DNA from: Gracilariopsis chorda
Taxonomy: Eukaryota > Rhodophyta > Florideophyceae > Gracilariales > Gracilariaceae
Direction: 5' to 3'
Assembly (NCBI GenBank): GCA_003194525.1
Contig: NBIV01000300.1
Location: 24,933-88,932 of the forward strand
Length of the DNA stretch: 64,000 bases
In this document: positions 1 through 64,000 of the stretch, one piece after another
Numbering within the stretch: the stretch's first letter is position 1
Layout: every line of letters starts with the position of its first letter
Notes under the pieces: generated by a model
Told to the model about the DNA's origin: nothing
Database searches by the model: none
Seen by the model: only the letters and a program-made list of their open reading frames with translations
Translations under genes and position numbers: made by a program

Positions 1-1486
1 CGTTCTTCAACACGATCACGTACCCGCTGCTGTACTTGACGAAAATTCTGTCCGCCCGTCGACGCTTTCCAAGCCCAAAGTGTACTGTTTCAAGATATGA
101 ATTCGATACCGCCGTCCCAGGAGACCCCACCCGTCGCTTCATGCGCAGTTTGCCAGCTTGTACCATTACCACTGCGTGCAACGGCGTGCAACTACGATTC
201 CAAGGATTTCCCACCCGCACTAGCAAATAGTTGCGCTGCTTCTTACTGGGCGGCGTGATATTCTGAAACAGTCGATATGAGCCGCCCAACTTGACGTTGT
301 TGTGATCGCCCTGACTGGAAATAATGTCTATGCGACCGTCCATGTCGTAGTCAAATGCTACCGAATGATCCCCCCTCGTGTTGCCAGGTCGGCTAATGGG
401 TTGCGATACGCGTCTGAATGTGCCGTCTCCGCGGTTGAGAAGCAGAATGTCGTAGTCATTGTACTGCGTCACGTGCAGGTCGATGAAACCGTCGTTGTTG
501 AAATCGCCAGTTGTCACCCCGCGTGACTGCGTTCCGCGCGGAATCCTAGCCTTTGCACTCACGTCAACGTAGTACCCGCCGCGGTTTTCAAGCAGATAGT
601 CATCGTAAGCTACGTCTGGTAGCCACCATCCAATGCGAGAGCGTGCTACGTAAAGGTCAAAGTCGCCGTCGTTATCAAAGTCCAGTTCGGCCACGGCCGC
701 CACACCGCGGTACGCCAATCCGCGCGGCAGAACCTGCTTGGAAATTTCAGTCAGAGTGAATGCTCGGGTAACTCTCCAGACGCGCAGCGTCCAGTACGTG
801 AGTACTTCCATTTGAAGATCATCTTCTAAATCGGTGACGGTGCCAAGTTGCTCCGGTGTGGACTGGAATGAACCGCCAACACCGCGCAGCGTAAAGCGCC
901 CGCTCTTCGTCTGCTCGTATGCGAATTGAGAGGAGCCTTTGAGGGCGGCCGCATTGATGAAGAGCACATCCGGCCAATACAGATGAGCCCGTTTTGAAAG
1001 GTCCATGTATACGGCGGTTCGACCACGACCGCCACGCCGAGTTACGCCCGCCTGGGCGGACACAAGTCGCACGTTTCTCGTGGCGGCATTCACTTCATAC
1101 ATGAGGGGAGAGCTGGGGTTTCTTCCAAAATTGCCTCCGGCAGAGAGAGTGAAACGCATGTTGCGCGTCCAGGGAGAGATGGGAAAGGCGTTTATGCCGT
1201 GTATGTCGTGCCACATTTGCCAGGAGGATCGGGAAAATGTGCCGTCTCCGTTGTTCCAGAACAGCTGAGACGGGACTGAATCGTGGTGATTGAAGAGTAG
1301 ATCGGGGTATCCATCACGGTCAAGGTCGACTACGGTGGGTCCGCCGTACTTCTTCAAGCGACGCGCGTCGTACAAGCCGGCGCCAAACGTGCTGTCTCGA
1401 AAGTAGGCGAGCGTTTGCGCGTGGGAGGTTGCGGGTAAACATGGTAAAAGCCACAGGACGAAGGATGCAATGAAAGCAAGCGCCAT
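1..1486 (-). CDS. Secreted FG-GAP/VCBS repeat protein with ASPIC/UnbV domain (3' end outside window)
   Basis: The reading frame is open from the ATG at 1486 to the window edge (495 codons), with no stop and no visible intron. Residues 1-23 form a signal peptide (hydrophobic core, Ala-X-Ala-like end at SHA), so the product is probably secreted or enters the endomembrane system. Four calcium-loop motifs of the DxDxDG type mark FG-GAP/VCBS beta-propeller repeats: DLDRDGYPD (54-62), DFDNDGDFD (269-277), DFNNDGFID (328-336) and DYDMDGRID (379-387). Two repeats are followed by NNGDGTF or NRGDGTF. From about residue 419 the sequence matches the ASPIC/UnbV module, including the VHFGLG signature (468-473). 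This architecture is known from bacterial proteins and from the animal CRTAC1/ASPIC family, which are extracellular and adhesion-like. The precise role here is unknown. The next gene on the same strand is the amylase, upstream. Confidence 0.85.
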   Translation of the reverse strand, partial: MALAFIASFVLWLLPCLPATSHAQTLAYFRDSTFGAGLYDARRLKKYGGPTVVDLDRDGYPDLLFNHHDSVPSQLFWNNGDGTFSRSSWQMWHDIHGINAFPISPWTRNMRFTLSAGGNFGRNPSSPLMYEVNAATRNVRLVSAQAGVTRRGGRGRTAVYMDLSKRAHLYWPDVLFINAAALKGSSQFAYEQTKSGRFTLRGVGGSFQSTPEQLGTVTDLEDDLQMEVLTYWTLRVWRVTRAFTLTEISKQVLPRGLAYRGVAAVAELDFDNDGDFDLYVARSRIGWWLPDVAYDDYLLENRGGYYVDVSAKARIPRGTQSRGVTTGDFNNDGFIDLHVTQYNDYDILLLNRGDGTFRRVSQPISRPGNTRGDHSVAFDYDMDGRIDIISSQGDHNNVKLGGSYRLFQNITPPSKKQRNYLLVRVGNPWNRSCTPLHAVVMVQAGKLRMKRRVGSPGTAVSNSYLETVHFGLGKRRRADRIFVKYSSGYVIVLKN

Positions 1487-2170
1487 ATTGCGGGGGTTTC
1501 AGATATTGTCAGCGCAGGTGCCGGACACGGGTTTTGGCCGGCAAGGGTGGAGGGAAAGGGGGGTTTTGTAGTTCTGAGGGGATGGCGTGGTGGAGGTAGA
1601 GGAAGGTGAGAGAGCTGGCAAGGGAAATGTTGGTGGGGCGGGGTGGGGGGGATTGCAAGTTGGGTGGGTCTCGTGAGCGCACAAGGGTGGAGATGTGTGG
1701 GTGGGGGGCGGTGGGAGCGGAGTTGCGGAGCAACCGTCGAGGTGCAACAACGGCAGGAACAGCACAATGTGCGGGCGGTGGCGCAGTGCGGGACAGCGAG
1801 TGCGGCGCGGCTAGACGCGCGCATGGCACGCGTCACCAACTGCGTCGCTATTGGACGGAGGTGACTTACAGACGCAATTGCGCCCCCATTAATGGCGACG
1901 CTCCATGTTGCGCAATCGCTCGCTTTTCCCGTCGTACAACGCTTACACGTGTGCGTGTGCGTGTGCGTGTATGACATGCGTTGCCCTCCGCCCAAGGAGG
2001 CGAAGCGCCGCCTTGTCTTCACCGCCCAAATGTACCAGTACAGTTGTATGTAGCATAAACTGCTCTAACTCCTTTTACAACAATACCTTTGGTAGCAATG
2101 GTATCTACTTCCGCTGTGTTCGTAACAGATTGTCCTGTAGATAGCTGGTCCCACTCTCTTTATCTACACC
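1487..2170. other. Spacer between the FG-GAP gene and the amylase gene
   Basis: No convincing gene. It should contain the promoter of the FG-GAP gene and the 3' region of the amylase gene. Bases 1540-1830 are strongly G/T-biased on the plus strand, which creates overlapping proline- or glycine-rich spurious ORFs on both strands. A short GTGTGC repeat lies at 1945-1971. Confidence 0.6.
1945..1971. repeat. (GTGTGC)n microsatellite
   Basis: About four tandem copies of a GTGTGC-like hexamer. The reverse strand reads as His-Thr repeats inside a spurious ORF. It lies about 460 bp upstream of the FG-GAP gene start. Confidence 0.8.
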
Positions 2171-3892
2171 CTAAAAGGAGGCAACGGCCAGCTGACCATC
2201 GTCGCTGGCGACAAGTACGTTGTTGGCACCGCCCTGCCACTGCTCCATTTGCTCGTTGTCCGCCTTCGCCTCGGAGCGTTTGATGCACTTCCACTCCACA
2301 CGCTGTCCGCGAGTCATGGATATCGTCCCCCTCCACGTCGGATACGCTGCCGCCGACAGTTGCACCGCCCGCCCAACCTCCCATACACCCACTTCAACGC
2401 TGCTGCCAACCACATATACACCCTGTCCCGTCACTGTCTGCCCATTTCTACACTCGAAAGATACCTCAACGTCATCACTTTGCGAGCCGTCACCGCCCCC
2501 GTTTCCTCCACCACCCCCCCTTACCAACGATCCCACGTGAATTGCTGCCGCCCCTATTGCCCCAACTTTGAAATGTGCCTTTCCATCCGCACCTACACTT
2601 ATCGTCGCTCCGTCGCATAACCCGTCTTTCACCTCCCCGTTCACTATGTCGCAGTATGTTCCCTGCCGCATCCCCGTGTCCACAACCTTGTCAATCGTCG
2701 CAAAGTCTTCACGATTGATCATCACGTATCCCAATCCACCGCGTCCAAATCCGATTTGATGGTTTCCGTTGTCCCACCAATGAGACACAAAGAACTTGCC
2801 ACTCGTCTTGCCACGGAATTCCACCATGTTACTAATCCCCCTCCACCGGTGTTCGCACACCCACTCCCGCCCGCATGCACCGCCAGAGTGCACCCCATGT
2901 CGAGGCGGCCCCTGGTCATGATCCTCGAAGAAGTAACTTGACATCACTTTTGGATACCCGTATGGATACGCCAAACTGAAGATCTCACCAATGTAGTATA
3001 GGTTTCCGATATCCTTGTACGTCAGAGTTGCTTGTGTGTTCTGACGTTGATCGTCGTGGTTTGACACAAATACAACTGCATCATCACTTCTCATCCAGCC
3101 CCTGCTGTTGATCACATGTCGAATGTCCTTCAGTTTGGCCCTTCCCTTGAAGAAGTGGCCTACAGTTCGTTCAAACTTAAACTCCGTAACCGCTCCATTG
3201 GAAACGTATTCAGAAGGTTGAACAGCTTCTCCACCCGCTCCAATCACCTCCTGAAAGATAAACACGCGTCGTTTCAACTTGGAAACAATTGCACGGATGT
3301 CTCCGCTGGCCATGTGTTTGGCAGCGTCCAGACGAAATCCCTTCACTCCCAAATCAATCAAGTCATTCATGTAATCCGCGATCTTTCGTCGTACGTATTC
3401 TGATTCCGTTTTCAGGTCATTTAACCCGACAAGGTCACAGTTCTGGACCTCAAACCGGTTCGAATAATTGATTGTCGAGCGACAGGTATGAAAATCATTA
3501 CTTGTGTAAGGCACAAGTGGGAAATCCCTATTCAAGGCGGCCATATGATTAATCACAGCGTCTACATAAACATCCACGCCGGCTGATGCACATCGACGAA
3601 CCATTGCCCGGAATTCCGAACGGGATCCTCCACGCCCTTCAATTGCATAGCTTATTGGTTGATATCGAGACCACCATTCGGAACGATCTACCGACTGTTG
3701 CGGAGGTGATACCTGCACTGCTGTAAAACCTTTTGGTCCCAGTTGACGTTCGCATTCTTTCCCAATATCATTCCAGCTCCATTCGAACAGATGCACAAAT
3801 GCAATGCGGCTTTCACCCCTTGCAGAACTGAATAACGGCCACAAAATGGTCCCAAGTCCAAACAGTACATACAGCTTCGTACCTCGCAACAT
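2171..3892 (-). CDS. Secreted GH13 alpha-amylase with C-terminal CBM20 starch-binding domain
   Basis: This 573-residue intronless ORF encodes an endo-acting alpha-1,4-glucan hydrolase. Residues 1-26 look like a signal peptide. GH13 conserved region I is DAVINH (111-116). Region II, GFRLDAAKH (185-193), carries the nucleophile Asp189. Region III, FIFQEVI (211-217), carries the acid/base Glu215. Region IV, VSNHDDQ (276-282), carries the transition-state Asp280. All three catalytic residues are present. The N-terminal AFVHLFEWSW resembles the animal/actinobacterial alpha-amylase subfamily. After the barrel and C domain there is a Gly-rich linker (about 455-470) and a CBM20-like domain with the VGVWEVG and Trp-binding-site pattern. 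Alga-type cytosolic starch would not normally need a secreted enzyme, so the substrate could be external or vacuolar. A TATA box lies about 100 bp upstream. Confidence 0.93.
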   Translation of the reverse strand: MLRGTKLYVLFGLGTILWPLFSSARGESRIAFVHLFEWSWNDIGKECERQLGPKGFTAVQVSPPQQSVDRSEWWSRYQPISYAIEGRGGSRSEFRAMVRRCASAGVDVYVDAVINHMAALNRDFPLVPYTSNDFHTCRSTINYSNRFEVQNCDLVGLNDLKTESEYVRRKIADYMNDLIDLGVKGFRLDAAKHMASGDIRAIVSKLKRRVFIFQEVIGAGGEAVQPSEYVSNGAVTEFKFERTVGHFFKGRAKLKDIRHVINSRGWMRSDDAVVFVSNHDDQRQNTQATLTYKDIGNLYYIGEIFSLAYPYGYPKVMSSYFFEDHDQGPPRHGVHSGGACGREWVCEHRWRGISNMVEFRGKTSGKFFVSHWWDNGNHQIGFGRGGLGYVMINREDFATIDKVVDTGMRQGTYCDIVNGEVKDGLCDGATISVGADGKAHFKVGAIGAAAIHVGSLVRGGGGGNGGGDGSQSDDVEVSFECRNGQTVTGQGVYVVGSSVEVGVWEVGRAVQLSAAAYPTWRGTISMTRGQRVEWKCIKRSEAKADNEQMEQWQGGANNVLVASDDGQLAVASF

Positions 3893-3992
3893 GATCTCTC
3901 AAGATGATTTGAAACTGCTGTATGAAGAGCGGTAAGGCAGTTGTCTTGGTACTGGATCGCATCTGGGTGCTCACTGCCCTTTGTGACTCGCC

Positions 3993-4000
3993 TTTTTATA
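3993..4000 (-). promoter_or_regulatory. TATA box of the amylase gene
   Basis: On the minus strand the sequence reads TATAAAAA, about 101-108 bp upstream of the amylase ATG. A start about 30 bp downstream of it would give a 5' UTR of roughly 75 nt. This is a sequence match only; no transcript evidence is available. Confidence 0.55.
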
Positions 4001-6586
4001 GTGGATCGGACTAGTACGCCTTTGCTGAATATCATCACTGAAAGTGGGGGAAGAGGTGTGCGGAAGAGAGGGGAACCACTGCAATTCAACTGTTTCAGGA
4101 AAATGGTACGTGGAATGAAAAGAGAAATGGAAAGACGGCTCACCGTTCGTGATGCTGACTTCATCAGCAGAGCTGTCCTTCAAAAGTTGACTTAGACCTT
4201 ACACAACTGTTCTGTTGGGAATGGACTTTCATCGCTGACTAACTCATACGGGCTAGCATATCGATAATTCGCCGCCATTGTTTGAGCGTTTTGAAACCAG
4301 GATTGGCGGGAAAAGATGATATTCGCATCAAAAGTGCAGCTAGTTGTTGCCTGAGATTCACAGGGGAGGTTGAACAGATTCATACAAGGATATAGTGCGA
4401 ATCTATGTGGACTTGTGTCAGGGTTGGAAAATGCTTAGTACACGCGGCCGAATGAAAGTTCATTGAACGACGTATGACAGTGCGTAAAACGAAGATATGA
4501 TGGGACTCGGAATACAGGATATGGCGAATATCCCAAATGGGCATTAACCACGAACATGTTTCGGGTTTGTTGTGTATTGCTTGCTTTGAATGGTGGTGAG
4601 CCAAGCGAGACAAAGTACAACGGCTGGGCATTGAAGTGAAGATGCAACATGTTCAAGAAGTGACATGCAGGGCTCACCTGTTGTGAATTGACGTGTTCTT
4701 GGAAATGGGATGGAACGGGAGCGGAGGTGTTGATGCGTTGAAGATGGGCACCTAGGCAGCTTCCTGAGGAACAGAGTGCAAAGAGGCGAATGGTTGATGA
4801 AGGCTTGATTTACAAGTGCTGCGAAACAAGCTCACCATGCCTTTCGACGAGTGACGTCGTCTCTTTAGACTGAGAAATTGCAAGATGACCGGTGACGTCC
4901 GGTCCACAAGGAACGACCGTTTCAAAAATACGAGCTTACGTTTTGGTATCGATGAAATGGCGCAACATTGACACCATCCGTGACGGTTGATGTACCACCG
5001 GTACCAAATGTTCGAAAAGGGATCTCGCAACATCGCTGCTTGTCGCTCAAGGTATGATGCACTTGTCGTAGTACGGTGCGAAATTGGGAAGGAACGACAT
5101 GTAGTCAATGCAAAATCATTGTAAAGTGCACGCGCAGCCTTGTAGCAGAATACGTGGACGGCTCGGGGCAACAATAACAGGCAATGAACGCATCGGTTGA
5201 TCCGCGAAGGGTGCGCAGTTGATCTCCACTCACAGAAAAAGCAAGTCTCTGTCACCGAATGAAGACACGCGGAAGACACTCACGACGCGCTAAAGAGACG
5301 ATTGACCTATAGTGGGCGGAGGAACGTGATGATACTCGTGGTGAGCTCCCGCAGTCGCGCAGTGGTGGGTGGGAACATGTGCTGGGAACGCTACACGTGT
5401 TATGTAGCTCTACGTTTCAGAGAGTTACATGCAGCATGTATCGCTGGAAGGATTAATGCGCCCAATCAGCTCGTCCCATTGAACTGCTCGAGGTGAAGGT
5501 GTGTTTTTGCGAGAACGCATCGAAATGCGGCTCTTTTGTTTGCCAGAGCTTTCGATAATGTACGATACACACAGCTCATGCTTTTGCGGCCCTTCAGTAG
5601 ACTACCCGCGTGTAGTGCCTCTACCCTTGTACGGCAGCAATCCCGTCGGCCGTATCCGTTCACGGACTCCGTTGACGTATTTCTCCACACTAGGCGCATC
5701 CACTGTGGCCAGCCGCGCCAGCCGCCCCTCGCATGTGGCGCGTCATGCTTTGCCGCCGCGGCAATCACCTCGCTTCGTGGCCTTCGTTTCTCGGAACACG
5801 TTGCCAAGTGCGTAATAGTCTACCGGAAGAGGTAGGTCTACGCCATCACATCGGTGCAACGACAACCGCCATTGCAATCACGGATGGAGTCGACAGAACC
5901 AGTATTCGTCTTACTTGAGACTGCAACAAGTGGCGACGTCACTGCCGTCGTCACATGATGTTGCAAGTATGCGGCCCTGTTTCATCATCCGAAGAAAAAA
6001 GAATACAGAGCTAACCTGAGGGTTATTGTTGATAACCCCTACCTCACTTTGGTAGAACGCTTTCTAATGCTGACTCGCTAGCTTGCCATTCCTCACCACA
6101 TATGTGATCAATCACATCTGCCCCGAAACTTCATGCCGACTGAAACAGGCATCTCCCTGGCACCCATTGTTCAGCTGTCCATGTCCGCAAAGCGAAGTCA
6201 CCACGTGCGAGAGGTTTCAAGCTCGCCTTCTTTGCACACTCACATTCCTCCATGCCTCTCGGTCCAACCACCTGATTGTTCTCACCTTAGCTGCCAACAA
6301 AGGGAGAGAGGTCCCAGTCTTGGTAAACCTCCCCATATCCAACACACAAACAACCTCACTTAAGACTCAATTTTTGGCACTCACTAGTGTCTATTCGACC
6401 ATTATGAGCACCTGTTGGCTGCCAGGCGAGGCAGTGATGCCGCCGCCGGACGGTCCACAAGTGGAACGGCTGGTCAACAAGACCCCGTTCCACAGTTGGT
6501 TCCACAGTTGGCTAACAGTGGCCCGCGTTTTGTCCCTTGCGAAGATGACGACTAGCCAGCAATGCTTTCCGTTTTCCGTACAAACC

Positions 6587-6629
6587 AAGCTTTACTATCG
6601 CAACGAAGTTCGTTGCGATAGTAAGGCTT
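6587..6629. repeat. Near-perfect 43-bp palindrome
   Basis: Two 16-base arms (6592-6607 and 6609-6624) are exact reverse complements around a single G. After one mismatch, four more bases (AAGC/GCTT) pair on each side. It lies about 60 bp outside the left end of the MITE candidate and could fold into a strong hairpin. Confidence 0.85.
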
Positions 6630-6687
6630 CGTTGAACGAACGTGTACTGATTACTCAGCGGTTCAGGGGAATCACGCTCCATCGCTG

Positions 6688-7061
6688 GTGTCTATCTGAC
6701 CAGCGACCTCATATGAGGTCAATTTTAATTACTCTAGAACTTTATCAAAACCTTAAAACTTTTCCAAAAACTTTTTCACTTTGATCTTCTCATCATGTCT
6801 TCTACGCCGGCAGCGCTGAACCATGTCCACAACACATCACCAACAGTCGTAGCTGTCACATCAAGCACTATCGTCAACAACATTCGTACACAATGGCCCC
6901 GTCCACAGATCTTATAGTTCAAAGACCACCTGGTTGGCCATGTTTCAAGTTCGAAATTTGAAATGTGGGGCCATGCGGATCAGATTTCAATTTTTTTTTT
7001 TTAATTTTGCGTGCCGTTGCGCTGACCTCATATGAGGTCAGCGCACCGGTCCGATAGACAC
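6688..7061. mobile_element. MITE-like element with ~40-bp terminal inverted repeats
   Basis: The left end begins GTGTCTATC (6688-6696) and the right end finishes with its exact complement, GATAGACAC (7053-7061). Each inverted repeat continues inward through GACC to a CATATG-centred palindrome (6705-6720 on the left; 7019-7044, a perfect 26-mer, on the right). The interior is about 300 bp, AT-rich, with a T-run near 6992, and has no coding capacity. Size and structure fit a non-autonomous DNA transposon. I could not identify a convincing target-site duplication, so the exact ends may be off by a few bases. Confidence 0.6.
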
Positions 7062-7808
7062 TCGTGATTTCAATCGGGGCAACCGTGGTTACGATAACGG
7101 TCCTTCTGACATTGATCTTAAATTTTTAGTCACATCTCAAGCATTCCTGTGTTGCGGTTGATTGGCAAACCCTTTACAGATACATTCAACCAGCGTATGG
7201 GATAAGATAGTCTGACTTTGGTAGAATGGAAAGCTAACTTGGAAACGCCTCACCTCCGATGCAGAGAGAAGTTGCGTGCATTTCGCACAGTTGTTATTGG
7301 AGATCGATGTCTCACCATTTCATGAACCTATCAACTTCGAAGCCCCAGGCTAATGCACGTTAACATGACAAGCACCAAAGAGCACCCCCAAAACGTGTCT
7401 CACCACGTGGTGCGACACCTTAAGAACGAGAGATGTTCTGTGAAGACCACCACCATAGCCTGGATCATAATCAAGTCCATGCGCTGCGAATTCCTGTGGC
7501 ATGTCTGATCCGCTCTGAATCATTCCTGAGCGAGTTCACCTGATTGGAATATCCCTTCCCCACCAGCTCACCCCCAAAATCCTGCGAAAACCGCATATCA
7601 CTTCCCCGTTTGCCGTGTCTTTGGAGCATGACAGGCAAATGTGTGCACACACAAGCACGCTTCCCCGCTGAACGCTATCGCCTCTTTACAGTACTCCCGT
7701 CATCATGTGGATGAGTCCACCACGTAGATCATGAGCTGCACCAAGATAGTAGACACAGGAGAAAATGTCCAATCTTGGGAGCAAACTGCATCATTTGCAA
7801 AGTTATCT

Positions 7809-7896
7809 AGAAGGCTACTGTCGTGATTAGGTGCTTCTGTTTTCCGATATTCGCAGTCCCAAAAACAAACGAGCGCTTACCAATCGGTAGCCTTCT
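7809..7896. repeat. Inverted pair of a short recurring motif (AGAAGGCTAC)
   Basis: AGAAGGCTAC at 7809-7818 and its exact complement GTAGCCTTCT at 7887-7896 are 68 bp apart. The same motif recurs at 9423-9432 and 9459-9468, and a variant at about 14094. At 7897 it is followed by AACCCTTTACCCC; similar CCCTTT/CCCTTG strings accompany other copies. Confidence 0.6.
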
Positions 7897-8231
7897 AACC
7901 CTTTACCCCTGTACTCTGCACCCTTCTCGAAACACAGCTTTCAACATGCAAGTCGGAAGACTCACCGCTGTCCCGATGTGAGAGTGACGCACTCTCGACA
8001 TGACCACACGCGACCAAGCTTCAAATACTCCGCTCCAGGTCTGCGACATACACTAACCTTGTGTGCCCTTGGTATAAATATACCTATATCGCAAAGTTTC
8101 AAGATGAAAGTCACCATGCTCATACATCACCATACAAAAGCCAAACTGCTGATGCCGAATGTCATGCACCTCTTCTAAAAAACAAACACGTTCACCCATA
8201 TCCTGGGAACTGATGTTTGCAATGAACAGGC

Positions 8232-9287
8232 TCATCGCTCACGATACTTATTAATCTTTCCAGATATTGGAACTTGGCCTGGTTCCAACTTTTCAACCAC
8301 TCTAAGCTTCGCACTCCGAGCCCTTGGATTCTTTTCACACTCCTCTTCTGCAGCCACCACAGGTTTCTTTGTAAGTAATTTCACTCCACCAACGCGCTCC
8401 GCAGCCATCCGAAACACGCGCTTCGCAATACGATCTTCTAAGGAGTGGAACGATATCACAGCAATCGTTGCATGCGGTGCAGCCATTTCAATAGCTTCCA
8501 ACAATCCCTCTTCCAAAGCGGCAAGCTCATCATTAGTGGCTATGCGCAGCGCTTGAAACACCTGCGTAGCTGGGTGGATTCCCTTTTTCCTCCATCCCTT
8601 CACTCTTTCAACGAGTGTTGCAAGCTGCTTGGTGCTCTCGATAGGCCTCCTCTCGCGTTCGTTTACCAGCACACGGGCGATTTTACGGGATTGACGCTCT
8701 TCGCCGAGCGTCCAGAACAGCTCGGCTAGTTCGCGTTCAGAGGCGGTATCAAGTATGTCGCGTGCTGACATTCCTGTGCAGGACATGCGCATGTCGATCG
8801 GACCGTCGTGAGTGAAACTGAACCCGCGTTCCGCTTGGTCAAGCTGCATGGAAGAGGTACCGATATCCATCAACACGGCGTTCACTTCTGGCACTTTCAA
8901 CTCGTCAAGTACTGCCCGCATGTCTCGAAAGTCCGCGCGTGCGTAGCGGACATTGTCGAAAGGGCGCAGTGCAGAACGCGCAATGGAAAGTGCGTTGGGG
9001 TCTTTGTCAAGGGCCACATACTGAGTTATACGCTTATGGCGCAAAAGATGGGATGCGTGTCCGCCAGCGCCAATCGTGCAGTCAAGGAAGGTGTCGATGC
9101 CGTCTGGAAAGAAAGAACTGAGCTCGGCGAGTAAGACCGGAATATGAGGAAGACGGACGGTGGCTTGTTCGGCGGACGCAAAGCTGGCAGTGGCTGTGGT
9201 TCCGCTTCTGGCCGGACGAAAACCGAGACTGGGGAGACGTCGCGCTGAGCTTCGTGGCGCCAATGCGTGTGCGAAAGCTATTGCCAT
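8232..9287 (-). CDS. rsmH: 16S rRNA (cytosine1402-N4)-methyltransferase RsmH, organelle-targeted
   Basis: This 351-residue protein belongs to the MraW/RsmH family, which N4-methylates C1402 of small-subunit rRNA using S-adenosylmethionine. Family signatures in order: HIPVLL (48-53), the SAM-binding DCTIGAGGHA (69-78), ALDKD (92-96), DIGTSSMQLD (141-150), RGFSF and DGPIDMRM (154-168), HPATQVFQALRI (238-249), ISFHSLEDR (278-286) and NPRARSAKLR (320-329). The first ~45 residues precede the bacterial start and are rich in Ala, Ser and Arg with almost no acids, so the enzyme is probably imported into a plastid or mitochondrion and acts on organellar ribosomes; the sequence does not decide which. 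Essentially full length, no frameshift. The nearby plus-strand ORFs are shadows. Confidence 0.93.
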   Translation of the reverse strand: MAIAFAHALAPRSSARRLPSLGFRPARSGTTATASFASAEQATVRLPHIPVLLAELSSFFPDGIDTFLDCTIGAGGHASHLLRHKRITQYVALDKDPNALSIARSALRPFDNVRYARADFRDMRAVLDELKVPEVNAVLMDIGTSSMQLDQAERGFSFTHDGPIDMRMSCTGMSARDILDTASERELAELFWTLGEERQSRKIARVLVNERERRPIESTKQLATLVERVKGWRKKGIHPATQVFQALRIATNDELAALEEGLLEAIEMAAPHATIAVISFHSLEDRIAKRVFRMAAERVGGVKLLTKKPVVAAEEECEKNPRARSAKLRVVEKLEPGQVPISGKINKYRER

Positions 9288-9334
9288 CTTGACGCAGTTC
9301 GGACTTGCGGTGGACCGCGCGGGGAGCGACGTGG

Positions 9335-9340
9335 TATATA
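9335..9340 (-). promoter_or_regulatory. TATA-like box upstream of rsmH
   Basis: TATATA on the minus strand, about 50 bp upstream of the rsmH ATG. This spacing would leave only a ~20-nt 5' UTR, which is short but possible in a compact genome. Confidence 0.4.
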
Positions 9341-9419
9341 CAGATCGTGATGCGTGAAAGATGTGTTGTATCTACCAAGGGTAGCTTAGCTACCTTTACC
9401 TACCGGTCCTGAAATACCG

Positions 9420-9471
9420 TTGGTAGCCTTCTGTATAATATAACTGTAAAGGGTTATTAGAAGGCTACCAA
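9420..9471. repeat. 52-bp element with perfect 13-bp inverted ends
   Basis: TTGGTAGCCTTCT (9420-9432) and AGAAGGCTACCAA (9459-9471) are exact complements separated by 26 AT-rich bases containing GTAAAGGGTTAT. It contains the same core motif as the pair at 7809-7896. It lies 130 bp upstream of rsmH and could be a hairpin, a tiny palindromic repeat or a binding site. Confidence 0.7.
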
Positions 9472-10844
9472 GCGCAGAACCTGTACAGCACAGTCCTGTT
9501 CGCCCAGCCCGAGGTCGACCCCAGGGAAAGTATTCTCTGCCTTGCAATCTCGACTTCTCCTTTGATTGCCCTCCGCAGCTTCCCTGAGCGCATAATTCCC
9601 ACCTCCCTTTGTTCGTATAGAACTAACCCTGCTGACGGCATAGTGATGCTACATTCCATCTTGTATGGCGTAGAAGCCGCACACAAAAAGCATTATTCTA
9701 CTATTTGTTGTATGGACAAAATCGACGGACTTTGCATGTAATGTAGTGATGTTAACCTTTTGCCCCTGGAAAGCTACCCCTGTACATGTGATGGAAGAAA
9801 AAGAATAAGGTTGTCGTCAATGAAAAGGGACACTGAAGGGCAGTCATGATTTCATCGCATTATGTCTTGAGCTTTCCGCCTCTCCTCCGAATATGGCCGA
9901 GTGAAGTTCTCGGCCGCTGTGCGCGACATCCACTGTGTCCGACGAAGACACAGATGTAAGCGTCTTCCTCAACGGCATCTGTATTAAGTGTGGGAGTTCT
10001 GATTCGTGCCATGTAGTTGGCAAGTGCCACCGAGTGCTTCATCGAAGAAGCCGAAACATTATGACATGACACTAAACTTCATACTTCAGTGTGAACACGG
10101 AAAACCAGTTCCGCGATTGTGTAGTGTCTGTGAACGACATGGTGCAAATGTAGCATGCGATGCGACGTGCACCAGCATATTCCCATTCCAAGGGTAACTT
10201 GAGTTTCTTTCGGTCCCGCAGCTCAGTGCAACAAATGTTTCTTTTCTCATCGCCGTGTGTTCAGCGGTAAGCCTTTTTCCTTTCCTGCTTTGTTTTTTCA
10301 GACTCTTTGTCTTCGCATGCGTTATCAATGAATCCAACGTTGCCACGTCACACGGGCATACGAAATATCTGAGTAACTCATCATAGTCAGATCAGAGGCC
10401 TGATTTCCGGCTAACTTGGTAATGTTGGATTTGTTGCGACAAATTCAGTCGCTAAACCTAAATTGCAACCAAAACCATTATCCTGATTTACAAACCCCTT
10501 GTAATGCGCTTGGCCACTCTTGCCTTGCAGGCGACAGTGATATTGAATATCTTTCACAACTCATCACAAAAAGAGTAGGATACACAACTTCAGTACCGTT
10601 GCTTTGTGGTACTACCAGAGATAACTAAGGGTGAAAGGGTTAGCAATTAGCAATCCTAACCCCTAACGGTTGCTGTGCAAAGCGAGCTCTCACGTGGCCG
10701 TTTCGACAGTTTTTGGCACTGTATCCTTTTTGTTGTTGACAAAAACCTTAAACAGAAAAGGTATCGCTACGCACCAATGGGATGACTCAGCCTCTCATGC
10801 TCGTCTCCCACGAAAGAAAGACGGACCGAATGCGATTGTCTGCT

Positions 10845-10850
10845 TATATA
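10845..10850 (+). promoter_or_regulatory. TATA-like box upstream of the 819-residue gene
   Basis: TATATATT begins 172 bp before the ATG at 11017. It is the only TATA-like string close upstream; its role is inferred. Confidence 0.3.
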
Positions 10851-11016
10851 TTCACAAGCTTGTGACTACTTTACTTAGTGCCGACTGCAGCAGCGAGAAA
10901 TTCTTGCTTTCGGCACAGAAGCTGAACAACTTATTCGTATTTGTTGACAGGCAGCTTTGAACTTGTGAACTGCGCCCAAACCAAACTGCTTCACTATTGC
11001 AATCACCTGGGAATCT

Positions 11017-13476
11017 ATGGAGCACTACTATACTGACGCTGAGTGGGAAAGGGTCAAGCTCTATGACCGATGGTATGAGTTTGTCTTAAAATTGCTAAGA
11101 GGTGACATAAAAGTCGGGTCCAGGACACCACTTCGAAACATTCCTGCTTTCTTGACACTCGATGTACTCCAAGGTGGCTTTGCTAGTGGCCGACTGGCAG
11201 CCGGGGGTCCCCTTTTGCCTTTCGAGATTGACATTGTGGAGAACATGTGCATTGGGGCACCAGGCGGAAGCTCTTATGAAGGAAAGGTGAAAGACCTCAG
11301 AAAGGCTTTGAATCAATACCATTTATCCCCAGATGGTTTGAGAAGGCTTCATACTATGCTGCGTGAAGGCCTCTACAGAGTTGTTTATCCGGAAGAAAGT
11401 GCACTTCTTGTCATTGTGTGGATGCTAGAACGGGGAGAAATTGAATCTGCGAAAGGATTGGTTTCGACCATTGCGCCGTACTTTGGAGAGGTGCGGTTCT
11501 ATCCTCAGCCGTGCAGCACCCCTGTGTCTCTGGATCTTAAGTGCAGTATATTGACGGTTTGTGCATTCAAGAGGGGTGTATCTGAGATGCGGGTGTCAAA
11601 GGGAAGTTTATCGTATGCTATAAACAAGCTAATCGTTGAAGACCTGGCTCCCGCGTACGACGGACTAATTTCCCTTGTACTGTCTACATGCAAGCCCAGA
11701 AGCACTAATCTATTGCCGTTTAACGGTCGCCCGACAAGTCAAATGGTTGCAGCTTTCAAGGATCTGTCAAGACGATTTGAAAACATCCAACGAGTTTACG
11801 ACTCTTTTCATCTTCTGGCTCATCGTCCTCGCAAACAAATCAAGCAACTAGGAGAGTCCCGTTACTGCGGAATCATGTTGAAGACCGCCAGGTTATTCTT
11901 CGAATCTAAGTCCCGCCCTCACAGTAAGAGCGCATCAAGATCTATCCAACATATTCTTCTTCAGATTCGAGAGGAGTCAAAGCGCGGACTTCCAAGTGAT
12001 GATTATATCTATAGGGGAGCATCATTAGAAAATCTCCCAGCCAAACTGAAAGAGTTTAGGCTACGACAACGAAGAACTACAGAAGCAGATCACCAACTTG
12101 TTTCACATGACTGGAAGAAGCTTTCAATTGCTCGTGTAGACAAAATGAGTTCAGACGAGAATGCTGGGCTTGACATAATCCAGCCGTTGTTGGTACCGGT
12201 ATCACGCTTAGAAGAACAAGAGTATGGAGTCAAGAAAGGCACACCTCTTTTGCCTGTTTTGTCTCGGATGGTGCAGATGCTGAAGAGAGGCACACTGGAG
12301 GAACTGTTTGAAAGAAAACTCATTCCCTCTATGGAAGTGCTGGCCTCTCTTGTCGATGGGATGCTTGGAGCGGCAGAGGCCCAGTGGCAAGGGAATACCG
12401 ATTTTAGGCGTCTGTATGCATCTACTTTGAGCGCCTTCCGTCATCGTAGGTCTTTGCTTTTGCTTAATTACGAGTCGCAAGTTGGTTTTCATGAACTACC
12501 GTGGACACATCGTCTCGCAGAAGTGCGGCTCGAGAGCTCTGGACCATCTCATCGAGAAGTATCAAAGCTGTTGTGCAAATTAATCCGAACATGCATATCC
12601 AGATGGCCTCATGTAATCATTCCGAACAAGATCTTGAGCGCGTTGGATCACGTTGCTAAAAATAGTTCAGACGAGTCAGACAGGAAGCGATGGATTGGCC
12701 TCACCCCGGAATTAGCAGCGGATATCTTCATGAATGGATTTGTTCCAAAATGGTGCCGACATACACTTGTTGCGAAAGACAAGCTGAATGGGTCATTGTA
12801 CGACAAGTATTACAGTCCTCGAAGTGGCAATAGTGTTTGGAGTAGCATATCGTTTGGCACTGGGACAAGAGAAGAGTTGGATATTGGTCTTTCCCAAATC
12901 ACTTTGTTATGTCAAAGACGGGCATCAAAACGCAAGCTGAGCAATTACGTAGCCAAGAACGGTGGCGTGATTGAAGAAGCGATGATTCTCACTGGGCACA
13001 ACTACCCATACCTTCTGGAGGTATTGAAGTATTGTGGAGAGGCATTTAACAGTGAGGAAACACTTGAGATATGCGTAAGGTGTTTCAAGAGTCTGAAGCT
13101 GATGCTCAACCCCGCGTTGCGTGAAGACACGCCGTGCCAGGCGCGCCTGCAAATATCGAAGAATGCAGCATACGGTTGGAGGCAGATGGTTATCTTGTTG
13201 TCGATTATGGATAGTCAGGATGTTGACACATTCTTTTCGCGAACGTTAAGCCGCTCGGAAGCTATTGGCGGTTGCACATTACAGCGGTCTTTGGTGGATC
13301 TGAGAGCTGTATGGAAGGGAATCAAAAAGGGAATTTACACGCCACGAACATGGAAGCCGCTTTATGGATGGCAGAGTACTGGACATGGTCTCTGGGATAA
13401 ATCATGGTGCGAACGAATTAAAGCGAAGGAAGAAGTTCTGCATGAGGACAAGAGGAGGTCTATTGATTCTGAATGA
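11017..13476 (+). CDS. Uncharacterised 819-residue protein
   Basis: A single uninterrupted ORF, clearly coding: no competing long ORF, ordinary amino-acid composition, no low-complexity tracts. I do not recognise a named domain. There is no signal peptide or membrane segment. The N-terminal ~70 residues contain a Gly/Pro-rich block, SRTPLRNIPAFLTLDVLQGG followed by FASGRLAAGGPL (about 36-67), that looks like a conserved signature; I have a weak impression of an unnamed family with this block and cannot confirm it. Basic stretches occur at about 262-345. A Trp-rich C terminus (about 770-805) ends in a charged tail. Copies of a 13-bp motif lie in inverted orientation about 380 bp before and 640 bp after the gene. 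Possible roles range from a host protein to a captured or transferred gene. Confidence 0.8.
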   Translation: MEHYYTDAEWERVKLYDRWYEFVLKLLRGDIKVGSRTPLRNIPAFLTLDVLQGGFASGRLAAGGPLLPFEIDIVENMCIGAPGGSSYEGKVKDLRKALNQYHLSPDGLRRLHTMLREGLYRVVYPEESALLVIVWMLERGEIESAKGLVSTIAPYFGEVRFYPQPCSTPVSLDLKCSILTVCAFKRGVSEMRVSKGSLSYAINKLIVEDLAPAYDGLISLVLSTCKPRSTNLLPFNGRPTSQMVAAFKDLSRRFENIQRVYDSFHLLAHRPRKQIKQLGESRYCGIMLKTARLFFESKSRPHSKSASRSIQHILLQIREESKRGLPSDDYIYRGASLENLPAKLKEFRLRQRRTTEADHQLVSHDWKKLSIARVDKMSSDENAGLDIIQPLLVPVSRLEEQEYGVKKGTPLLPVLSRMVQMLKRGTLEELFERKLIPSMEVLASLVDGMLGAAEAQWQGNTDFRRLYASTLSAFRHRRSLLLLNYESQVGFHELPWTHRLAEVRLESSGPSHREVSKLLCKLIRTCISRWPHVIIPNKILSALDHVAKNSSDESDRKRWIGLTPELAADIFMNGFVPKWCRHTLVAKDKLNGSLYDKYYSPRSGNSVWSSISFGTGTREELDIGLSQITLLCQRRASKRKLSNYVAKNGGVIEEAMILTGHNYPYLLEVLKYCGEAFNSEETLEICVRCFKSLKLMLNPALREDTPCQARLQISKNAAYGWRQMVILLSIMDSQDVDTFFSRTLSRSEAIGGCTLQRSLVDLRAVWKGIKKGIYTPRTWKPLYGWQSTGHGLWDKSWCERIKAKEEVLHEDKRRSIDSE

Positions 13477-14508
13477 GAAGCTCGGGGGGAGCTTGGGGTC
13501 AGGGATTGTCCGCAGATGCGAGAGTTTGAATTCAATGTGCATGTACTAAAGAAGATATGCGCAGACTCGAATGAGAATCACATTTGTCCGAACTTTCGCA
13601 ACAATTCCTATGCTTGTAATCATACATTCAAAAATGTGACTGAGGGTGTGTGTGTTTATAGAATTGGGTCATTCTGAATATAACATATTATGAGCTCGGG
13701 TCCCTAATTCCAGGACTGCTGTAGGGGTTCTAGTGAAAAGAACGCCTCTCTCTACCTGTACTGGAGATGAACCAGTTACGTTTTTGGCCATATTCTTACT
13801 ATTGATTCGACGTCAAGACCCTGCCTCTCTAGAGAACGTTGAAGTTTTCTACGTCGAGATGTGGCTCTTCGGCGGCATCTAAGAAAGAAATGGTCTACAC
13901 TATTTTGTGTGTTAAGCTGACATCCAAGCGATAAGAAACATTTCCTACTGTGGATGTGACGGCGTTTTGACGAGGCGTTGAAAACACAATCTCGGACATG
14001 TGGAGTTCGTTTGCAGTGTCATGGTTGGCTTCGCGAAATGTAAGTTCCCGTCGTACCTGGTGATACGAGGAACGTGTTGAAAACCCTCGCATGTAGAAGG
14101 CTGCAAGCGATTGCTAGGATTGCTAACCCTTGTACTCTCCTACCTCCATGTCAGTCATTCGCCCATTCTCTTGCCCTAGGTGGAAAAGGCGGGGAGGTGG
14201 TGGAGTCCCTATGAGATTCGATCTGTTGCTTATCGCGGAGCGCACGTTCGCAGTCCTATCTGTGGCAAGTTGTGCGGGAACAAAAGCGGTTCCCCTCTGC
14301 CTTTCAGATCTTCTTTGCCTTCCTTGCAGAGTGTTTTAATTACTTCCTTACAGTACCTAACATTGTGCATTACGCTGCACCGCAGCTTGCGTGCACCCAC
14401 TCCGAACGAGGGTGGACGGCCGTAATCGCACGCGAGCACCGCGTCCGGCGCGTGCATCATTCTTCATACGCAATAGCGCGATCTCGGGACTCATAGCTAG
14501 ATAAGAAG
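13477..14508. other. Spacer between the 819-residue gene and Gypsy-A
   Basis: No gene seen. ATTGCTAACCCTT at 14119-14131 is the exact complement of 10635-10647, and AGAAGGCTGC, a variant of the recurring motif, is at about 14094. Short ORFs around 14130-14496 overlap in several frames and have no protein character. GAAG at 14505-14508 may be the left target duplication of Gypsy-A. Confidence 0.5.
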
Positions 14509-14774
14509 CCGTCGTGTTTCTTAGGTGCACACGAGTCGGTCGGATATGTTTTTTTATTTGCACCTTTTTTATTGGGCGCTGCCCAGCTTCCAGCATGGAA
14601 GCTGATCATAGCGCCCGCATAAATGCGCACCTCTTACGCTTGCGGCTTCACCGCTCGAAAGAAAGGGAAGCAAGCACCTTGCACACCCGAAAACTCGGTG
14701 GCTTCTTTGTCCGCATTGCCTCCATCTTTCGCTTAACAACGCGCACCCCCGACGTCCTCTTTTCTTGCGCAACA
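14509..14774 (+). repeat. Gypsy-A left (5') LTR
   Basis: Matches 21920-22188 throughout; both copies end in GCGCAACA, after which the sequences diverge at once. The first bases (CC instead of TGT) have mutated relative to the right copy. Confidence 0.88.
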
Positions 14775-14792
14775 TGGTACTCTCGAGTAGGG
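14775..14792 (+). promoter_or_regulatory. Gypsy-A primer binding site
   Basis: TGGTACTCTCGAGTAGGG starts exactly at the LTR boundary, as expected for a tRNA-primed element. The TGGTA start implies a tRNA ending in UACCA (A73, U72), the arrangement typical of initiator tRNA-Met; the tRNA itself is not identified. Confidence 0.65.
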
Positions 14793-14902
14793 ATAATGCT
14801 CCAAATAGGATGGCCAGTAAACTAATTTTTGACGGTGAAAGCGTTGATGTTTTAAAGTTCTTTTTCTACTTCTAGAATGTGTGATGAGAGTTAAGCCTGA
14901 AA

Positions 14903-15921
14903 ATGAAAAGGCTACTCACTGAATTTCTCTGTCAAATCGAGGAAAAAGCCTTTGACTACCACTATAACACCTATGCCGCGGATGGCGTATTGATTCCCGC
15001 AGCAGATGACTACTATGCCGTGAAAAGCGAGTTCTTCAAAGAGTTTACCGAGAATTTCGAGCCTCAAGAATACATCCGAAGAGCAATGATGTGCAGATTA
15101 CGCCCTGCTGATACATTTGCATCTCCTCAAGAGATGAATACCTGCTTCAACAAATTTGGATTCAATATGGAAGCCAATTTTGGACTGCTAAGGAATGCAG
15201 TGACCAAACATATGGGCATGACACAGTTCGTTCTTCTTCGTGGTGTTACTGACTACAACTTTCTGAAGGCCATAATCATCTTTGTCGCTTGCCAAGAGAC
15301 TCTAAACTCTTCCTACAATACCAGAACGCCAATTGGTACGGAAAGATCTGACAGAAGGCGGATTCTTCGACGACCAGAGCAGACGGTGCAGAGCCTGGAG
15401 TCTAAAGTGGAAGACTTGACGGACAACTTGCACATCTCACACTACTGGTACAAAAGAAGCAGAGTGACCAAAGCGTTGACGGAAATGTGAGAACTTGTTA
15501 TTTCTGCCAAAAGCTTGGACATGGCGCCAGCAGGTGCCCCTCAAACCCACACAGGGACTCAAGATATGGGCGCTGTCATAAGCTTGGACATTCTGAGGCT
15601 AGGTGTTGGTCCCGGTCACCTATTGAGAAAGAGGAACACCTTCGACTTACAGAAGCAAACGTCGAATCTAAGACAGAAGAACCTCTAAGAAAGAGGATTC
15701 CTCTAGAGGATGCAGAGGTCACAGCGGCACAGGTCATCGTAGTCACCGAAGAACAAGAAGTGGATCCTGTGGTGACAACGAAACGTGGCTCAGATGGCCA
15801 AGCACTTCCAAAGCAACCAAGAACCTCAAGGGTTGATATTGGGTCACTGCTAAATCCGAAAGACCAACTTCCATCTACAAAGTCTAAAGGTATAATAGAC
15901 CTAACTGGCCCGCAAGTATAG
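14903..15921 (+). pseudogene. Gypsy-A gag with two zinc knuckles, frameshifted
   Basis: The first ORF (14903-15490, 195 codons) is a helical gag-like segment ending in a coiled-coil-like stretch. The nucleocapsid part continues in another frame from 15487 to 15921. Two CCHC-type knuckles follow each other, CYFCQKLGHGASRC and a second that has lost its first cysteine (RCHKLGHSEARC), then an acidic Glu-rich tail. The two ORFs overlap at ATGTGA; a -1 shift would join them. Because further shifts follow, I read this as mutation and not as programmed. Coding sequence resumes in a third frame before 16113. Confidence 0.75.
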
Positions 15922-16112
15922 AGAGAACGTAGAAAGGCAGCTGCGCGAAAGATAGGAGCGAAAAGGAAGACTGTTACACGAGCTAAACAATCAATTCCAG
16001 AAAACGTTGAAAGGTACAATGTTTTAATCGAACTCGCAAAGCCTCTTGCGGACTCTAATTCGGCCAGTTACCACGTGGAGAAGCCGAGGAGGCCAAACGC
16101 GAAATTAGAAAG

Positions 16113-18317
16113 TTGTTCATAAAGGGAACCACCCCACGAATGGTAGCAGCAGTGGAAACCGGGACCAGCCCGAGGAGACTTAAGGAAGTAGCCGTGAAGC
16201 TTTACGGAACGACCATACGTGCACTGCTCGACTCTGGAGCCGTACCTAACCTTTTATTTACGAAACTATGCGAACGGCTGACCCTCTCTCCAGAACCTAT
16301 TGTAAGGAAGATTAAGGTTGCCGATGGGACTTCTTCCACAGTTCGAGGGGTCCTTCGCGATGTCCCTGTTGTCTTTGGAGATTCAAAAGTGACATTGAAC
16401 TTTCTCGTTGTAGATGACCGCCCGGTTGATTTCATAGTTGGTTGCCCAGTGTTAGAGGAAATAATGGCTAGCATCGATCTTGGGAATCAAACCGCTTCTG
16501 TTATTATCGACGGGGTAACATCTGTGTTAGAACTAGAGTATGATCCGAGAATCTCTGAGTTATTAGAATCCGAGACTGATAGTGAGGATTTCACTTCCGA
16601 CTCGGACCTTGTTCCGTTCTCATCGAGCTCAGAAGAAGAGAACGATGACTTGGTACTGTCCGTGAGAGACGTTGAACCGTTTGATCCGTATCTCTCAACT
16701 GCAGAAGAAGCTGAAGAACTTCCAGATCTCATCGAAGAACATTCAGAAGAAGAGGAATACAGTCACGACAAGGAGATCATAACCATGCAAGACCACGACG
16801 ATGATGATGAGAAATCCCTACTTCTCGCAGCAAAATTGATACATTTACCGACAAAGGTTCAAAAGAAATTCATGGAGATGCTAAGAGATGAATATCTCGC
16901 GGCCTGGTCCCTGAATGACTTGCGTCCTTCGGATGTGCCAGTAAAGCACTCTTTTGAGCTCAAAGATAATAACCCAATCCACTAACTTGCAAGGCGCCTC
17001 TCACCACGACATAATGACCTCGTGAAAGCAGAAATTGATAATATGTTGAAGAAAGGTATCATTACGCCCGCTACCTCAGCATGGTCCTTCCCGATCGTCA
17101 TAGCCATTAAGAAAGATGGCAAACCACGATTCTGTGTGGACTACCGAACGCTCAGTGCCAGGATGAAAGCTGATAGATGGCCTCTCCCGAAGATTGAAGA
17201 GATATTTGACGACCTGGTGGGAGGCAACATCTTCACCACACTAGACCTTTTTTCTGGATATTGGCAGGTCTGGGTATCGGAGGATTGTAAGGACGCCACC
17301 ACCTTTGTTTGTAGAATTGGGACGTACAAGTTCGAAGTAATGCCGTTCGGGCTTATGAACGCGCCAGCTACATTTCAGCGGATGATGGATGTTGTCCTTA
17401 GAGGATTGAAGTATGCTCGGGTATACTTAGATGATGTCCTGATATATTCGAAATGTATAGACGACCATCTGACACATTGTCAAAGTGTGTTCGCTCGCAT
17501 CCGAAACAATGGTTTGAGATTGAAAGTGGCAAAGTGTAGTTTCGCCCAGTCCAGAGTCAAGCTATTAGAAAACATTGTGGACAAGACCGGAGTTCATTTG
17601 GACCCAGAGAAAATCGCGGCCATACAGAGGGCCCCAAGCCCCTCGTCTACAACCGAACTTCGAAGCTTTCTTGGCCTAGCGGGGTACTACAGAAGATTCA
17701 TCCCAAACTTTGCAGGAGTTTCAGCCATTCTTCATGAAGCCACATCGTCAAAAAAGCAGTGGAGTTGGACCCCGGAGATGCAAGATGCATTTAACCATCT
17801 TAAGAACAGAATGACGTCACCCCCTGTGCTTACATTCCCAGACTTCAGTCAACCTTTCATTGTAGAGACCGACGCCTCATCGATATCACTAGGCATCGTA
17901 CTGTCACAAAAGAAAGGAGATGAGAAGATCCACCCTATTCAGTATGCTAGCCGCACTATGAACAAAGCTGAACGACGGTACTCGGCATGTGAAAGGGAAG
18001 CTCTAGCAGTAGTCTTTGCTCTTAAGAAGTTTAGGGTGTTTCTCTTGTCATCAATGCCCTTCACACTAATCACTTGTCATCAGGCGTTACAGTACGCTTT
18101 TCGAAAGAAAGATATCCACGGTAGACTAGCCAGGTGGATGGACCTTTTGGCCGAGTATGACTTTAAGATTCAATACCGAGCCGGTAGCAGTAATCAAGCC
18201 GCAGACTACCTTTCTAGAATTAACATACCGGAAACGATGACAGAGGGAGAATGGAGTCCGGTCATACAGAATATCACGCTAGACAACGACCTTGAAGAGG
18301 ATTTGGTGGCTACATAA
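16113..18317 (+). pseudogene. Gypsy-A pol: protease, reverse transcriptase, RNase H (one in-frame stop)
   Basis: One frame runs from 16113 to 18317, broken only by a TAA at about 16983, probably from CAA. The retropepsin active site is LDSGAVPN near residue 40. A long acidic linker follows. RT then has FCVDYRTL, the catalytic Asp in TLDLFSGYW, MPFGLMNAPATFQ and the YLDD box (residues 135-138 of the segment starting at 17022). RNase H follows with ETDAS and the tether motif QAADYLSR. RT catalytic residues are intact. After 18317 a further stop leads into the integrase zinc finger. Confidence 0.9.
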
Positions 18318-19481
18318 AGATTTATTTCCGGCGCGGATATAGGACTTGAAGACGCACAACGAAAACGCACAATCAAAAGGAACGCAAAAGGGTTCATTGT
18401 TTGCGATGGAAGGCTCATGAGGAGAACATCAAAGGGATTGCGACCGATCCCCTTCCAAAATGACAGAAAAATGATCTCAAGACCCTTTCACGGCGACATC
18501 GGTCATTAGGGAATAGGCTTTACCAGAAGTATCGTATTGGAAAGGTACTGGTGGCCGAGGATTTATCGTGACATCGTGGACTATGTGAAGAGCTGCAACA
18601 GGTTTCAACGAGCGGTAGGCATTCTGGCGTACAAAACTGTCCTTAAGTTTCCTTGACTGGGCTCTTTCATGTGTTTTCAATCGACTTTGCGGGACCATTT
18701 CCTACATCTCCGAAAGGAAATCGACTCATACTAGTATGTGTAGAACACGTGACGGGATGGACGATTGCTCGAGCCACTAGAACGGCTACGACCCAAGTAG
18801 TTATAACATTCATACGTGAAGAGGTCATACAGCCATTTGGTCTCCGCAGGCTCATTATATCTGATAATGCAACCTGTTTCCGAGCTAAAGCCCTCATCGA
18901 ATTCATGAAAGAAAAGGGTATCACGTGGAAAACAGTACTGGGTTATGCACCCATGTCAAATGGGAGAGCAGAACGGATGGTTGGTACCCTGAAGAGTGCT
19001 ATAGCCAAATGAGGAATGGGACGTAGTTCTGTCAAGAGTGCTTTACGGATATCGAAGACGCCAGATGGTAGATGGGAACTCCCAATTTGAGCTACTATAT
19101 GGCACAGCACCACGAATGAACAACCACGAGCCCGCCGCACTTGTTGCTCACTACAGCAGTATCCACAGGAGACTAGAGCTAATGGACGCCGAAATAGGTA
19201 GAGCAGCTCGTGCCCTACGCCAGGAAGGAATTAATCGTAACGAAATCAGAGTAATTCGCTTCAATGTTGGTGACAAAGTGCTCGTAGCAAAAGGACAAGC
19301 ACTCAACGCCAAGAAGAAATGGGCTCCATTCGAGTCCAGGTTCTACGGCCCCTGCTGAATAATAAGCGCATCGCACCCACGCTATGTTCTAAATAGCGCG
19401 CATCAAAGGGTGTCCCTAGAACCTATACACGCCAGACGGCTGGTATTGTACTACCCAGGTCCTGCTCATCTGCAGGAGTAG
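18318..19481 (+). pseudogene. Gypsy-A integrase, broken by several stops and frameshifts
   Basis: The H2C2 region (RPFHGDIGH then CNRFQ, about 18480-18605) has an in-frame TAG. The catalytic core (18653-19012) keeps all three acidic residues: Asp in FSIDFAGP, Asp in ISDNATCF and Glu in NGRAERMVG. A stop at 19011 and a shift lead to the C-terminal part (19038-19358), with a VGDKVLV strand and a W-P-FYGP module like the GPY/F domain. The frame can be followed, with one more stop, to TAG at 19479-19481. No chromodomain is visible. Confidence 0.85.
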
Positions 19482-19635
19482 ACTATACAAGCAACTGTGA
19501 TAGGAATCAATGCGTAGAACTTAGGATAATATGGTAGCTGCTAAGAAGAACTATTATCCGCAGCTATCTCTGTTTATTTGTGTGATTAGAAACCATGAAT
19601 TGTATCAACCGAAAAACTAGTTGGGAACCAGCTCA

Positions 19636-21580
19636 TCAATTTCGGCTTTCGAACTCATCATGGGGCAAGTACTTGATGGAACTTTCACCTGGGTCTTTGC
19701 GATAAGCCCATACATGACGACCGTCCGAGAACTGAACGGGATGGGGAAATTCAGCAAGAGCTCGGCCACCTAGTTTAGTGGCAGAAGACATGACTTGGCG
19801 AACCTTCTTCTCTTCGGCCACGATAGGTACCATTACGGCATGAAATCGAGCATCATTTTCCTTCCGATCGACCAGGCGAGAGCTACTAGAACGTCTCGGA
19901 GGAACTTTTCCAGACGTACACTGAATTGAAACAGACTCGATTATCACACGAATTTCACCCAAAGAAGCCTGAGGAAGAGCAGCGTAAGCTCAGAAAAGTT
20001 CTGGCTCATGACGATAACCTGCTCGAGTCTTTCTGGTTGGCGGCGTCTGTAAAGCCCCACGACATATCGGAGGGACGATACCAATAGCATTTTCACCTTG
20101 TTCGACATGCGTGCCTCTACCAACCGACGTGGGGGGATCTTGAACCCCCCGGAAACGAGTATAACGTTCTTCTAACTCCAGACAAAGGCAGTCAAAGCCA
20201 GTAATTTCATCACGGGATTAACTCATGATTGGAAGACCTTATCTAAACGAACGGGTAACTTCGGTGAAGAGAAATACTAACGCAATCATCTCCTGAACAG
20301 CTCTTATATAGAAAAGCATTGCAAAGCGAGTGAAGACCCCTTTGTAGTTATGTCTACACCGGAGAAAAGCCTCACGAATACAAGACGTATGAACAGAAAG
20401 AAGAACCATTTATTGGACTGGAAGGAACGCCATACGCATAGGAACTATGAGCACAATTCATCTAGTCTTGGGGACCTTTTGGACAGAGCTGACGGACCTA
20501 GATGATCTTCGAATGCCGGGGATGACCCCCAGTGACTAAGAAGAGAAAGTCCTTACAGAGTCACAAGGAATGCCGCTCCGCACTATCCAGTATCATTCGG
20601 CGACGTCCATCGACCGCGACCTAATGGTTAAAGTGGGATGAAGCATGACGACCATCATACACGATACGCACAATGTAGTAGCCAGAAGACACGACATCCC
20701 AAACGGAGAAACTCTGAAGCTCAATAGAAGCTTTTCGAAGCTCGACCTTAAAAGGGAGTCTCGTCACGAAAGAGCTCATCTCTCGGAGACTCGCGAATGT
20801 AGTAGGAGTCGTCTCGAAGTACTAGGATAGCCTGTTAGCATCCTCTTGGCCACATGTCGCATCTATGATATTCAGGAGGGCAGCTTGCTTACACTCGCCA
20901 TCATTACTGCGAGTGTAAATGCGACGCTCGTCTCGTATGCTGAACTCCAGCAAACGAGTATCCGACGGGCGCGCCCCTGAGCCTTGAGAGATGGAAACAG
21001 CGAACCCTGGATTCGCTTTGCACCATTCGATGATCAAACTACGACAGTCTCTACCATCGATATCGGCGCCAGACCCCGGAGCAACAGGTGGACTAGGCGT
21101 ATGTCCACCCTTCGCAAGATTCTTCGCGGCGGTCGTCGTCGGCTCAATACGAAAAGCCGGGCGTAATAGAGTCGTGTCGAACACATGCAGGGTCCATATG
21201 TCAATCAGCTGAAATCCAGAGAGTCCAACTTGTCTTCCACTTCATCCTCTAAACTTTCCATCAAAGAAAAGTATGCGGTCTGCTTCCCATCCAGAGTGGC
21301 GTGAGCTGGATCTCGCAGAATGGGATATTGAGGGAGTGTCGCGGGCGTGCGCCGAAGAAGGACCAGCTTTGGAAGGAGCAGACATTTCTCGAGGTGATCG
21401 GTTATTACACGCATCAGAGTGATGCGACCCACTTTCTTTATCGGCGACGTGAGAATTCGGAGCTGGCACGGAGCGTAGTCGCAGCGTCCTCGGCAGATTT
21501 GTCTTCCCAGCGAACAGTTTTCTGGGGGCTGTTTGTCCTTGAGGATTCGGTTTGTGTCGAGTTAACCGTTTGGATATCAA
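19636..21580 (-). pseudogene. Gypsy-A antisense ORF region (aORF-A)
   Basis: Between pol and the right LTR the open frames lie on the minus strand, opposite to the element: 21242-21580, 21205-21432, 20822-21184 and 19636-19962 (112, 75, 120 and 108 codons). Reading through the frame changes gives a Ser/Pro-rich start followed by more globular segments, including an RSLIIEWCKANPGFAVSIS stretch. There is no comparable sense-strand ORF. I see no known domain and no alignable similarity to the antisense ORFs of Gypsy-B and Gypsy-D. Position and orientation match theirs, so I treat it as a probable decayed antisense gene. Confidence 0.45.
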
Positions 21581-21909
21581 ATCGCTAGGTCCTTGTTGTC
21601 GGAGTTGTTGTTTGCGTCGAGCGTTTTTGCCACCTTTTCCCTTGGTTTCTCTTCCTACTCGAACACTTAACTCTCTTCTACAACGTTAGTGTAGATCGAT
21701 TTTGGAGGTGTAAGGGTCATAGGAAGATATTCGCAATGGGCGTTGCCTACTCGTGTAGTTCACTTTCGGCTTAGTACCTAGTCACGCTAGAAGCATTTTC
21801 AATGTGGTCTGATATTCGCCTCTGTCTAAAGGTAGCCAAGAGGGAGAGCACGAAGCTTGGAGGGAAGGACTGTTATATAATGGTGAAATGCTGCCCGTGG
21901 CGGCGGTTT

Positions 21910-21919
21910 GAGGGGGGAA
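21910..21919 (+). promoter_or_regulatory. Gypsy-A polypurine tract
   Basis: GAGGGGGGAA lies directly before the right LTR, which begins TGTGTCG. It is the expected plus-strand DNA primer site and fixes the LTR boundary. Confidence 0.8.
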
Positions 21920-22188
21920 TGTGTCGTGTGTCTGTGGTGCACACGAGTCGGTCAGATATTTTTTTTTTTATTTGCACCTTTTTTATTGGATACTGCCCAG
22001 CTTCCAACATGGAAGCTGATCATAGCGCCCGCATAAATGCCCACCTCTCACACTTGGGGCTTCACCGCTTGAGAGAGAGGGAAGCAAACACCTTGCACAC
22101 CCGAAAACTCGGTTGCTTCTCTCTCCGCATTGCCTCCACCTTCCGCTTAACAACGCGCACCCCCGACATCTTCTTTTCTTGCGCAACA
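21920..22188 (+). repeat. Gypsy-A right (3') LTR
   Basis: Begins TGTGTCG after the polypurine tract and ends GCGCAACA. It aligns with the left LTR along its whole length, including a T-rich run followed by TTGCACCTTTTTTATTGG. Confidence 0.88.
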
Positions 22189-23115
22189 GAAGTTCAACCA
22201 TCACTTATCTCGTTAGTGTCCGTTGCGCATATGCCTAATATCGAGATTGGACTAAATCTTCCAATCACGGCCTTTAGAGGTTAGCCGTTCCGCGGCTTCC
22301 AAATTTTTTTGACCAAGTGTGAGTGTCATAATGCACGATGTCACGACACTGGACGATTAAAGTCCTCTTTAGACCCTTATTTGCTGGAGAGTAGATCAAA
22401 AATATACTCGTAGCTCGACAGTACCAGCACAGGCGTGGAACGCCAATGTAGTCAATAGGCACAAACTGCGACAAAGAACCAAGATGCAAGATAGAAAGGA
22501 AACCCGGTAGTTACCGTACAACACAACGAGCGACAAATTTTGGGAAATTGTAGCAAAGAGACTACACCAGCGGATAACCTACGTGATCAAAACCTTAAAT
22601 CTAGCGTATTGCTGATGATCAGTTCTAGTATAACGCAATGGCCTACACGCACAACCACAACCTTAGGTCTAGTGGGCGGCTAAAGTGTACCGTGCTACAC
22701 AAGAAAAGCCCAAACAAGGGCAGCGTAGTACAAGCACATGGGAAGATCCGGAAGATTAAGCCGCAACGCGTAAAGGGGTGAGTGGTGAAGAGTGTGGTTG
22801 ATGGCAGAGAGGAGCAGAGTGCTCTAAGAGAAGTTGGGGGCTGCCAAAGGGATGGAAATTTGGTCTGACCCACGTGGGCGTGGAGGTTGCCAAACTTGGG
22901 GTTTTTGGGGCAATGGTTCTATACGCATATCGTCCAGCGTTCCATACTAGGTCTATCCACGAATTCATGAACACTAATTGTGAGGCAAATCCCTGACATT
23001 ACATGAAACACCAGCTTGGCAAAAGGTATTTTACCTCCTAGGGTATTTTCTCGTGTATATGATATCGGGTAAGGACACTAGATAATTCCAAAAACATTGT
23101 TCCAGCCATCTTATC
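22189..23115. other. Non-coding DNA upstream of the small acidic ORF
   Basis: No gene seen. From about 22590 the sequence resembles, in inverted orientation, the DNA at about 46690-46240 (shared blocks such as CTCTAAGAGAAG, GAGGTTGCCAA and CCAGCTTGGCAAA). It is therefore part of a duplicated segment that includes the following ORF. Confidence 0.5.
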
Positions 23116-23520
23116 ATGCCCAGGCCAGACACAACCGCCATCATTCGCAATATGTCTGAGGACTCCAGTTCCTGTATTCCATACCGTGACATCGTTGAAG
23201 TGGAAGCCGAAGAAGAAAGCGCGCCGTCACTTTCGTGGACCACACAAAGGGCCACGGAAACACCTCCAGATAATGTTGAGGGCTTTTGGTATTCTTCATC
23301 TTTACTGATTGAAATAGAGGACATCTTACGTCGTATTCCAGAGAAAGAGTTGAAATTGAAAGACGTCCTTACCACTCTGAATGATCTCAAATCCCAAGCG
23401 CCAACATTGTATGTGCGCGAACTGACATATGGTGCAGTATTTGCTTCAAACTGCCATTGCTTGCAGAATTCTACTCCTCTTCATTCCTTCCTTCCCATTA
23501 TACACCGGTGTCTCAATAAT
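22590..23520 (+). repeat. Dispersed duplication, copy 1 (intact ORF)
   Basis: This segment is similar to the reverse complement of about 45727-46690, covering ~500 bp of upstream DNA and the small ORF. Similarity stops after the ORF stop codon. The ends are approximate. Confidence 0.55.
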
Positions 23521-23523
23521 TAA
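23116..23523 (+). CDS. Small acidic protein of a duplicated family, function unknown
   Basis: 135 codons, ATG to TAA. The N-terminal ~60 residues are Ser/Thr/Glu-rich and probably disordered. The C-terminal ~75 residues look folded and helical, with IEDILRRI, a QAPTLYVREL motif and a cysteine pair (NCHC). The reverse-strand ORF at 45727-46035 shares the same motifs in the same order (EEILRRI, QAPNLYVRRL, and a hydrophobic tail LHLLLP matching LHSFLP), and the DNA upstream of both is similar, so selection on this frame is likely. I know no family for it. It may be a host gene family or cargo of a mobile repeat. Confidence 0.6.
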   Translation: MPRPDTTAIIRNMSEDSSSCIPYRDIVEVEAEEESAPSLSWTTQRATETPPDNVEGFWYSSSLLIEIEDILRRIPEKELKLKDVLTTLNDLKSQAPTLYVRELTYGAVFASNCHCLQNSTPLHSFLPIIHRCLNN

Positions 23524-23759
23524 ACATTTCTGCGGTTGCGTGCACAAATTTTCATACTGTTTTTCTTCCTGGGTAGCCGCGCTGGACACAGTTATAGATG
23601 TGGTTGTCTGATTTGGGGTTTGCTTGGATTTTAGGCGGAGCTCAGTTTCCATCGGCGGATTTGACTGGTTGCAGTTCAACAGCGGTGGGCTCGAGGCGGC
23701 GCCAGCAGAAGTGGGTGCAGGCAGCGCTGCGGAAGCCGAACTGGGTCACAGCGTTTGTT

Positions 23760-24020
23760 TTACTCTGCGAATGCGATCAGCTCAGGCCGGCACTGGGGCG
23801 TGACGGTATGGTAGATAATCGTACACTTGACAGACTCTCCATTGCTTCTCAAAGGTCTCATTCTGCAGGGGTTGCACATGTTCCGCGGAATAACCACTCC
23901 CTCACATTTGACGCCACCTCCTTCCTTCGCTATCTGTTCATGGCACAGGTTCATTGGGACCGCAGTAGCGATGCTCAGCAGCACGAATACTCACGCAAAA
24001 AACAGGGCACCTCGAGACAT
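23760..24020 (-). pseudogene. Small secreted cysteine-rich peptide ORF with one in-frame TGA
   Basis: From the ATG at 24020 the frame encodes 86 residues to the TAA at 23760. It starts MSRGALFFA, then a TGA (codon 10), then VFVLLSIATAVP, which together look like a classic signal peptide. The mature part (about 64 residues) has six cysteines in the spacing C-x12-C-x9-C-x2-C-x14-C-x10-C and is otherwise polar. The TGA falls inside the hydrophobic core, so this is either a single-nonsense pseudogene, a sequencing difference, or a gene with a spliced or alternative start. Family unknown. The plus-strand ORFs over it show no such structure. Confidence 0.45.
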
Positions 24021-24381
24021 GATGGAGTTCAGCAAATGGAGACACAAGAGTTGTTGCGGACTGTGGCGCACTGGTGCCACTGGCAGGCAGTCGACGCCGA
24101 AGCCGCCGCGCAGGGCGTCGGGAGGGCGCTGCTGCTGTGCGGTGGACTCGCCGGCTGCTTTGCATGCTTATGCAGATGCATGGCCTTGCCATGATGGAAG
24201 GGCATGGCAATTTTGGGGTGCACGCCCTGCCATCATGGCAAAAGCATACTCCCAGATTCACACCAAGAATGCTTCAGGTCTGATACACATGCCTGGAGGC
24301 GTTACCTGTCCTCCCGGTTTTAGCGGGGTCTGAGTTTACAACCGGATCTCATTTTAAAACCCAATCCTTTCTTGCCGCTTT

Positions 24382-24511
24382 CACCCCAGGCCCCCTCTTG
24401 CCGATTCCACCCCAGGCGCCCTCTCACCGATCCCACTACAGGCACTCTCTCGCTGCTTCCACCCCAGGCGCTCTCACGCTTCTTCCACCGCAGGTGCCCT
24501 CTCGCTGCTTC
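24382..24511. repeat. 26-bp minisatellite, five units
   Basis: Five consecutive 26-bp units begin CAC.CCAGG or a close variant and continue with CCCTCT-like and GC-TTC or GATTC blocks. A partial unit precedes them. Units differ from each other at several positions. Confidence 0.75.
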
Positions 24512-24940
24512 TGCGCCCAGCACCCCGCCGTTGCTTGAACATCGGTCTTGTGCCCTTTGCTTCTCCCAGCACATCCGCAAAAGCAGCGCCTATTCACGCA
24601 TGTGAGCACGCTCGTCCGCAGCTCTTGCAGCCATTTCAATATGACACTCTAAAAGGCATGCAATACTACACACGTTTTGTAACCACTGCGTAGCAAAAAA
24701 TTTGCTGCACCACATCAACTCTCACTTGGCCAAATAGAAGCGACATAGGAACCGTAGGCTCCAAAAATTGGGGCGGACTTCTCCGTACCAAAGGCATGCT
24801 GCAAACACCGTCGCCACATTTTCTGCATCCCTTTGTCACCCAGCTGACAAACGCGCACGTCTTTGCGACCCCTCCAAATCACGTGCTTATCAATCGCTAC
24901 CTTTCTGAACAGGGCATTCAACCCAGACGGCCCCACCTAC
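24512..24940. other. Flank of Gypsy-C with a 74-codon reverse ORF
   Basis: A minus-strand ORF at 24715-24936 has a protein-like composition (basic, with WRGRKDVRVCQLGDKG) and ends only four bases from the Gypsy-C LTR. It might be the remnant of a gene cut by that insertion, but nothing across the element at 45347 continues it. No other feature is seen. Confidence 0.3.
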
Positions 24941-25477
24941 TGTGAGAGAGTAGGTGCAGACGTCCTACTTAGGTGAAATATGCGGAAACGTTGGCGGTGG
25001 GTATCGCGCAACGGTGTGTAGGGCCGTGCCGCTATCCAGTCAGAAAAGGCGGAACGGTGAAGGTGCGGAGTGGCGCAAGGCACCCTGTGGTGAGGCCGAG
25101 TACGTAGACACGCGTAGCCCAAAAATGTACCACATGCCTAAGCAGGGAGCTGATGTACCGGTAGATATTCGATATGGCGCAGCCTGTACAGCACTTTGGC
25201 GAGCTGCGTCTCCTACTACGACTTAGGATCCGTGCCAAGGAACTAAGACGAAGAGCCTAGTAGGAAGCACCTTGAGTTTTCTTGATGAGGTCGTCAGCCA
25301 CGCTAGCAGAGAATAAACATCTAGATGGGCGGCGCCACACGTGTCTGGCTTACCGTTCACGGGGCACTAGTTGCCACCAGCATACATGTGTGCTACTACA
25401 AATACTACACTAGCCGAGAGCGAAAGGGCTCCTACAGCCAGATGATCACTCCGATAAACGGTCTTCCCTTCCTTACC
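24941..25477 (-). repeat. Gypsy-C 3' LTR (left copy, uninterrupted)
   Basis: Starts TGTGAGAGAGTAG and ends near CTTAC(C). It aligns to the four pieces of the right LTR and serves as the empty-site reference for the three insertions there. The copies are clearly diverged (many differences in every line). Confidence 0.85.
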
Positions 25478-25499
25478 GACCACTCTTCTCACACTGTTG

Positions 25500-26396
25500 T
25501 CCGTCCCCGGACAGCCATCTTCGATTTCCGTATACCACCTCTTTCACCCGTTCTGCTCGACCCGTCCTCATCAGAAACCCCTTCTCCTTCATCTTTCTCT
25601 CACTTCGTTCCACACCCCGGTTTACACTCCATCATGCCGCCGAGCGGTGAGAATTGGGTCAGCCCTGATATAGAGTTTGAGCATCGCCGCCTTCCTGGAC
25701 GCACACCAATTTCCCGTCGTCGGATGGTTCTCCTCTCTCCCGTCGATGAGTACGATGCTGCTGCCGCTAAGTGGTTCGATGCTTCTCGGTTCTCCACTAT
25801 CTCGGTTTGTCCGAGCATCGGTTATAGAGCGGAGAATAAAAGCCTTCGCGACGATGCGTGAAAAGCCCGATGGGGGCACATGCGAATCCGAGTCGATGAC
25901 GGTTCCCACCTCAATGCCTTACGAACGGAGCTCTCTGTATCTGTTAATGTGCCCTGGGCCCGGGGCCTACAGGAACGAGATTATCAACACAGACTTTCCG
26001 TAATTCTCGGCTGCCTTCGGAATCAATATGGTTCAAAGTCGGACACGGAACCCTTCCTACTACCAGGCCACTATGTCCTTGCTCTAGTCATGCGGTGGGC
26101 GCAATTAGACGGTTTCTACCTCACCTGCGAGCGTGAGCGCTTGGGTGATGACGTCAGCGATGAGGAACGCATCCGGAGCTGTCATGTGGTGTTCTTCGGA
26201 TGACAAAACCAGGGGATCCATGACCTTCTTTGTCCGAAGCGGCAGGGCTCATGTCTTTCCGTTCCGCAGGAGGAGCGGATGTTTGACGTCTCGAGGTATA
26301 TCTGTGTGCTGACCCCGCTGATTTCAGCATACTCTTTGGGCGTGATGCTCGTCGAAGGGCGGTTGCCAACCATCGCCCGCACATACCAACCTCCTT
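25500..26396 (+). pseudogene. Gypsy-C antisense ORF region (aORF-C)
   Basis: Opposite to the element, one plus-strand frame is open from before 25500 to about 26396, with only two stops (25859-25861 and 26201-26203). It begins just inside the 3' LTR with a Ser/Pro-rich segment and continues with globular-looking sequence, such as LPGHYVLALVMRWAQLDGFY and MFDVSRYICVLTPLISAYSL. It ends within ~30 bp of the integrase end on the other strand. I could not align it to the Gypsy-B/D antisense protein, but position, orientation and Ser/Pro-rich start are the same. Confidence 0.5.
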
Positions 26397-26426
26397 AAAA
26401 AATGGCTTGCACCGTATTTGGGAGTC

Positions 26427-27487
26427 CTACGAGGCTTTGCAGTGCTCCTGTGCCGTACCTAATTTTTTGTAGGCCACCTTCATGAGTTCCGAAATCCCAG
26501 CCCGCGTTACGTACTTGTTTTCTTCCGGTGTCCGGACGAGAGATACCATTTGCGGAAGTGCGGATGTCGAGTCATCCAGTACGATCCCTCGAGGGTGCCA
26601 AGTTAAAGAGAGGTCAAAAGGAGTGAAAACCGTTAATTCTTGAACTTGTAGGTTATACTCGTACACGAGGGGATGAAACAGCTTGTCCCAGTCTCTTTCG
26701 TGTTCGGATGCACATTGCTGCAGGCTGTTGATCAACACTTTGTTAGACCTTTCGGCCTGCCCGTTCGTCTGCAGATGATAGGCAGCTGTAAGTACATGCG
26801 TAGTTACGAGATCGGCTGCAAGCGACTCGAAATACTTGGACACGAACTGCGGGCCGTTGTCGGTAAGTAGGGAGGTAGGAGTACCGTAAAGATAGACCCA
26901 GTTCTCCAAGAAAGCATGGAAACGTCAGTTGCTTTCGTATCCAACAGCGGTATGGGTCTAGTGAGCTTTGTAAAGCGGTCCGTTATTACCAGTATCTATT
27001 TTCTTCCGCGTCTGATTTTCCGCAGCAGGCCAAGGATGTCCCTAGTCACGGATTCGAGTCGTCCCGATGCCGGAAACAACTTCAAGTAATTCTGGTTCTT
27101 AAAGTAGGTTCCGCGAACGGTTTGACATGGTTCGCATTGTGAGACTGTTTCATACAAATATTGCGACATAAGAGGCCATTAGACGTCCCTTTGCAATGTG
27201 TAATACATCTTGACCGAGCCCGGGTGCCCAGCCCGGCGTGGATAGTGGGAGAGGTAGAGTACCCGCTCCAGTAGGGACTGCGGTAGGACCCGTTGTATGG
27301 CCCCGTCAATCGGCAAAATTCTGAATAGTATTACGGAGCAGTTGTAGTCGAATTGGAACTACGGATCTCCAACTGATAGGGCTTTCTCATTGCAAAACGG
27401 GTCCTCCGCTTGGGCGGCGGTAAACTGTTTGACCGATATCGCAGTGACGTCAGGTTGTTCCGGTACGGTCTCCATAACTTGCAAGGG
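26427..27487 (-). pseudogene. Gypsy-C integrase remnant
   Basis: The intact piece (26427-26909) contains LLTDNGPQFVS with the second catalytic Asp and TNGQAERSNK with the catalytic Glu. Upstream, at about 27080-27270 in interrupted frames, is the H2C2 zinc finger (LSHYPRRAGHPG and CEPC). The first Asp region near 27000 is degraded. The C-terminal and any chromodomain part are not recognisable. Confidence 0.8.
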
Positions 27488-28846
27488 TTATCCTGTGTCC
27501 GTGGTCGTCGGAAAATTCACCAGTACATCCTTGTAAATTTTTCCGTTCACGGTAATCTCTGTGTCGACATATTCTGACCCAGATTCATATTCGTCCGCGA
27601 ACAGACATGGTACTTCGTCTTCGAGGGGCGTTTTATCTTTCCCGTTGGTTGGCATGCGGGACAGTACTTCCATAGGCAGACGCTTGATTCTGAGGCGGTA
27701 CTGGACTTCGAAGTCGAACTCTGCGAGACGCAAGCGCCATCTGGCGAGTCTTCCCGTCACATCGGTTATGTTGAGGAGCCAACGTAGGGCATCGTGGTCT
27801 GTCCGAACGGTTAACCGTTGCCCTTTCAGGTAAGGCCTCATGAGCAACATACTCCATACGATGCCCAATCATTCTCGTTCTGAGGTGCTGTAGTCCCTTT
27901 CCGGCGCGGTTTGTGAACGGTTCCAATATACGTTGGGACGATAGTCCTTTGCATCTCCTTGCTGTTGGAGCAGCGTACACCCGACTTGACGGTTACAGGC
28001 ATCCGTGTCTAGCAGATAAGGCTTACCGGGTGTCAGGAGAGAAGGAATTGGAGGCGAGGTTAGTTTCTCTTTGAGCGCTCCGAATGCCTCCATATCTTCT
28101 TCCGAAAACGGTTCCAGGTCCACTGGTTGGTCCTTCTCTAACTTTCGGTTTAGCAGATGGGCGATGCGTGCAAAGTTGGGCACAAAGCGCCTGTAAACGT
28201 TACAGAAGCTCAGAAATGCTCGAAGCTCGGTCTTAGTCCGTGGCAGTTTAGATTTCGTGACAGCGTCGCAAGTCCTCGACGCAACTTGAAGCTTCCCGGG
28301 TTGGATGACGTGTCCCAAGTAATCAACAGCCGATTGCAAAAAGAAGCATTTCTTCAGCTTCAACGTTATTACGGCTTCTCGGAGGAGGTCAAGTACCTTC
28401 TTCAGGTGTTTGTAATGATCCGAAACGGAACTCGAGTATATTATGACATCGTCCAGATACACTATGGCAAACTGCCAACGAACCGTACTCACAATAGCAT
28501 TTATGGCTCTTTAGAACGTCTAAGAGCCGTTCTTCAAACCAAACGGCAGCCGAATGAAGCGGAAAAGACCCACGTGAGAGGTTAAAGTCGGCTTGTCTCT
28601 GTCGGGTCCGTCGATTTCCACTTGCCACTATTCCCAGTTGCCGTCACGGGTGGAGAACACCCTTGCGTCTTTTAGTGTATCGATACACTCATCCATCCGT
28701 GGTATCGGGAAAGAGTCGTGAACCGTGACAGCGTTGAGATTTCTGTAGTCTACGCAGAAGTGCCATGAGCCGTTCTTTTTCACGGCTATGACTACTGGGC
28801 TTGCCCATTCTTCCGATGACGGTTCAATAACTCCTTCCTCGAGCAT
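27488..28846 (-). pseudogene. Gypsy-C reverse transcriptase and RNase H remnant
   Basis: Three ORFs in order. 28628-28846 covers the RT fingers (ASPVVIAVKKNGSW, FCVDYRNLNAVTV). 27869-28492 carries the YLDD box (IVYLDDVIIYS), the thumb, and the RNase H start with LDTDACNRQVG. 27488-27868 has the RNase H end (RTDHDALRWLL). The catalytic YLDD is preserved, but the segment between 28492 and 28628, including the TLD..SGYWQ motif, is disrupted. Confidence 0.85.
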
Positions 28847-29104
28847 CTTCGCGACTTGCTCCTTCTCCTATTCACCGGCCTGCTCACCGGATCGTTAGGG
28901 AACCTGATGGACCAGTAGGGCATTGGGTTCCAATTCAATCCGATGTTTGACGGCCTTGATGGTACCCAGATGTCCGTCTCACATGTCAGCGTACTCTGAG
29001 AGCATCTGAATGATCTTGTCTTGTTGCATTTCATACTCTTCACCGATGTTATCGGTCGATTTCCAGTCTGCGTCCGGTGCTTTATCCTCGGAGTTCATAC
29101 CTCT

Positions 29105-29884
29105 CTATTCGGTTATGTCGACTTCCTCTTCGACTTGAGTATAGGTCATATCAAGGACGGAGAGTATTGTTGCGGGTGCTGGGTGGGCGTTACTAACGAC
29201 GTTATTCTTAGATAAGTGGGTCTTGTCGTGGCTGATGCTAGAAACTAATACGTAAAAAGCCCGATTCGAAAGGGCTTCCGTGACACGATTCGCAAGCAAC
29301 TGGAAATGGCGACGTGTTTTGTTGAGGTAATTCTGTAAGTAAACCATTCCAGATCCATCGGTTTGAACCAGGACTGTCGTTTCGGATATAGGAGGGAGTA
29401 CAATTGAACCAGCGACTCGAAGCTTCGTTGATACCATATAACGGGAGATTCGAGCGGGGATGATTACATTGTTGCGGGAACCATTTCGGGCATCGAAAAG
29501 AGTCACCGAGGGTGAATTGTGGAACGATATTTTCCGTTCCTTGGGGTAGATCGCCTTGAAGTAGCGGTCAATGAAAATAGTACCCACTATAAAGTCGACT
29601 GCCAGGTTGGATGAAACAAGGAACTGAATTCGGACCTTCAAGTTACCGACGCCGATGTCGAGGGGAATAACACCCAGGATGGTCATAGAACGACTTGAAG
29701 CATCCAATAATTTTGTAGTACCAAGTGGCAGTAACTTTGATTCGCATCCGGGTGGTACTGCGCGGTTGTGAATCTGGTTTGGTGATGCACCTGTATCCAG
29801 GACGCTGGTAATCATCCGTATCAATCGGAGACTGTGATAAAGGCCTGTCAGGACTTTACAGTTGTGACCCCGAAACAAATACAC
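29105..29884 (-). pseudogene. Gypsy-C protease segment
   Basis: A 259-codon ORF with the retropepsin active site VLDTGASPNQIH near residue 30 and the second conserved strand DFIVGTIFIDRYF (about 114-126). It is followed by the linker that precedes RT. The region 28847-29104 to its 3' side is interrupted. Confidence 0.8.
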
Positions 29885-30010
29885 TGACTGGTTCAGAAGT
29901 GTCGAAGGTACCAGTCAGCACTTCATAATGGAGTGCATCTTCCGTAGCGGCGTTCCGTTCGACGGCTGGGTCTCCATGGATGCTATCAACTTTGACAGGA
30001 CGCAGCGCCT

Positions 30011-32298
30011 CTACGTTTCCTGCTCAGCGTCTTCCTCCTCTTTATGTTGATGGGCATGATCCTCTTCCAAAACGAGAACAGAACGACGGGTGTTCCTGTT
30101 TGCAGGGGGAGGACTTCCGGGGATCGGTGCTGTGTTGTTGGCGCGACTTCCGTGGCTGCCAACCTTACCGGGGCGACTTCCCTGAGCTCCAATAAATGGA
30201 ATCCGACGGGGGAAATATCCTTCATCGACTCTATGGTAGTACTTGTGCTCGCGTTGCCGAAGCAATTTATTCCGGATGTTGGCAGGCATCCACTCGCAAA
30301 ATGGGCCAGTAGATGACAAGCATAAGCAACATGCTGGGTTCCGGCTCAAGTTAAAAGAATGAAATGGGGTTTGATAGGCCTAGTATGGTGTCGAGGATAC
30401 TATACCCTGGGTGCTCGTATGAGAGGGCGAAGCGGAGTCGGTAGTCGTTATCGACAGGAAGGACACGCTGGGTGAGGTCATCTCTGCAAAGGCCTCTCCT
30501 GCTGGGTCTTCTACTATCCCTGACTCCATACGACTTTCCGTGTCAGCAAGGAGGGCTGGGGTGCGAGACTTACGCGCGTCGCGAGCCTTCTCGATGGTAT
30601 AGTAAACTTTCTTTCCACCATGGTGAGTATCTTTTAAACCTTCTGTGAAGAAAGCCAACTGCCGGAATCCGATCTTCCAGTGCATTACAGAGTGATTGCA
30701 AACCGAAGCGCGAATTGCGGGTAGCAACCTTTCCACAAATAAAGCCTTGAGGCGAGAATCGGTGAATGTATTTCTGCAACGGAGATTCTTCTTCCGTAAA
30801 CGGTCCGCAAATACACTTTCCGTTACACCAGAACTCTAGCAATAAGCGGTGATATCGCGTTACGCTTCTGCAATTTCTTGTTCAGTAGCATAATTCTACA
30901 GGAGATGGTTTATAACCTCCGGATAGGGTCGTAAAGTTTATCATCCTCGTCCGAATTGACGGCATCAGACTAACCCGAAATACGGTTCTTGACGAGCTCC
31001 AGAGCTGGACCGGATGTGAAGAACTGAAGAGCCAAAAGGCGGCCCCTTCTTGAATGCCGTTCTGGTTGCACGCGGTTTTACACGCGCTGAGAAACTTGAG
31101 AACAGTAATCGGATCATTTCCACTGAACCTCTCGGGATTTTGTAGCCCAATCTGTTTTGCACAGTTTGTGACCGTCCGGGCAACTCAGGTGTCGTACTGT
31201 GCAGAAAGGTTCATCAAGGGGTAGGTCTTGAAGTGGAAGACCTTGGCAAATTCCCGATTTTTCGGTTTGATTCGCCGGATACGGGAGATTTCAGATTCAT
31301 CTTCCGTATTAGAGGATTGACTGGTATCCGAGTCAGAGCGTTCCGATTCTTTGTCCGATTCTGATTGTGTATAACGAGAATAATGTGAGCCTCGACGGTT
31401 TCTGTTATGATTCTTACTTTTGTTACGCTTCTTTCTCTCCGACTTCGGTTTGACGTTCGACGCGCTTCGCGCGATCTCCCTATCACGGAGAAAACCATCC
31501 GAATTTGGTACCAGAACTGGGTCGACGTTCGACATGCCTCGCACGAGTTCTTGATGATGAGAGATGCCGTCCGAGTTCGGGTTAACCCGAGCCGGGAAGG
31601 GGTTTGACGTGCCCCAGATTATCTCTTTATCACCGAGGAGCCCCTCCGTTCTCGGAATTCGAGCGATGTTCGACGTGCTCTCCGTGAGCTGCCCATGATG
31701 GAGGAGGCTGCGTGCATTGAATAATTCATCCCTAGAGGGTTAAGCGCGGATTTAGCGCGGATTTAGTGCGGATTTCTCTGTTGGGGTGACTGTGTTGCTG
31801 GAACCCTTCCGTTGCGGGGATAGGTTGAGGGTGAATTCCAGCAGGTGACAAACAATGCCTGTGGAGTTGATTCGCAACTTCGGTCTGCATGGTTTCGACA
31901 ACCGCGTCAGTTACAACAGAAGCATTCCGAAGACGGGTGGACACAATTTTGACAATGATGGAAAGGTGCGTTTTTATTCCGGACCAGACTCGCTGTTTAA
32001 GGACAGTATCGACATGAAGAGGCACTCGATTGGAGAGGTTTTCTGACACCCACCTGTACAAGTGGGGGAGGGGGGACGCAAAACCAGAGACGCTTGGTGC
32101 GTCTAGTAAGGCAGACGTTGCCAATTTGGGGCCACGAGTCTGCACGGGGGTTGCAGGTCCAAGGTCTCCTCTTCCACGTTCTGTGTTCGGTTGTGCTTCT
32201 CCATTGCTGCGGAGCAAACGCTCCGGGCTGTCAACCTGTGGTACAATCCCTTGGGGCTCACTGCGCGTGCAGATGGACCGTGAAGGCCGTAACAACAT
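30011..32298 (-). pseudogene. Gypsy-C gag remnant
   Basis: Four successive minus-strand ORF pieces. 31732-32298 is a helical N-terminal segment. 31185-31544 has a basic, Ser/Asp-rich stretch with KPKNREFAKVFHFKTYPL that corresponds to the KPTNP-YRKLLSYRYYRL block of Gypsy-B and Gypsy-D. 30380-30842 is a body segment. 30011-30349 has a degraded zinc knuckle (CCLCLSSTGPFCEW). Frames change between pieces, so it is non-functional. Confidence 0.7.
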
Positions 32299-32472
32299 TC
32301 CATTAGGATTCGATTCCGGGCGCGCGCGGCTGCGTGTCGATGAACCCGATTTTGGACGGGCGAGCTCTTCAAAGCCGGGGCAGTTTGGAAATCATCGGGG
32401 TTGATGCGGCGTTTAGGCTACTCCTTCTTCCGATACGGTAAAAGCGGATCTGTTGTTCCCATGAATGTACCG

Positions 32473-32490
32473 GTCCAGTTTGGGAGACCA
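32473..32490 (-). promoter_or_regulatory. Gypsy-C primer binding site
   Basis: On the minus strand TGGTCTCCC followed by AAACTGGAC lies two bases after the 5' LTR. Its first nine bases are identical to the PBS of Gypsy-B and Gypsy-D, which suggests the same primer tRNA. Confidence 0.7.
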
Positions 32491-32492
32491 GA

Positions 32493-32554
32493 TGTGAGGT
32501 AGTACACGCGCACGTCCTACTCAGGTGAAATGTCCTGGAACGGTGGCGGTGGGT
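32493..32554 (-). repeat. Gypsy-C 5' LTR, piece 1
   Basis: Starts TGTGAGGTAGTAC and matches the first ~60 bases of the left LTR. It ends in GGTAT, where the solo LTR inserted. The other pieces of this LTR are at 33518-33590, 34022-34149 and 45062-45346. Confidence 0.85.
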
Positions 32555-33517
32555 ATTGTCGAGCAACGCTTGCGCGTCTTTAGCTGCAATTCCTTTTTAG
32601 AGGAAAGTCCACTTGTAGAATGGAGTTGGATAACTCAGTTATGAGTTTGATCCCACACGGGACGTTGCATTGGCATGTATTATGGCGCACGATGGATCTG
32701 GACAAGTATTGCTTGTGGAATTCTAGTAGGGAATGTACGCTGTACGCGTGTGGTATTTTAACTCCATTTTTGGATATTTATTTTAGTGATTGTCGCCATT
32801 TGTGGACCTGACACTGGGATCTCCACGTGTATGGACCTCAGAAGGTGTGCACCAAATTAGTTAATTTTTTCAGTTTATTGTGGTGAACCTACTTAGGTAG
32901 AGATGGCTTTGCCGTGACCACCACCAGTAAATGGTGGCTTTGGTTCTCTTTTAAGAAGTGCTCTTCGCGGAGTAGGCTCTGAGAAGAAAGGCCCTCGTAG
33001 AGATTAAGACTCCTCGCAGAGAGAATCCACGAGCGGATTTCGTCTATCATCCCCTTAGGAAGCTTCAGGACTCACTACTGCATCAATCTCTACCGTGTTC
33101 GGTACTGTTAATTGCTCCACTGTCATTCTGGATTCCGCCACAGTATTGGATTACTTTTCGTGTTGTTTACCACATTCCCCTTAGAATTTATCTACTCTTT
33201 TGTTGGCTCGTCCCGTAGCCGGGTCTGTTGCCGCCATATGCACGCCCCGTCGCCGGTTCCTTGTTGTGCGTCGTGTCTCGTGTGTTTCCCTTGCTGGATA
33301 TTACGTCACTGTACAATCTCTTGTGTTATCCATTCCTGGAGATACTACCATCTCTTTAGTTTTTCCGCACCTCTGCATGTATAGCCAGCAACCACCTCGG
33401 CCTTACAAACCGACCAGTGTGTGGTGCAGAGGGCTCTGCACTGAGACTGTAATCCCTACGGGAGCAAGGTCCCCAACTCCTTGAGAGTGCCAACCCTCCA
33501 CAGGGTTTTGCTCTACA
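32555..33517 (+). mobile_element. Solo LTR with perfect 5-bp target duplication
   Basis: 963 bp beginning TGTCGAGCAACG and ending TTTTGCTCTACA, flanked on both sides by GGTAT (32550-32554 and 33518-33522). The uninterrupted Gypsy-C left LTR has a single GGTAT at the same place. Internal blocks, such as GTGTATGGACCTCAGAAGGT, resemble the Gypsy-B LTR, so it belongs to a related family. A solo LTR is the usual product of recombination between the two LTRs of a full element. Confidence 0.85.
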
Positions 33518-33590
33518 GGTATCGCGCAACGGTTTGTAAGGCCGTGTGGCTATCCAGTCGAAAAAGGCGGAACGGTGAAGGTGCGGAGTG

Positions 33591-34021
33591 TAGTGCAATG
33601 GAGAAGGCCCATACTGGGTATGCATAGTAAAGTTAGTAGTAGATTAGTAAGCAAAAAGTGCTCCTCAAGAGGGCAACGTTTGCGGTCGTCCGCAGGATCT
33701 GTGCACTCCTTGCCAGGCCCCTTGATAAGTAGAGTGTTTATGTTTTTCGACAGGTGGCTGTCGCCGTCGGAGGCGCACTTAAGCACCTCCCGGCTGCCCA
33801 GCTTCACCGTGGTAAACTTCAAGCACCCCCTAGGCTCTATTCGCCTTTCTAGTTCACCTAGTTCCCTCAAGGGTCAGCCTACGTCACTACCGGTGCTCCA
33901 CGATTGTTTCGTGGCCAGTTGTTAGTGCCCTCTGTGTGCTCTTTCGTCCCCGCTTGGGTGTTGCGCAGTATATCCCTGCAAAAGGCATAGTACATTTTAC
34001 TCTAATTTGGGTGTAATACGA
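33591..34021. mobile_element. Unclassified ~430-bp insertion in the Gypsy-C LTR
   Basis: Relative to the left LTR, where GTGCGGAGTG runs directly into GCGCAAGG, this copy has ~435 extra bases. AGTG and AGTA on the two sides may be a 4-bp target duplication. Coding capacity is not evident and I see no terminal repeat that would classify it. Confidence 0.55.
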
Positions 34022-34149
34022 AGTAGCGCAAGGTCCCCGTGGTGAGGGCGAGTACGGAGACACGTGTATCCCAAAAAGTTACCACGCGTCTAAGCAGGCA
34101 GCCAATGTAACGGTAGATATCCGATACGGCACAGCCTGCACAGGACTCT

Positions 34150-35056
34150 TGTGGAGGAACACGTTTGCGTAATATCCGTGCGGATGGGACTCATAAGAGT
34201 ATGGCGTGGTCGCCGCAATGTTATAGGTAAATGACTTGGACTCACGTGGATTGGCACCAAATGGAAGGTTTAGTGTATGCAAGTTCGCCGAGGAAGGTAG
34301 GAATCTGGAGTTGATTTCAGAATGATGGACGCGTGTGCGCGTGTGCTACAGCGCCATGCTGTGATGTTATGTTTTACGTGGCACGACCCCTCAGGGTGCC
34401 TGGCTTTGGTCTAGCCACGTGTGTGGACTTGAGGAGGTGTGCACTACTTTATTTAATTGTTACTCTTTATTTCTGTAGGGTACCTAATTAGGTGAGCACG
34501 ACCTCAATGTCGCAAGCACTAAGTAAAGTCAACCCGAGTCTTCGGTAGCCGATAAGTGGTCCGTTTGACCTGAAGAGTCTGGCTCTGGATGGTATTGCCT
34601 TTGCAGCGTGCACTACTCCACGCGGAGGGTCACCGCAATTGGTTTGTACTATCTACCCGCTCGGTACAACTACAGATATACTGTGTTCATTAATTGTCGT
34701 GTGACTTCTATTTTCTCTGTGTTACAGATATCGACCCTGTATTGGGTATTTTTGTGTTGTTCTTGTTGCTTTTGCACCGACCATCGGGTCTGTTCCCGTT
34801 GTCCGCACGACCCATCGGGTGGTTCCATTCTGTCTTTGGATAGCCCCGTTTTCTGGGTTCGCACTGGTCCACCGTACGCGTGTTCCACCGTTTTCCAGTT
34901 TTACCGTTCCTCTTTACCTTTGTGGTATTTCCGAACTACCGTCGGTCTTACACCCGACACCTGGGTAGACGGAGGGTTCAATCGCAGAGTCGACCTCGCG
35001 AGAGGGCAGGGACTCAGACGTTCTTGAGTGTCACCCATTTCCGGGTTTGCACTACA
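34150..35056 (+). repeat. Gypsy-B left (5') LTR
   Basis: Starts TGTGGAGGAACACG and ends TTTGCACTACA, directly before the PBS. Its last ~450 bases are almost identical to the right LTR, while its first ~450 differ at roughly one base in eight. Confidence 0.92.
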
Positions 35057-35058
35057 AG

Positions 35059-35076
35059 TGGTCTCCCGACCTAGAA
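35059..35076 (+). promoter_or_regulatory. Gypsy-B primer binding site
   Basis: TGGTCTCCCGACCTAGAA begins two bases after the LTR and is identical to the Gypsy-D PBS. The primer tRNA is not identified. Confidence 0.8.
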
Positions 35077-35306
35077 CGGTTCAACCTGGATTTTGTTGTT
35101 TCAAGCTGATATCATTTCTGGTTTGTTTCCTGGGAGGAAGACTCACGTGAAAAGTGAAGAACTGGTTATCAGTTGGACCGTCGTATCCTTGTCGAGTGGC
35201 CTCGGTTTAGGTTTGCTTTGTTATATTTGTTTGTCTGTTCCGTTCTGCGGATACCTCGTGATTGAGCTCTTCAGTATCCTTACTGGATTGGTTGGCTAAT
35301 TATAAA

Positions 35307-37363
35307 ATGCCACCACCCTCAAAGGGTCCTCCCGCAGGTTCTTCAGGCGCTGCTCCGCCTGCTGCATCACGTTCGTGTGATTCTACCGTCGATAATTCAC
35401 CTACTGATGAGGTCGTTCCGGATGTTCGGAGAGCAGCCTCTGTTGCTTCGGTTCCGCGAGAAGTCGCTGTGGTTGACCAATTTGTGGTTGAGACAGCGTC
35501 TGCGGTTGTACCGGGTCGCAACGTTGCAACGGAGTTATGTTGACTTGGGTCTCGTATGGACATTGCTGCGGGGACACATGTGGAACTCCTGCAGAGAATT
35601 ACCGAGCTACGTAGTAAGGTTGACGAGGCACAGGTTCGGGATGTGTCTTCCGATTTACGCGACTGAGACCGGACGTGAATTCCATTTTGGAACATCTCGG
35701 TACACCCTAATCGTTTATGAAAGGTTATCAGGTATTTAACGAAAACGTTCGTGAAACAGTTACTCGAATCCACTCTCGTTTGAATATTCTCGAAGAAACA
35801 ATCCGTGTGGATGAAGCAGTGAACGCACGTGTTCCCGACGAGAATGCCTCGGTTGGTTCGATTCACCGTTGGGTTAAACGAAGTTATCGTAAGTCCAAAA
35901 AGGAAATTCGCATCCATTCGGACTCGTCAGTTTCTGATTCTGATAACCGCTCGAGTGGTTCCTCGTCGGGTTCATCGGTTTCCGATTTTGATCGTGAACG
36001 ATCTCGAGCGTCACGCTCAAAGGCTACATACATTACTCAAGGAGGTATTCGCTCTCACGATAAAATGCGGCTCCATCTGGGACTCAAAGAGTTAAAACCT
36101 ACGAATCCTTTTTACAGAAAGCTTTTATCGTATCGATATTATCGCCTCAACGATTTATCGAATGATCGATCATCACGGGGAACTGGAAAAGTCAAGGACT
36201 ACATCAAAAGCATGAGTATCACCTTACAGAAGCGGTTCTCTGGTGAGGACCCAATCTTGGTTCTTGACTTCCTCGCAAAGTTCGTTCAGGAGGCTGTTAT
36301 ACTCGGAAGGAGTGAAGCACAAGCGTATGTCGCTCTACCGTACTTTGCAAACGGTATGGCTGAAGATCAGTTTACCTCCATATGTGGATTTTCCCGTGCC
36401 TCGGAGGGTGAGTTAACCTGTTTGCCGAAAGCGGTTCAATACCTACTTAGGTCTTACGAAACTGGTATTGCCATACAGGACGCGATTTTCGCGTTGCCCG
36501 ATACACAGCAGAAGCCTGGTGAAACTGAAACGGTTTATTCGACACGCTTGAATAAGGCGTTTCACCATTTTGGTAACGTGTACTCCGCTCAGAAACGCTG
36601 CACCATGTTGGTTGATGGTCTTGACGCTTCTACCAGAGCTCTGGTTGCTCACCATCGCGAAGAGAAACGGAAAGCTACCTACCTTGAATTGGTTCAATTT
36701 GCCAAAGCAGAGAGAGATACTTATCGTGCTCGACATCCGTCGGAAACTCGATCGTCGGGAGCTCTTCACGTTGAAGGGTCACCAACTTTATCGCTGTTGC
36801 GTGATAAAACCGCCATCAGTGATAATGATAACATCCATTTTGCAGGAAGTGACCCACACTCGTTGGGAACTACAGATCTCCCGTTAACATCGAATCCAAC
36901 CGTGGATGGAGACCCCACGTGTTACGGAAACGTTAGAGTTGCGACAGCTCCTCTCTCATTTCCGAACATCGGTAAGCATCACACCCGACCGGGTTGGAAG
37001 GACACTGCACCACTCCGGTTGGACAATCGTTCATCCGATGCTTCAGCACCGCTGATATGTTATATTTGCTACTTTCACGGTCATATCGCACCGAATTGTG
37101 ATTTCCCCGCGAAGGATGGGGTGAAGATAATCACTCAGTACGAAGCCCTCACACCTGAGGAGAAGACTCGCGTTACGATTAATTCGTATGAACAACAGAT
37201 GTTTATGCAAGCATACCTGTACCAGGTGTCAGCAGACATTGCTGCTCGTGGACCTAACCTTGGTAACCAGGTGCAGAAGGTTGTACCGGCGATTGGGGTT
37301 CGTAAAGAATCCATCGAAGTGGATGCTTCACCGAATTCGGTGCAATCCGTTTCGAAAAACTAA
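35307..37363 (+). pseudogene. Gypsy-B gag
   Basis: The N-terminal Pro/Ala/Ser-rich part begins MPPPSKGPPAGSSG at 35307 and is frameshifted near 35540. The main ORF, 35717-37363, is open for 548 codons. It contains a Ser/Asp/Arg-rich stretch (about 75-105), the block LKPTNPFYRKLLSYRYYRL, the capsid-like GEDPILVLDFLAKFVQEA, and a zinc knuckle CYICYFHGHIAPNC. It ends VSKN* at 37363, where the -1 frameshift site lies. The same blocks in the same order occur in Gypsy-D gag. Confidence 0.85.
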
Positions 37364-37390
37364 CTTGGGGAGTTTCCCCTTCGGAAGGGG
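37354..37390 (+). promoter_or_regulatory. Candidate -1 ribosomal frameshift signal at Gypsy-B gag/pol junction
   Basis: The gag frame reads G AAA AAC TAA (37354-37363). Slipping back one base puts ribosomes in the frame that runs into protease. A hairpin of CCCCTT (37376-37381), loop CGG and AAGGGG (37385-37390) lies 15 bases downstream. Gypsy-D has the same heptamer, stop and a different but equally placed hairpin. Confidence 0.6.
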
Positions 37391-38637
37391 CGTCTTCCGA
37401 GCCGAAGTTGAAGACGCCCGAGGCGGAACAGCTTCGCTCCCCAGCTGTTAAAGTCCTTACAAGGATGATGGCGGTACCAGACGTTGCCTTAGACCAATTA
37501 TTGGTTCTACATCGACCATTGGTACGTTCCTCTAATCTCCGTATCCCGAATCGAGTTTTGGTGATGGCCAAGAGGAACCGCAAATTTTATGCCGACCTTG
37601 GCCTTTCCAACCAGTTCATGGTTCGATATTTATCTGTTCTTGACACCGGAGCTGCCCCCAATCTAATCCACACGGATTTCATACCACCAACATTTCGCAG
37701 TAACATCCCCTTCGGACCCTCGATGGATATCGCTGACTCGAACAATAACCCATTGGAAACTGTAGCATTCGCAGTATTCGGTGGTCCGAAACATCTTTTT
37801 TGCAAAGTCGAAGCTCTGTTGATGGCTCGGTAGTCCGAGATATTTTGCGCATATTGGGTGCTTTCTTAGGTGGAACCGCGGTTGCAGACTGCTACACGTG
37901 TGTTCCCCACGGTGCATGACCTCCAATATGGAGTGGATATTAATTTGATATTTCAATCATTACAGTAGAGCAGACTAGCTGCAGCAAAGATCTATAACTA
38001 TAGTGGCCTCGCGGCCACCTGCAAAGTAAAGAAAGGACAACGTTCGTGGGAACTCAGCACACCTAGCTTCGGGCCAGTGCCGTGGTTAGCCATAGTAGCG
38101 TGAGGTATTCCTCGTCGTTTCCGATTCCCTGCTCCCGCTTTTTGCTCGTTTTCGTGTCCGATACACTGCTTCGCTTCCCCTTTGGCCGGAAACCAAGCCC
38201 AGGCTACCCTGGTTGTTTCGTGGTGTGCCACAGCTCTGCCACTGCCTACTCGAAACCTTCGTGGTATACCACGAAAGCGTCTGGGTATGTATCTCTTGTC
38301 GTGATATTAGGAACCTGCCTGCTACAACTCGACTTCGTTGTATGCGAGAAGCTCGCTGCACCTGTAATAATCGGTTGTGACTTTTGTGATCGCTTCGTCG
38401 ATACTATTCGCCCTCGTGCGAAAACAGTAGAGATGAGAAATGGATCGACAGTACCAATTGTACGGAAACCGTTGAAACGTGCTACGTGCAAGCGCGTTCC
38501 AATAACTGCCGCACAGGAGGTTACTGATATGAATCCGGTTTCCACAAAGCTTCGTATTTGCAATTCTATTGCGATACCGGCGGAGTCCCAAACTTGGGTA
38601 TCAGTTGTTACCAAGCAATATGGTATGCACGTGATAT
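37361..38637 (+). pseudogene. Gypsy-B protease, interrupted by an insertion
   Basis: The segment 37408-37833 contains VLDTGAAPNLIHTDF, the retropepsin active site. After NNNPLETV (about 37760) similarity to Gypsy-D stops and returns at about 38280, with LGTCLLQLDFVVC and then VIIGCDFCDRF, the second conserved protease strand. The ~520 bases between are foreign. The second piece ends at TAA 38635-38637. Confidence 0.8.
37763..38280. mobile_element. ~520-bp insertion in the Gypsy-B protease gene
   Basis: Absent from Gypsy-D at the equivalent codons. It contains a perfect 18-bp palindrome, TTCGTGGTATACCACGAA, at 38258-38275 near its right end, a related imperfect repeat near 38208, and GTGGCCTCGCGGCCAC near 38001. 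No coding capacity. It could be a non-autonomous element; ends are approximate. Confidence 0.5.
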
Positions 38638-38643
38638 AACCGT

Positions 38644-40564
38644 TACCATTGCTTTGCGATGATCGTCAACTTGCTTTAGCAAATGGGGTTGACTCGGTTT
38701 GAGCCCAACAAACCTTTCCAGGTCTTGGATGCTAACTTTAGAAAAATCACGAAGTGGTTAGTCAAAAACCAAGTACTAAGTTCAGTTCTTCCGCATCCAG
38801 CAGCAATTGTTCGGAAGAGAATACCTGTTGCTCAGGTTCTTGATATGGAAGACCCCAAGGAGGGGAAGGGCTGTGCTGAAGCCAAAATTGCATCTGCGAA
38901 GACCGAGAAATCGGAGTCAGCACGACTGGAACCCAAAACGGGAATTGCATTACCGCCCGGTTCTGAAAAGAAAGACCCTGTCGAAGAGTTGGAAAACTTG
39001 GATTTAAGTCAGGTCTCTGAGACACATCGCGAAAGATTGCGAGAAATGCTACGTAAGTTTACATCCATATGGGATGGCTCCCTTGGAAAAATAGGGATAG
39101 TGGAACACCGTATTGATCTCCTACCAGATACAAAGCCAACTGCTCAACAATCATATCGGGCAGGTCCGAAGACTCGGGAAGAAGAGAAATCTGAAGTCGA
39201 GATAATGCTACGCGATGGCGTTATAGAGCCCGCTCAGTCAGCATGGGCATCACCAGTCGTATTGGTTCCGAGATCCGAAGGTTCGTGTAGGTTCTGTATT
39301 GATTACCAACACCTCAATGCGGTTACCGTCAAGGCCGTTTATCCAATCCCTCGGATGGATGAATACATCAACTCACTTGGGAGTGCTACGCTGTTCAAGG
39401 CGTTGGACGCCAACTGGGGTTACTGGCAAGTTCCTATCCGAGAGGATGATGGCGATAAAACCGCATTTGTGTGTCACCAAGGATTGTTTCGGTTTAAACG
39501 TATGCCGTTCGGACTTACTTACGCATCCATTACGTTTTAATGTGCTATCAATATCCTTTTAGCTCGATTCAAGTGGAAAAAAATGTTTAGTATATCTGGA
39601 AGATATTATCTTGTTTTCCGATAAAGCGGATGACCACTTAACCAATGTACGCGACGTCATGCGCGTACTGCGTAATGCAGGAATCACTCTTAAGTTGAAG
39701 AAATGTGAGTTTTTCACACAGTCTGTGAAATACCTTTGGCATATTATTCGCCCAGGTCAACTCTCTGTCAATGAGACTCGAGTGAAATTGCTTAAGAATG
39801 CGAAGCCTATGGTTACAGAAACAGAACTGAGATCCTTTCTTAGATTATGTAACGTATACCAACATTTCGTACCCCGTTCTGCGGACATTGCAGCCCCGGT
39901 TAACAGGCTTTTAACAAAGGGACAACCAGTGAACTTGGTATCTTTTGTAGACGCAGAATCTACTGCTTTCTCCACGCTAGTAGATACTGTTACATCACCG
40001 CCAGTCTTGGCTCTTCCCAAACTTGGGCTTCCCTTTGAAGTGGACACTGATGCCAGTGACAAACAGGTTGGCTGTGCGTTATTTTAGATCTCAGAAGAAG
40101 GTGAAAGGAATCACATCGGATATTGGTCACGAAGTCTTAACGTACACGAACTTAATTACTTGGTTTCTCAGAAAGAGTGCCTTGCCGTCGTATAGGCATT
40201 AACAACGCTCCGACCCTACCTGGTGTGCACTCAATTTAAGGTGTAAACGGATCACGCGTGCCTCCGTTGGATCTTGGAGATTACCGAACCTTCTGCTCGC
40301 TTGATTCGTTGGCCTTTATACTTATCTGAGTTCGATTTTGATATCCTATACAAGAAAAGATGCTGTAATTCTCACGCGGATGCGTTATCCCGATTGGGAA
40401 CAAATGCGGAAGTAGAAGCTGCAGACCTGGATATACCATGCTTTATGGTGGAAGACTGGTGCGGAAGTGCTGAACCCTTTCGGATGATGTATGTTACGAC
40501 ATACTTGCTACCAAAAGTTCGGAACCGGCTGGTTCATTTGTACCTATTGCTCCAGAGGGGATGA
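38644..40564 (+). pseudogene. Gypsy-B reverse transcriptase and RNase H, inactivated
   Basis: 38683-39540 covers linker and RT fingers/palm (ASPVVLVPRSEGS, FCIDYQHLNAVTV, MPFGLTYAS) and ends at a TAA. A shift at an A-run near 39578 follows, and the catalytic box reads YLED in place of YLDD. 39611-40087 holds the RT thumb and the RNase H start (EVDTDASDKQVG). 40088-40564 contains the rest of RNase H with SHADALSRLG. Catalytic changes plus three interruptions mean it cannot be active. Confidence 0.85.
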
Positions 40565-42163
40565 TTTGTGAACAACAATTGGATTCGTTCTGTACACATA
40601 TTCGAGCACGCCTTAATGGTGGAGATCGCATACCGTTTGTGGTGAATGAATAAGGATACCTGGTTAGATTGGTTGAATCCGCACCACAAATCGTGGTACC
40701 GCACTCACTGCAACAGTGAGTCTTACATATTTCTAACTATGTGAAGTTGGGAGCTCAGCCTGGGGGTCGAAAGTTATACTTGACTCTCAGAAGAGATTTC
40801 TACTGGACCGCTATGGCATGTGACTGCAATGCAGTTAGACGTTCTTGCACAGAGATGCTAAGAATAACTTGAAGCTGCGTAGATACTCAAAGAATTTAAC
40901 GGTATTCCCAGTACGGATTCTGCTCGAATTCGTCGCGATTGATATTCTTGGAGAATTAGTACGCACCGTGCGTGGCAACAAGTTCTTGTTGGTGATAACC
41001 GATCGGTTTTAAAAACTGGTACGGCGTTTGTCACACACTGGGTATTTGTATACGGTCCAACCGTTCATATGCTCTCAGATAATGGACGACAGTTCAATTC
41101 TAAGATTTTCCAGGATGTCTGCCAATCTTAAAGGTTAAAAACGCGTTCAAGACCACGTATCAGCCCCAACGCAATGGGAAGGTAGAATTATTTCATCGTA
41201 CAGTGCTTAACGCATTAAGATACTATGTGGCGGACCACCCCAAAAGAGTGTGATTTATAAACCGATGCTATCACGTATGCATACAACACCCAGGTTCATC
41301 GGGTTATTTCGTTATCACCTTTGGAAATGGTTTTGTAACGTATTCCACCACCAGTGGCCATCGAGGAACAACCTACGCTCTTGAAGTACCCCTGGATAGG
41401 TTTATACCGTGAATCATGGAAACGGTGGCTAATGAAGATAGCACCGATCGCTCGGAAAGCTATAGCTAGAGCTCAGAACGCGTAAAAGCGTAATTTCTAT
41501 AACAAAAGTCGTACATCTCTTCCGAAGGTTTCCACGAATGACTTTGTATTCGTACGTAAGGAGTACTACAATCCTGAGAAGGGACGGCACCATAAGCTTT
41601 TTCCAAGTGTGGATGAACCCTATCCAGTGGTATCTACTGATGAGAACACAGTTGTGTTGGACATTAACGAGCAAAATGAACGGATATCACGCTATCGCGT
41701 CACCCACGCTCCTACTCGTAACATGGAAGTGGTAATCGCACCTGCGACACTTTTAGGGATATCCCAGTCCGATGAAACGCAGAGCACGGACTCTACATCG
41801 CGTCCTGCGATTCTTCCTACATCGGATCGAAGTTTACTCGATCTACATTTGCAGTCCGATTCTCAACCTGTAGGGTCCTCTGGCACACGACGAGACCGTT
41901 GGCAAATACTGACTAGAGTAACAAACCCGCCTGAGGTTTTCTCGGCACCCTCAGCTCCAGCTAAGGAGGGGAGGAGTGGCACTGAAATCGCTATTGATAC
42001 ATCGCCGTCACTGGGAAATCTGCTCTCTGGATATCACCGACATGTCTCGACAACTCCAGAAGGAGGAACTCGCATAGGGGACCCGAACCCTCAGTGTAAG
42101 AGAGACGCTACGCCTCAACTCGATGAGAGTAACGTCAGTAATGAACCGAAGTCCCGACTCTGA
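40565..42163 (+). pseudogene. Gypsy-B integrase remnant
   Basis: The zinc finger and core (40690-41340) are recognisable only by comparing with Gypsy-D across many frames: a stretch at about 40936 matches AIDILGEL, one at about 41075 matches LSDNG, and one at about 41160 matches QCNGQVE. 41609-42163 is one ORF with the integrase C-terminal ENTVVLDINEQNERISR block and a long Ser/Pro-rich tail. Confidence 0.75.
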
Positions 42164-42928
42164 AAAGTCACTACGAGTAACACCAGTACTACGATCAAAC
42201 CGTCCGCTCCGAAGGAGAAGGACAATTGAACTCGCGAAATTGTGACACGCACCGATAAGGCGGATTCTGCAGACCCACATGGGTGTTCCTAAGGCGATTA
42301 TAATCTGGGTTCGTCAATCTCGTAGTGCGGAGAAGAACGAAGCTTCGTGGAAGTAATGAAGTCAATTCTGAAATTTTTGGGCACAAGTCATACCGTCACT
42401 GGTGGAATTCAACACAATGGTGTACGCCGTGACAGCCTTGCTGTGCGCAACTACGGAGAACCGGATTACACTGCCAGGATAAACTGACGCGTGTGCACTA
42501 TGCCCCGTTGTGACCGTTCGTAAACGCAACCTCAATTGGTGACACACAGTAATCTTGTGGCTCTCGTGAACTTGACCCAAACCAATCAGATGGTGGATAA
42601 TGCACCGTATTTGGTGAACCACTGCCCTGGGCAGTGAGTGTAGCGTGTGTGCTTCTCCGTCACAACTGTACAACCGCATGGATAAGGAGAACATCTCGAA
42701 TCTCCAAAGCTACCGTTCAGATGGTATTTGCGCATGAGGAACGTTCTTTAGATCGTTGTACTCGTGAGAGAAAGTACGTTCAGCTGAACTTTACGGATCA
42801 CCGTTTGGACGTCGTAGACGTGAGTAAGCTCATCGTTGTGGCGACAAGATACGACGAAGTCGTGAAGCTGTCGTCGCTCACCAGAAGGCTCGGTACCGCT
42901 CCTGAAAGCGCTTTGAACTCCATTTTGA

Positions 42929-43192
42929 GTGTCTAAGGGAAACTGGCCTACGGTGCGCGTAATGGAGACGGAAAACACTGAAGTGTATTCACAGGAGTTC
43001 ACTTTGGAACGCAGCGTGCGTCATGAAACTCATAATAGAGTACTGCGTTACCTCATCCGATGGTATGAATACCCACCCGAAGAGGATACATGGGAACCCA
43101 TAGAGCACCTGCCAAGGTCTAAGGACATATCATATCATCGTAGGATCCGGTCAGCTCTCCCATCCACTTTGGATAACGAGCAAGTTGGATAA
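42929..43192 (+). pseudogene. Gypsy-B chromodomain
   Basis: An 88-codon ORF with the chromodomain core YLIRWYEYPPEEDTWEPIEH followed by LPRSKDISYHRR. Chromodomains at the C terminus of Ty3/gypsy pol guide integration to marked chromatin. Gypsy-D has a near-identical domain. Here it is separated from the integrase by ~760 bp of interrupted sequence. It ends at TAA 43190-43192. Confidence 0.85.
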
Positions 43193-43444
43193 CCCTCCAT
43201 GGTGAGATCGCACAGAACGTCGGTGGGACCGCAATGCAGTTAGCGGAGATACTCGAGGAGAGTAAGAAGTTGAGAACTCTGATAGGAATGGAGGTTCCAG
43301 GACCATTCCCTTTACTTACCGAATTAACGGTTTCACCGAATTGACGGTTTATGAAGACAAGCATCATGTTTATGAAGACCACGAAGAAGAAGTGTGAAGA
43401 AGAAGAAGAAGCAAGAAGAAAAAGTATAAGTTAACACAGTGTGT

Positions 43445-44070
43445 TCATTCTGTGTTCAGAAGATCTATCGCCAGACGATGAGGTACTGGGTTCGCCTTTC
43501 GCGCACGGTTCAACCATTTAAACGCAAGTATCTTCATCTCTTCGTGTGCCTTATCCAAGGTTTCACCTCTATTGTGGTTAATCCTCAGCAGATTCGGGTC
43601 GATCACAACGAGACTTATCCAATCACGGGACTCGGCGATATCGATAGGTAACCAATCGGGTAGGAGACCGTTCATGAGGTATGATGCAATCAGCTTGTGG
43701 TTGAAAAGATGAAAGGATCCCTTAGAGGATGACGACCGCGGAGCGTTTCCTTAGAGACCCATCCAGCAGCATTGGTAGTAGGCGGACGAGGCTGAGATGA
43801 ATTCCACGCAACCTCCAGTGGATCTAAAGTGGGAACCATCGCAGGTTGTGGCAGAGGTGCCGTAGGAAACCCATCCAGTTGGGGTGCACTCGGCGGAGGA
43901 GGTTGGGAAGGACTAGCGGAGCTGGAAGCACCCGGAAGAGGGTTGGACGGATAACCAGTGGGCATTGGTGGAAGAGTTGGAAGTTGATACTCGAAAGTAT
44001 TACTAGACGCTTCAGACATCGAGCGTGATTCGCCTTGTTTGCGAAGAACCGGAAAATCGGAAGAACTCAT
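43445..44070 (-). pseudogene. Gypsy-B antisense protein (aORF-B), frameshifted and truncated
   Basis: On the strand opposite to gag-pol, starting 82 bases inside the 3' LTR. The first ORF (43690-44070, 126 codons) is Ser/Pro-rich and ends with VPTLD (79-83), AWNS (88-91) and AAGWVS (101-106), then TLRGRHPLRDPFIFS. The second (43445-43675, another frame) has a D-I-A-E-S-R-DW motif, then GETLDKAHEEM. Both parts align in order with the Gypsy-D antisense ORF. The C-terminal two thirds of the Gypsy-D protein are missing. No known domain. Confidence 0.7.
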
Positions 44071-44138
44071 CGTGAGTGAACTATTTGAACACTTTGCCGC
44101 CTGGGACTTCCACTGGATAGACGTAGGAAACCTCGGCT

Positions 44139-44151
44139 AAGGAGGGGGAGA
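44139..44151 (+). promoter_or_regulatory. Gypsy-B polypurine tract
   Basis: AAGGAGGGGGAGA directly precedes the right LTR. The same AAGGAGGGGGA core is found at the equivalent place in Gypsy-D. Confidence 0.85.
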
Positions 44152-45061
44152 TATGGAGCAACGCGTTTGCGTAATATTCGCGCAGATGCGACTCATAAGA
44201 GTATGACGTGGTCGCCGCAATGGCTCTACGGTATATGAGTTGGACTCATGTGGAATGGCACCAAGTAGATGGTTTAGTGTGTGCAAGCTCACCTAGGAAG
44301 GTAGGAATCTGGAGCGGATTGCAGAATGATGGAGGCGTGTGCGCGTGTGCTACAGTGCCATGCTGTGATGTTATGTTTTACTTGGGACGACCCCTCAGGG
44401 TGCCTGACACTGGTCTAGCCAAGTGTGTGGACCTGAAGAGGTGTGCACTACTTTAGTTAATTGTTACTCTTTATTTATTTAGTGTAACTACTTAGGTGAG
44501 CGCGACCTCACTGTTGCTAGCACTAAGTAAAGTCAACCCGAGTCTTCAGTACCATATAAGTGGTCAGTTTGACCTGAAGAGTCCGGCTCTGGATTGTATT
44601 GCCTTTGCAGCGTGCACTACTCCACGCGGAGGGTCAACGCAATTGGTTTGTACTATCTACCCGCTCGGTACAACTACAGATATACTGTGTTCATTAATTG
44701 TCGTGTGACTTCTATTTTCTCTGTGTTACAGATATCGACCCTGTATTGGGTATTTTTGTGTTGTTCTTGTTGCTTTTGCACCGACCATCGGGTCTATTCC
44801 CGTTGTCCGCACGACCCATCGGGTGGTTCCATTCTGTCTTTGGATAGCCCCGTTTTCTGGGTTCGCACTGGTCCACCGTACGCGTGTTCCACCGTTTTCC
44901 AGTTTTACCGTTCCTCTTTACCTTTGTGGTATTTCCGAACTACCGTCGGTCTTACACCCGACACCTGGGTAGACGGAGGGTTCAACCGCAGAGTCCACCT
45001 CGCGAGAGGGCAGGGACTCGGACATCCTTGAGTGTCACTCATTTCCCGGGTTTGCACTACA
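44152..45061 (+). repeat. Gypsy-B right (3') LTR
   Basis: Starts TATGGAGCAACGCG (TG mutated to TA) and ends TTTGCACTACA, after which the Gypsy-C LTR resumes with ACTTAGACGAGC. The presumed antisense promoter for aORF-B would lie at its left end. Confidence 0.92.
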
Positions 45062-45346
45062 ACTTAGACGAGCTGCGACTTCTACTAGGACTAAGGATCC
45101 CTCTTAAGGAACTAGGACGAGGGGCCTAATCGAAAGCATCTTGAGTTTACTTGTTGAGGGCGTCGGCCGTGTTAGCGCAAAATAAGTATCTAGCTTGGCC
45201 GCGCCACACGTGTATGGATTACCGTTCGCGGGGGACTAGCTGCCACCAGCATACTCGTGTGCTACTAAAAATACTACACTAGGCGAGAGCGGAAAAGCTC
45301 CTACAGCCAGAACACCATTCCGATAAACAGTCTTCACTTTCTTACA
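45062..45346 (-). repeat. Gypsy-C 5' LTR, last piece
   Basis: Aligns with 25195-25477 of the left LTR and ends CTTACA. It gives the outer boundary of Gypsy-C. Confidence 0.82.
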
Positions 45347-45351
45347 AATAC

Positions 45352-45633
45352 ATGTCTGTAGCTGCCATTAACTCCCTGCCAGCCCTTATCCTTATGGGTT
45401 TCTATCATACCACTCAACACGGTGCTGTCGGCGAGCGTGCTGCGTCCATGCTCTTGCATCAGGTATCGTTGCTGTTGCTTTCACAACATGTGTACCACGA
45501 TATTTTCCAAGCCGTAGCAGAAACCACCGTCGATCATATCGATTGGCTCATGCTTATTGTTGCCCATTTGTCCGTTCTCATCCCCAACAGTTCAGTGTTT
45601 GCGCGCTATTGCGCGCCCGCACACCTACTTTGA
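45352..45633 (+). CDS. 94-codon ORF next to the Gypsy-C end, function unknown
   Basis: ATG at 45352, TGA at 45631-45633. The product is hydrophobic and helical (SLPALILMGFYHTT, LHQVSLLLLSQHVY, HIDWLMLIVAHLSVLI) with a protein-like composition. It starts six bases outside the LTR, so the insertion may have removed its original 5' part. It could be a fragment of a larger gene or of another transposon. No family recognised. Confidence 0.35.
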   Translation: MSVAAINSLPALILMGFYHTTQHGAVGERAASMLLHQVSLLLLSQHVYHDIFQAVAETTVDHIDWLMLIVAHLSVLIPNSSVFARYCAPAHLL

Positions 45634-45726
45634 CTATTCTGGCGCATCGGTTACTTGCGCCGGAATGCCTACTGGCCCTGCAACGCCACAGAGGATACTA
45701 TTTTGGCAATACGAAAGGCAGAATAT

Positions 45727-46240
45727 TTATTTGTATAGAAAGGTACCGACTAAAGGTAGAAGCAGATGCAGTGCGTTAACTTCGTTCAAACTGCAATAGT
45801 TTGCCACAAATAACAGGCAATTCAGTAGTCTGCGCACGTATAAATTGGGGGCCTGCGTAATAATACCGTGGAGGTTGGTATACTCGATTTCCATCTTGGT
45901 CTCATTTTCAGATATGCGACGCAGTATTTCCTCCAAATTCACTAGTAAATCGTTGGAACAACCAAACCCCCTGAGTTTGGATGGGATTCCATCGCTAGAA
46001 TCTTGTGAAGTAGTTGTAGACTTAACGGGATGCAAGTCCTCGGAGTCCTCAACCGCTTCATCAATGAACGGGTATTATGGAACGGATTGATGTGAGAAAC
46101 TAGAACCATCTGTCATCTTGCGAATGGCGAAAGATGAAAATGGCTGTGCCATCATATCGTTGTTGGAACAATAGTGTTGAAGCTGAACAGTGACATCAAA
46201 GCTTACTATATAGACACAAGAGACCCTAAGACAGACATTG
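45727..46240 (-). pseudogene. Second, broken copy of the small acidic protein
   Basis: Inverted relative to 23116-23523. The N-terminal part lies in the frame ending at 46075 (MMAQPFSSFAIRKM, matching MPRPDTTAIIRNM of the intact copy) and stops early. The C-terminal part is the ORF 45727-46035 with EEILRRI and QAPNLYVRRL. Upstream DNA is also similar to copy 1. Different downstream DNA shows that the duplication ended near the stop codon. Confidence 0.55.
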
Positions 46241-46690
46241 GCTTTGCCAAGCTGGTTTTTCATGGCAGGAAACTGACCACTGACAGCTTTTTGTAAGTTA
46301 TTGCCTATACCTATGATGCTTAAAAAGACGGTATGCATAAAGAACAACTGTCTATAAAAGGCCAAGCTTGGCAACCTCCAATCCAACTCGGGCCATACCA
46401 CTTCAGCTTTCTTTGGCGACCTCCATCTTCTCTTAGAGCCGTTTGCTCTTTCTTGCCCCCAACACTACGGTACCATACTTTCTCCGCATAACCGTGCAAC
46501 TTGGTCTGCTATAAACTGTGAGTGACTCGGCTGCTTGGGTCTGTTACGATATCAGCCAACGTAATACTTTCCCACAAGCCACGCATTAGACAAAAATTTT
46601 TGTTCGCGCATGCTCAGTAAATACTTTTGTATCCCTATTGCGCTAGATCTAAGGTTTCGGTCGCGCATCGTTTGTCACCATTATTCTTTT
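45727..46690 (-). repeat. Dispersed duplication, copy 2 (broken ORF)
   Basis: Reverse complement of the segment around 22590-23520, with shared blocks upstream of the ORF (CTCTAAGAGAAG near 46428, CAACCTCC near 46371, CCAGCTTGG near 46250). Together the copies bracket the Gypsy-C nest as an inverted pair. Confidence 0.5.
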
Positions 46691-47230
46691 CTACCGCTGC
46701 TAGTGGTCTACTATCCTTTGTACGCTTTTATCATCATCTATTTCCGCCTTGCCTTAGTTGAGGCGGTGCATTTCTTGTGCATACCGCCGCATTACTCACG
46801 TTTCTATCAACCGTTTCCGGATTAATATCTATTAGTATTTGTAGCCGTTTCTGGCGGCATACCTTTGGACGGAACCCAAAAAGGCTACTCAAACCCTAGT
46901 TCTAGGTTACACTAGCGTAGGTATCTTCTCAAATGCTTGGAGTTCCCAATTGGGGAACACGGTCGTGGCATTTAAGCCCCATAAATCATTGCCTCTCAGT
47001 AAATCGAGGCATCGAACCTCACCCCTTTCCATCGACGAACAACTTGCATAGTTCACCACAGTGATCACTGGATTCAGTACAACAGTTCGACGTTTAATTT
47101 CCTACGTTCGGTCGTGATGCCTGACACGCAGTCAACCCCTGAAAGCAGCCACCACACGGATGAATCTACACCGTAAATCACATACGAGGAACCTTCTTTT
47201 GTTTCTACTTCCATCAATCATCCACGCCTG
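46691..47230. other. Non-coding DNA before the Gypsy-E gag
   Basis: No gene seen. It may include the 5' LTR and leader of Gypsy-E, but no second LTR copy is available in this window to define it. Confidence 0.4.
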
Positions 47231-48500
47231 GTGCGCTCAGATTCCGCTTCAATCAGGAAGTTTCTTCGCCTTTATGATCAGTATCGTAAGGAAATCACCG
47301 CTAGCGCTCTACAACTTGCCATAGTAGACTCTACGACGACAGAACCAGTCCGACCGGTTAATCTCACGTACTGTGTTGATCTGGAATGGCTAGAGTCTAT
47401 CGTTGACCTCAACCTCATACCGGATCTTTCTGATCCTGACATTGTTACTGATGATATGCTTCGTACATCTTTGGAACATCGATGGCAGACTAAGCGGACA
47501 TCTATTTCGCTCTCAGCTCTGAATGTGCTCATTGAGAAAAAACTTCGAATTGACATGTCCGACACGTCCGCACCAATGCGGATGGAAAATCTATTGGCGT
47601 CCTATTTGTCGCTTCTGAGGCGAATTGGACTGAAACGGGTCACCACACCTCGACCCAAAACAGCAATTGGTCACATCATTTCCGCCGTGAAACCGAAATC
47701 TTTACGCACAAAGCTCGAATCAAACATTGAATTCTCTCACATGGAACTAAACAAAGATTTACACGGTTTCTTCAAACATGCCATGGCCGTGTCTAAGTCT
47801 TTTCACGACCTTGATAACGGCCCTACCTCCCGCGGCTCTAGCTCTCGCTCTCGTAAAGAAGGAAAAAGCTCATCGTCGGAGAAAACGGCTGGAAACTCCG
47901 CATCAAGCAGGCAAACAATGAGCCGCGCAAATCACGTTCATACAGCAGGCCTCTACCCCGTGCCCCCACCCACCGTGCAAGAAGAAGGAATTAAGTCACT
48001 GGATCGATGACTGGGACTTGTGTACCGATGAGGAGAAGCACTTATACAAGGCTGAGTTTGCGGCAAAGAAGGCCGCTGGTGGACCTTCGAAATCCACATG
48101 CAGCCAGAAAAATAAGCAACGGTCCAGCGAGAATAAGGGCACAGTGAACAGACTGCAGCCTTTGAAAACCTCCCACCCAGTCCCGTCCTGCATCATCACC
48201 GTATCGGACGGCCAAACCTACTTGGATGGTACTGGAAGTTGTGACGACGTCAGCGACGACAGCATCGTGTCACCAAGTCTCGCTGAGAAGGCAGAACTAA
48301 AGGGCATTGGAAGAATTGCTGCCATCAAAACCACTCACCTCTCTGTCGCGGTGAAATCTGGTCCCAATCCGCAAAGCTTCGCATTCCCTAGGACATGGAC
48401 AGCACCGCGCACAGTCCTGCATCTTTCTTCAGGCAGTCTGGCTTTGGTCAAAATCACGTACTTGGTCGCGGATAATGACCTTCCATGCGAGGAACTGTAG
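47231..48500 (+). pseudogene. Gypsy-E gag and nucleocapsid-like region
   Basis: 47231-48010 encodes 259 residues: FLRLYDQYRKEI and VNLTYCVDLEWLESI at the start, a helical middle, and a Ser/Arg-rich tail. A TGA precedes a second piece in another frame (48018-48500), starting CTDEEKHLYKAEFAAKKA and Lys/Ser-rich, then merging into protease-like sequence. No canonical zinc knuckle seen. Just after the stop, CKLPVDTGFQAIVT (about 48500-48540) resembles the retropepsin site. Confidence 0.6.
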
Positions 48501-48644
48501 TGCAAGCTTCCAGTAGACACAGGCTTCCAAGCCATCGTTACGAGTGAGCCCGACCTGTAGGGACCTCAGATAACGCCTGCCCATTGCGCCTGCACGTCAT
48601 AATGTGCCCACGACACAACTAGATCCCAGTGGAATGTCGCTTTA

Positions 48645-49313
48645 GTGGCTGGTACTCTGCCGCCGCTACCCCTAGTAGGTACTACTTCCCCACTTGGCCT
48701 TGGGACTAGTATTCTACTACAATGGACAGTGCGGCTTAGCGCCTACAACTACACTTGCTTCCATGTCAAAGGCACCGACAATGTGTGGGGTGGTCTTCTC
48801 ACTCGCTGGGCTGCACCTCCAACAGTCCGCCGATTGGTGCAAATTCCAATTCTACCATCAAGCTCCGCCGAGAATTTCTCATGGCTGAAGCCTGAAGAAA
48901 TAATTGCAGTGCAGTCAGCCCACAAATCAAATCGTCCTGAGGGCCTACAGATGGAAGAAGGATTGTGGAAAGTTCAGGACGGCGCTGTATAGATCTCTGA
49001 AAATGCGGAAGATCTTCAGTTACGACTGTGCATCATCGCGCACACTGGACCATCCGGGCACCGAGGCAGAATCACAACCACCTACAAGCTACGGAAACAA
49101 TTCACATTGACCACTCTAACAGTAGAAATCCGTGCATTCATCCGCGCCTGCATTCACTTAATTTCTACCACCGATGGAGAGAAGGTACCATGTCATTTTG
49201 GACCGGCAGTACACGGCACGGCACCCAATGATCTTCTACAGTTCGAATTTCTGGAGATTGGAACGAGCAGAGGCGGCGAGAAATACATTCTCATGCTCCG
49301 CGACCACCATTCC
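48645..49313 (+). pseudogene. Gypsy-E RNase H end and integrase N-terminal half
   Basis: One frame with a TAG at 48990-48992, where Trp is usual. LSAYNYTCFHVKGTDNVWGG marks the RNase H tether. The zinc finger has IAHTGPSGHRG (both His), but the second Cys of the CxxC is lost (CIHL). The first catalytic position reads LLQFEFLEIG, with Glu where Asp is expected. It breaks off at YILMLRDHHSC, exactly at the Gypsy-D LTR. Confidence 0.8.
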
Positions 49314-50226
49314 TGTGGTGCAATCCCGGTGTGGGAAAGGCACCCAAGGCAGCTCGAAGCCTTGCTCTCTTGGAGAGGTAGGCCCAGCTGGGTAGAGCCC
49401 TCCGTGTCCCGTATGACGGGTGTAACTCCGTCGGGAGCCTGGATGTACCTCGGAGGTTTAGGGGTTAGAACGGGTCGGAACCACGGCTGGTACGGAAGTA
49501 GCCTGCGAGCAGGGGAACAAAAGAGGGAAAGGGACCACCCGACGGGGGCGTGCGGAAAGCGGGAACAGATCCCGGAGGGGGGTGCCGATACACACACACG
49601 AACACGCACCGCGCGGCGGTTAGGGGATATGAGGGGAAGAGATGGTCTCACGGTCTCACGACACACGTCGGTAATATCAATACCCAAAACTGGGGCGGAG
49701 ATAGGGCCTGTACGGGCGGTCACACGACAACAATGAATACCACGAGTGGTTACAACCCACTGGGTACGACGAGCACGGTCTCCTCAGTGGTGCGAGTGGG
49801 GTGAAACTACCGGGCAAGCGGTGTACCTCCGCGAGGAGTTAGACACTTCGCATGGCAAATAGAGTCAGAGCCGAACTCTCTTTTCTTTTCTTGGTGAGCT
49901 CGCCGTCGTGCGGCCGACGCTCAAGTACTAGCTCAGTGCAGTACAGTAAGTAGTGCACTAGCCTAAGTAAAATTAACCCCTAAACTACACTAAAATAAGT
50001 AGCCATTTTGGGCCTCCTGGCCGGGGCTGTAGCCACGTGTCCACCACCCCTGCCAGGCAAGTACCACAAAATATGAATGTTCCCATAACCACCCTGGGTA
50101 ACCCGACCGCTAATTAGCCCGGTAAACGGGGACTAAAATTCATGCATCCCGCTTCATCGCTCGCACCGAGTACACCTCAGATATGAGTTTCACCATCGCT
50201 CGTACGCGGGAATGTATTGCACTACA
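49314..50226 (-). repeat. Gypsy-D 3' LTR (left copy)
   Basis: On the plus strand TGTGGTGCAA...TTGCACTACA, with short terminal inverted repeats. Pairs with 59842-60754 without length change. ORFs running through it (for example 49107-49736) are accidental. Confidence 0.95.
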
Positions 50227-50240
50227 CATCCCCCTCCTTA
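50227..50240 (-). promoter_or_regulatory. Gypsy-D polypurine tract
   Basis: On the minus strand TAAGGAGGGGGATG directly precedes the 3' LTR. It shares AAGGAGGGGGA with Gypsy-B. Confidence 0.82.
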
Positions 50241-50275
50241 AGCGCCGAAAACGAACGTGAGTATAGGCGGAGGAG

Positions 50276-52159
50276 ATGAGGCGCGAGGGTATACATAGTC
50301 CCGACAAGGAAATTGCCGAGATACCGGTCCCCCGTACCAACACGGTTACAACTGATCAACCCTCAGTACCTTCTTCAACAGACTCTGCGCCCCTCTCTGC
50401 TATGACCAACACTCCGTTTTCGAACAACCCGCCTGCGGGCGCCCCGCAGGGGACTTCCGCGAGCGGACAACCTTCCTCCGCGACGCCGGGGTTGCGGGTT
50501 CGTCACCCAACCTCTGGGTTCCTCTCCTTGCCTCTGCCTGGAGGATCGTCTCATGTTCCAACCTTGGATGCCTCGGATGCCGCCAGTATCGCCGCCTGGA
50601 ATTCCGCTCAAGCGATACCGATCACTGCGACCGCCGCCGGCTGGGTGTCACCATAGACACTTTGGGCCCGCAATCCCCAGGAAGACGCTCTCCTCTTTTC
50701 GCTTGCGCCCTGGTTCCACCCCACATCGGTTTCGGACTCGGACCTCATCGACTCCTATGTGGAGGAGGGCGAGCTCCCAGGGGGACTAGGCCGGGATTTG
50801 GTCTACTCCTTCGACTGGAGGACGCGTATCGCGGTAGAGCCACAGTTCCTCGCACGGAAGCGCACCAGATATGGTCTCGAGACGCTGAATGAAGCCCGTG
50901 CCGGGATGGCCAAGGTCGCCTACGACCGTCTCGCCCGCGCGAGTTATCCGGATGAACTGATACCTATGGAATACAGATTTGACCTCTCGCGGTACCGTAC
51001 CTACGGTGAAGTCTCATACTGCGAGAACCTTGCTGCCTACCAGCCATCTACACCGTTCCGGTCCACTCCAATAGAAGCCGGGATGCTCCTCTGGAGGCGC
51101 CCAATTCTGCGTGCAGAGTTCCGATATCTTCGTCGTCCGAATCATCGCGGATCCTTCTTCGACCGACTCCGGTTTGAGCGAAAGGCGCGCTCCCGCTTCG
51201 GGTTCCTGGTACCATACCAAAATCTCGAGGTCGAGAGGCTCCGTCCATCTGCGATGCGCGGCCGGTATGCACCTCTTCCCCATTGGTGGAGCAGGTTCGA
51301 AGTCCCGAGGGGATGCTTTGCGGAGATGCCTCCGTGCCTCAGCTACATCGGTTCACGATTAATCAACAATCCGGATTCCGGTTACTGGACTCTCTTCCTC
51401 GCCGAAAGGGCTGCTCGAGTTGCCGCCTTTCTCCTCTGGGAGGTGTACGACAAGAACCGTCTGTGGTACATTCCTCCTCACCTACGCCAGGTTATCCGCC
51501 GATTGGATCTCTATATCCCTCTGGGATCCGAAGCCAATGTGGATGAGCTTCAGTGCCTTCTGAACACCATCGATATGGTTAACTGGTATACAGTCCCAGC
51601 CTCCAACGTCTCTGACGGTGAGCCTCCCAGGCATGATCGCTCTCCAGGCCGGAGAAATCCAAACGCTGGCAACTTCGTCTTCTATGACCCTTGGGAGGTA
51701 TCCATGACTTCACAGGCTCACGCGCTAGCGTTACGCGATGTACCACGCTCCGTTCCGCGAGGCCACCCGGTTGGGTTCATGTTTTCCGATGACTGGCACG
51801 TTTCCTACGAGGATGATCCAATGGTGGATGACGACCCCGATGAGGTGGAGGAGGCCGTAGCCCCGGGAGCGGCGATGGTCGACGATCTCGACGGATCCGG
51901 CCAGCATGTGGCTGCTCCAGATGGCTGGAATATGGCCGCCAGTGCGGCTGCTTCTCCGTCTACCGCATCTCCGGTCCCCGTGGACCCTCAGGCCGTTGCC
52001 CTCAGGGCTCACTTCCAGTCCAATGGAGTGGTTGCGCCTTCCAACCTCACCAGCGTGAGCGAGTTATTGGCTTTCGCGTCTGCGAACTACCAACCGCCAC
52101 GAGCGGCTCATCTTAAGTCAGGATCCTGGACCGTGGCACACACACCTGATAAAGGTTAG
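50276..52159 (+). CDS. Gypsy-D antisense protein (aORF-D), one in-frame TAG
   Basis: Starts 50 bases inside the 3' LTR and runs opposite to gag-pol. One frame is open for 628 codons apart from TAG at 50654-50656; Gypsy-B has Glu at the aligned place, so it is probably GAG to TAG. The N terminus (1-90) is Ser/Pro/Thr-rich; VPTLD (94-98), AWNS (107-110) and AAGWVS (120-125) follow. After the TAG come YSFDW, then GLETLNEARAGM, a basic Arg-rich middle with PHWWSRF, the segment LWEVYDKNRLWYIPPHLRQV, an acidic stretch (EDDPMVDDDPDEVEEA) and an Ala/Ser/Pro-rich tail. No membrane segment or known domain. It converges on the chromodomain ORF, 294 bp away. Antisense ORFs of plant Tat-type elements (Grande, RIRE2, Ogre) occupy the same slot, but I see no similarity. 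Confidence 0.75.
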
Positions 52160-52452
52160 CGCTTAAAGCTCCATAGCTTGTAGTAAACGACTTCCTTCTT
52201 CTATATCCGTATGTCCGGACTCTTCTCTTTCTTCTTCATAGCATCTTCATACTGGACAGCTAGGCGGTATTCTTCATTAAACCATTACTTCGGTCGGACC
52301 GCTAAGCGGTGTGACGTCCAATGGCCATTGGTTTCCCTATCCAGTCCATTACTTCGTGTAACCTTCTGTAGCCAGATCTCTTCCTGTGTCCTCTTCTCTT
52401 CGGAGACTTCTCTTCCGTCTTCGGAATCTTCTGCATAGTGCAGTGTATCGTC

Positions 52453-52797
52453 CTACCCAACCTGGGCCATGTCCAAAGTGGATGGGAGTGGGAACCGCGT
52501 CCGGCGGTGGTAGGTTATCACCTTGGAACGAGGAAGGTGCTGAATGGGCTCCCATGTGTCCTCTTCCGGGGGGTATCCGTACCATCGGATTTGGTAAAAC
52601 CACACTCCTTTGGAGTCCAGAACATGATCCACGATGTGGTCAACGACAAACTCCTGGTCGTACGTAGCCGGCTCCTGACCCGTCATGGCAGGGCTTAAGG
52701 GGAGAACCCTGTGAGGGGACTTGCCTGAAATTGGCGCGACCCTGCGGGCAAAGTCAGCTTTCCTCGACGCTGCGAGTGCTGGGACTTGATACCGCAT
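52453..52797 (-). CDS. Gypsy-D chromodomain
   Basis: The core IRWYGYPPEEDTWEPIQH plus LPRSKVITYHRR is a chromodomain, preceded by EFVVDHIVDHV. It is nearly identical to the Gypsy-B domain. In the intact element it is probably the C terminus of pol; the stretch to the integrase tail (52798-53235) is in disturbed frames. Confidence 0.85.
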   Translation of the reverse strand: MRYQVPALAASRKADFARRVAPISGKSPHRVLPLSPAMTGQEPATYDQEFVVDHIVDHVLDSKGVWFYQIRWYGYPPEEDTWEPIQHLPRSKVITYHRRTRFPLPSTLDMAQVG

Positions 52798-53235
52798 TGC
52801 GGTCTTTCCGCTTCCTAATCCTCTCCTTGTGGGGGGGGCCTTCCGTTCTAACCGGATTCCCTATTGACTCGCAGCTCGCGAGCTCTTCTCCCACGCGACC
52901 CGTGCAACTCTGGTGAGTTTGACCGTTCACGGTGAGGGAGGCGGTTCACTACGGTTCCGACGCCAGGAGGCGGATTGCCATGCATCACACACTGTGATTG
53001 GCTGGCCGCTGGCGGCAAGTGTCGCGCGCGGTCTTTCCACGACGCGGGTCTTGACTGTACTCCTGACGCCGGCCGGCGGTATGTACGTGTACAACTTTCC
53101 ACGGTTTGGAATTTCGGGCTTCGTCCGCGTGACAGTGGCGTCACAGTGTCCATTTGTGGGGCTCTGCGGTAACGCACGCAGTGTCAACCACACTCTCCGT
53201 GTCCGCGGTTGCTTTTCAGCTCACCACGAAACTGG

Positions 53236-54297
53236 TTATGACCGAGGTTGTATGTGCTCCGTGCTCGGAGATATCATTCGCCACATTAGTGACCACACCG
53301 AGTCCGGTTCACTACTTCCTCCTTCGCTACCCAGCGACTCGCTCGACAGGAGTGCATCCGGGTCCGCGGAGACGGCCTTCTCGCTTCGCGATGCGTTCAA
53401 CTCCTCCCTGCTCCGGGGGTGCTCATCCGACGATGCCGTATGAAACGGGACACCGTCCGACGCCGGAGCTTCCTTCCGCGATGGCGCGATCGATTCCCGT
53501 CCCTCCCCCTCCTTAGGTGAGAGGGCGGTGGGTTCAGGCTGAAGGACCTCCGCGGGCGGAGTAACGGTTAGGCGTTTGGGGTCAAGCGTGCGTTGCACGA
53601 TACGCGCGGCGCGCCCAACCGGTTGATCGGCAATCGGAAGATCCGAGAGTCCCCGTTCCGGGTGCGGTAAGACGGGTGGGCGGGACGGAAGCAGATTATC
53701 CGTTGGCCGAGTTACGAGGTCATCCTCCGGGATTGTCACGAGCGGTGATGAGCCCTCAGGGGGCGCAGGCGCGTGGGCTACGCGGTCGCGTGAGACGCGT
53801 TCGAACTGGTTATCGATGTCCAGTACGACTGTGTCGTCGGCGACGGAAACCACCCGATAGGGTCCATTCACTATCGGTGACAACTTGTGGCGCTTCTCCT
53901 TTTCGGGATTATAATATTCCTTTCGCAGGAAGACAGAATCCCCTTCCGAGACCTGGGGTATCGGGGTACGAATCTTCGCGTCGAAGTTCTGTTTGTATGC
54001 CTCCTGGGCTTTTCCCATAGCCTTTCGGGCGGTAGGGACCATGTTCTTCAACCATTCCTTCCAGGAATCTCGATATAACCTTGGTGAAGGGTACCCCGAG
54101 ACGTTCGGTTGCGCTTCAATAGCCATGGGTGGCGGAATCCGAGACAGGACCAGCTCAAATGGAGCGAGGGTCGTGACCCGGTGTACCTGGGTGTTATACG
54201 CGTACGTAATAGCGTCCGTGTACAAGTCCCATTCCATGGGGTGATCCGCGACATACGCGCGCAGTGCGTTGAGCATAGTACGATTGAATCGTTCCAC
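53236..54297 (-). pseudogene. Gypsy-D integrase C-terminal part
   Basis: Begins MERFNRTMLNALR with the third catalytic Glu (the start is a frameshift near 54310, not a true start). It continues with YNTQVHRVTTLAPFEL, the C-terminal strand EGDSVFLRKEYYNPEK, GPYRVVSVADDTVVLDI, and a long Pro/Ser/Glu-rich tail to TAG/TGA near 53236. Similarity to Gypsy-B runs along the whole length. Confidence 0.88.
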
Positions 54298-55469
54298 TTG
54301 TCCGTTACACTGCGGTGGTAGGTGGTAGTAAACATATTCTTGATTCCCAAGATTCTACATACGTCCTGAAAGAACTTTGAGGTAAATTGAGATCCGTTGT
54401 CGGAGAGTAGATGTACCGGCGGGCCGTAAGTAAAGACCCAGTGGGTTACGAACGCACGCGCAACCACGTCCGCGGTAATCCGTTTAAGCGGTACTGTTCT
54501 CACCAACTTTGAGAAGCGGTCAGTAATGACGAGAAGATACTTGTAACCACGTTTGGTTTTGACAAGCTCGCCCAAGATATCAATAGCGACATATTCGAGT
54601 GGCGCCCGTGCCGGGAATAGTGTTAACTTCTTCGAGTACTTCCGAAGTTTCACATTATTCTTCGCACATTCCACGCACGAGCGGCGAACTGCATAGCAGT
54701 CAAATGCCATAGCAGGCCAATAGAAGTCCCTGCGAAGGGTCAGGTATAGTTTCCTCCCGCCGGGATGTGCACCCAACTTCGCGTAATGCGATAGATGCAA
54801 GACGCGCTGCTGCAGCGTGTGAGGTACAACGATCTGTGGGGCCCGTGTCAGCGACCTGACTAGGTAGCCTCGATCGTTCACCGCAAAGGGTATCTGTGCG
54901 CCCCCGTTAAGACGGGCACGAATCTGGGCACAGAAAGGATCCTGCTGTTGTTCACGGATCATTTCCTCAGAGGATATGGGAACAACCTGGCCATCCGGAG
55001 GATCCGTAGGGCTTGCAGCCAGAATATCATCACAGATGTCATCCCCATTCACGTCTGGGTCGTCTTCTTCCGTTCCCTCCGGGGATTGTGCCATGAAACA
55101 TGGTATTTCCAGATCGTCGACCGGTTCGGTTTCCGCTGATGTTCCTAAGCGCGATAGGGCGTCAGCCTGAGTATTCAGGGATCCCTTCTTGTAGAGGACA
55201 TCAAATGTAAATTCCGAGAGTCGGAGACGCCAACGCATGAGGCGGCCCGACGGTTCTCGAATTTCGAGTAGCCAACGGAGAGCCGAGTGATCGGTGTGAA
55301 CCTTGAAATGGTTACCCATAAGGTATGGGCGAAGCGTTGCCAACGCCCAAACAACAGCAAGACACTCCTTCTCGGACACCGAGTAGTTGCGCTCGTGAAC
55401 GTTCAACGAACGTGACCAATATCCGATCGGATGTCTTTCTCCTTCTTCCGTGACTTGAACAACGCACAA
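54298..55469 (-). pseudogene. Gypsy-D RNase H end and integrase core
   Basis: In the frame 54048-55469. RNase H: YSVSEKECLAVVWAL, HTDHSALRWLLEI, NTQADALSRLG. Integrase zinc finger: LSHYAKLGAHPGG and CVECAKNN. Catalytic Asp residues lie in VAIDILGEL and LLSDNGSQFTS. A single shift near 54310 moves the Glu motif into the next ORF. The link to RT is shifted near 55455. Confidence 0.9.
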
Positions 55470-57649
55470 CCCACCTGGTGGGCACTTGAGTCAGTATCCA
55501 CTTCGAAGGGTAAGTCCGGGTGCGGTAAGGCCAGAACTGGCGGGGACGTTACAGCGTCGACAAGAGACGAGAATGCTGACGACTCAGCCTCGTCAAAGAC
55601 GTCCAGTTCGGTGGGTTGTCCTTTCCGGAGGAGTGCGTTAAGCGGTGCTGACAAGTCGGCGAAGTTCGGGACGAATCGGCGATATACATTGCAAAGTCCT
55701 AGGAAGGATCGAAGCTCCGTTTGATTAGTCGGATGTTTCGCCTCTCGAAGTGATTTCACTCTTGCTTCATCGATTGAAAGCTGTCCGGGGCGGATGATGT
55801 GCCCCAGATATTTTACCGAATCGGCGCAGAACTCACACTTTCCCAGCTTCAGGGTGATGCCCGCGTTGCGGAGCACTGTCAAGACTTCCCGGACATGGGA
55901 CAGGTGATCGTCCAAGTTATTGGAGAACACTATAATGTCGTCCAAGTATACCAGACAGCTGGTCCATTTGAACCTCGCCAAGAGGATATCGATTGCCCGT
56001 TGGAATGTAGCTGGGGCATTCGTTAGTCCAAACGGCATTCGCTTAAAGCGATATAGTCCTTGATGGCACACAAACGCGGTCTTATCACGATCTTCTTTCC
56101 TAATAGGGACCTGCCAGTATCCCGAATTGGCATCAAGGGTAGTGAACACCGTTGCGCTCCCCAGGGAGTCAATGTACTCGTCCATTCGTGGAATCGGATA
56201 GACGTCCTTGACAGTAACCGCATTCAGGCGGCGGTAATCCACACAGAAACGCCATGATCCATCCGCTTTCGGAACAAGGACAACAGGAGAAGCCCAAGGG
56301 GATTGTGCTGCTTCGATAACTCCAGCTCGCAGCATCTTCTCCACCTGAGATTTCTCTTCCCCCCTTGCTTTAGGGCCTGCCCGATACGGGTGCTGTGCAA
56401 TAGGCCGTGTATCCGGCAACAAATCAATCCGATGTTCGGTTACCCCTATCGTCCCCAGGGAACCGTCCCACATGGCGGTAAAGTCCCTGAGCATGTCACG
56501 AAACTTCTCACGATGAGATTCATTAATGTGATCCAGGTCCAACTTATCCAAAGCCTGTTCTGGGTCTAACGCAGTATCTGCCGATGCTGAAGTCGTGCTC
56601 TTCTGAGCTTCTTCGACAGTCGAATCTGAACTTTCCCGGGCGGGATCCAACGGAACGAACGGGACCTCCTCCCCCTCCTTAGGGTCTTGTATTCCGAGAA
56701 CGTCGGATATCGGAATCTTTGTAGGAAGGATAGCCAACGGATGCGGAAGCATGTTGCCCAGGACCTGGTTTTTAACCAACCACTGAGTGGTAGTTCCGAG
56801 GTTAGCAACGAGAACCTTAAAGGGTTTGTCCGGCTCGACGGATACGATCCCATTTGCTAATGCGAGACGGCGCTGTTCGTAGAGCGAGGGGAGCGGTTGA
56901 ACAACCTGCAACCCGTGGTGTTTGGATGTTACCGAGACCCACACCTGAGATTCCTTCGGGATCGAAACTGGTTCCGCGACGCGAATCTTCGTAGATGCTC
57001 GATCCACATTGGACGCTTCCTGAGCAGCAGGTAAAGGTACCCGTTTACGGGAGGCGTGTCGCAAGGGCTTCCGTACAATCGGGATGGTCGAACCGTTGGC
57101 CAATTCCACGGATCTGGAGCGAGGGCGGATAGCTTCCACGAAGCGGTCACAGAAATCACAACCGAGGATGACCGGTGCAGCAAGAGAATCGCATACGATG
57201 AAGTCCAACTTCACCACGTAGGTGCCTAGTCTGAGTACCAGAGGAATTGTTCCAAGAGTCTGGAGCGGGTTGTTATTAGCGTCCGCCAGATCCAGACTTG
57301 GACCAATGCGAATGCATTTCCGCATGGCGGGTGGAATAATCCCGATATTGATCAGGTTCGGAGCGGCACCTGTATCCAGGACAGATAACTGACGAACCAT
57401 GAACTGGTTAGAGAGACTGAGGTCACTATAAACTTTATAGTTCCTCTTGGCCATTACCAAAACTCGATCCGGGATGCGGAGGTTACGGGACCGTATCCAC
57501 GGACGACGCAGAGCCACTAAGTGGTCCGAGCTCACGTCTTCTTGAGCCAGTTTCCTCGTAAGGATTTTGGCAGGGGAGCGAAGCGGTGGCGCCTCAGGCG
57601 TCTTCAAACTTCGGCTTGGAAGACACCCCTCCCGTGGGGAGACTCCCAA
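55403..57649 (-). CDS. Gypsy-D protease and reverse transcriptase
   Basis: A 748-codon open frame in -1 relation to gag. Protease site DTGAAPN (92-98) and VILGCDFCDRF. RT motifs: ASPVVLVPKADGSWRFCVDY, TLDANSGYWQVP, MPFGLTNAPATFQ, YLDD (568-571). RNase H starts EVDTDSSAHQVG. All RT catalytic residues are present. The frame shifts near 55455, inside RNase H. The true start is by frameshift from gag; there is no ATG near 57649. Confidence 0.93.
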   Translation of the reverse strand: MGVSPREGCLPSRSLKTPEAPPLRSPAKILTRKLAQEDVSSDHLVALRRPWIRSRNLRIPDRVLVMAKRNYKVYSDLSLSNQFMVRQLSVLDTGAAPNLINIGIIPPAMRKCIRIGPSLDLADANNNPLQTLGTIPLVLRLGTYVVKLDFIVCDSLAAPVILGCDFCDRFVEAIRPRSRSVELANGSTIPIVRKPLRHASRKRVPLPAAQEASNVDRASTKIRVAEPVSIPKESQVWVSVTSKHHGLQVVQPLPSLYEQRRLALANGIVSVEPDKPFKVLVANLGTTTQWLVKNQVLGNMLPHPLAILPTKIPISDVLGIQDPKEGEEVPFVPLDPARESSDSTVEEAQKSTTSASADTALDPEQALDKLDLDHINESHREKFRDMLRDFTAMWDGSLGTIGVTEHRIDLLPDTRPIAQHPYRAGPKARGEEKSQVEKMLRAGVIEAAQSPWASPVVLVPKADGSWRFCVDYRRLNAVTVKDVYPIPRMDEYIDSLGSATVFTTLDANSGYWQVPIRKEDRDKTAFVCHQGLYRFKRMPFGLTNAPATFQRAIDILLARFKWTSCLVYLDDIIVFSNNLDDHLSHVREVLTVLRNAGITLKLGKCEFCADSVKYLGHIIRPGQLSIDEARVKSLREAKHPTNQTELRSFLGLCNVYRRFVPNFADLSAPLNALLRKGQPTELDVFDEAESSAFSSLVDAVTSPPVLALPHPDLPFEVDTDSSAHQVGCALFKSRKKEKDIRSDIGHVR

Positions 57650-57661
57650 GATTAGTTTTTC
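57629..57661 (-). promoter_or_regulatory. Candidate -1 ribosomal frameshift signal at Gypsy-D gag/pol junction
   Basis: Minus strand: G AAA AAC (57661-57655), then the gag stop TAA (57654-57652). The -1 frame leads straight into protease. A stem CTCCC/GGGAG with loop CAC (57641-57629) lies 13 bases downstream. Heptamer, stop and hairpin position match Gypsy-B. Confidence 0.6.
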
Positions 57662-59692
57662 GGGACCGAATCGACCGCTGGGTGCGGCTGAGCCCGTTCC
57701 GAAAGGTTAGGGTTGTTACCGTTCGCGGTTTTCGCGGCTTCTCGAGCTTGAGCATTGTGGACCGCAGCCTTTGCGTCTTCATACGAATTACTCGGGACAC
57801 GAGCCTTATGCTCCGGTGGGAGATTCTCATAATTTCCCACGATCTTCCACATCTCGCGAATGGGGAGGGTACACTGCGACGCAGTATGACCTTCAAGGTA
57901 ACAAATGTAGCAAATCAGCGGGGCTGAACGTGTTCCGGTGGCGTGGGACATCATTCCGCGGTGCTGAGGGTGTTGTGGTTGGAATGCTAGTTGCTTCGGG
58001 TTGGACCATCCCGGGCGGGAGTGTCTTGTGGCGCTCGACGCGTAGGCTAGCGGGGCTGGGGGAACCCGACCGGGGTTTGCGTAAAAGGCCGGATCTACCA
58101 CGGGGGTGTAACCGTGGACGGCAGTTCCGAGGTTGCCAACGACTGTTCAAGACTGCCAAGATACTGGATGTTATCCGCAAATCCGGAAGATGGCCCCGGG
58201 TTAGGGAGAGATGCCGAGGAAGCCTCGTTCTCGACGAAGAGAGCCTTCGACGACCGACGCCTCGGGTCTCTCGCTCTGAGGGTGTCACCCTCAGCCTGCG
58301 CGTACTGGACCAGTTCCAGATACGTCGCCTTGCGCTTCTCTTCCCTGTAGCGGGACACCAGTGCCCTGATACCAGGATCTAAACCATCCACCAGCATGGA
58401 GCAACGCTCAAAAGCGGTAAACACATTTCCACAACGATGAAACGCTTTATTCAAGCGAGTTGAATACGACGTTTCCGTTTCACCAGGCTTCTGTTTCGTA
58501 TCGCGAACCGCCACGATGGCTTGACTGATTGCAGTTCCCGTCGCGTACGACCTGAGCAGGTAGTGTACAGCCTCGGGCCAGCACGTAACACCTCCTTCTG
58601 AGGCCCTGGACGAACCCCTGACGAGTTGTACTGATCTTCAGCCATTCCTGAAAGAAAGTAGGGCAACGCAACGTATGCCTGCGCCTCACTCATTTCGAGT
58701 ACGTCTGCTTCCTGCACAAAGCGGGCCAGAAAATCCAACACGAGGATCGGATCTTCACCGGAGAACTTCTGCTTAAGCATCGTCACATTCATACGACGTA
58801 TGAGATCCTTCACCCGACCGGTGTCTCTCGAACTTCGAGTGCCCGAAGAGTCTTCCAATCGGTAATAACGATAGGACAACAGCTTCCTGTAAAGGGGATT
58901 CGTCGGTTTCAATTCCTTCAAGCCGAAATGACGGCGACCTTTCTCCCGCGCACGGATTGCTCCATGGGAGGTGTAGGTAGCCCTCGAACTAGGTTCTTCT
59001 CCGCGACGGCGGCCTCTCCCTTCACGCGATGATCTCGAAGACGAGCTACTCGAACTTGTTTCCGAGTCGGAACTTGACGAAACTTCATAACGATGAACTC
59101 TCTTTCCAGGGTGACGGGGGAGGTGACTGGAGCGGTGTTGGGTTGAGATGACCTTCACTTCCTCCTGTCTCGGAGCGTTCAGGTCTTCTCTGAGCAACGC
59201 TTCCAGCGTGTCCATACGTCCGGTTACCCGCATCATATGGGTTTTAACTTCCTCCACGAACTCCCGATATCCTTCTACGAAGGCAGCCGGAGTACCCAGA
59301 CACTCCAGAATGGAATTCACATCAGCTCTCAGGAGACGAATATCTCCCGAATAATCCCGAGCCAGGGAGTCACTCCATCGCCGTTCCAACTCGGTAACTT
59401 GCTGCGAGAGGGAGGCGTGGGCCACATTGGCAATGTCGATTCTCGACTCGAGGAGATGGTACTTAGGCGACCCGGGTCTCGGGGGGACAGCCGACGGCGT
59501 TTCGACCACCGGAGGTGGCGTAGTGGCCACAGCTGTCACGGCTCGAGGCACCGAGGTTGCCGATGGGATTCCTTGGGATTCCAGACCGACGGCATTGGTA
59601 AGTAGTTGTTCCGGAACGGACCTTCGTGATCTCGCCGCTGCGGCGTTCCGTTGCGGACCATTCCTGGGGGAACTCGGAGCTGTGGGCAGCAT
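57652..59692 (-). pseudogene. Gypsy-D gag, two frameshifts
   Basis: The N-terminal ORF from 59692 has an Ala/Pro/Ser-rich start, a coiled-coil-like middle (ISLSQQVTELERRW region), a Ser tract, LKPTNPLYRKLLSYRYYRL and GEDPILVLDFLARFVQEA. A shift near 58620 leads to 58095-58514 (KQKPGETETSYSTRLNKAF). A second shift in a C-run near 58098 leads to 57652-58101 with the zinc knuckle CYICYLEGHTASQC. It ends VPKN*. The same order as Gypsy-B, whose main ORF is continuous here, shows that the shifts are mutations. Confidence 0.88.
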
Positions 59693-59821
59693 ACTGCAGA
59701 TAGCCGTCCACGGCTTACTTCACCAGTCCCACGGCTTGGGAATCTCAACGAATGAGCAAAAAGGGATAAAAGGGAAAAGGGGAAGCGGACTTCCGACAGG
59801 CCGGATTGAAAGCCAAACCCG

Positions 59822-59839
59822 TTCTAGGTCGGGAGACCA
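59822..59839 (-). promoter_or_regulatory. Gypsy-D primer binding site
   Basis: Minus strand TGGTCTCCCGACCTAGAA, two bases after the 5' LTR, identical to Gypsy-B. Confidence 0.82.
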
Positions 59840-59841
59840 CT

Positions 59842-60754
59842 TGTGGTGCAATCCCGGTGTGGGAAAGGCACCCAAGGCAGCTCGAAGCCTTGCTCTCTTG
59901 GAGAGGTAGGCCCAGCTGGTTAGAGCCCTCCGTGTCCCGTATGACGGGTGTAACTCCGTCGGGAGCCTGGATGTACCTCGGAGGTTTAGGGGTTAGAACG
60001 GGTCGGAACCACGGCTGGTCCGGAAGTAGCCTGCGAACAGGGGAACAAAAGAGGGAAAGGGACCACCCGACGGGGGCGTGCGGAAAGCGGGAACAGACCC
60101 CGGAGGGGGGTGCCGATACACACACACGAACACGCACCGCGCGGCGGTTAGGGGATATGAGGGGAAGAGATGGTCTCACGGTCTCACGACACACGTCGGT
60201 AATATCAATACCCAAAACTGGGGCGGAGATAGGGCCTGTACGGGCGGTCACACGACAACAATGAATACCACGAGTGGTCACAACCCACTGGGTACGACGA
60301 GCACGGTCTCCTCGGTGGTGCGAGTCGGGTGAAACTATCGGGCAAGCGGTGTACCTCCGCGAGGAGTTAGACACTTCGCATGGCGAATAGAGTCAGAGCC
60401 GAACTCTTGTTACTTTTCTTGGTGAGCTCGCCGCCGTGCGGCCGACGCTCAAGTACTAGCTCAGTGCAGTACAGTAGGTAGTGCACTAGCCTAAGTAAAA
60501 TTAACCCCTAAACTATACTAAAATAAGTAGCCGTTTTGGGCCTCCTGGCCGGGGCTGTAGCCACGTGTCCACCACCCTTGCCAGGCAAGTACCACAAAAT
60601 ATGAATGTTCCCATAACCACCCTGGGTAACCCGACCGCTAATTAGCCCGGTAAACGGGGGCTAAAATTCATGCATCCCGCTTCATCGCTCGCACCGAGTA
60701 AACCTCAGATATGAGTTTCACCATCGCCCGTACGCGGGAATGTATTGCACTACA
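59842..60754 (-). repeat. Gypsy-D 5' LTR (right copy)
   Basis: Same length as the left copy and ~98% identical by eye. Long ORFs through LTR and leader (59745-60374) show no protein character. Confidence 0.95.
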
Positions 60755-60886
60755 GATTGTATTCTCAAGATTTCACAAAAAGCAAAGATTTTTGTGCGCA
60801 TTGGGTGGCGAGATTTTCCCGGACAACACACGGCGTGCGCCATCCCAGCGTCACTAGCCACTTGCGCAAGAGGTTTGTCTCCAAGA

Positions 60887-62883
60887 ATGGCGCCGAAGGG
60901 TAAGAAGCGAGGCCCGGCAAGGGGTGGTGCGGCGAGTACGCCTAAAACGCGGCGAAAGGCTATTGAGGAGCGAACCGCGAGTGGAACGAAAGCAAGATCA
61001 TGTGTTTCCAGGAGCGGATTCTCGGGGAGGAGGTCAGAAGAAGGTGCTTTGAAGAGAGGGGGATGAGGTGGGGCAAAGAACGTCGGATCCGAGCGCACGA
61101 CGAGTGAGATTTGAAGGCTGATGCCCATGCGCTTGTAGCACGCAGGAGAGATTCGGTTCGGGGACAGCGATCTATGCCTGGGTCTGGTGGTGGGGTGGAG
61201 GGTAAGAAAGGGTCGGTTGCTAAGAGAAGAGAAGAGGTACCAGATCAGGGAGGGTTGAAAGCAAATGCGCGGGTCGAAGACCGAAATAAAGATGAAGAAA
61301 TGCCGGAAAGGAAACAAATGGAAGGGGCAGTTGCGCTGAAAAGAGTTGGAGCCCCAAGGGGAAATCAATATGGAGGAGAGGCAAATGTCCCTTTGGTAGA
61401 GAGTGATGGGGACGAAGAGGATCACATTGTGAAGGGGAGATGGACGAGAGAGAGAATAAAGGAAGGAGTGGGACGCCGCTCTGATTTAAAGGAAACGCGA
61501 GAAGTGGAAGAAGTGGTCGGAGCGACGGATGGAATACAGGAAGCATCAAAAAGTGGAGAACGTACGAGCACCCCGGTACGGGCGCGAAAGGTGCAAATGG
61601 CTCAAGACTTGGAAAGTGATAAAGGAAGCATAACGCCGCGGACTCAGGAAGGAATGCGAGAGAGGAAACGAAGTGTTCATCGGTTGCCAAGTGAGCCTGC
61701 TGAGGAGCGACGGCTGCCTGTCAATATTTTGGGAGATGCAGGGAATGACGACATCGGTATGATGTCTCGATCATCGTTAGTTGAGAGGGTCAATATGTTG
61801 AAGGCAGAACTCGGGCAGATCAAAGGGGACCACTGCAGCCTAAAGATGTCGCTGAAGCTGACGCAAGAGGAACTGAAGAGGATGAGAGAAGAAATGAGCG
61901 AGAAGAATTTGCTGATAGATAGGTTACGGGAAGGGATGAAGGTGAGACGAGGGGAGAGAAAGGGATCTGAAGGTGAAAAGGAATTGCGAGGGCGTAGGAA
62001 GTATGTGGTTGATGTGCAAGAGGGTTTTTATGGGTTTACCAGGGTAGTATATGATAGGTTGTTGTACTATGCGAAGGTGGAGGTATCGGAGCTTTGTTTT
62101 ACTTCGGAGGGTGTGGAAAGGAACTGGAAGAATCGATGCGAAGTATTGGGGAAGGGAAAAGAGGAGAGTGTGTTTGTTGTAGGAGGAAAGGAGATTGTAC
62201 CTCGATGTCCGTTTGAGATTGCGTCTGAGCTGAGGTCGTACACGCCTTCGTCGCAAGGAGGAAGTAATGAACTATTGAAGTACTTGGTTGGCGTTGAGAT
62301 TGAGGGGGAGAGATGGGAGTCGATTCGTGAAGCGGGTAGGAAGGATCAATGCGTGCGGGAGGTTGTGCGGACAGGTGTTTGAGGCAAAGTATGAAGCAGA
62401 AGTTGAGTGATGTGATTGGGGTTCGGAAAGCGTGCGGCACGGGACAAAATGTTTTCGTTGCCTGGATATCACTTGATAGCCAGACGTGTGGGACCGCGAG
62501 AGGGGACGGAGCTAGACATGGAGTTGAAGAAGCAGTTAGAGGAAGTAAAGACGAAGTTCATGGGGGATGGGGAGGCGAGGAGTGGTAGGTTATGTTCTGG
62601 GAGGATGAAAACAATCGAAGATCTTACGTATTCTGGATTTCAGGTTGCTGGTCGGCTGAGGGAGTTTAGTGAAGAGGACATGTACTTCAAGAACGGGGCT
62701 GCAGTGGAAGTGTTGGAAGACTTCATGGGATATGAGGTGGGGACGGAAAGGGAGGGAAAGATGGAGTACGTTGATGGGACAGTGATGCATTTTGCTCGTT
62801 TGGATGCGTGGATTGGATTGGTTTTGACTGCAATGGACACAGATATGGGGCGTGAAGGAAGACGGCAGTTGTTATTTTTCTAG
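60887..62883 (+). pseudogene. Basic coiled-coil protein gene, broken into several frames
   Basis: A clean ATG at 60887 opens MAPKGKKRGPARGG in frame 2, ending at TGA 61064-61066. Frame 1 is then open from about 61108 to 62382: a Lys/Arg/Glu-rich region, a coiled coil (NMLKAELGQIKGDHCSLKMS, then LTQEELKRMREEM), and a more globular part with VDVQEGFYGFTRVVYDRLLY and CPFEIASELRSYTP. After stops and a shift near 62385-62500 the frame 62416-62883 continues (TIEDLTYSGFQVAGRL, MHFARLDAWIGLVLTAM) to TAG. I know no family. It faces the minus-strand transposase-like gene, with 75 bp between the stop codons. Confidence 0.5.
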
Positions 62884-62958
62884 TTGTACGGGGAGTATCT
62901 TCGGCTTGCGGTGGAGAAAAATACTTGTGGTGGCGTTGGAGAGGGTGGGAGAACTACA

Positions 62959-64000
62959 TCATGAAGAATTGGAGAATGAAGGTTGCGATGACGGTGACCC
63001 GCGTTTTATAGCTAGGAATGGGAGTAGAGAAGCGAAGGTAACGCTGTGGATACCTTCGAAATGGAAGATTGCGGAGATGGCGCGCTGAATGAGGTCCATT
63101 CTTGTTTCGCGTGGATGCTGGAGGACGAATGTGGGATGAAGTCTGCGTGGTTCAGGGGAGGAAGAGGGGGAGAAGGAGGTTGGGAGGTATCCGAGGAGGG
63201 TGAGGTTTTCGGAGATACACTTTCGGCGGAATGCGTCTGAGAAGTTGAGAAGGGTGATTTGAAGGGGATATGAGTTGATGGAGGAGCTCTTGAGTGAGGT
63301 GGCGGACTTACCAGAGTATAACTGGACGAAACCGACGGAAGATTCCACACCGGTTGTTTCGGGGGTGTGCCAGACGATGTCATTGATGTGGCACTGCATG
63401 ATGGCTTGCTTGAAGGCAGGAACGACTTTGTTTCCAAAGGCTGCGTCCATAGGATGGGCGAATGCCGGGGTGGAAGAGGAGGAAGGGGAAGATTGGGAGA
63501 CAGGTTGGAAGAAGGTGTTGCTGAAGTGTGCGAGAGCGAGTTGTTGCTTCAGGACGTCTGTGGCGCATTTTTTGGAAGAGGGTTGCGGAGAAGGAGTTGT
63601 GCTCGTCGGTGATTGTGAGAGGGAGGAAGCCGTTGGAGCTGATGCATTCCTTGAGGAGGTGTTCTTGGAGTGCGAGGCACTGCTTTGCGGAGGAGATGGA
63701 TTTCTGGAAGGATGACTTGGAGAAGTCTGGGTGGTTGAGAAGGGAGATGAGTTCGTCGGCTTTGCGTGGGTCTGAAGGAGGAAGCAATGGAGGAGATGCA
63801 GAGGACGAGATTGCTCGAGATGGGGGTTGTTGAGGAGAGGGGAGGGGGATTGGGACGAGGTATGGGGAGGTGGGTTTGAGGAGGAGACTGAACAGAGGGC
63901 GTGACTTGCCATGTGGTGTGCGTCTTGTGTTTGGAGGGAAAGGAGGTTTCTTGGATGTGATAGGGTTCATCTTCGGCGAGGGGGACGTTGTTGGAGAGGG
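62959..64000 (-). pseudogene. Transposase-like gene (5' end outside window), one frameshift
   Basis: The 5' part lies in the frame 63380-63970 and is open to the window edge: Pro/Ser-rich, then KADELISLLNHPDF and LLKECISSNGFLPLTITDEH. Near 63560 the coding frame shifts to that of 62959-63912: FGNKVVPAFKQAIMQCHIND, VGFVQLYSGKSATSLKSSSI, YPLQITLLNFSD, RRKCISENLTLLGYLPTSF. The LYS-x-K-x-T, YP-x-x-x-T-x-x-N and LLGYLP spacing resembles large CACTA-like/Plavaka transposases from memory. This is a tentative assignment; a host gene is possible. The end lies at TGA/TAA 62959. Confidence 0.45.

What the first reader, a model, noticed from the sequence alone, without database searches (positions are those of the whole stretch)
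50276..52159. A conserved antisense protein gene inside chromodomain Ty3/gypsy elements (Gypsy-D copy)
Opposite to gag-pol, beginning 50 bases inside the 3' LTR, a 628-codon frame carries only one stop. The Gypsy-B element has the same protein in the same place and orientation: VPTLD, AWNS, AAGWVS, a TL-x-x-R-x-P-x-x-D...FS block, then S-x-DW and ETL-x-x-A in the same order and with similar spacing. Two elements whose LTRs are otherwise very different share it, so the frame has been kept by selection and is not the shadow of a sense gene (the sense strand there has no ORF). No known domain is visible. Antisense ORFs are known in plant Tat-lineage elements; a chromodomain-element counterpart in an alga would be new to me. 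The likely promoter is an antisense one in the 3' LTR.
Basis: partly seen in the sequence, partly recalled or inferred. Interest (0 to 1): 0.92.

Follow-up and report, generated by a model that had tools for sequence, protein, structure and literature searches.

The report
Antisense protein gene in retrotransposons
Many retrotransposon families in one eukaryotic genome carry, on the strand opposite to their usual genes, an extra protein gene of unknown kind that natural selection has kept, so these elements seem to use a protein made from antisense RNA.

Summary
A 628-codon plus-strand frame (50276-52159) with one stop lies opposite gag-pol in a chromodomain Ty3/gypsy element. It is one damaged copy of a gene family. 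Of 86 scored genomic copies, 70 have no stop inside the match (capped list). Relatives at about 40-50% identity occur in many other element families. In 8 of 8 families with fetched flanks it follows integrase on the opposite strand. Of 144 chromodomain places, 102 have it downstream on the opposite strand, none on the same strand, and 42 have no listed hit. Two diverged pairs show purifying selection (dN/dS 0.17 and 0.24; integrase 0.06 and 0.16). A young pair shows almost none in either gene. No Pfam or PHROGs match and no PDB sequence match were found; structure prediction was off. Most likely it is an accessory protein made from antisense RNA, perhaps a nuclear nucleic-acid binder. Promoter, expression, function and host were not tested. 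Reverse 3' ORFs are known in plant Tat-lineage elements. This is a different protein, conserved across many chromodomain-element families: a new variant of a known kind.

The parts
50276..52159 (+). antisense ORF (aORF), window copy, with an in-frame stop at 50654-50656; damaged relative to other copies
50402..50404 (+). likely start codon; the methionine is present in 24 of 34 extracted frames and aligns with one in family C264
50657..52159 (+). 500-codon open part holding most of the conserved core, the acidic linker and the C-terminal motif; last residues depart from other copies
49314..50226 (-). 3' LTR of Gypsy-D, presumed site of an antisense promoter (inferred only)
50230..50239 (-). 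polypurine tract
52453..52860 (-). chromodomain frame (PF00385, E 6e-11)
53236..54354 (-). integrase C-terminal frame
54048..55490 (-). RNase H and integrase frame
55403..57706 (-). frame with reverse transcriptase (the protease label for its first part is by position, no Pfam match)
58451..59719 (-). presumed gag frame (by position; no Pfam match)
59842..60754 (-). 5' LTR of Gypsy-D
43690..44136 (-). Gypsy-B: remnant of the aORF N-terminal part (148 codons)
43445..43750 (-). Gypsy-B: next part of the aORF in another frame; no hit to the rest of the protein

Best explanation
Shown: the frame is one damaged copy of a protein-coding gene carried by many families of chromodomain Ty3/gypsy elements in this genome. 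The gene lies between pol and the 3' LTR on the opposite strand, tail to tail with pol. It has been kept by purifying selection over the longer history of the lineages, and its divergence runs parallel to that of integrase. Inferred: it is an accessory gene with its own transcription unit, started by an antisense promoter in or next to the 3' LTR. Its protein looks soluble: a Ser/Pro/Ala-rich N-tail, an Arg-rich basic core of about 340 residues, an acidic linker and a C-terminal motif of about 35 residues. It would act in trans in the nucleus, binding nucleic acid or chromatin (or the integrase/RNP), to control expression or integration of the element. My estimates: real selected protein gene 0.97; separate antisense mRNA 0.8; nuclear nucleic-acid- or chromatin-binding regulator 0.4.
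For: 86 scored copies, 70 without a stop inside the match (capped list). 92 positions are kept with at most one departure across nine rows from different element families. dN/dS is 0.170 (583 codons; changes at codon positions 150/117/312) for D-C264 and 0.235 for C15-C20; integrase of the same pairs gives 0.064 and 0.162. Whole-frame counts give 0.16-0.21 for C264 against seven copies. Place and strand: 8 of 8 families; 102 of 144 chromodomain places, 0 on the same strand. Identity of aORF and integrase correlates, r 0.65 over 33 pairs, 0 of 5000 permutations as high. Composition: core pI 9.5 with 13% Arg, tail pI 4.1, best 19-residue hydropathy mean 1.29.
Against: No expression data, no structure (tool off), no localisation. 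Within the young D family variants look close to neutral: pN/pS 0.69 over 31 rows, shared variants 12 nonsynonymous to 5 synonymous over 26 copies. The young pair C215-C7 gives 0.77. 42 of 144 chromodomain places had no listed aORF; of four read directly, one keeps only an N-terminal remnant and one has no hit at all. The identity correlation leans on one deep family, C40. No nucleic-acid-binding or NLS-type domain was found, so the nuclear reading rests on composition and analogy.
Confidence: 0.55

Rival explanations
1. Negative autoregulator: antisense RNA plus a protein that restrains transposition (copy-number control). The mRNA would be complementary to the last 2 kb of the genomic RNA, and the protein would act on Gag, integrase or RNA.
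For: Tail-to-tail antisense arrangement. Antisense RNAs and sRNA silencing are discussed for plant antisense ORFs (PMC7264820, passages). Some young copies carry an internally deleted aORF (C10, C279).
Against: An RNA-only role is refuted by protein-level selection. A restraint is harder to keep in selfish elements than a helper (general argument).
Confidence: 0.2
2. Particle or cell-to-cell function: an additional structural or envelope-like protein carried on the antisense strand.
For: Plant elements carry env-like extra ORFs between pol and the 3' LTR, mostly discussed on the sense strand (PMC7264820, passages).
Against: No hydropathy peak of transmembrane strength: best 19-residue mean 1.29. 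No Pfam or PDB sequence match. A separate antisense mRNA is an odd source for a structural protein (inference).
Confidence: 0.12
3. Captured host gene: a cellular gene picked up once and carried as cargo that serves no element function.
For: Gene capture by LTR elements is known (PMC7264820, passages). The origin of this protein is unknown.
Against: dN/dS well below 1 over long times and parallel descent with integrase. No host relative was noticed, but the searches were capped and hits outside elements were not looked for systematically.
Confidence: 0.08
4. Chance or shadow frame without a product.
For: Long open frames can arise by chance in GC-rich or codon-biased DNA (general knowledge).
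Against: No sense gene lies opposite. Frames of 643 and 694 codons exceed all 500 simulated sequences. Codon-position pattern and dN/dS and protein-level conservation across families.
Confidence: 0.02

Closest known systems
Reverse 3' extra ORFs of plant Tat-lineage elements (Retand with Transposase_28/PF04195; maize Grande gene23, rice RIRE2, Ogre)
   Same: Extra ORF between pol and the 3' LTR, antisense to gag-pol, present in most copies; function unknown; Grande's protein is nuclear and Retand's is predicted to bind DNA (PMC7264820, PMC11963269, passages)
   Different: Those hosts are flowering plants and those elements are non-chromovirus. Here pol ends in a chromodomain, and none of 12 members matches any Pfam model at E 0.1, PF04195 and PF10536 included. 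One family is alignable across many element families, whereas extra-ORF proteins of plant Ty3/gypsy elements (all positions and strands together) fell into 314 groups (PMC6317226, passages)
Antisense genes of retroviruses started in the 3' LTR (HTLV-1 HBZ)
   Same: Antisense to gag-pol at the 3' end; a promoter in the 3' LTR is proposed here by analogy; HBZ is nuclear (PMC11963269, passages)
   Different: No sequence relation seen; the bZIP domain of HBZ (recalled) has no counterpart in our Pfam scans
Env-like and ORF3 proteins of LTR elements (plant env-like ORFs, bdelloid rotifer ORF3)
   Same: Extra ORF between pol and the 3' LTR (PMC7264820 and PMC5408684, passages)
   Different: Often with membrane or enzyme domains (PMC5408684, passages); none seen here

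Membership tests
Reverse 3' extra ORFs of LTR retrotransposons (eORF-3'R, the broad kind) | ORF of at least 250 codons between pol and the 3' LTR, antisense to gag-pol, in many copies | tested here: met
Retand antisense protein (Transposase_28, PF04195) | Match to PF04195 | tested here: not met
   none of 12 family members matches any Pfam model at E 0.1; the genome search for PF04195 found none, but its controls did not ring either
Retand antisense protein (Transposase_28, PF04195) | Carrier is a Tat-lineage element (RT phylogeny, additional RNase H) | not tested
   no reference RT set on hand; the carrier has a chromodomain, which Tat elements are not described with in the passages seen
Chromoviruses (as a clade) | Chromodomain C-terminal to integrase | tested here: met
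   PF00385 in Gypsy-D; chromodomain match downstream of integrase in 7 of 8 further families; it lies in a separate frame in the window copy
Chromoviruses (as a clade) | RT/integrase phylogeny within the chromovirus clade | not tested
   chromodomains were gained several times by Ty3/gypsy elements (PMC12477816, passages), so the domain alone does not settle it
HBZ-like antisense regulators | Transcription from an antisense promoter in the 3' LTR | not testable with these tools
   no RNA data; the bacterial-type promoter scan does not bear on it
HBZ-like antisense regulators | bZIP domain (recalled) | tested here: not met
   no Pfam match
Env-like proteins | Transmembrane stretches | tested here: not met
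   best 19-residue Kyte-Doolittle mean 1.29 in one intact copy; signal peptide not tested

The most novel reading that the evidence does not exclude
A group of chromodomain retrotransposons is built as a two-strand system: gag-pol from the 5' LTR and, from the 3' side, an antisense-encoded trans-acting factor with a fold of its own, needed for the long-term success of the lineage. It would bind chromatin or nucleic acid and counter the silencing that comes with chromodomain-guided integration into heterochromatin.
Probability: 0.25. Interest if true: 0.85.

Novelty: new variant of a known kind. Interest (0 to 1): 0.62.

Why it matters
Extra ORFs in plant LTR elements are heterogeneous and their function is unproven; [quoted passage not shown] Here one protein family runs through many diverged element families of one genome, under measurable purifying selection and with an alignable core of about 340 residues. 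That turns the question of what antisense genes do for retroelements into one about a single definable protein. It also adds a gene to the parts list of chromodomain elements and warns that such frames may be filed as orphan host genes.

Tried and rejected
Chance or shadow ORF: rejected.

'Families with long open pol frames have lost the aORF': I inferred this from C10 and C279 and dropped it. One search showed C18 and C6, whose chromodomains lie in open frames of 1712 and 788 codons, with an aORF beside them. C10 and C279 share their N-terminal letters with C6 and look like internally deleted copies.

SAP/LEM-like reading of the C-terminal motif: an idea from memory. Pfam gave nothing for five segments at E 10, so it is not claimed.

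Selection inside the young family: no clear signal. In one search the 31 rows include some whose first part is read in another frame, and repeats of identical stretches. C79 (L040) was left out of the averages because a frame-shifted stretch inflates its dN. In one search eight of 34 rows were dropped (window copy, C264, C79, and five with a different upstream frame).

Host identity: the assembly is 91.3 Mb with eukaryotic 18S and 5.8S rRNA; no RuBisCO large-subunit match was found (controls ring). A red alga is a guess from genome size and GC (figures for Gracilariopsis lemaneiformis seen in passages of PMC5970526).

Relatives elsewhere: none in viral contigs or prokaryotic genomes, both scanned with two short peptide patterns; none among PDB sequences at E 1. 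The single weak NCBIfam row (E 0.04) is taken as chance. Eukaryotic genomes other than this one could not be searched.

Full report
What is in the window. Gypsy-D lies on the minus strand between LTRs 49314-50226 and 59842-60754. These differ at 20 of 913 sites, and the five flanking bases on each side do not match. Its pol domains match Pfam: RVT_1, RNase H, integrase and, in its own frame at 52453-52860, a chromodomain. Between the chromodomain and the 3' LTR lies a plus-strand frame, 50276-52159, of 628 codons with one stop. The opposite strand there has nothing above 112 codons. Gypsy-B, on the plus strand, has an N-terminal remnant of the same protein on minus at about 43415-44136. A third Ty3/gypsy-like element (LTR-like repeats 14511-14774 and 21923-22188; protease and RT frames) gave no aORF hit.

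The window copy is one of many. The genome that holds the window (91.3 Mb, 1081 contigs, unnamed) gave 40 scored DNA matches at 97-100% identity, out of 139 first-look candidates. A protein search scored 86 matches out of 1697 candidates; 70 of the 86 have no stop inside the match. Intact Gypsy-D copies commonly have 643-codon stop-to-stop frames. A methionine at window 50402 is present in 24 of 34 extracted frames, with 571 residues from there to the stop, and it aligns with one in family C264. The window copy is damaged: an in-frame stop at 50654-50656, and departures upstream of the frame and near its 3' end. Intact copies exist.

It is a protein family. Relatives in other element families share about 40-50% identity with a Gypsy-D frame, over stretches of up to 541 residues. 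A 462-residue relative led to more families, many with open frames of 502-673 codons (92 scored of 1457 candidates, some rows with stops inside). In nine rows from different families 92 positions are kept with at most one departure, in blocks such as DWR-RIA, RTxGE, RAEFRY, RFERK-RS, EVPRGC-ELP, EW-RVA and D-SPG. Past a variable acidic linker a motif of about 35 residues was found by tblastn in 9 of 15 loci searched (several of the others end early or are decayed). None of 12 members matches Pfam at E 0.1, and the two window pieces match nothing at E 1. Of four members, one has a weak NCBIfam row (E 0.04) and none a PHROGs row. No PDB sequence matches at E 1. No relative was found in viral or prokaryotic contigs.

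Same place, opposite strand. In 8 of 8 families with fetched flanks (C264, C15, C215, C30, C7, C40, C20, C148) the aORF follows integrase on the opposite strand; 7 of the 8 have a chromodomain match between the two. A chromodomain search listed 150 rows out of 1658 candidates. Six rows were second fragments of the same place, leaving 144 places. Of these, 102 have an opposite-strand aORF hit or 24 within 4 kb downstream, none a same-strand hit and 42 no listed hit. By hand count, 8 of the 42 gain one (C99, C346, C175, C250, C96, C44, C18, C6). Four of the 42 were read directly: C96 has an open 462-codon aORF, C44 a decayed one, C279 an N-terminal remnant, and C10 no hit.

Selection. Between Gypsy-D and C264 dN/dS is 0.170 in the aORF (583 codons; changes at positions 1/2/3 of 150/117/312) and 0.064 in integrase. 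Between C15 and C20 it is 0.235 and 0.162. Between the young pair C215 and C7 it is 0.77 and 0.76. The young pair serves as an internal control: both genes drift alike in young copies. A count on whole frames gave 0.16-0.21 for C264 against seven copies. Four deeper pairs have too many synonymous changes for an estimate. Within Gypsy-D recent variants look close to neutral: pN/pS 0.69 over 31 rows; over 26 copies, singletons 46 nonsynonymous to 34 synonymous and variants shared by three or more 12 to 5. Selection is therefore seen over the life of the lineages, not in the last burst.

Descent with the element. aORF and integrase identities correlate over 33 pairs of nine elements (r 0.65; 0 of 5000 permutations as high), though the deep family C40 contributes much; C30 was left out for lack of integrase sequence. 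One old acquisition followed by joint descent fits best. Gypsy-D and Gypsy-B share 22 bases at the primer-binding site and a near-identical polypurine tract, and their LTRs have blocks in common.

How it may work. Shown: coding, selected, antisense, tail to tail with pol. From composition (one intact copy): an N-tail rich in Ser, Pro and Ala, a basic Arg-rich core (pI 9.5), an acidic tail (pI 4.1), no stretch of transmembrane hydropathy and no simple metal-binding motif. The simplest mechanism is a separate antisense mRNA starting in or beside the 3' LTR, and a trans-acting nuclear factor that regulates expression or integration of the element. Passages on plant elements and on HTLV describe such antisense proteins as nuclear or possibly regulatory (PMC7264820 and PMC11963269). 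Promoter, expression, localisation and binding were not tested; structure prediction was off.

What is known. Reverse 3' ORFs are known from plant Ogre/Tat/Retand elements, which are non-chromoviruses. Extra-ORF proteins of plant Ty3/gypsy elements fell into 314 groups in one survey (PMC6317226, passages), and Transposase_28 is typical of Retand (PMC11963269, passages). In nine searches of the open-access library I saw, in listings and in passages of eight papers, no report of a conserved antisense gene in chromodomain elements or in algae. Subscription papers, including the 2011 survey of extra ORFs that these papers cite, were not available. I file it as a new variant of a known kind.

Noticed in passing
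own genome C15:287946-306215 (L047, L059, L060): Four aORF hits at a regular spacing of about 6,017-6,020 bases. Two neighbouring units are 99.8% identical over 3.1 kb, and the fetched stretch shows integrase, chromodomain and aORF but no RT match: a tandem array of a shortened element, or an assembly artefact.
   Followed up: partly
window 52860-53236 and the same place in L039, L059, L061, L063, L064, L065: Between the last integrase match and the chromodomain lies a poorly conserved spacer of roughly 0.6-1.1 kb in these loci (shorter in the window copy), and in the window the chromodomain is in a separate frame. An intron or a fast-evolving linker is possible.
   Followed up: no
window 59800-59841 (-) and 35058-35097 (+): Gypsy-D and Gypsy-B share 22 identical bases at the primer-binding site. 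The priming tRNA was not identified.
   Followed up: no
window 14511-22188: Another Ty3/gypsy-like element with LTR-like repeats of about 265 bases at 90% identity and protease, RT and RNase H frames, without any aORF hit.
   Followed up: partly
window 2174-3898 (-), 8235-9371 (-), 62962-63966 (-): Frames matching alpha-amylase with a CBM20 domain, an MraW-type methylase, and (weakly, below the curated cut-off) a Plavaka transposase.
   Followed up: no
window 60000-64000: Strong positive GC skew (0.24 rising to 0.54) with no tandem array reported there.
   Followed up: no
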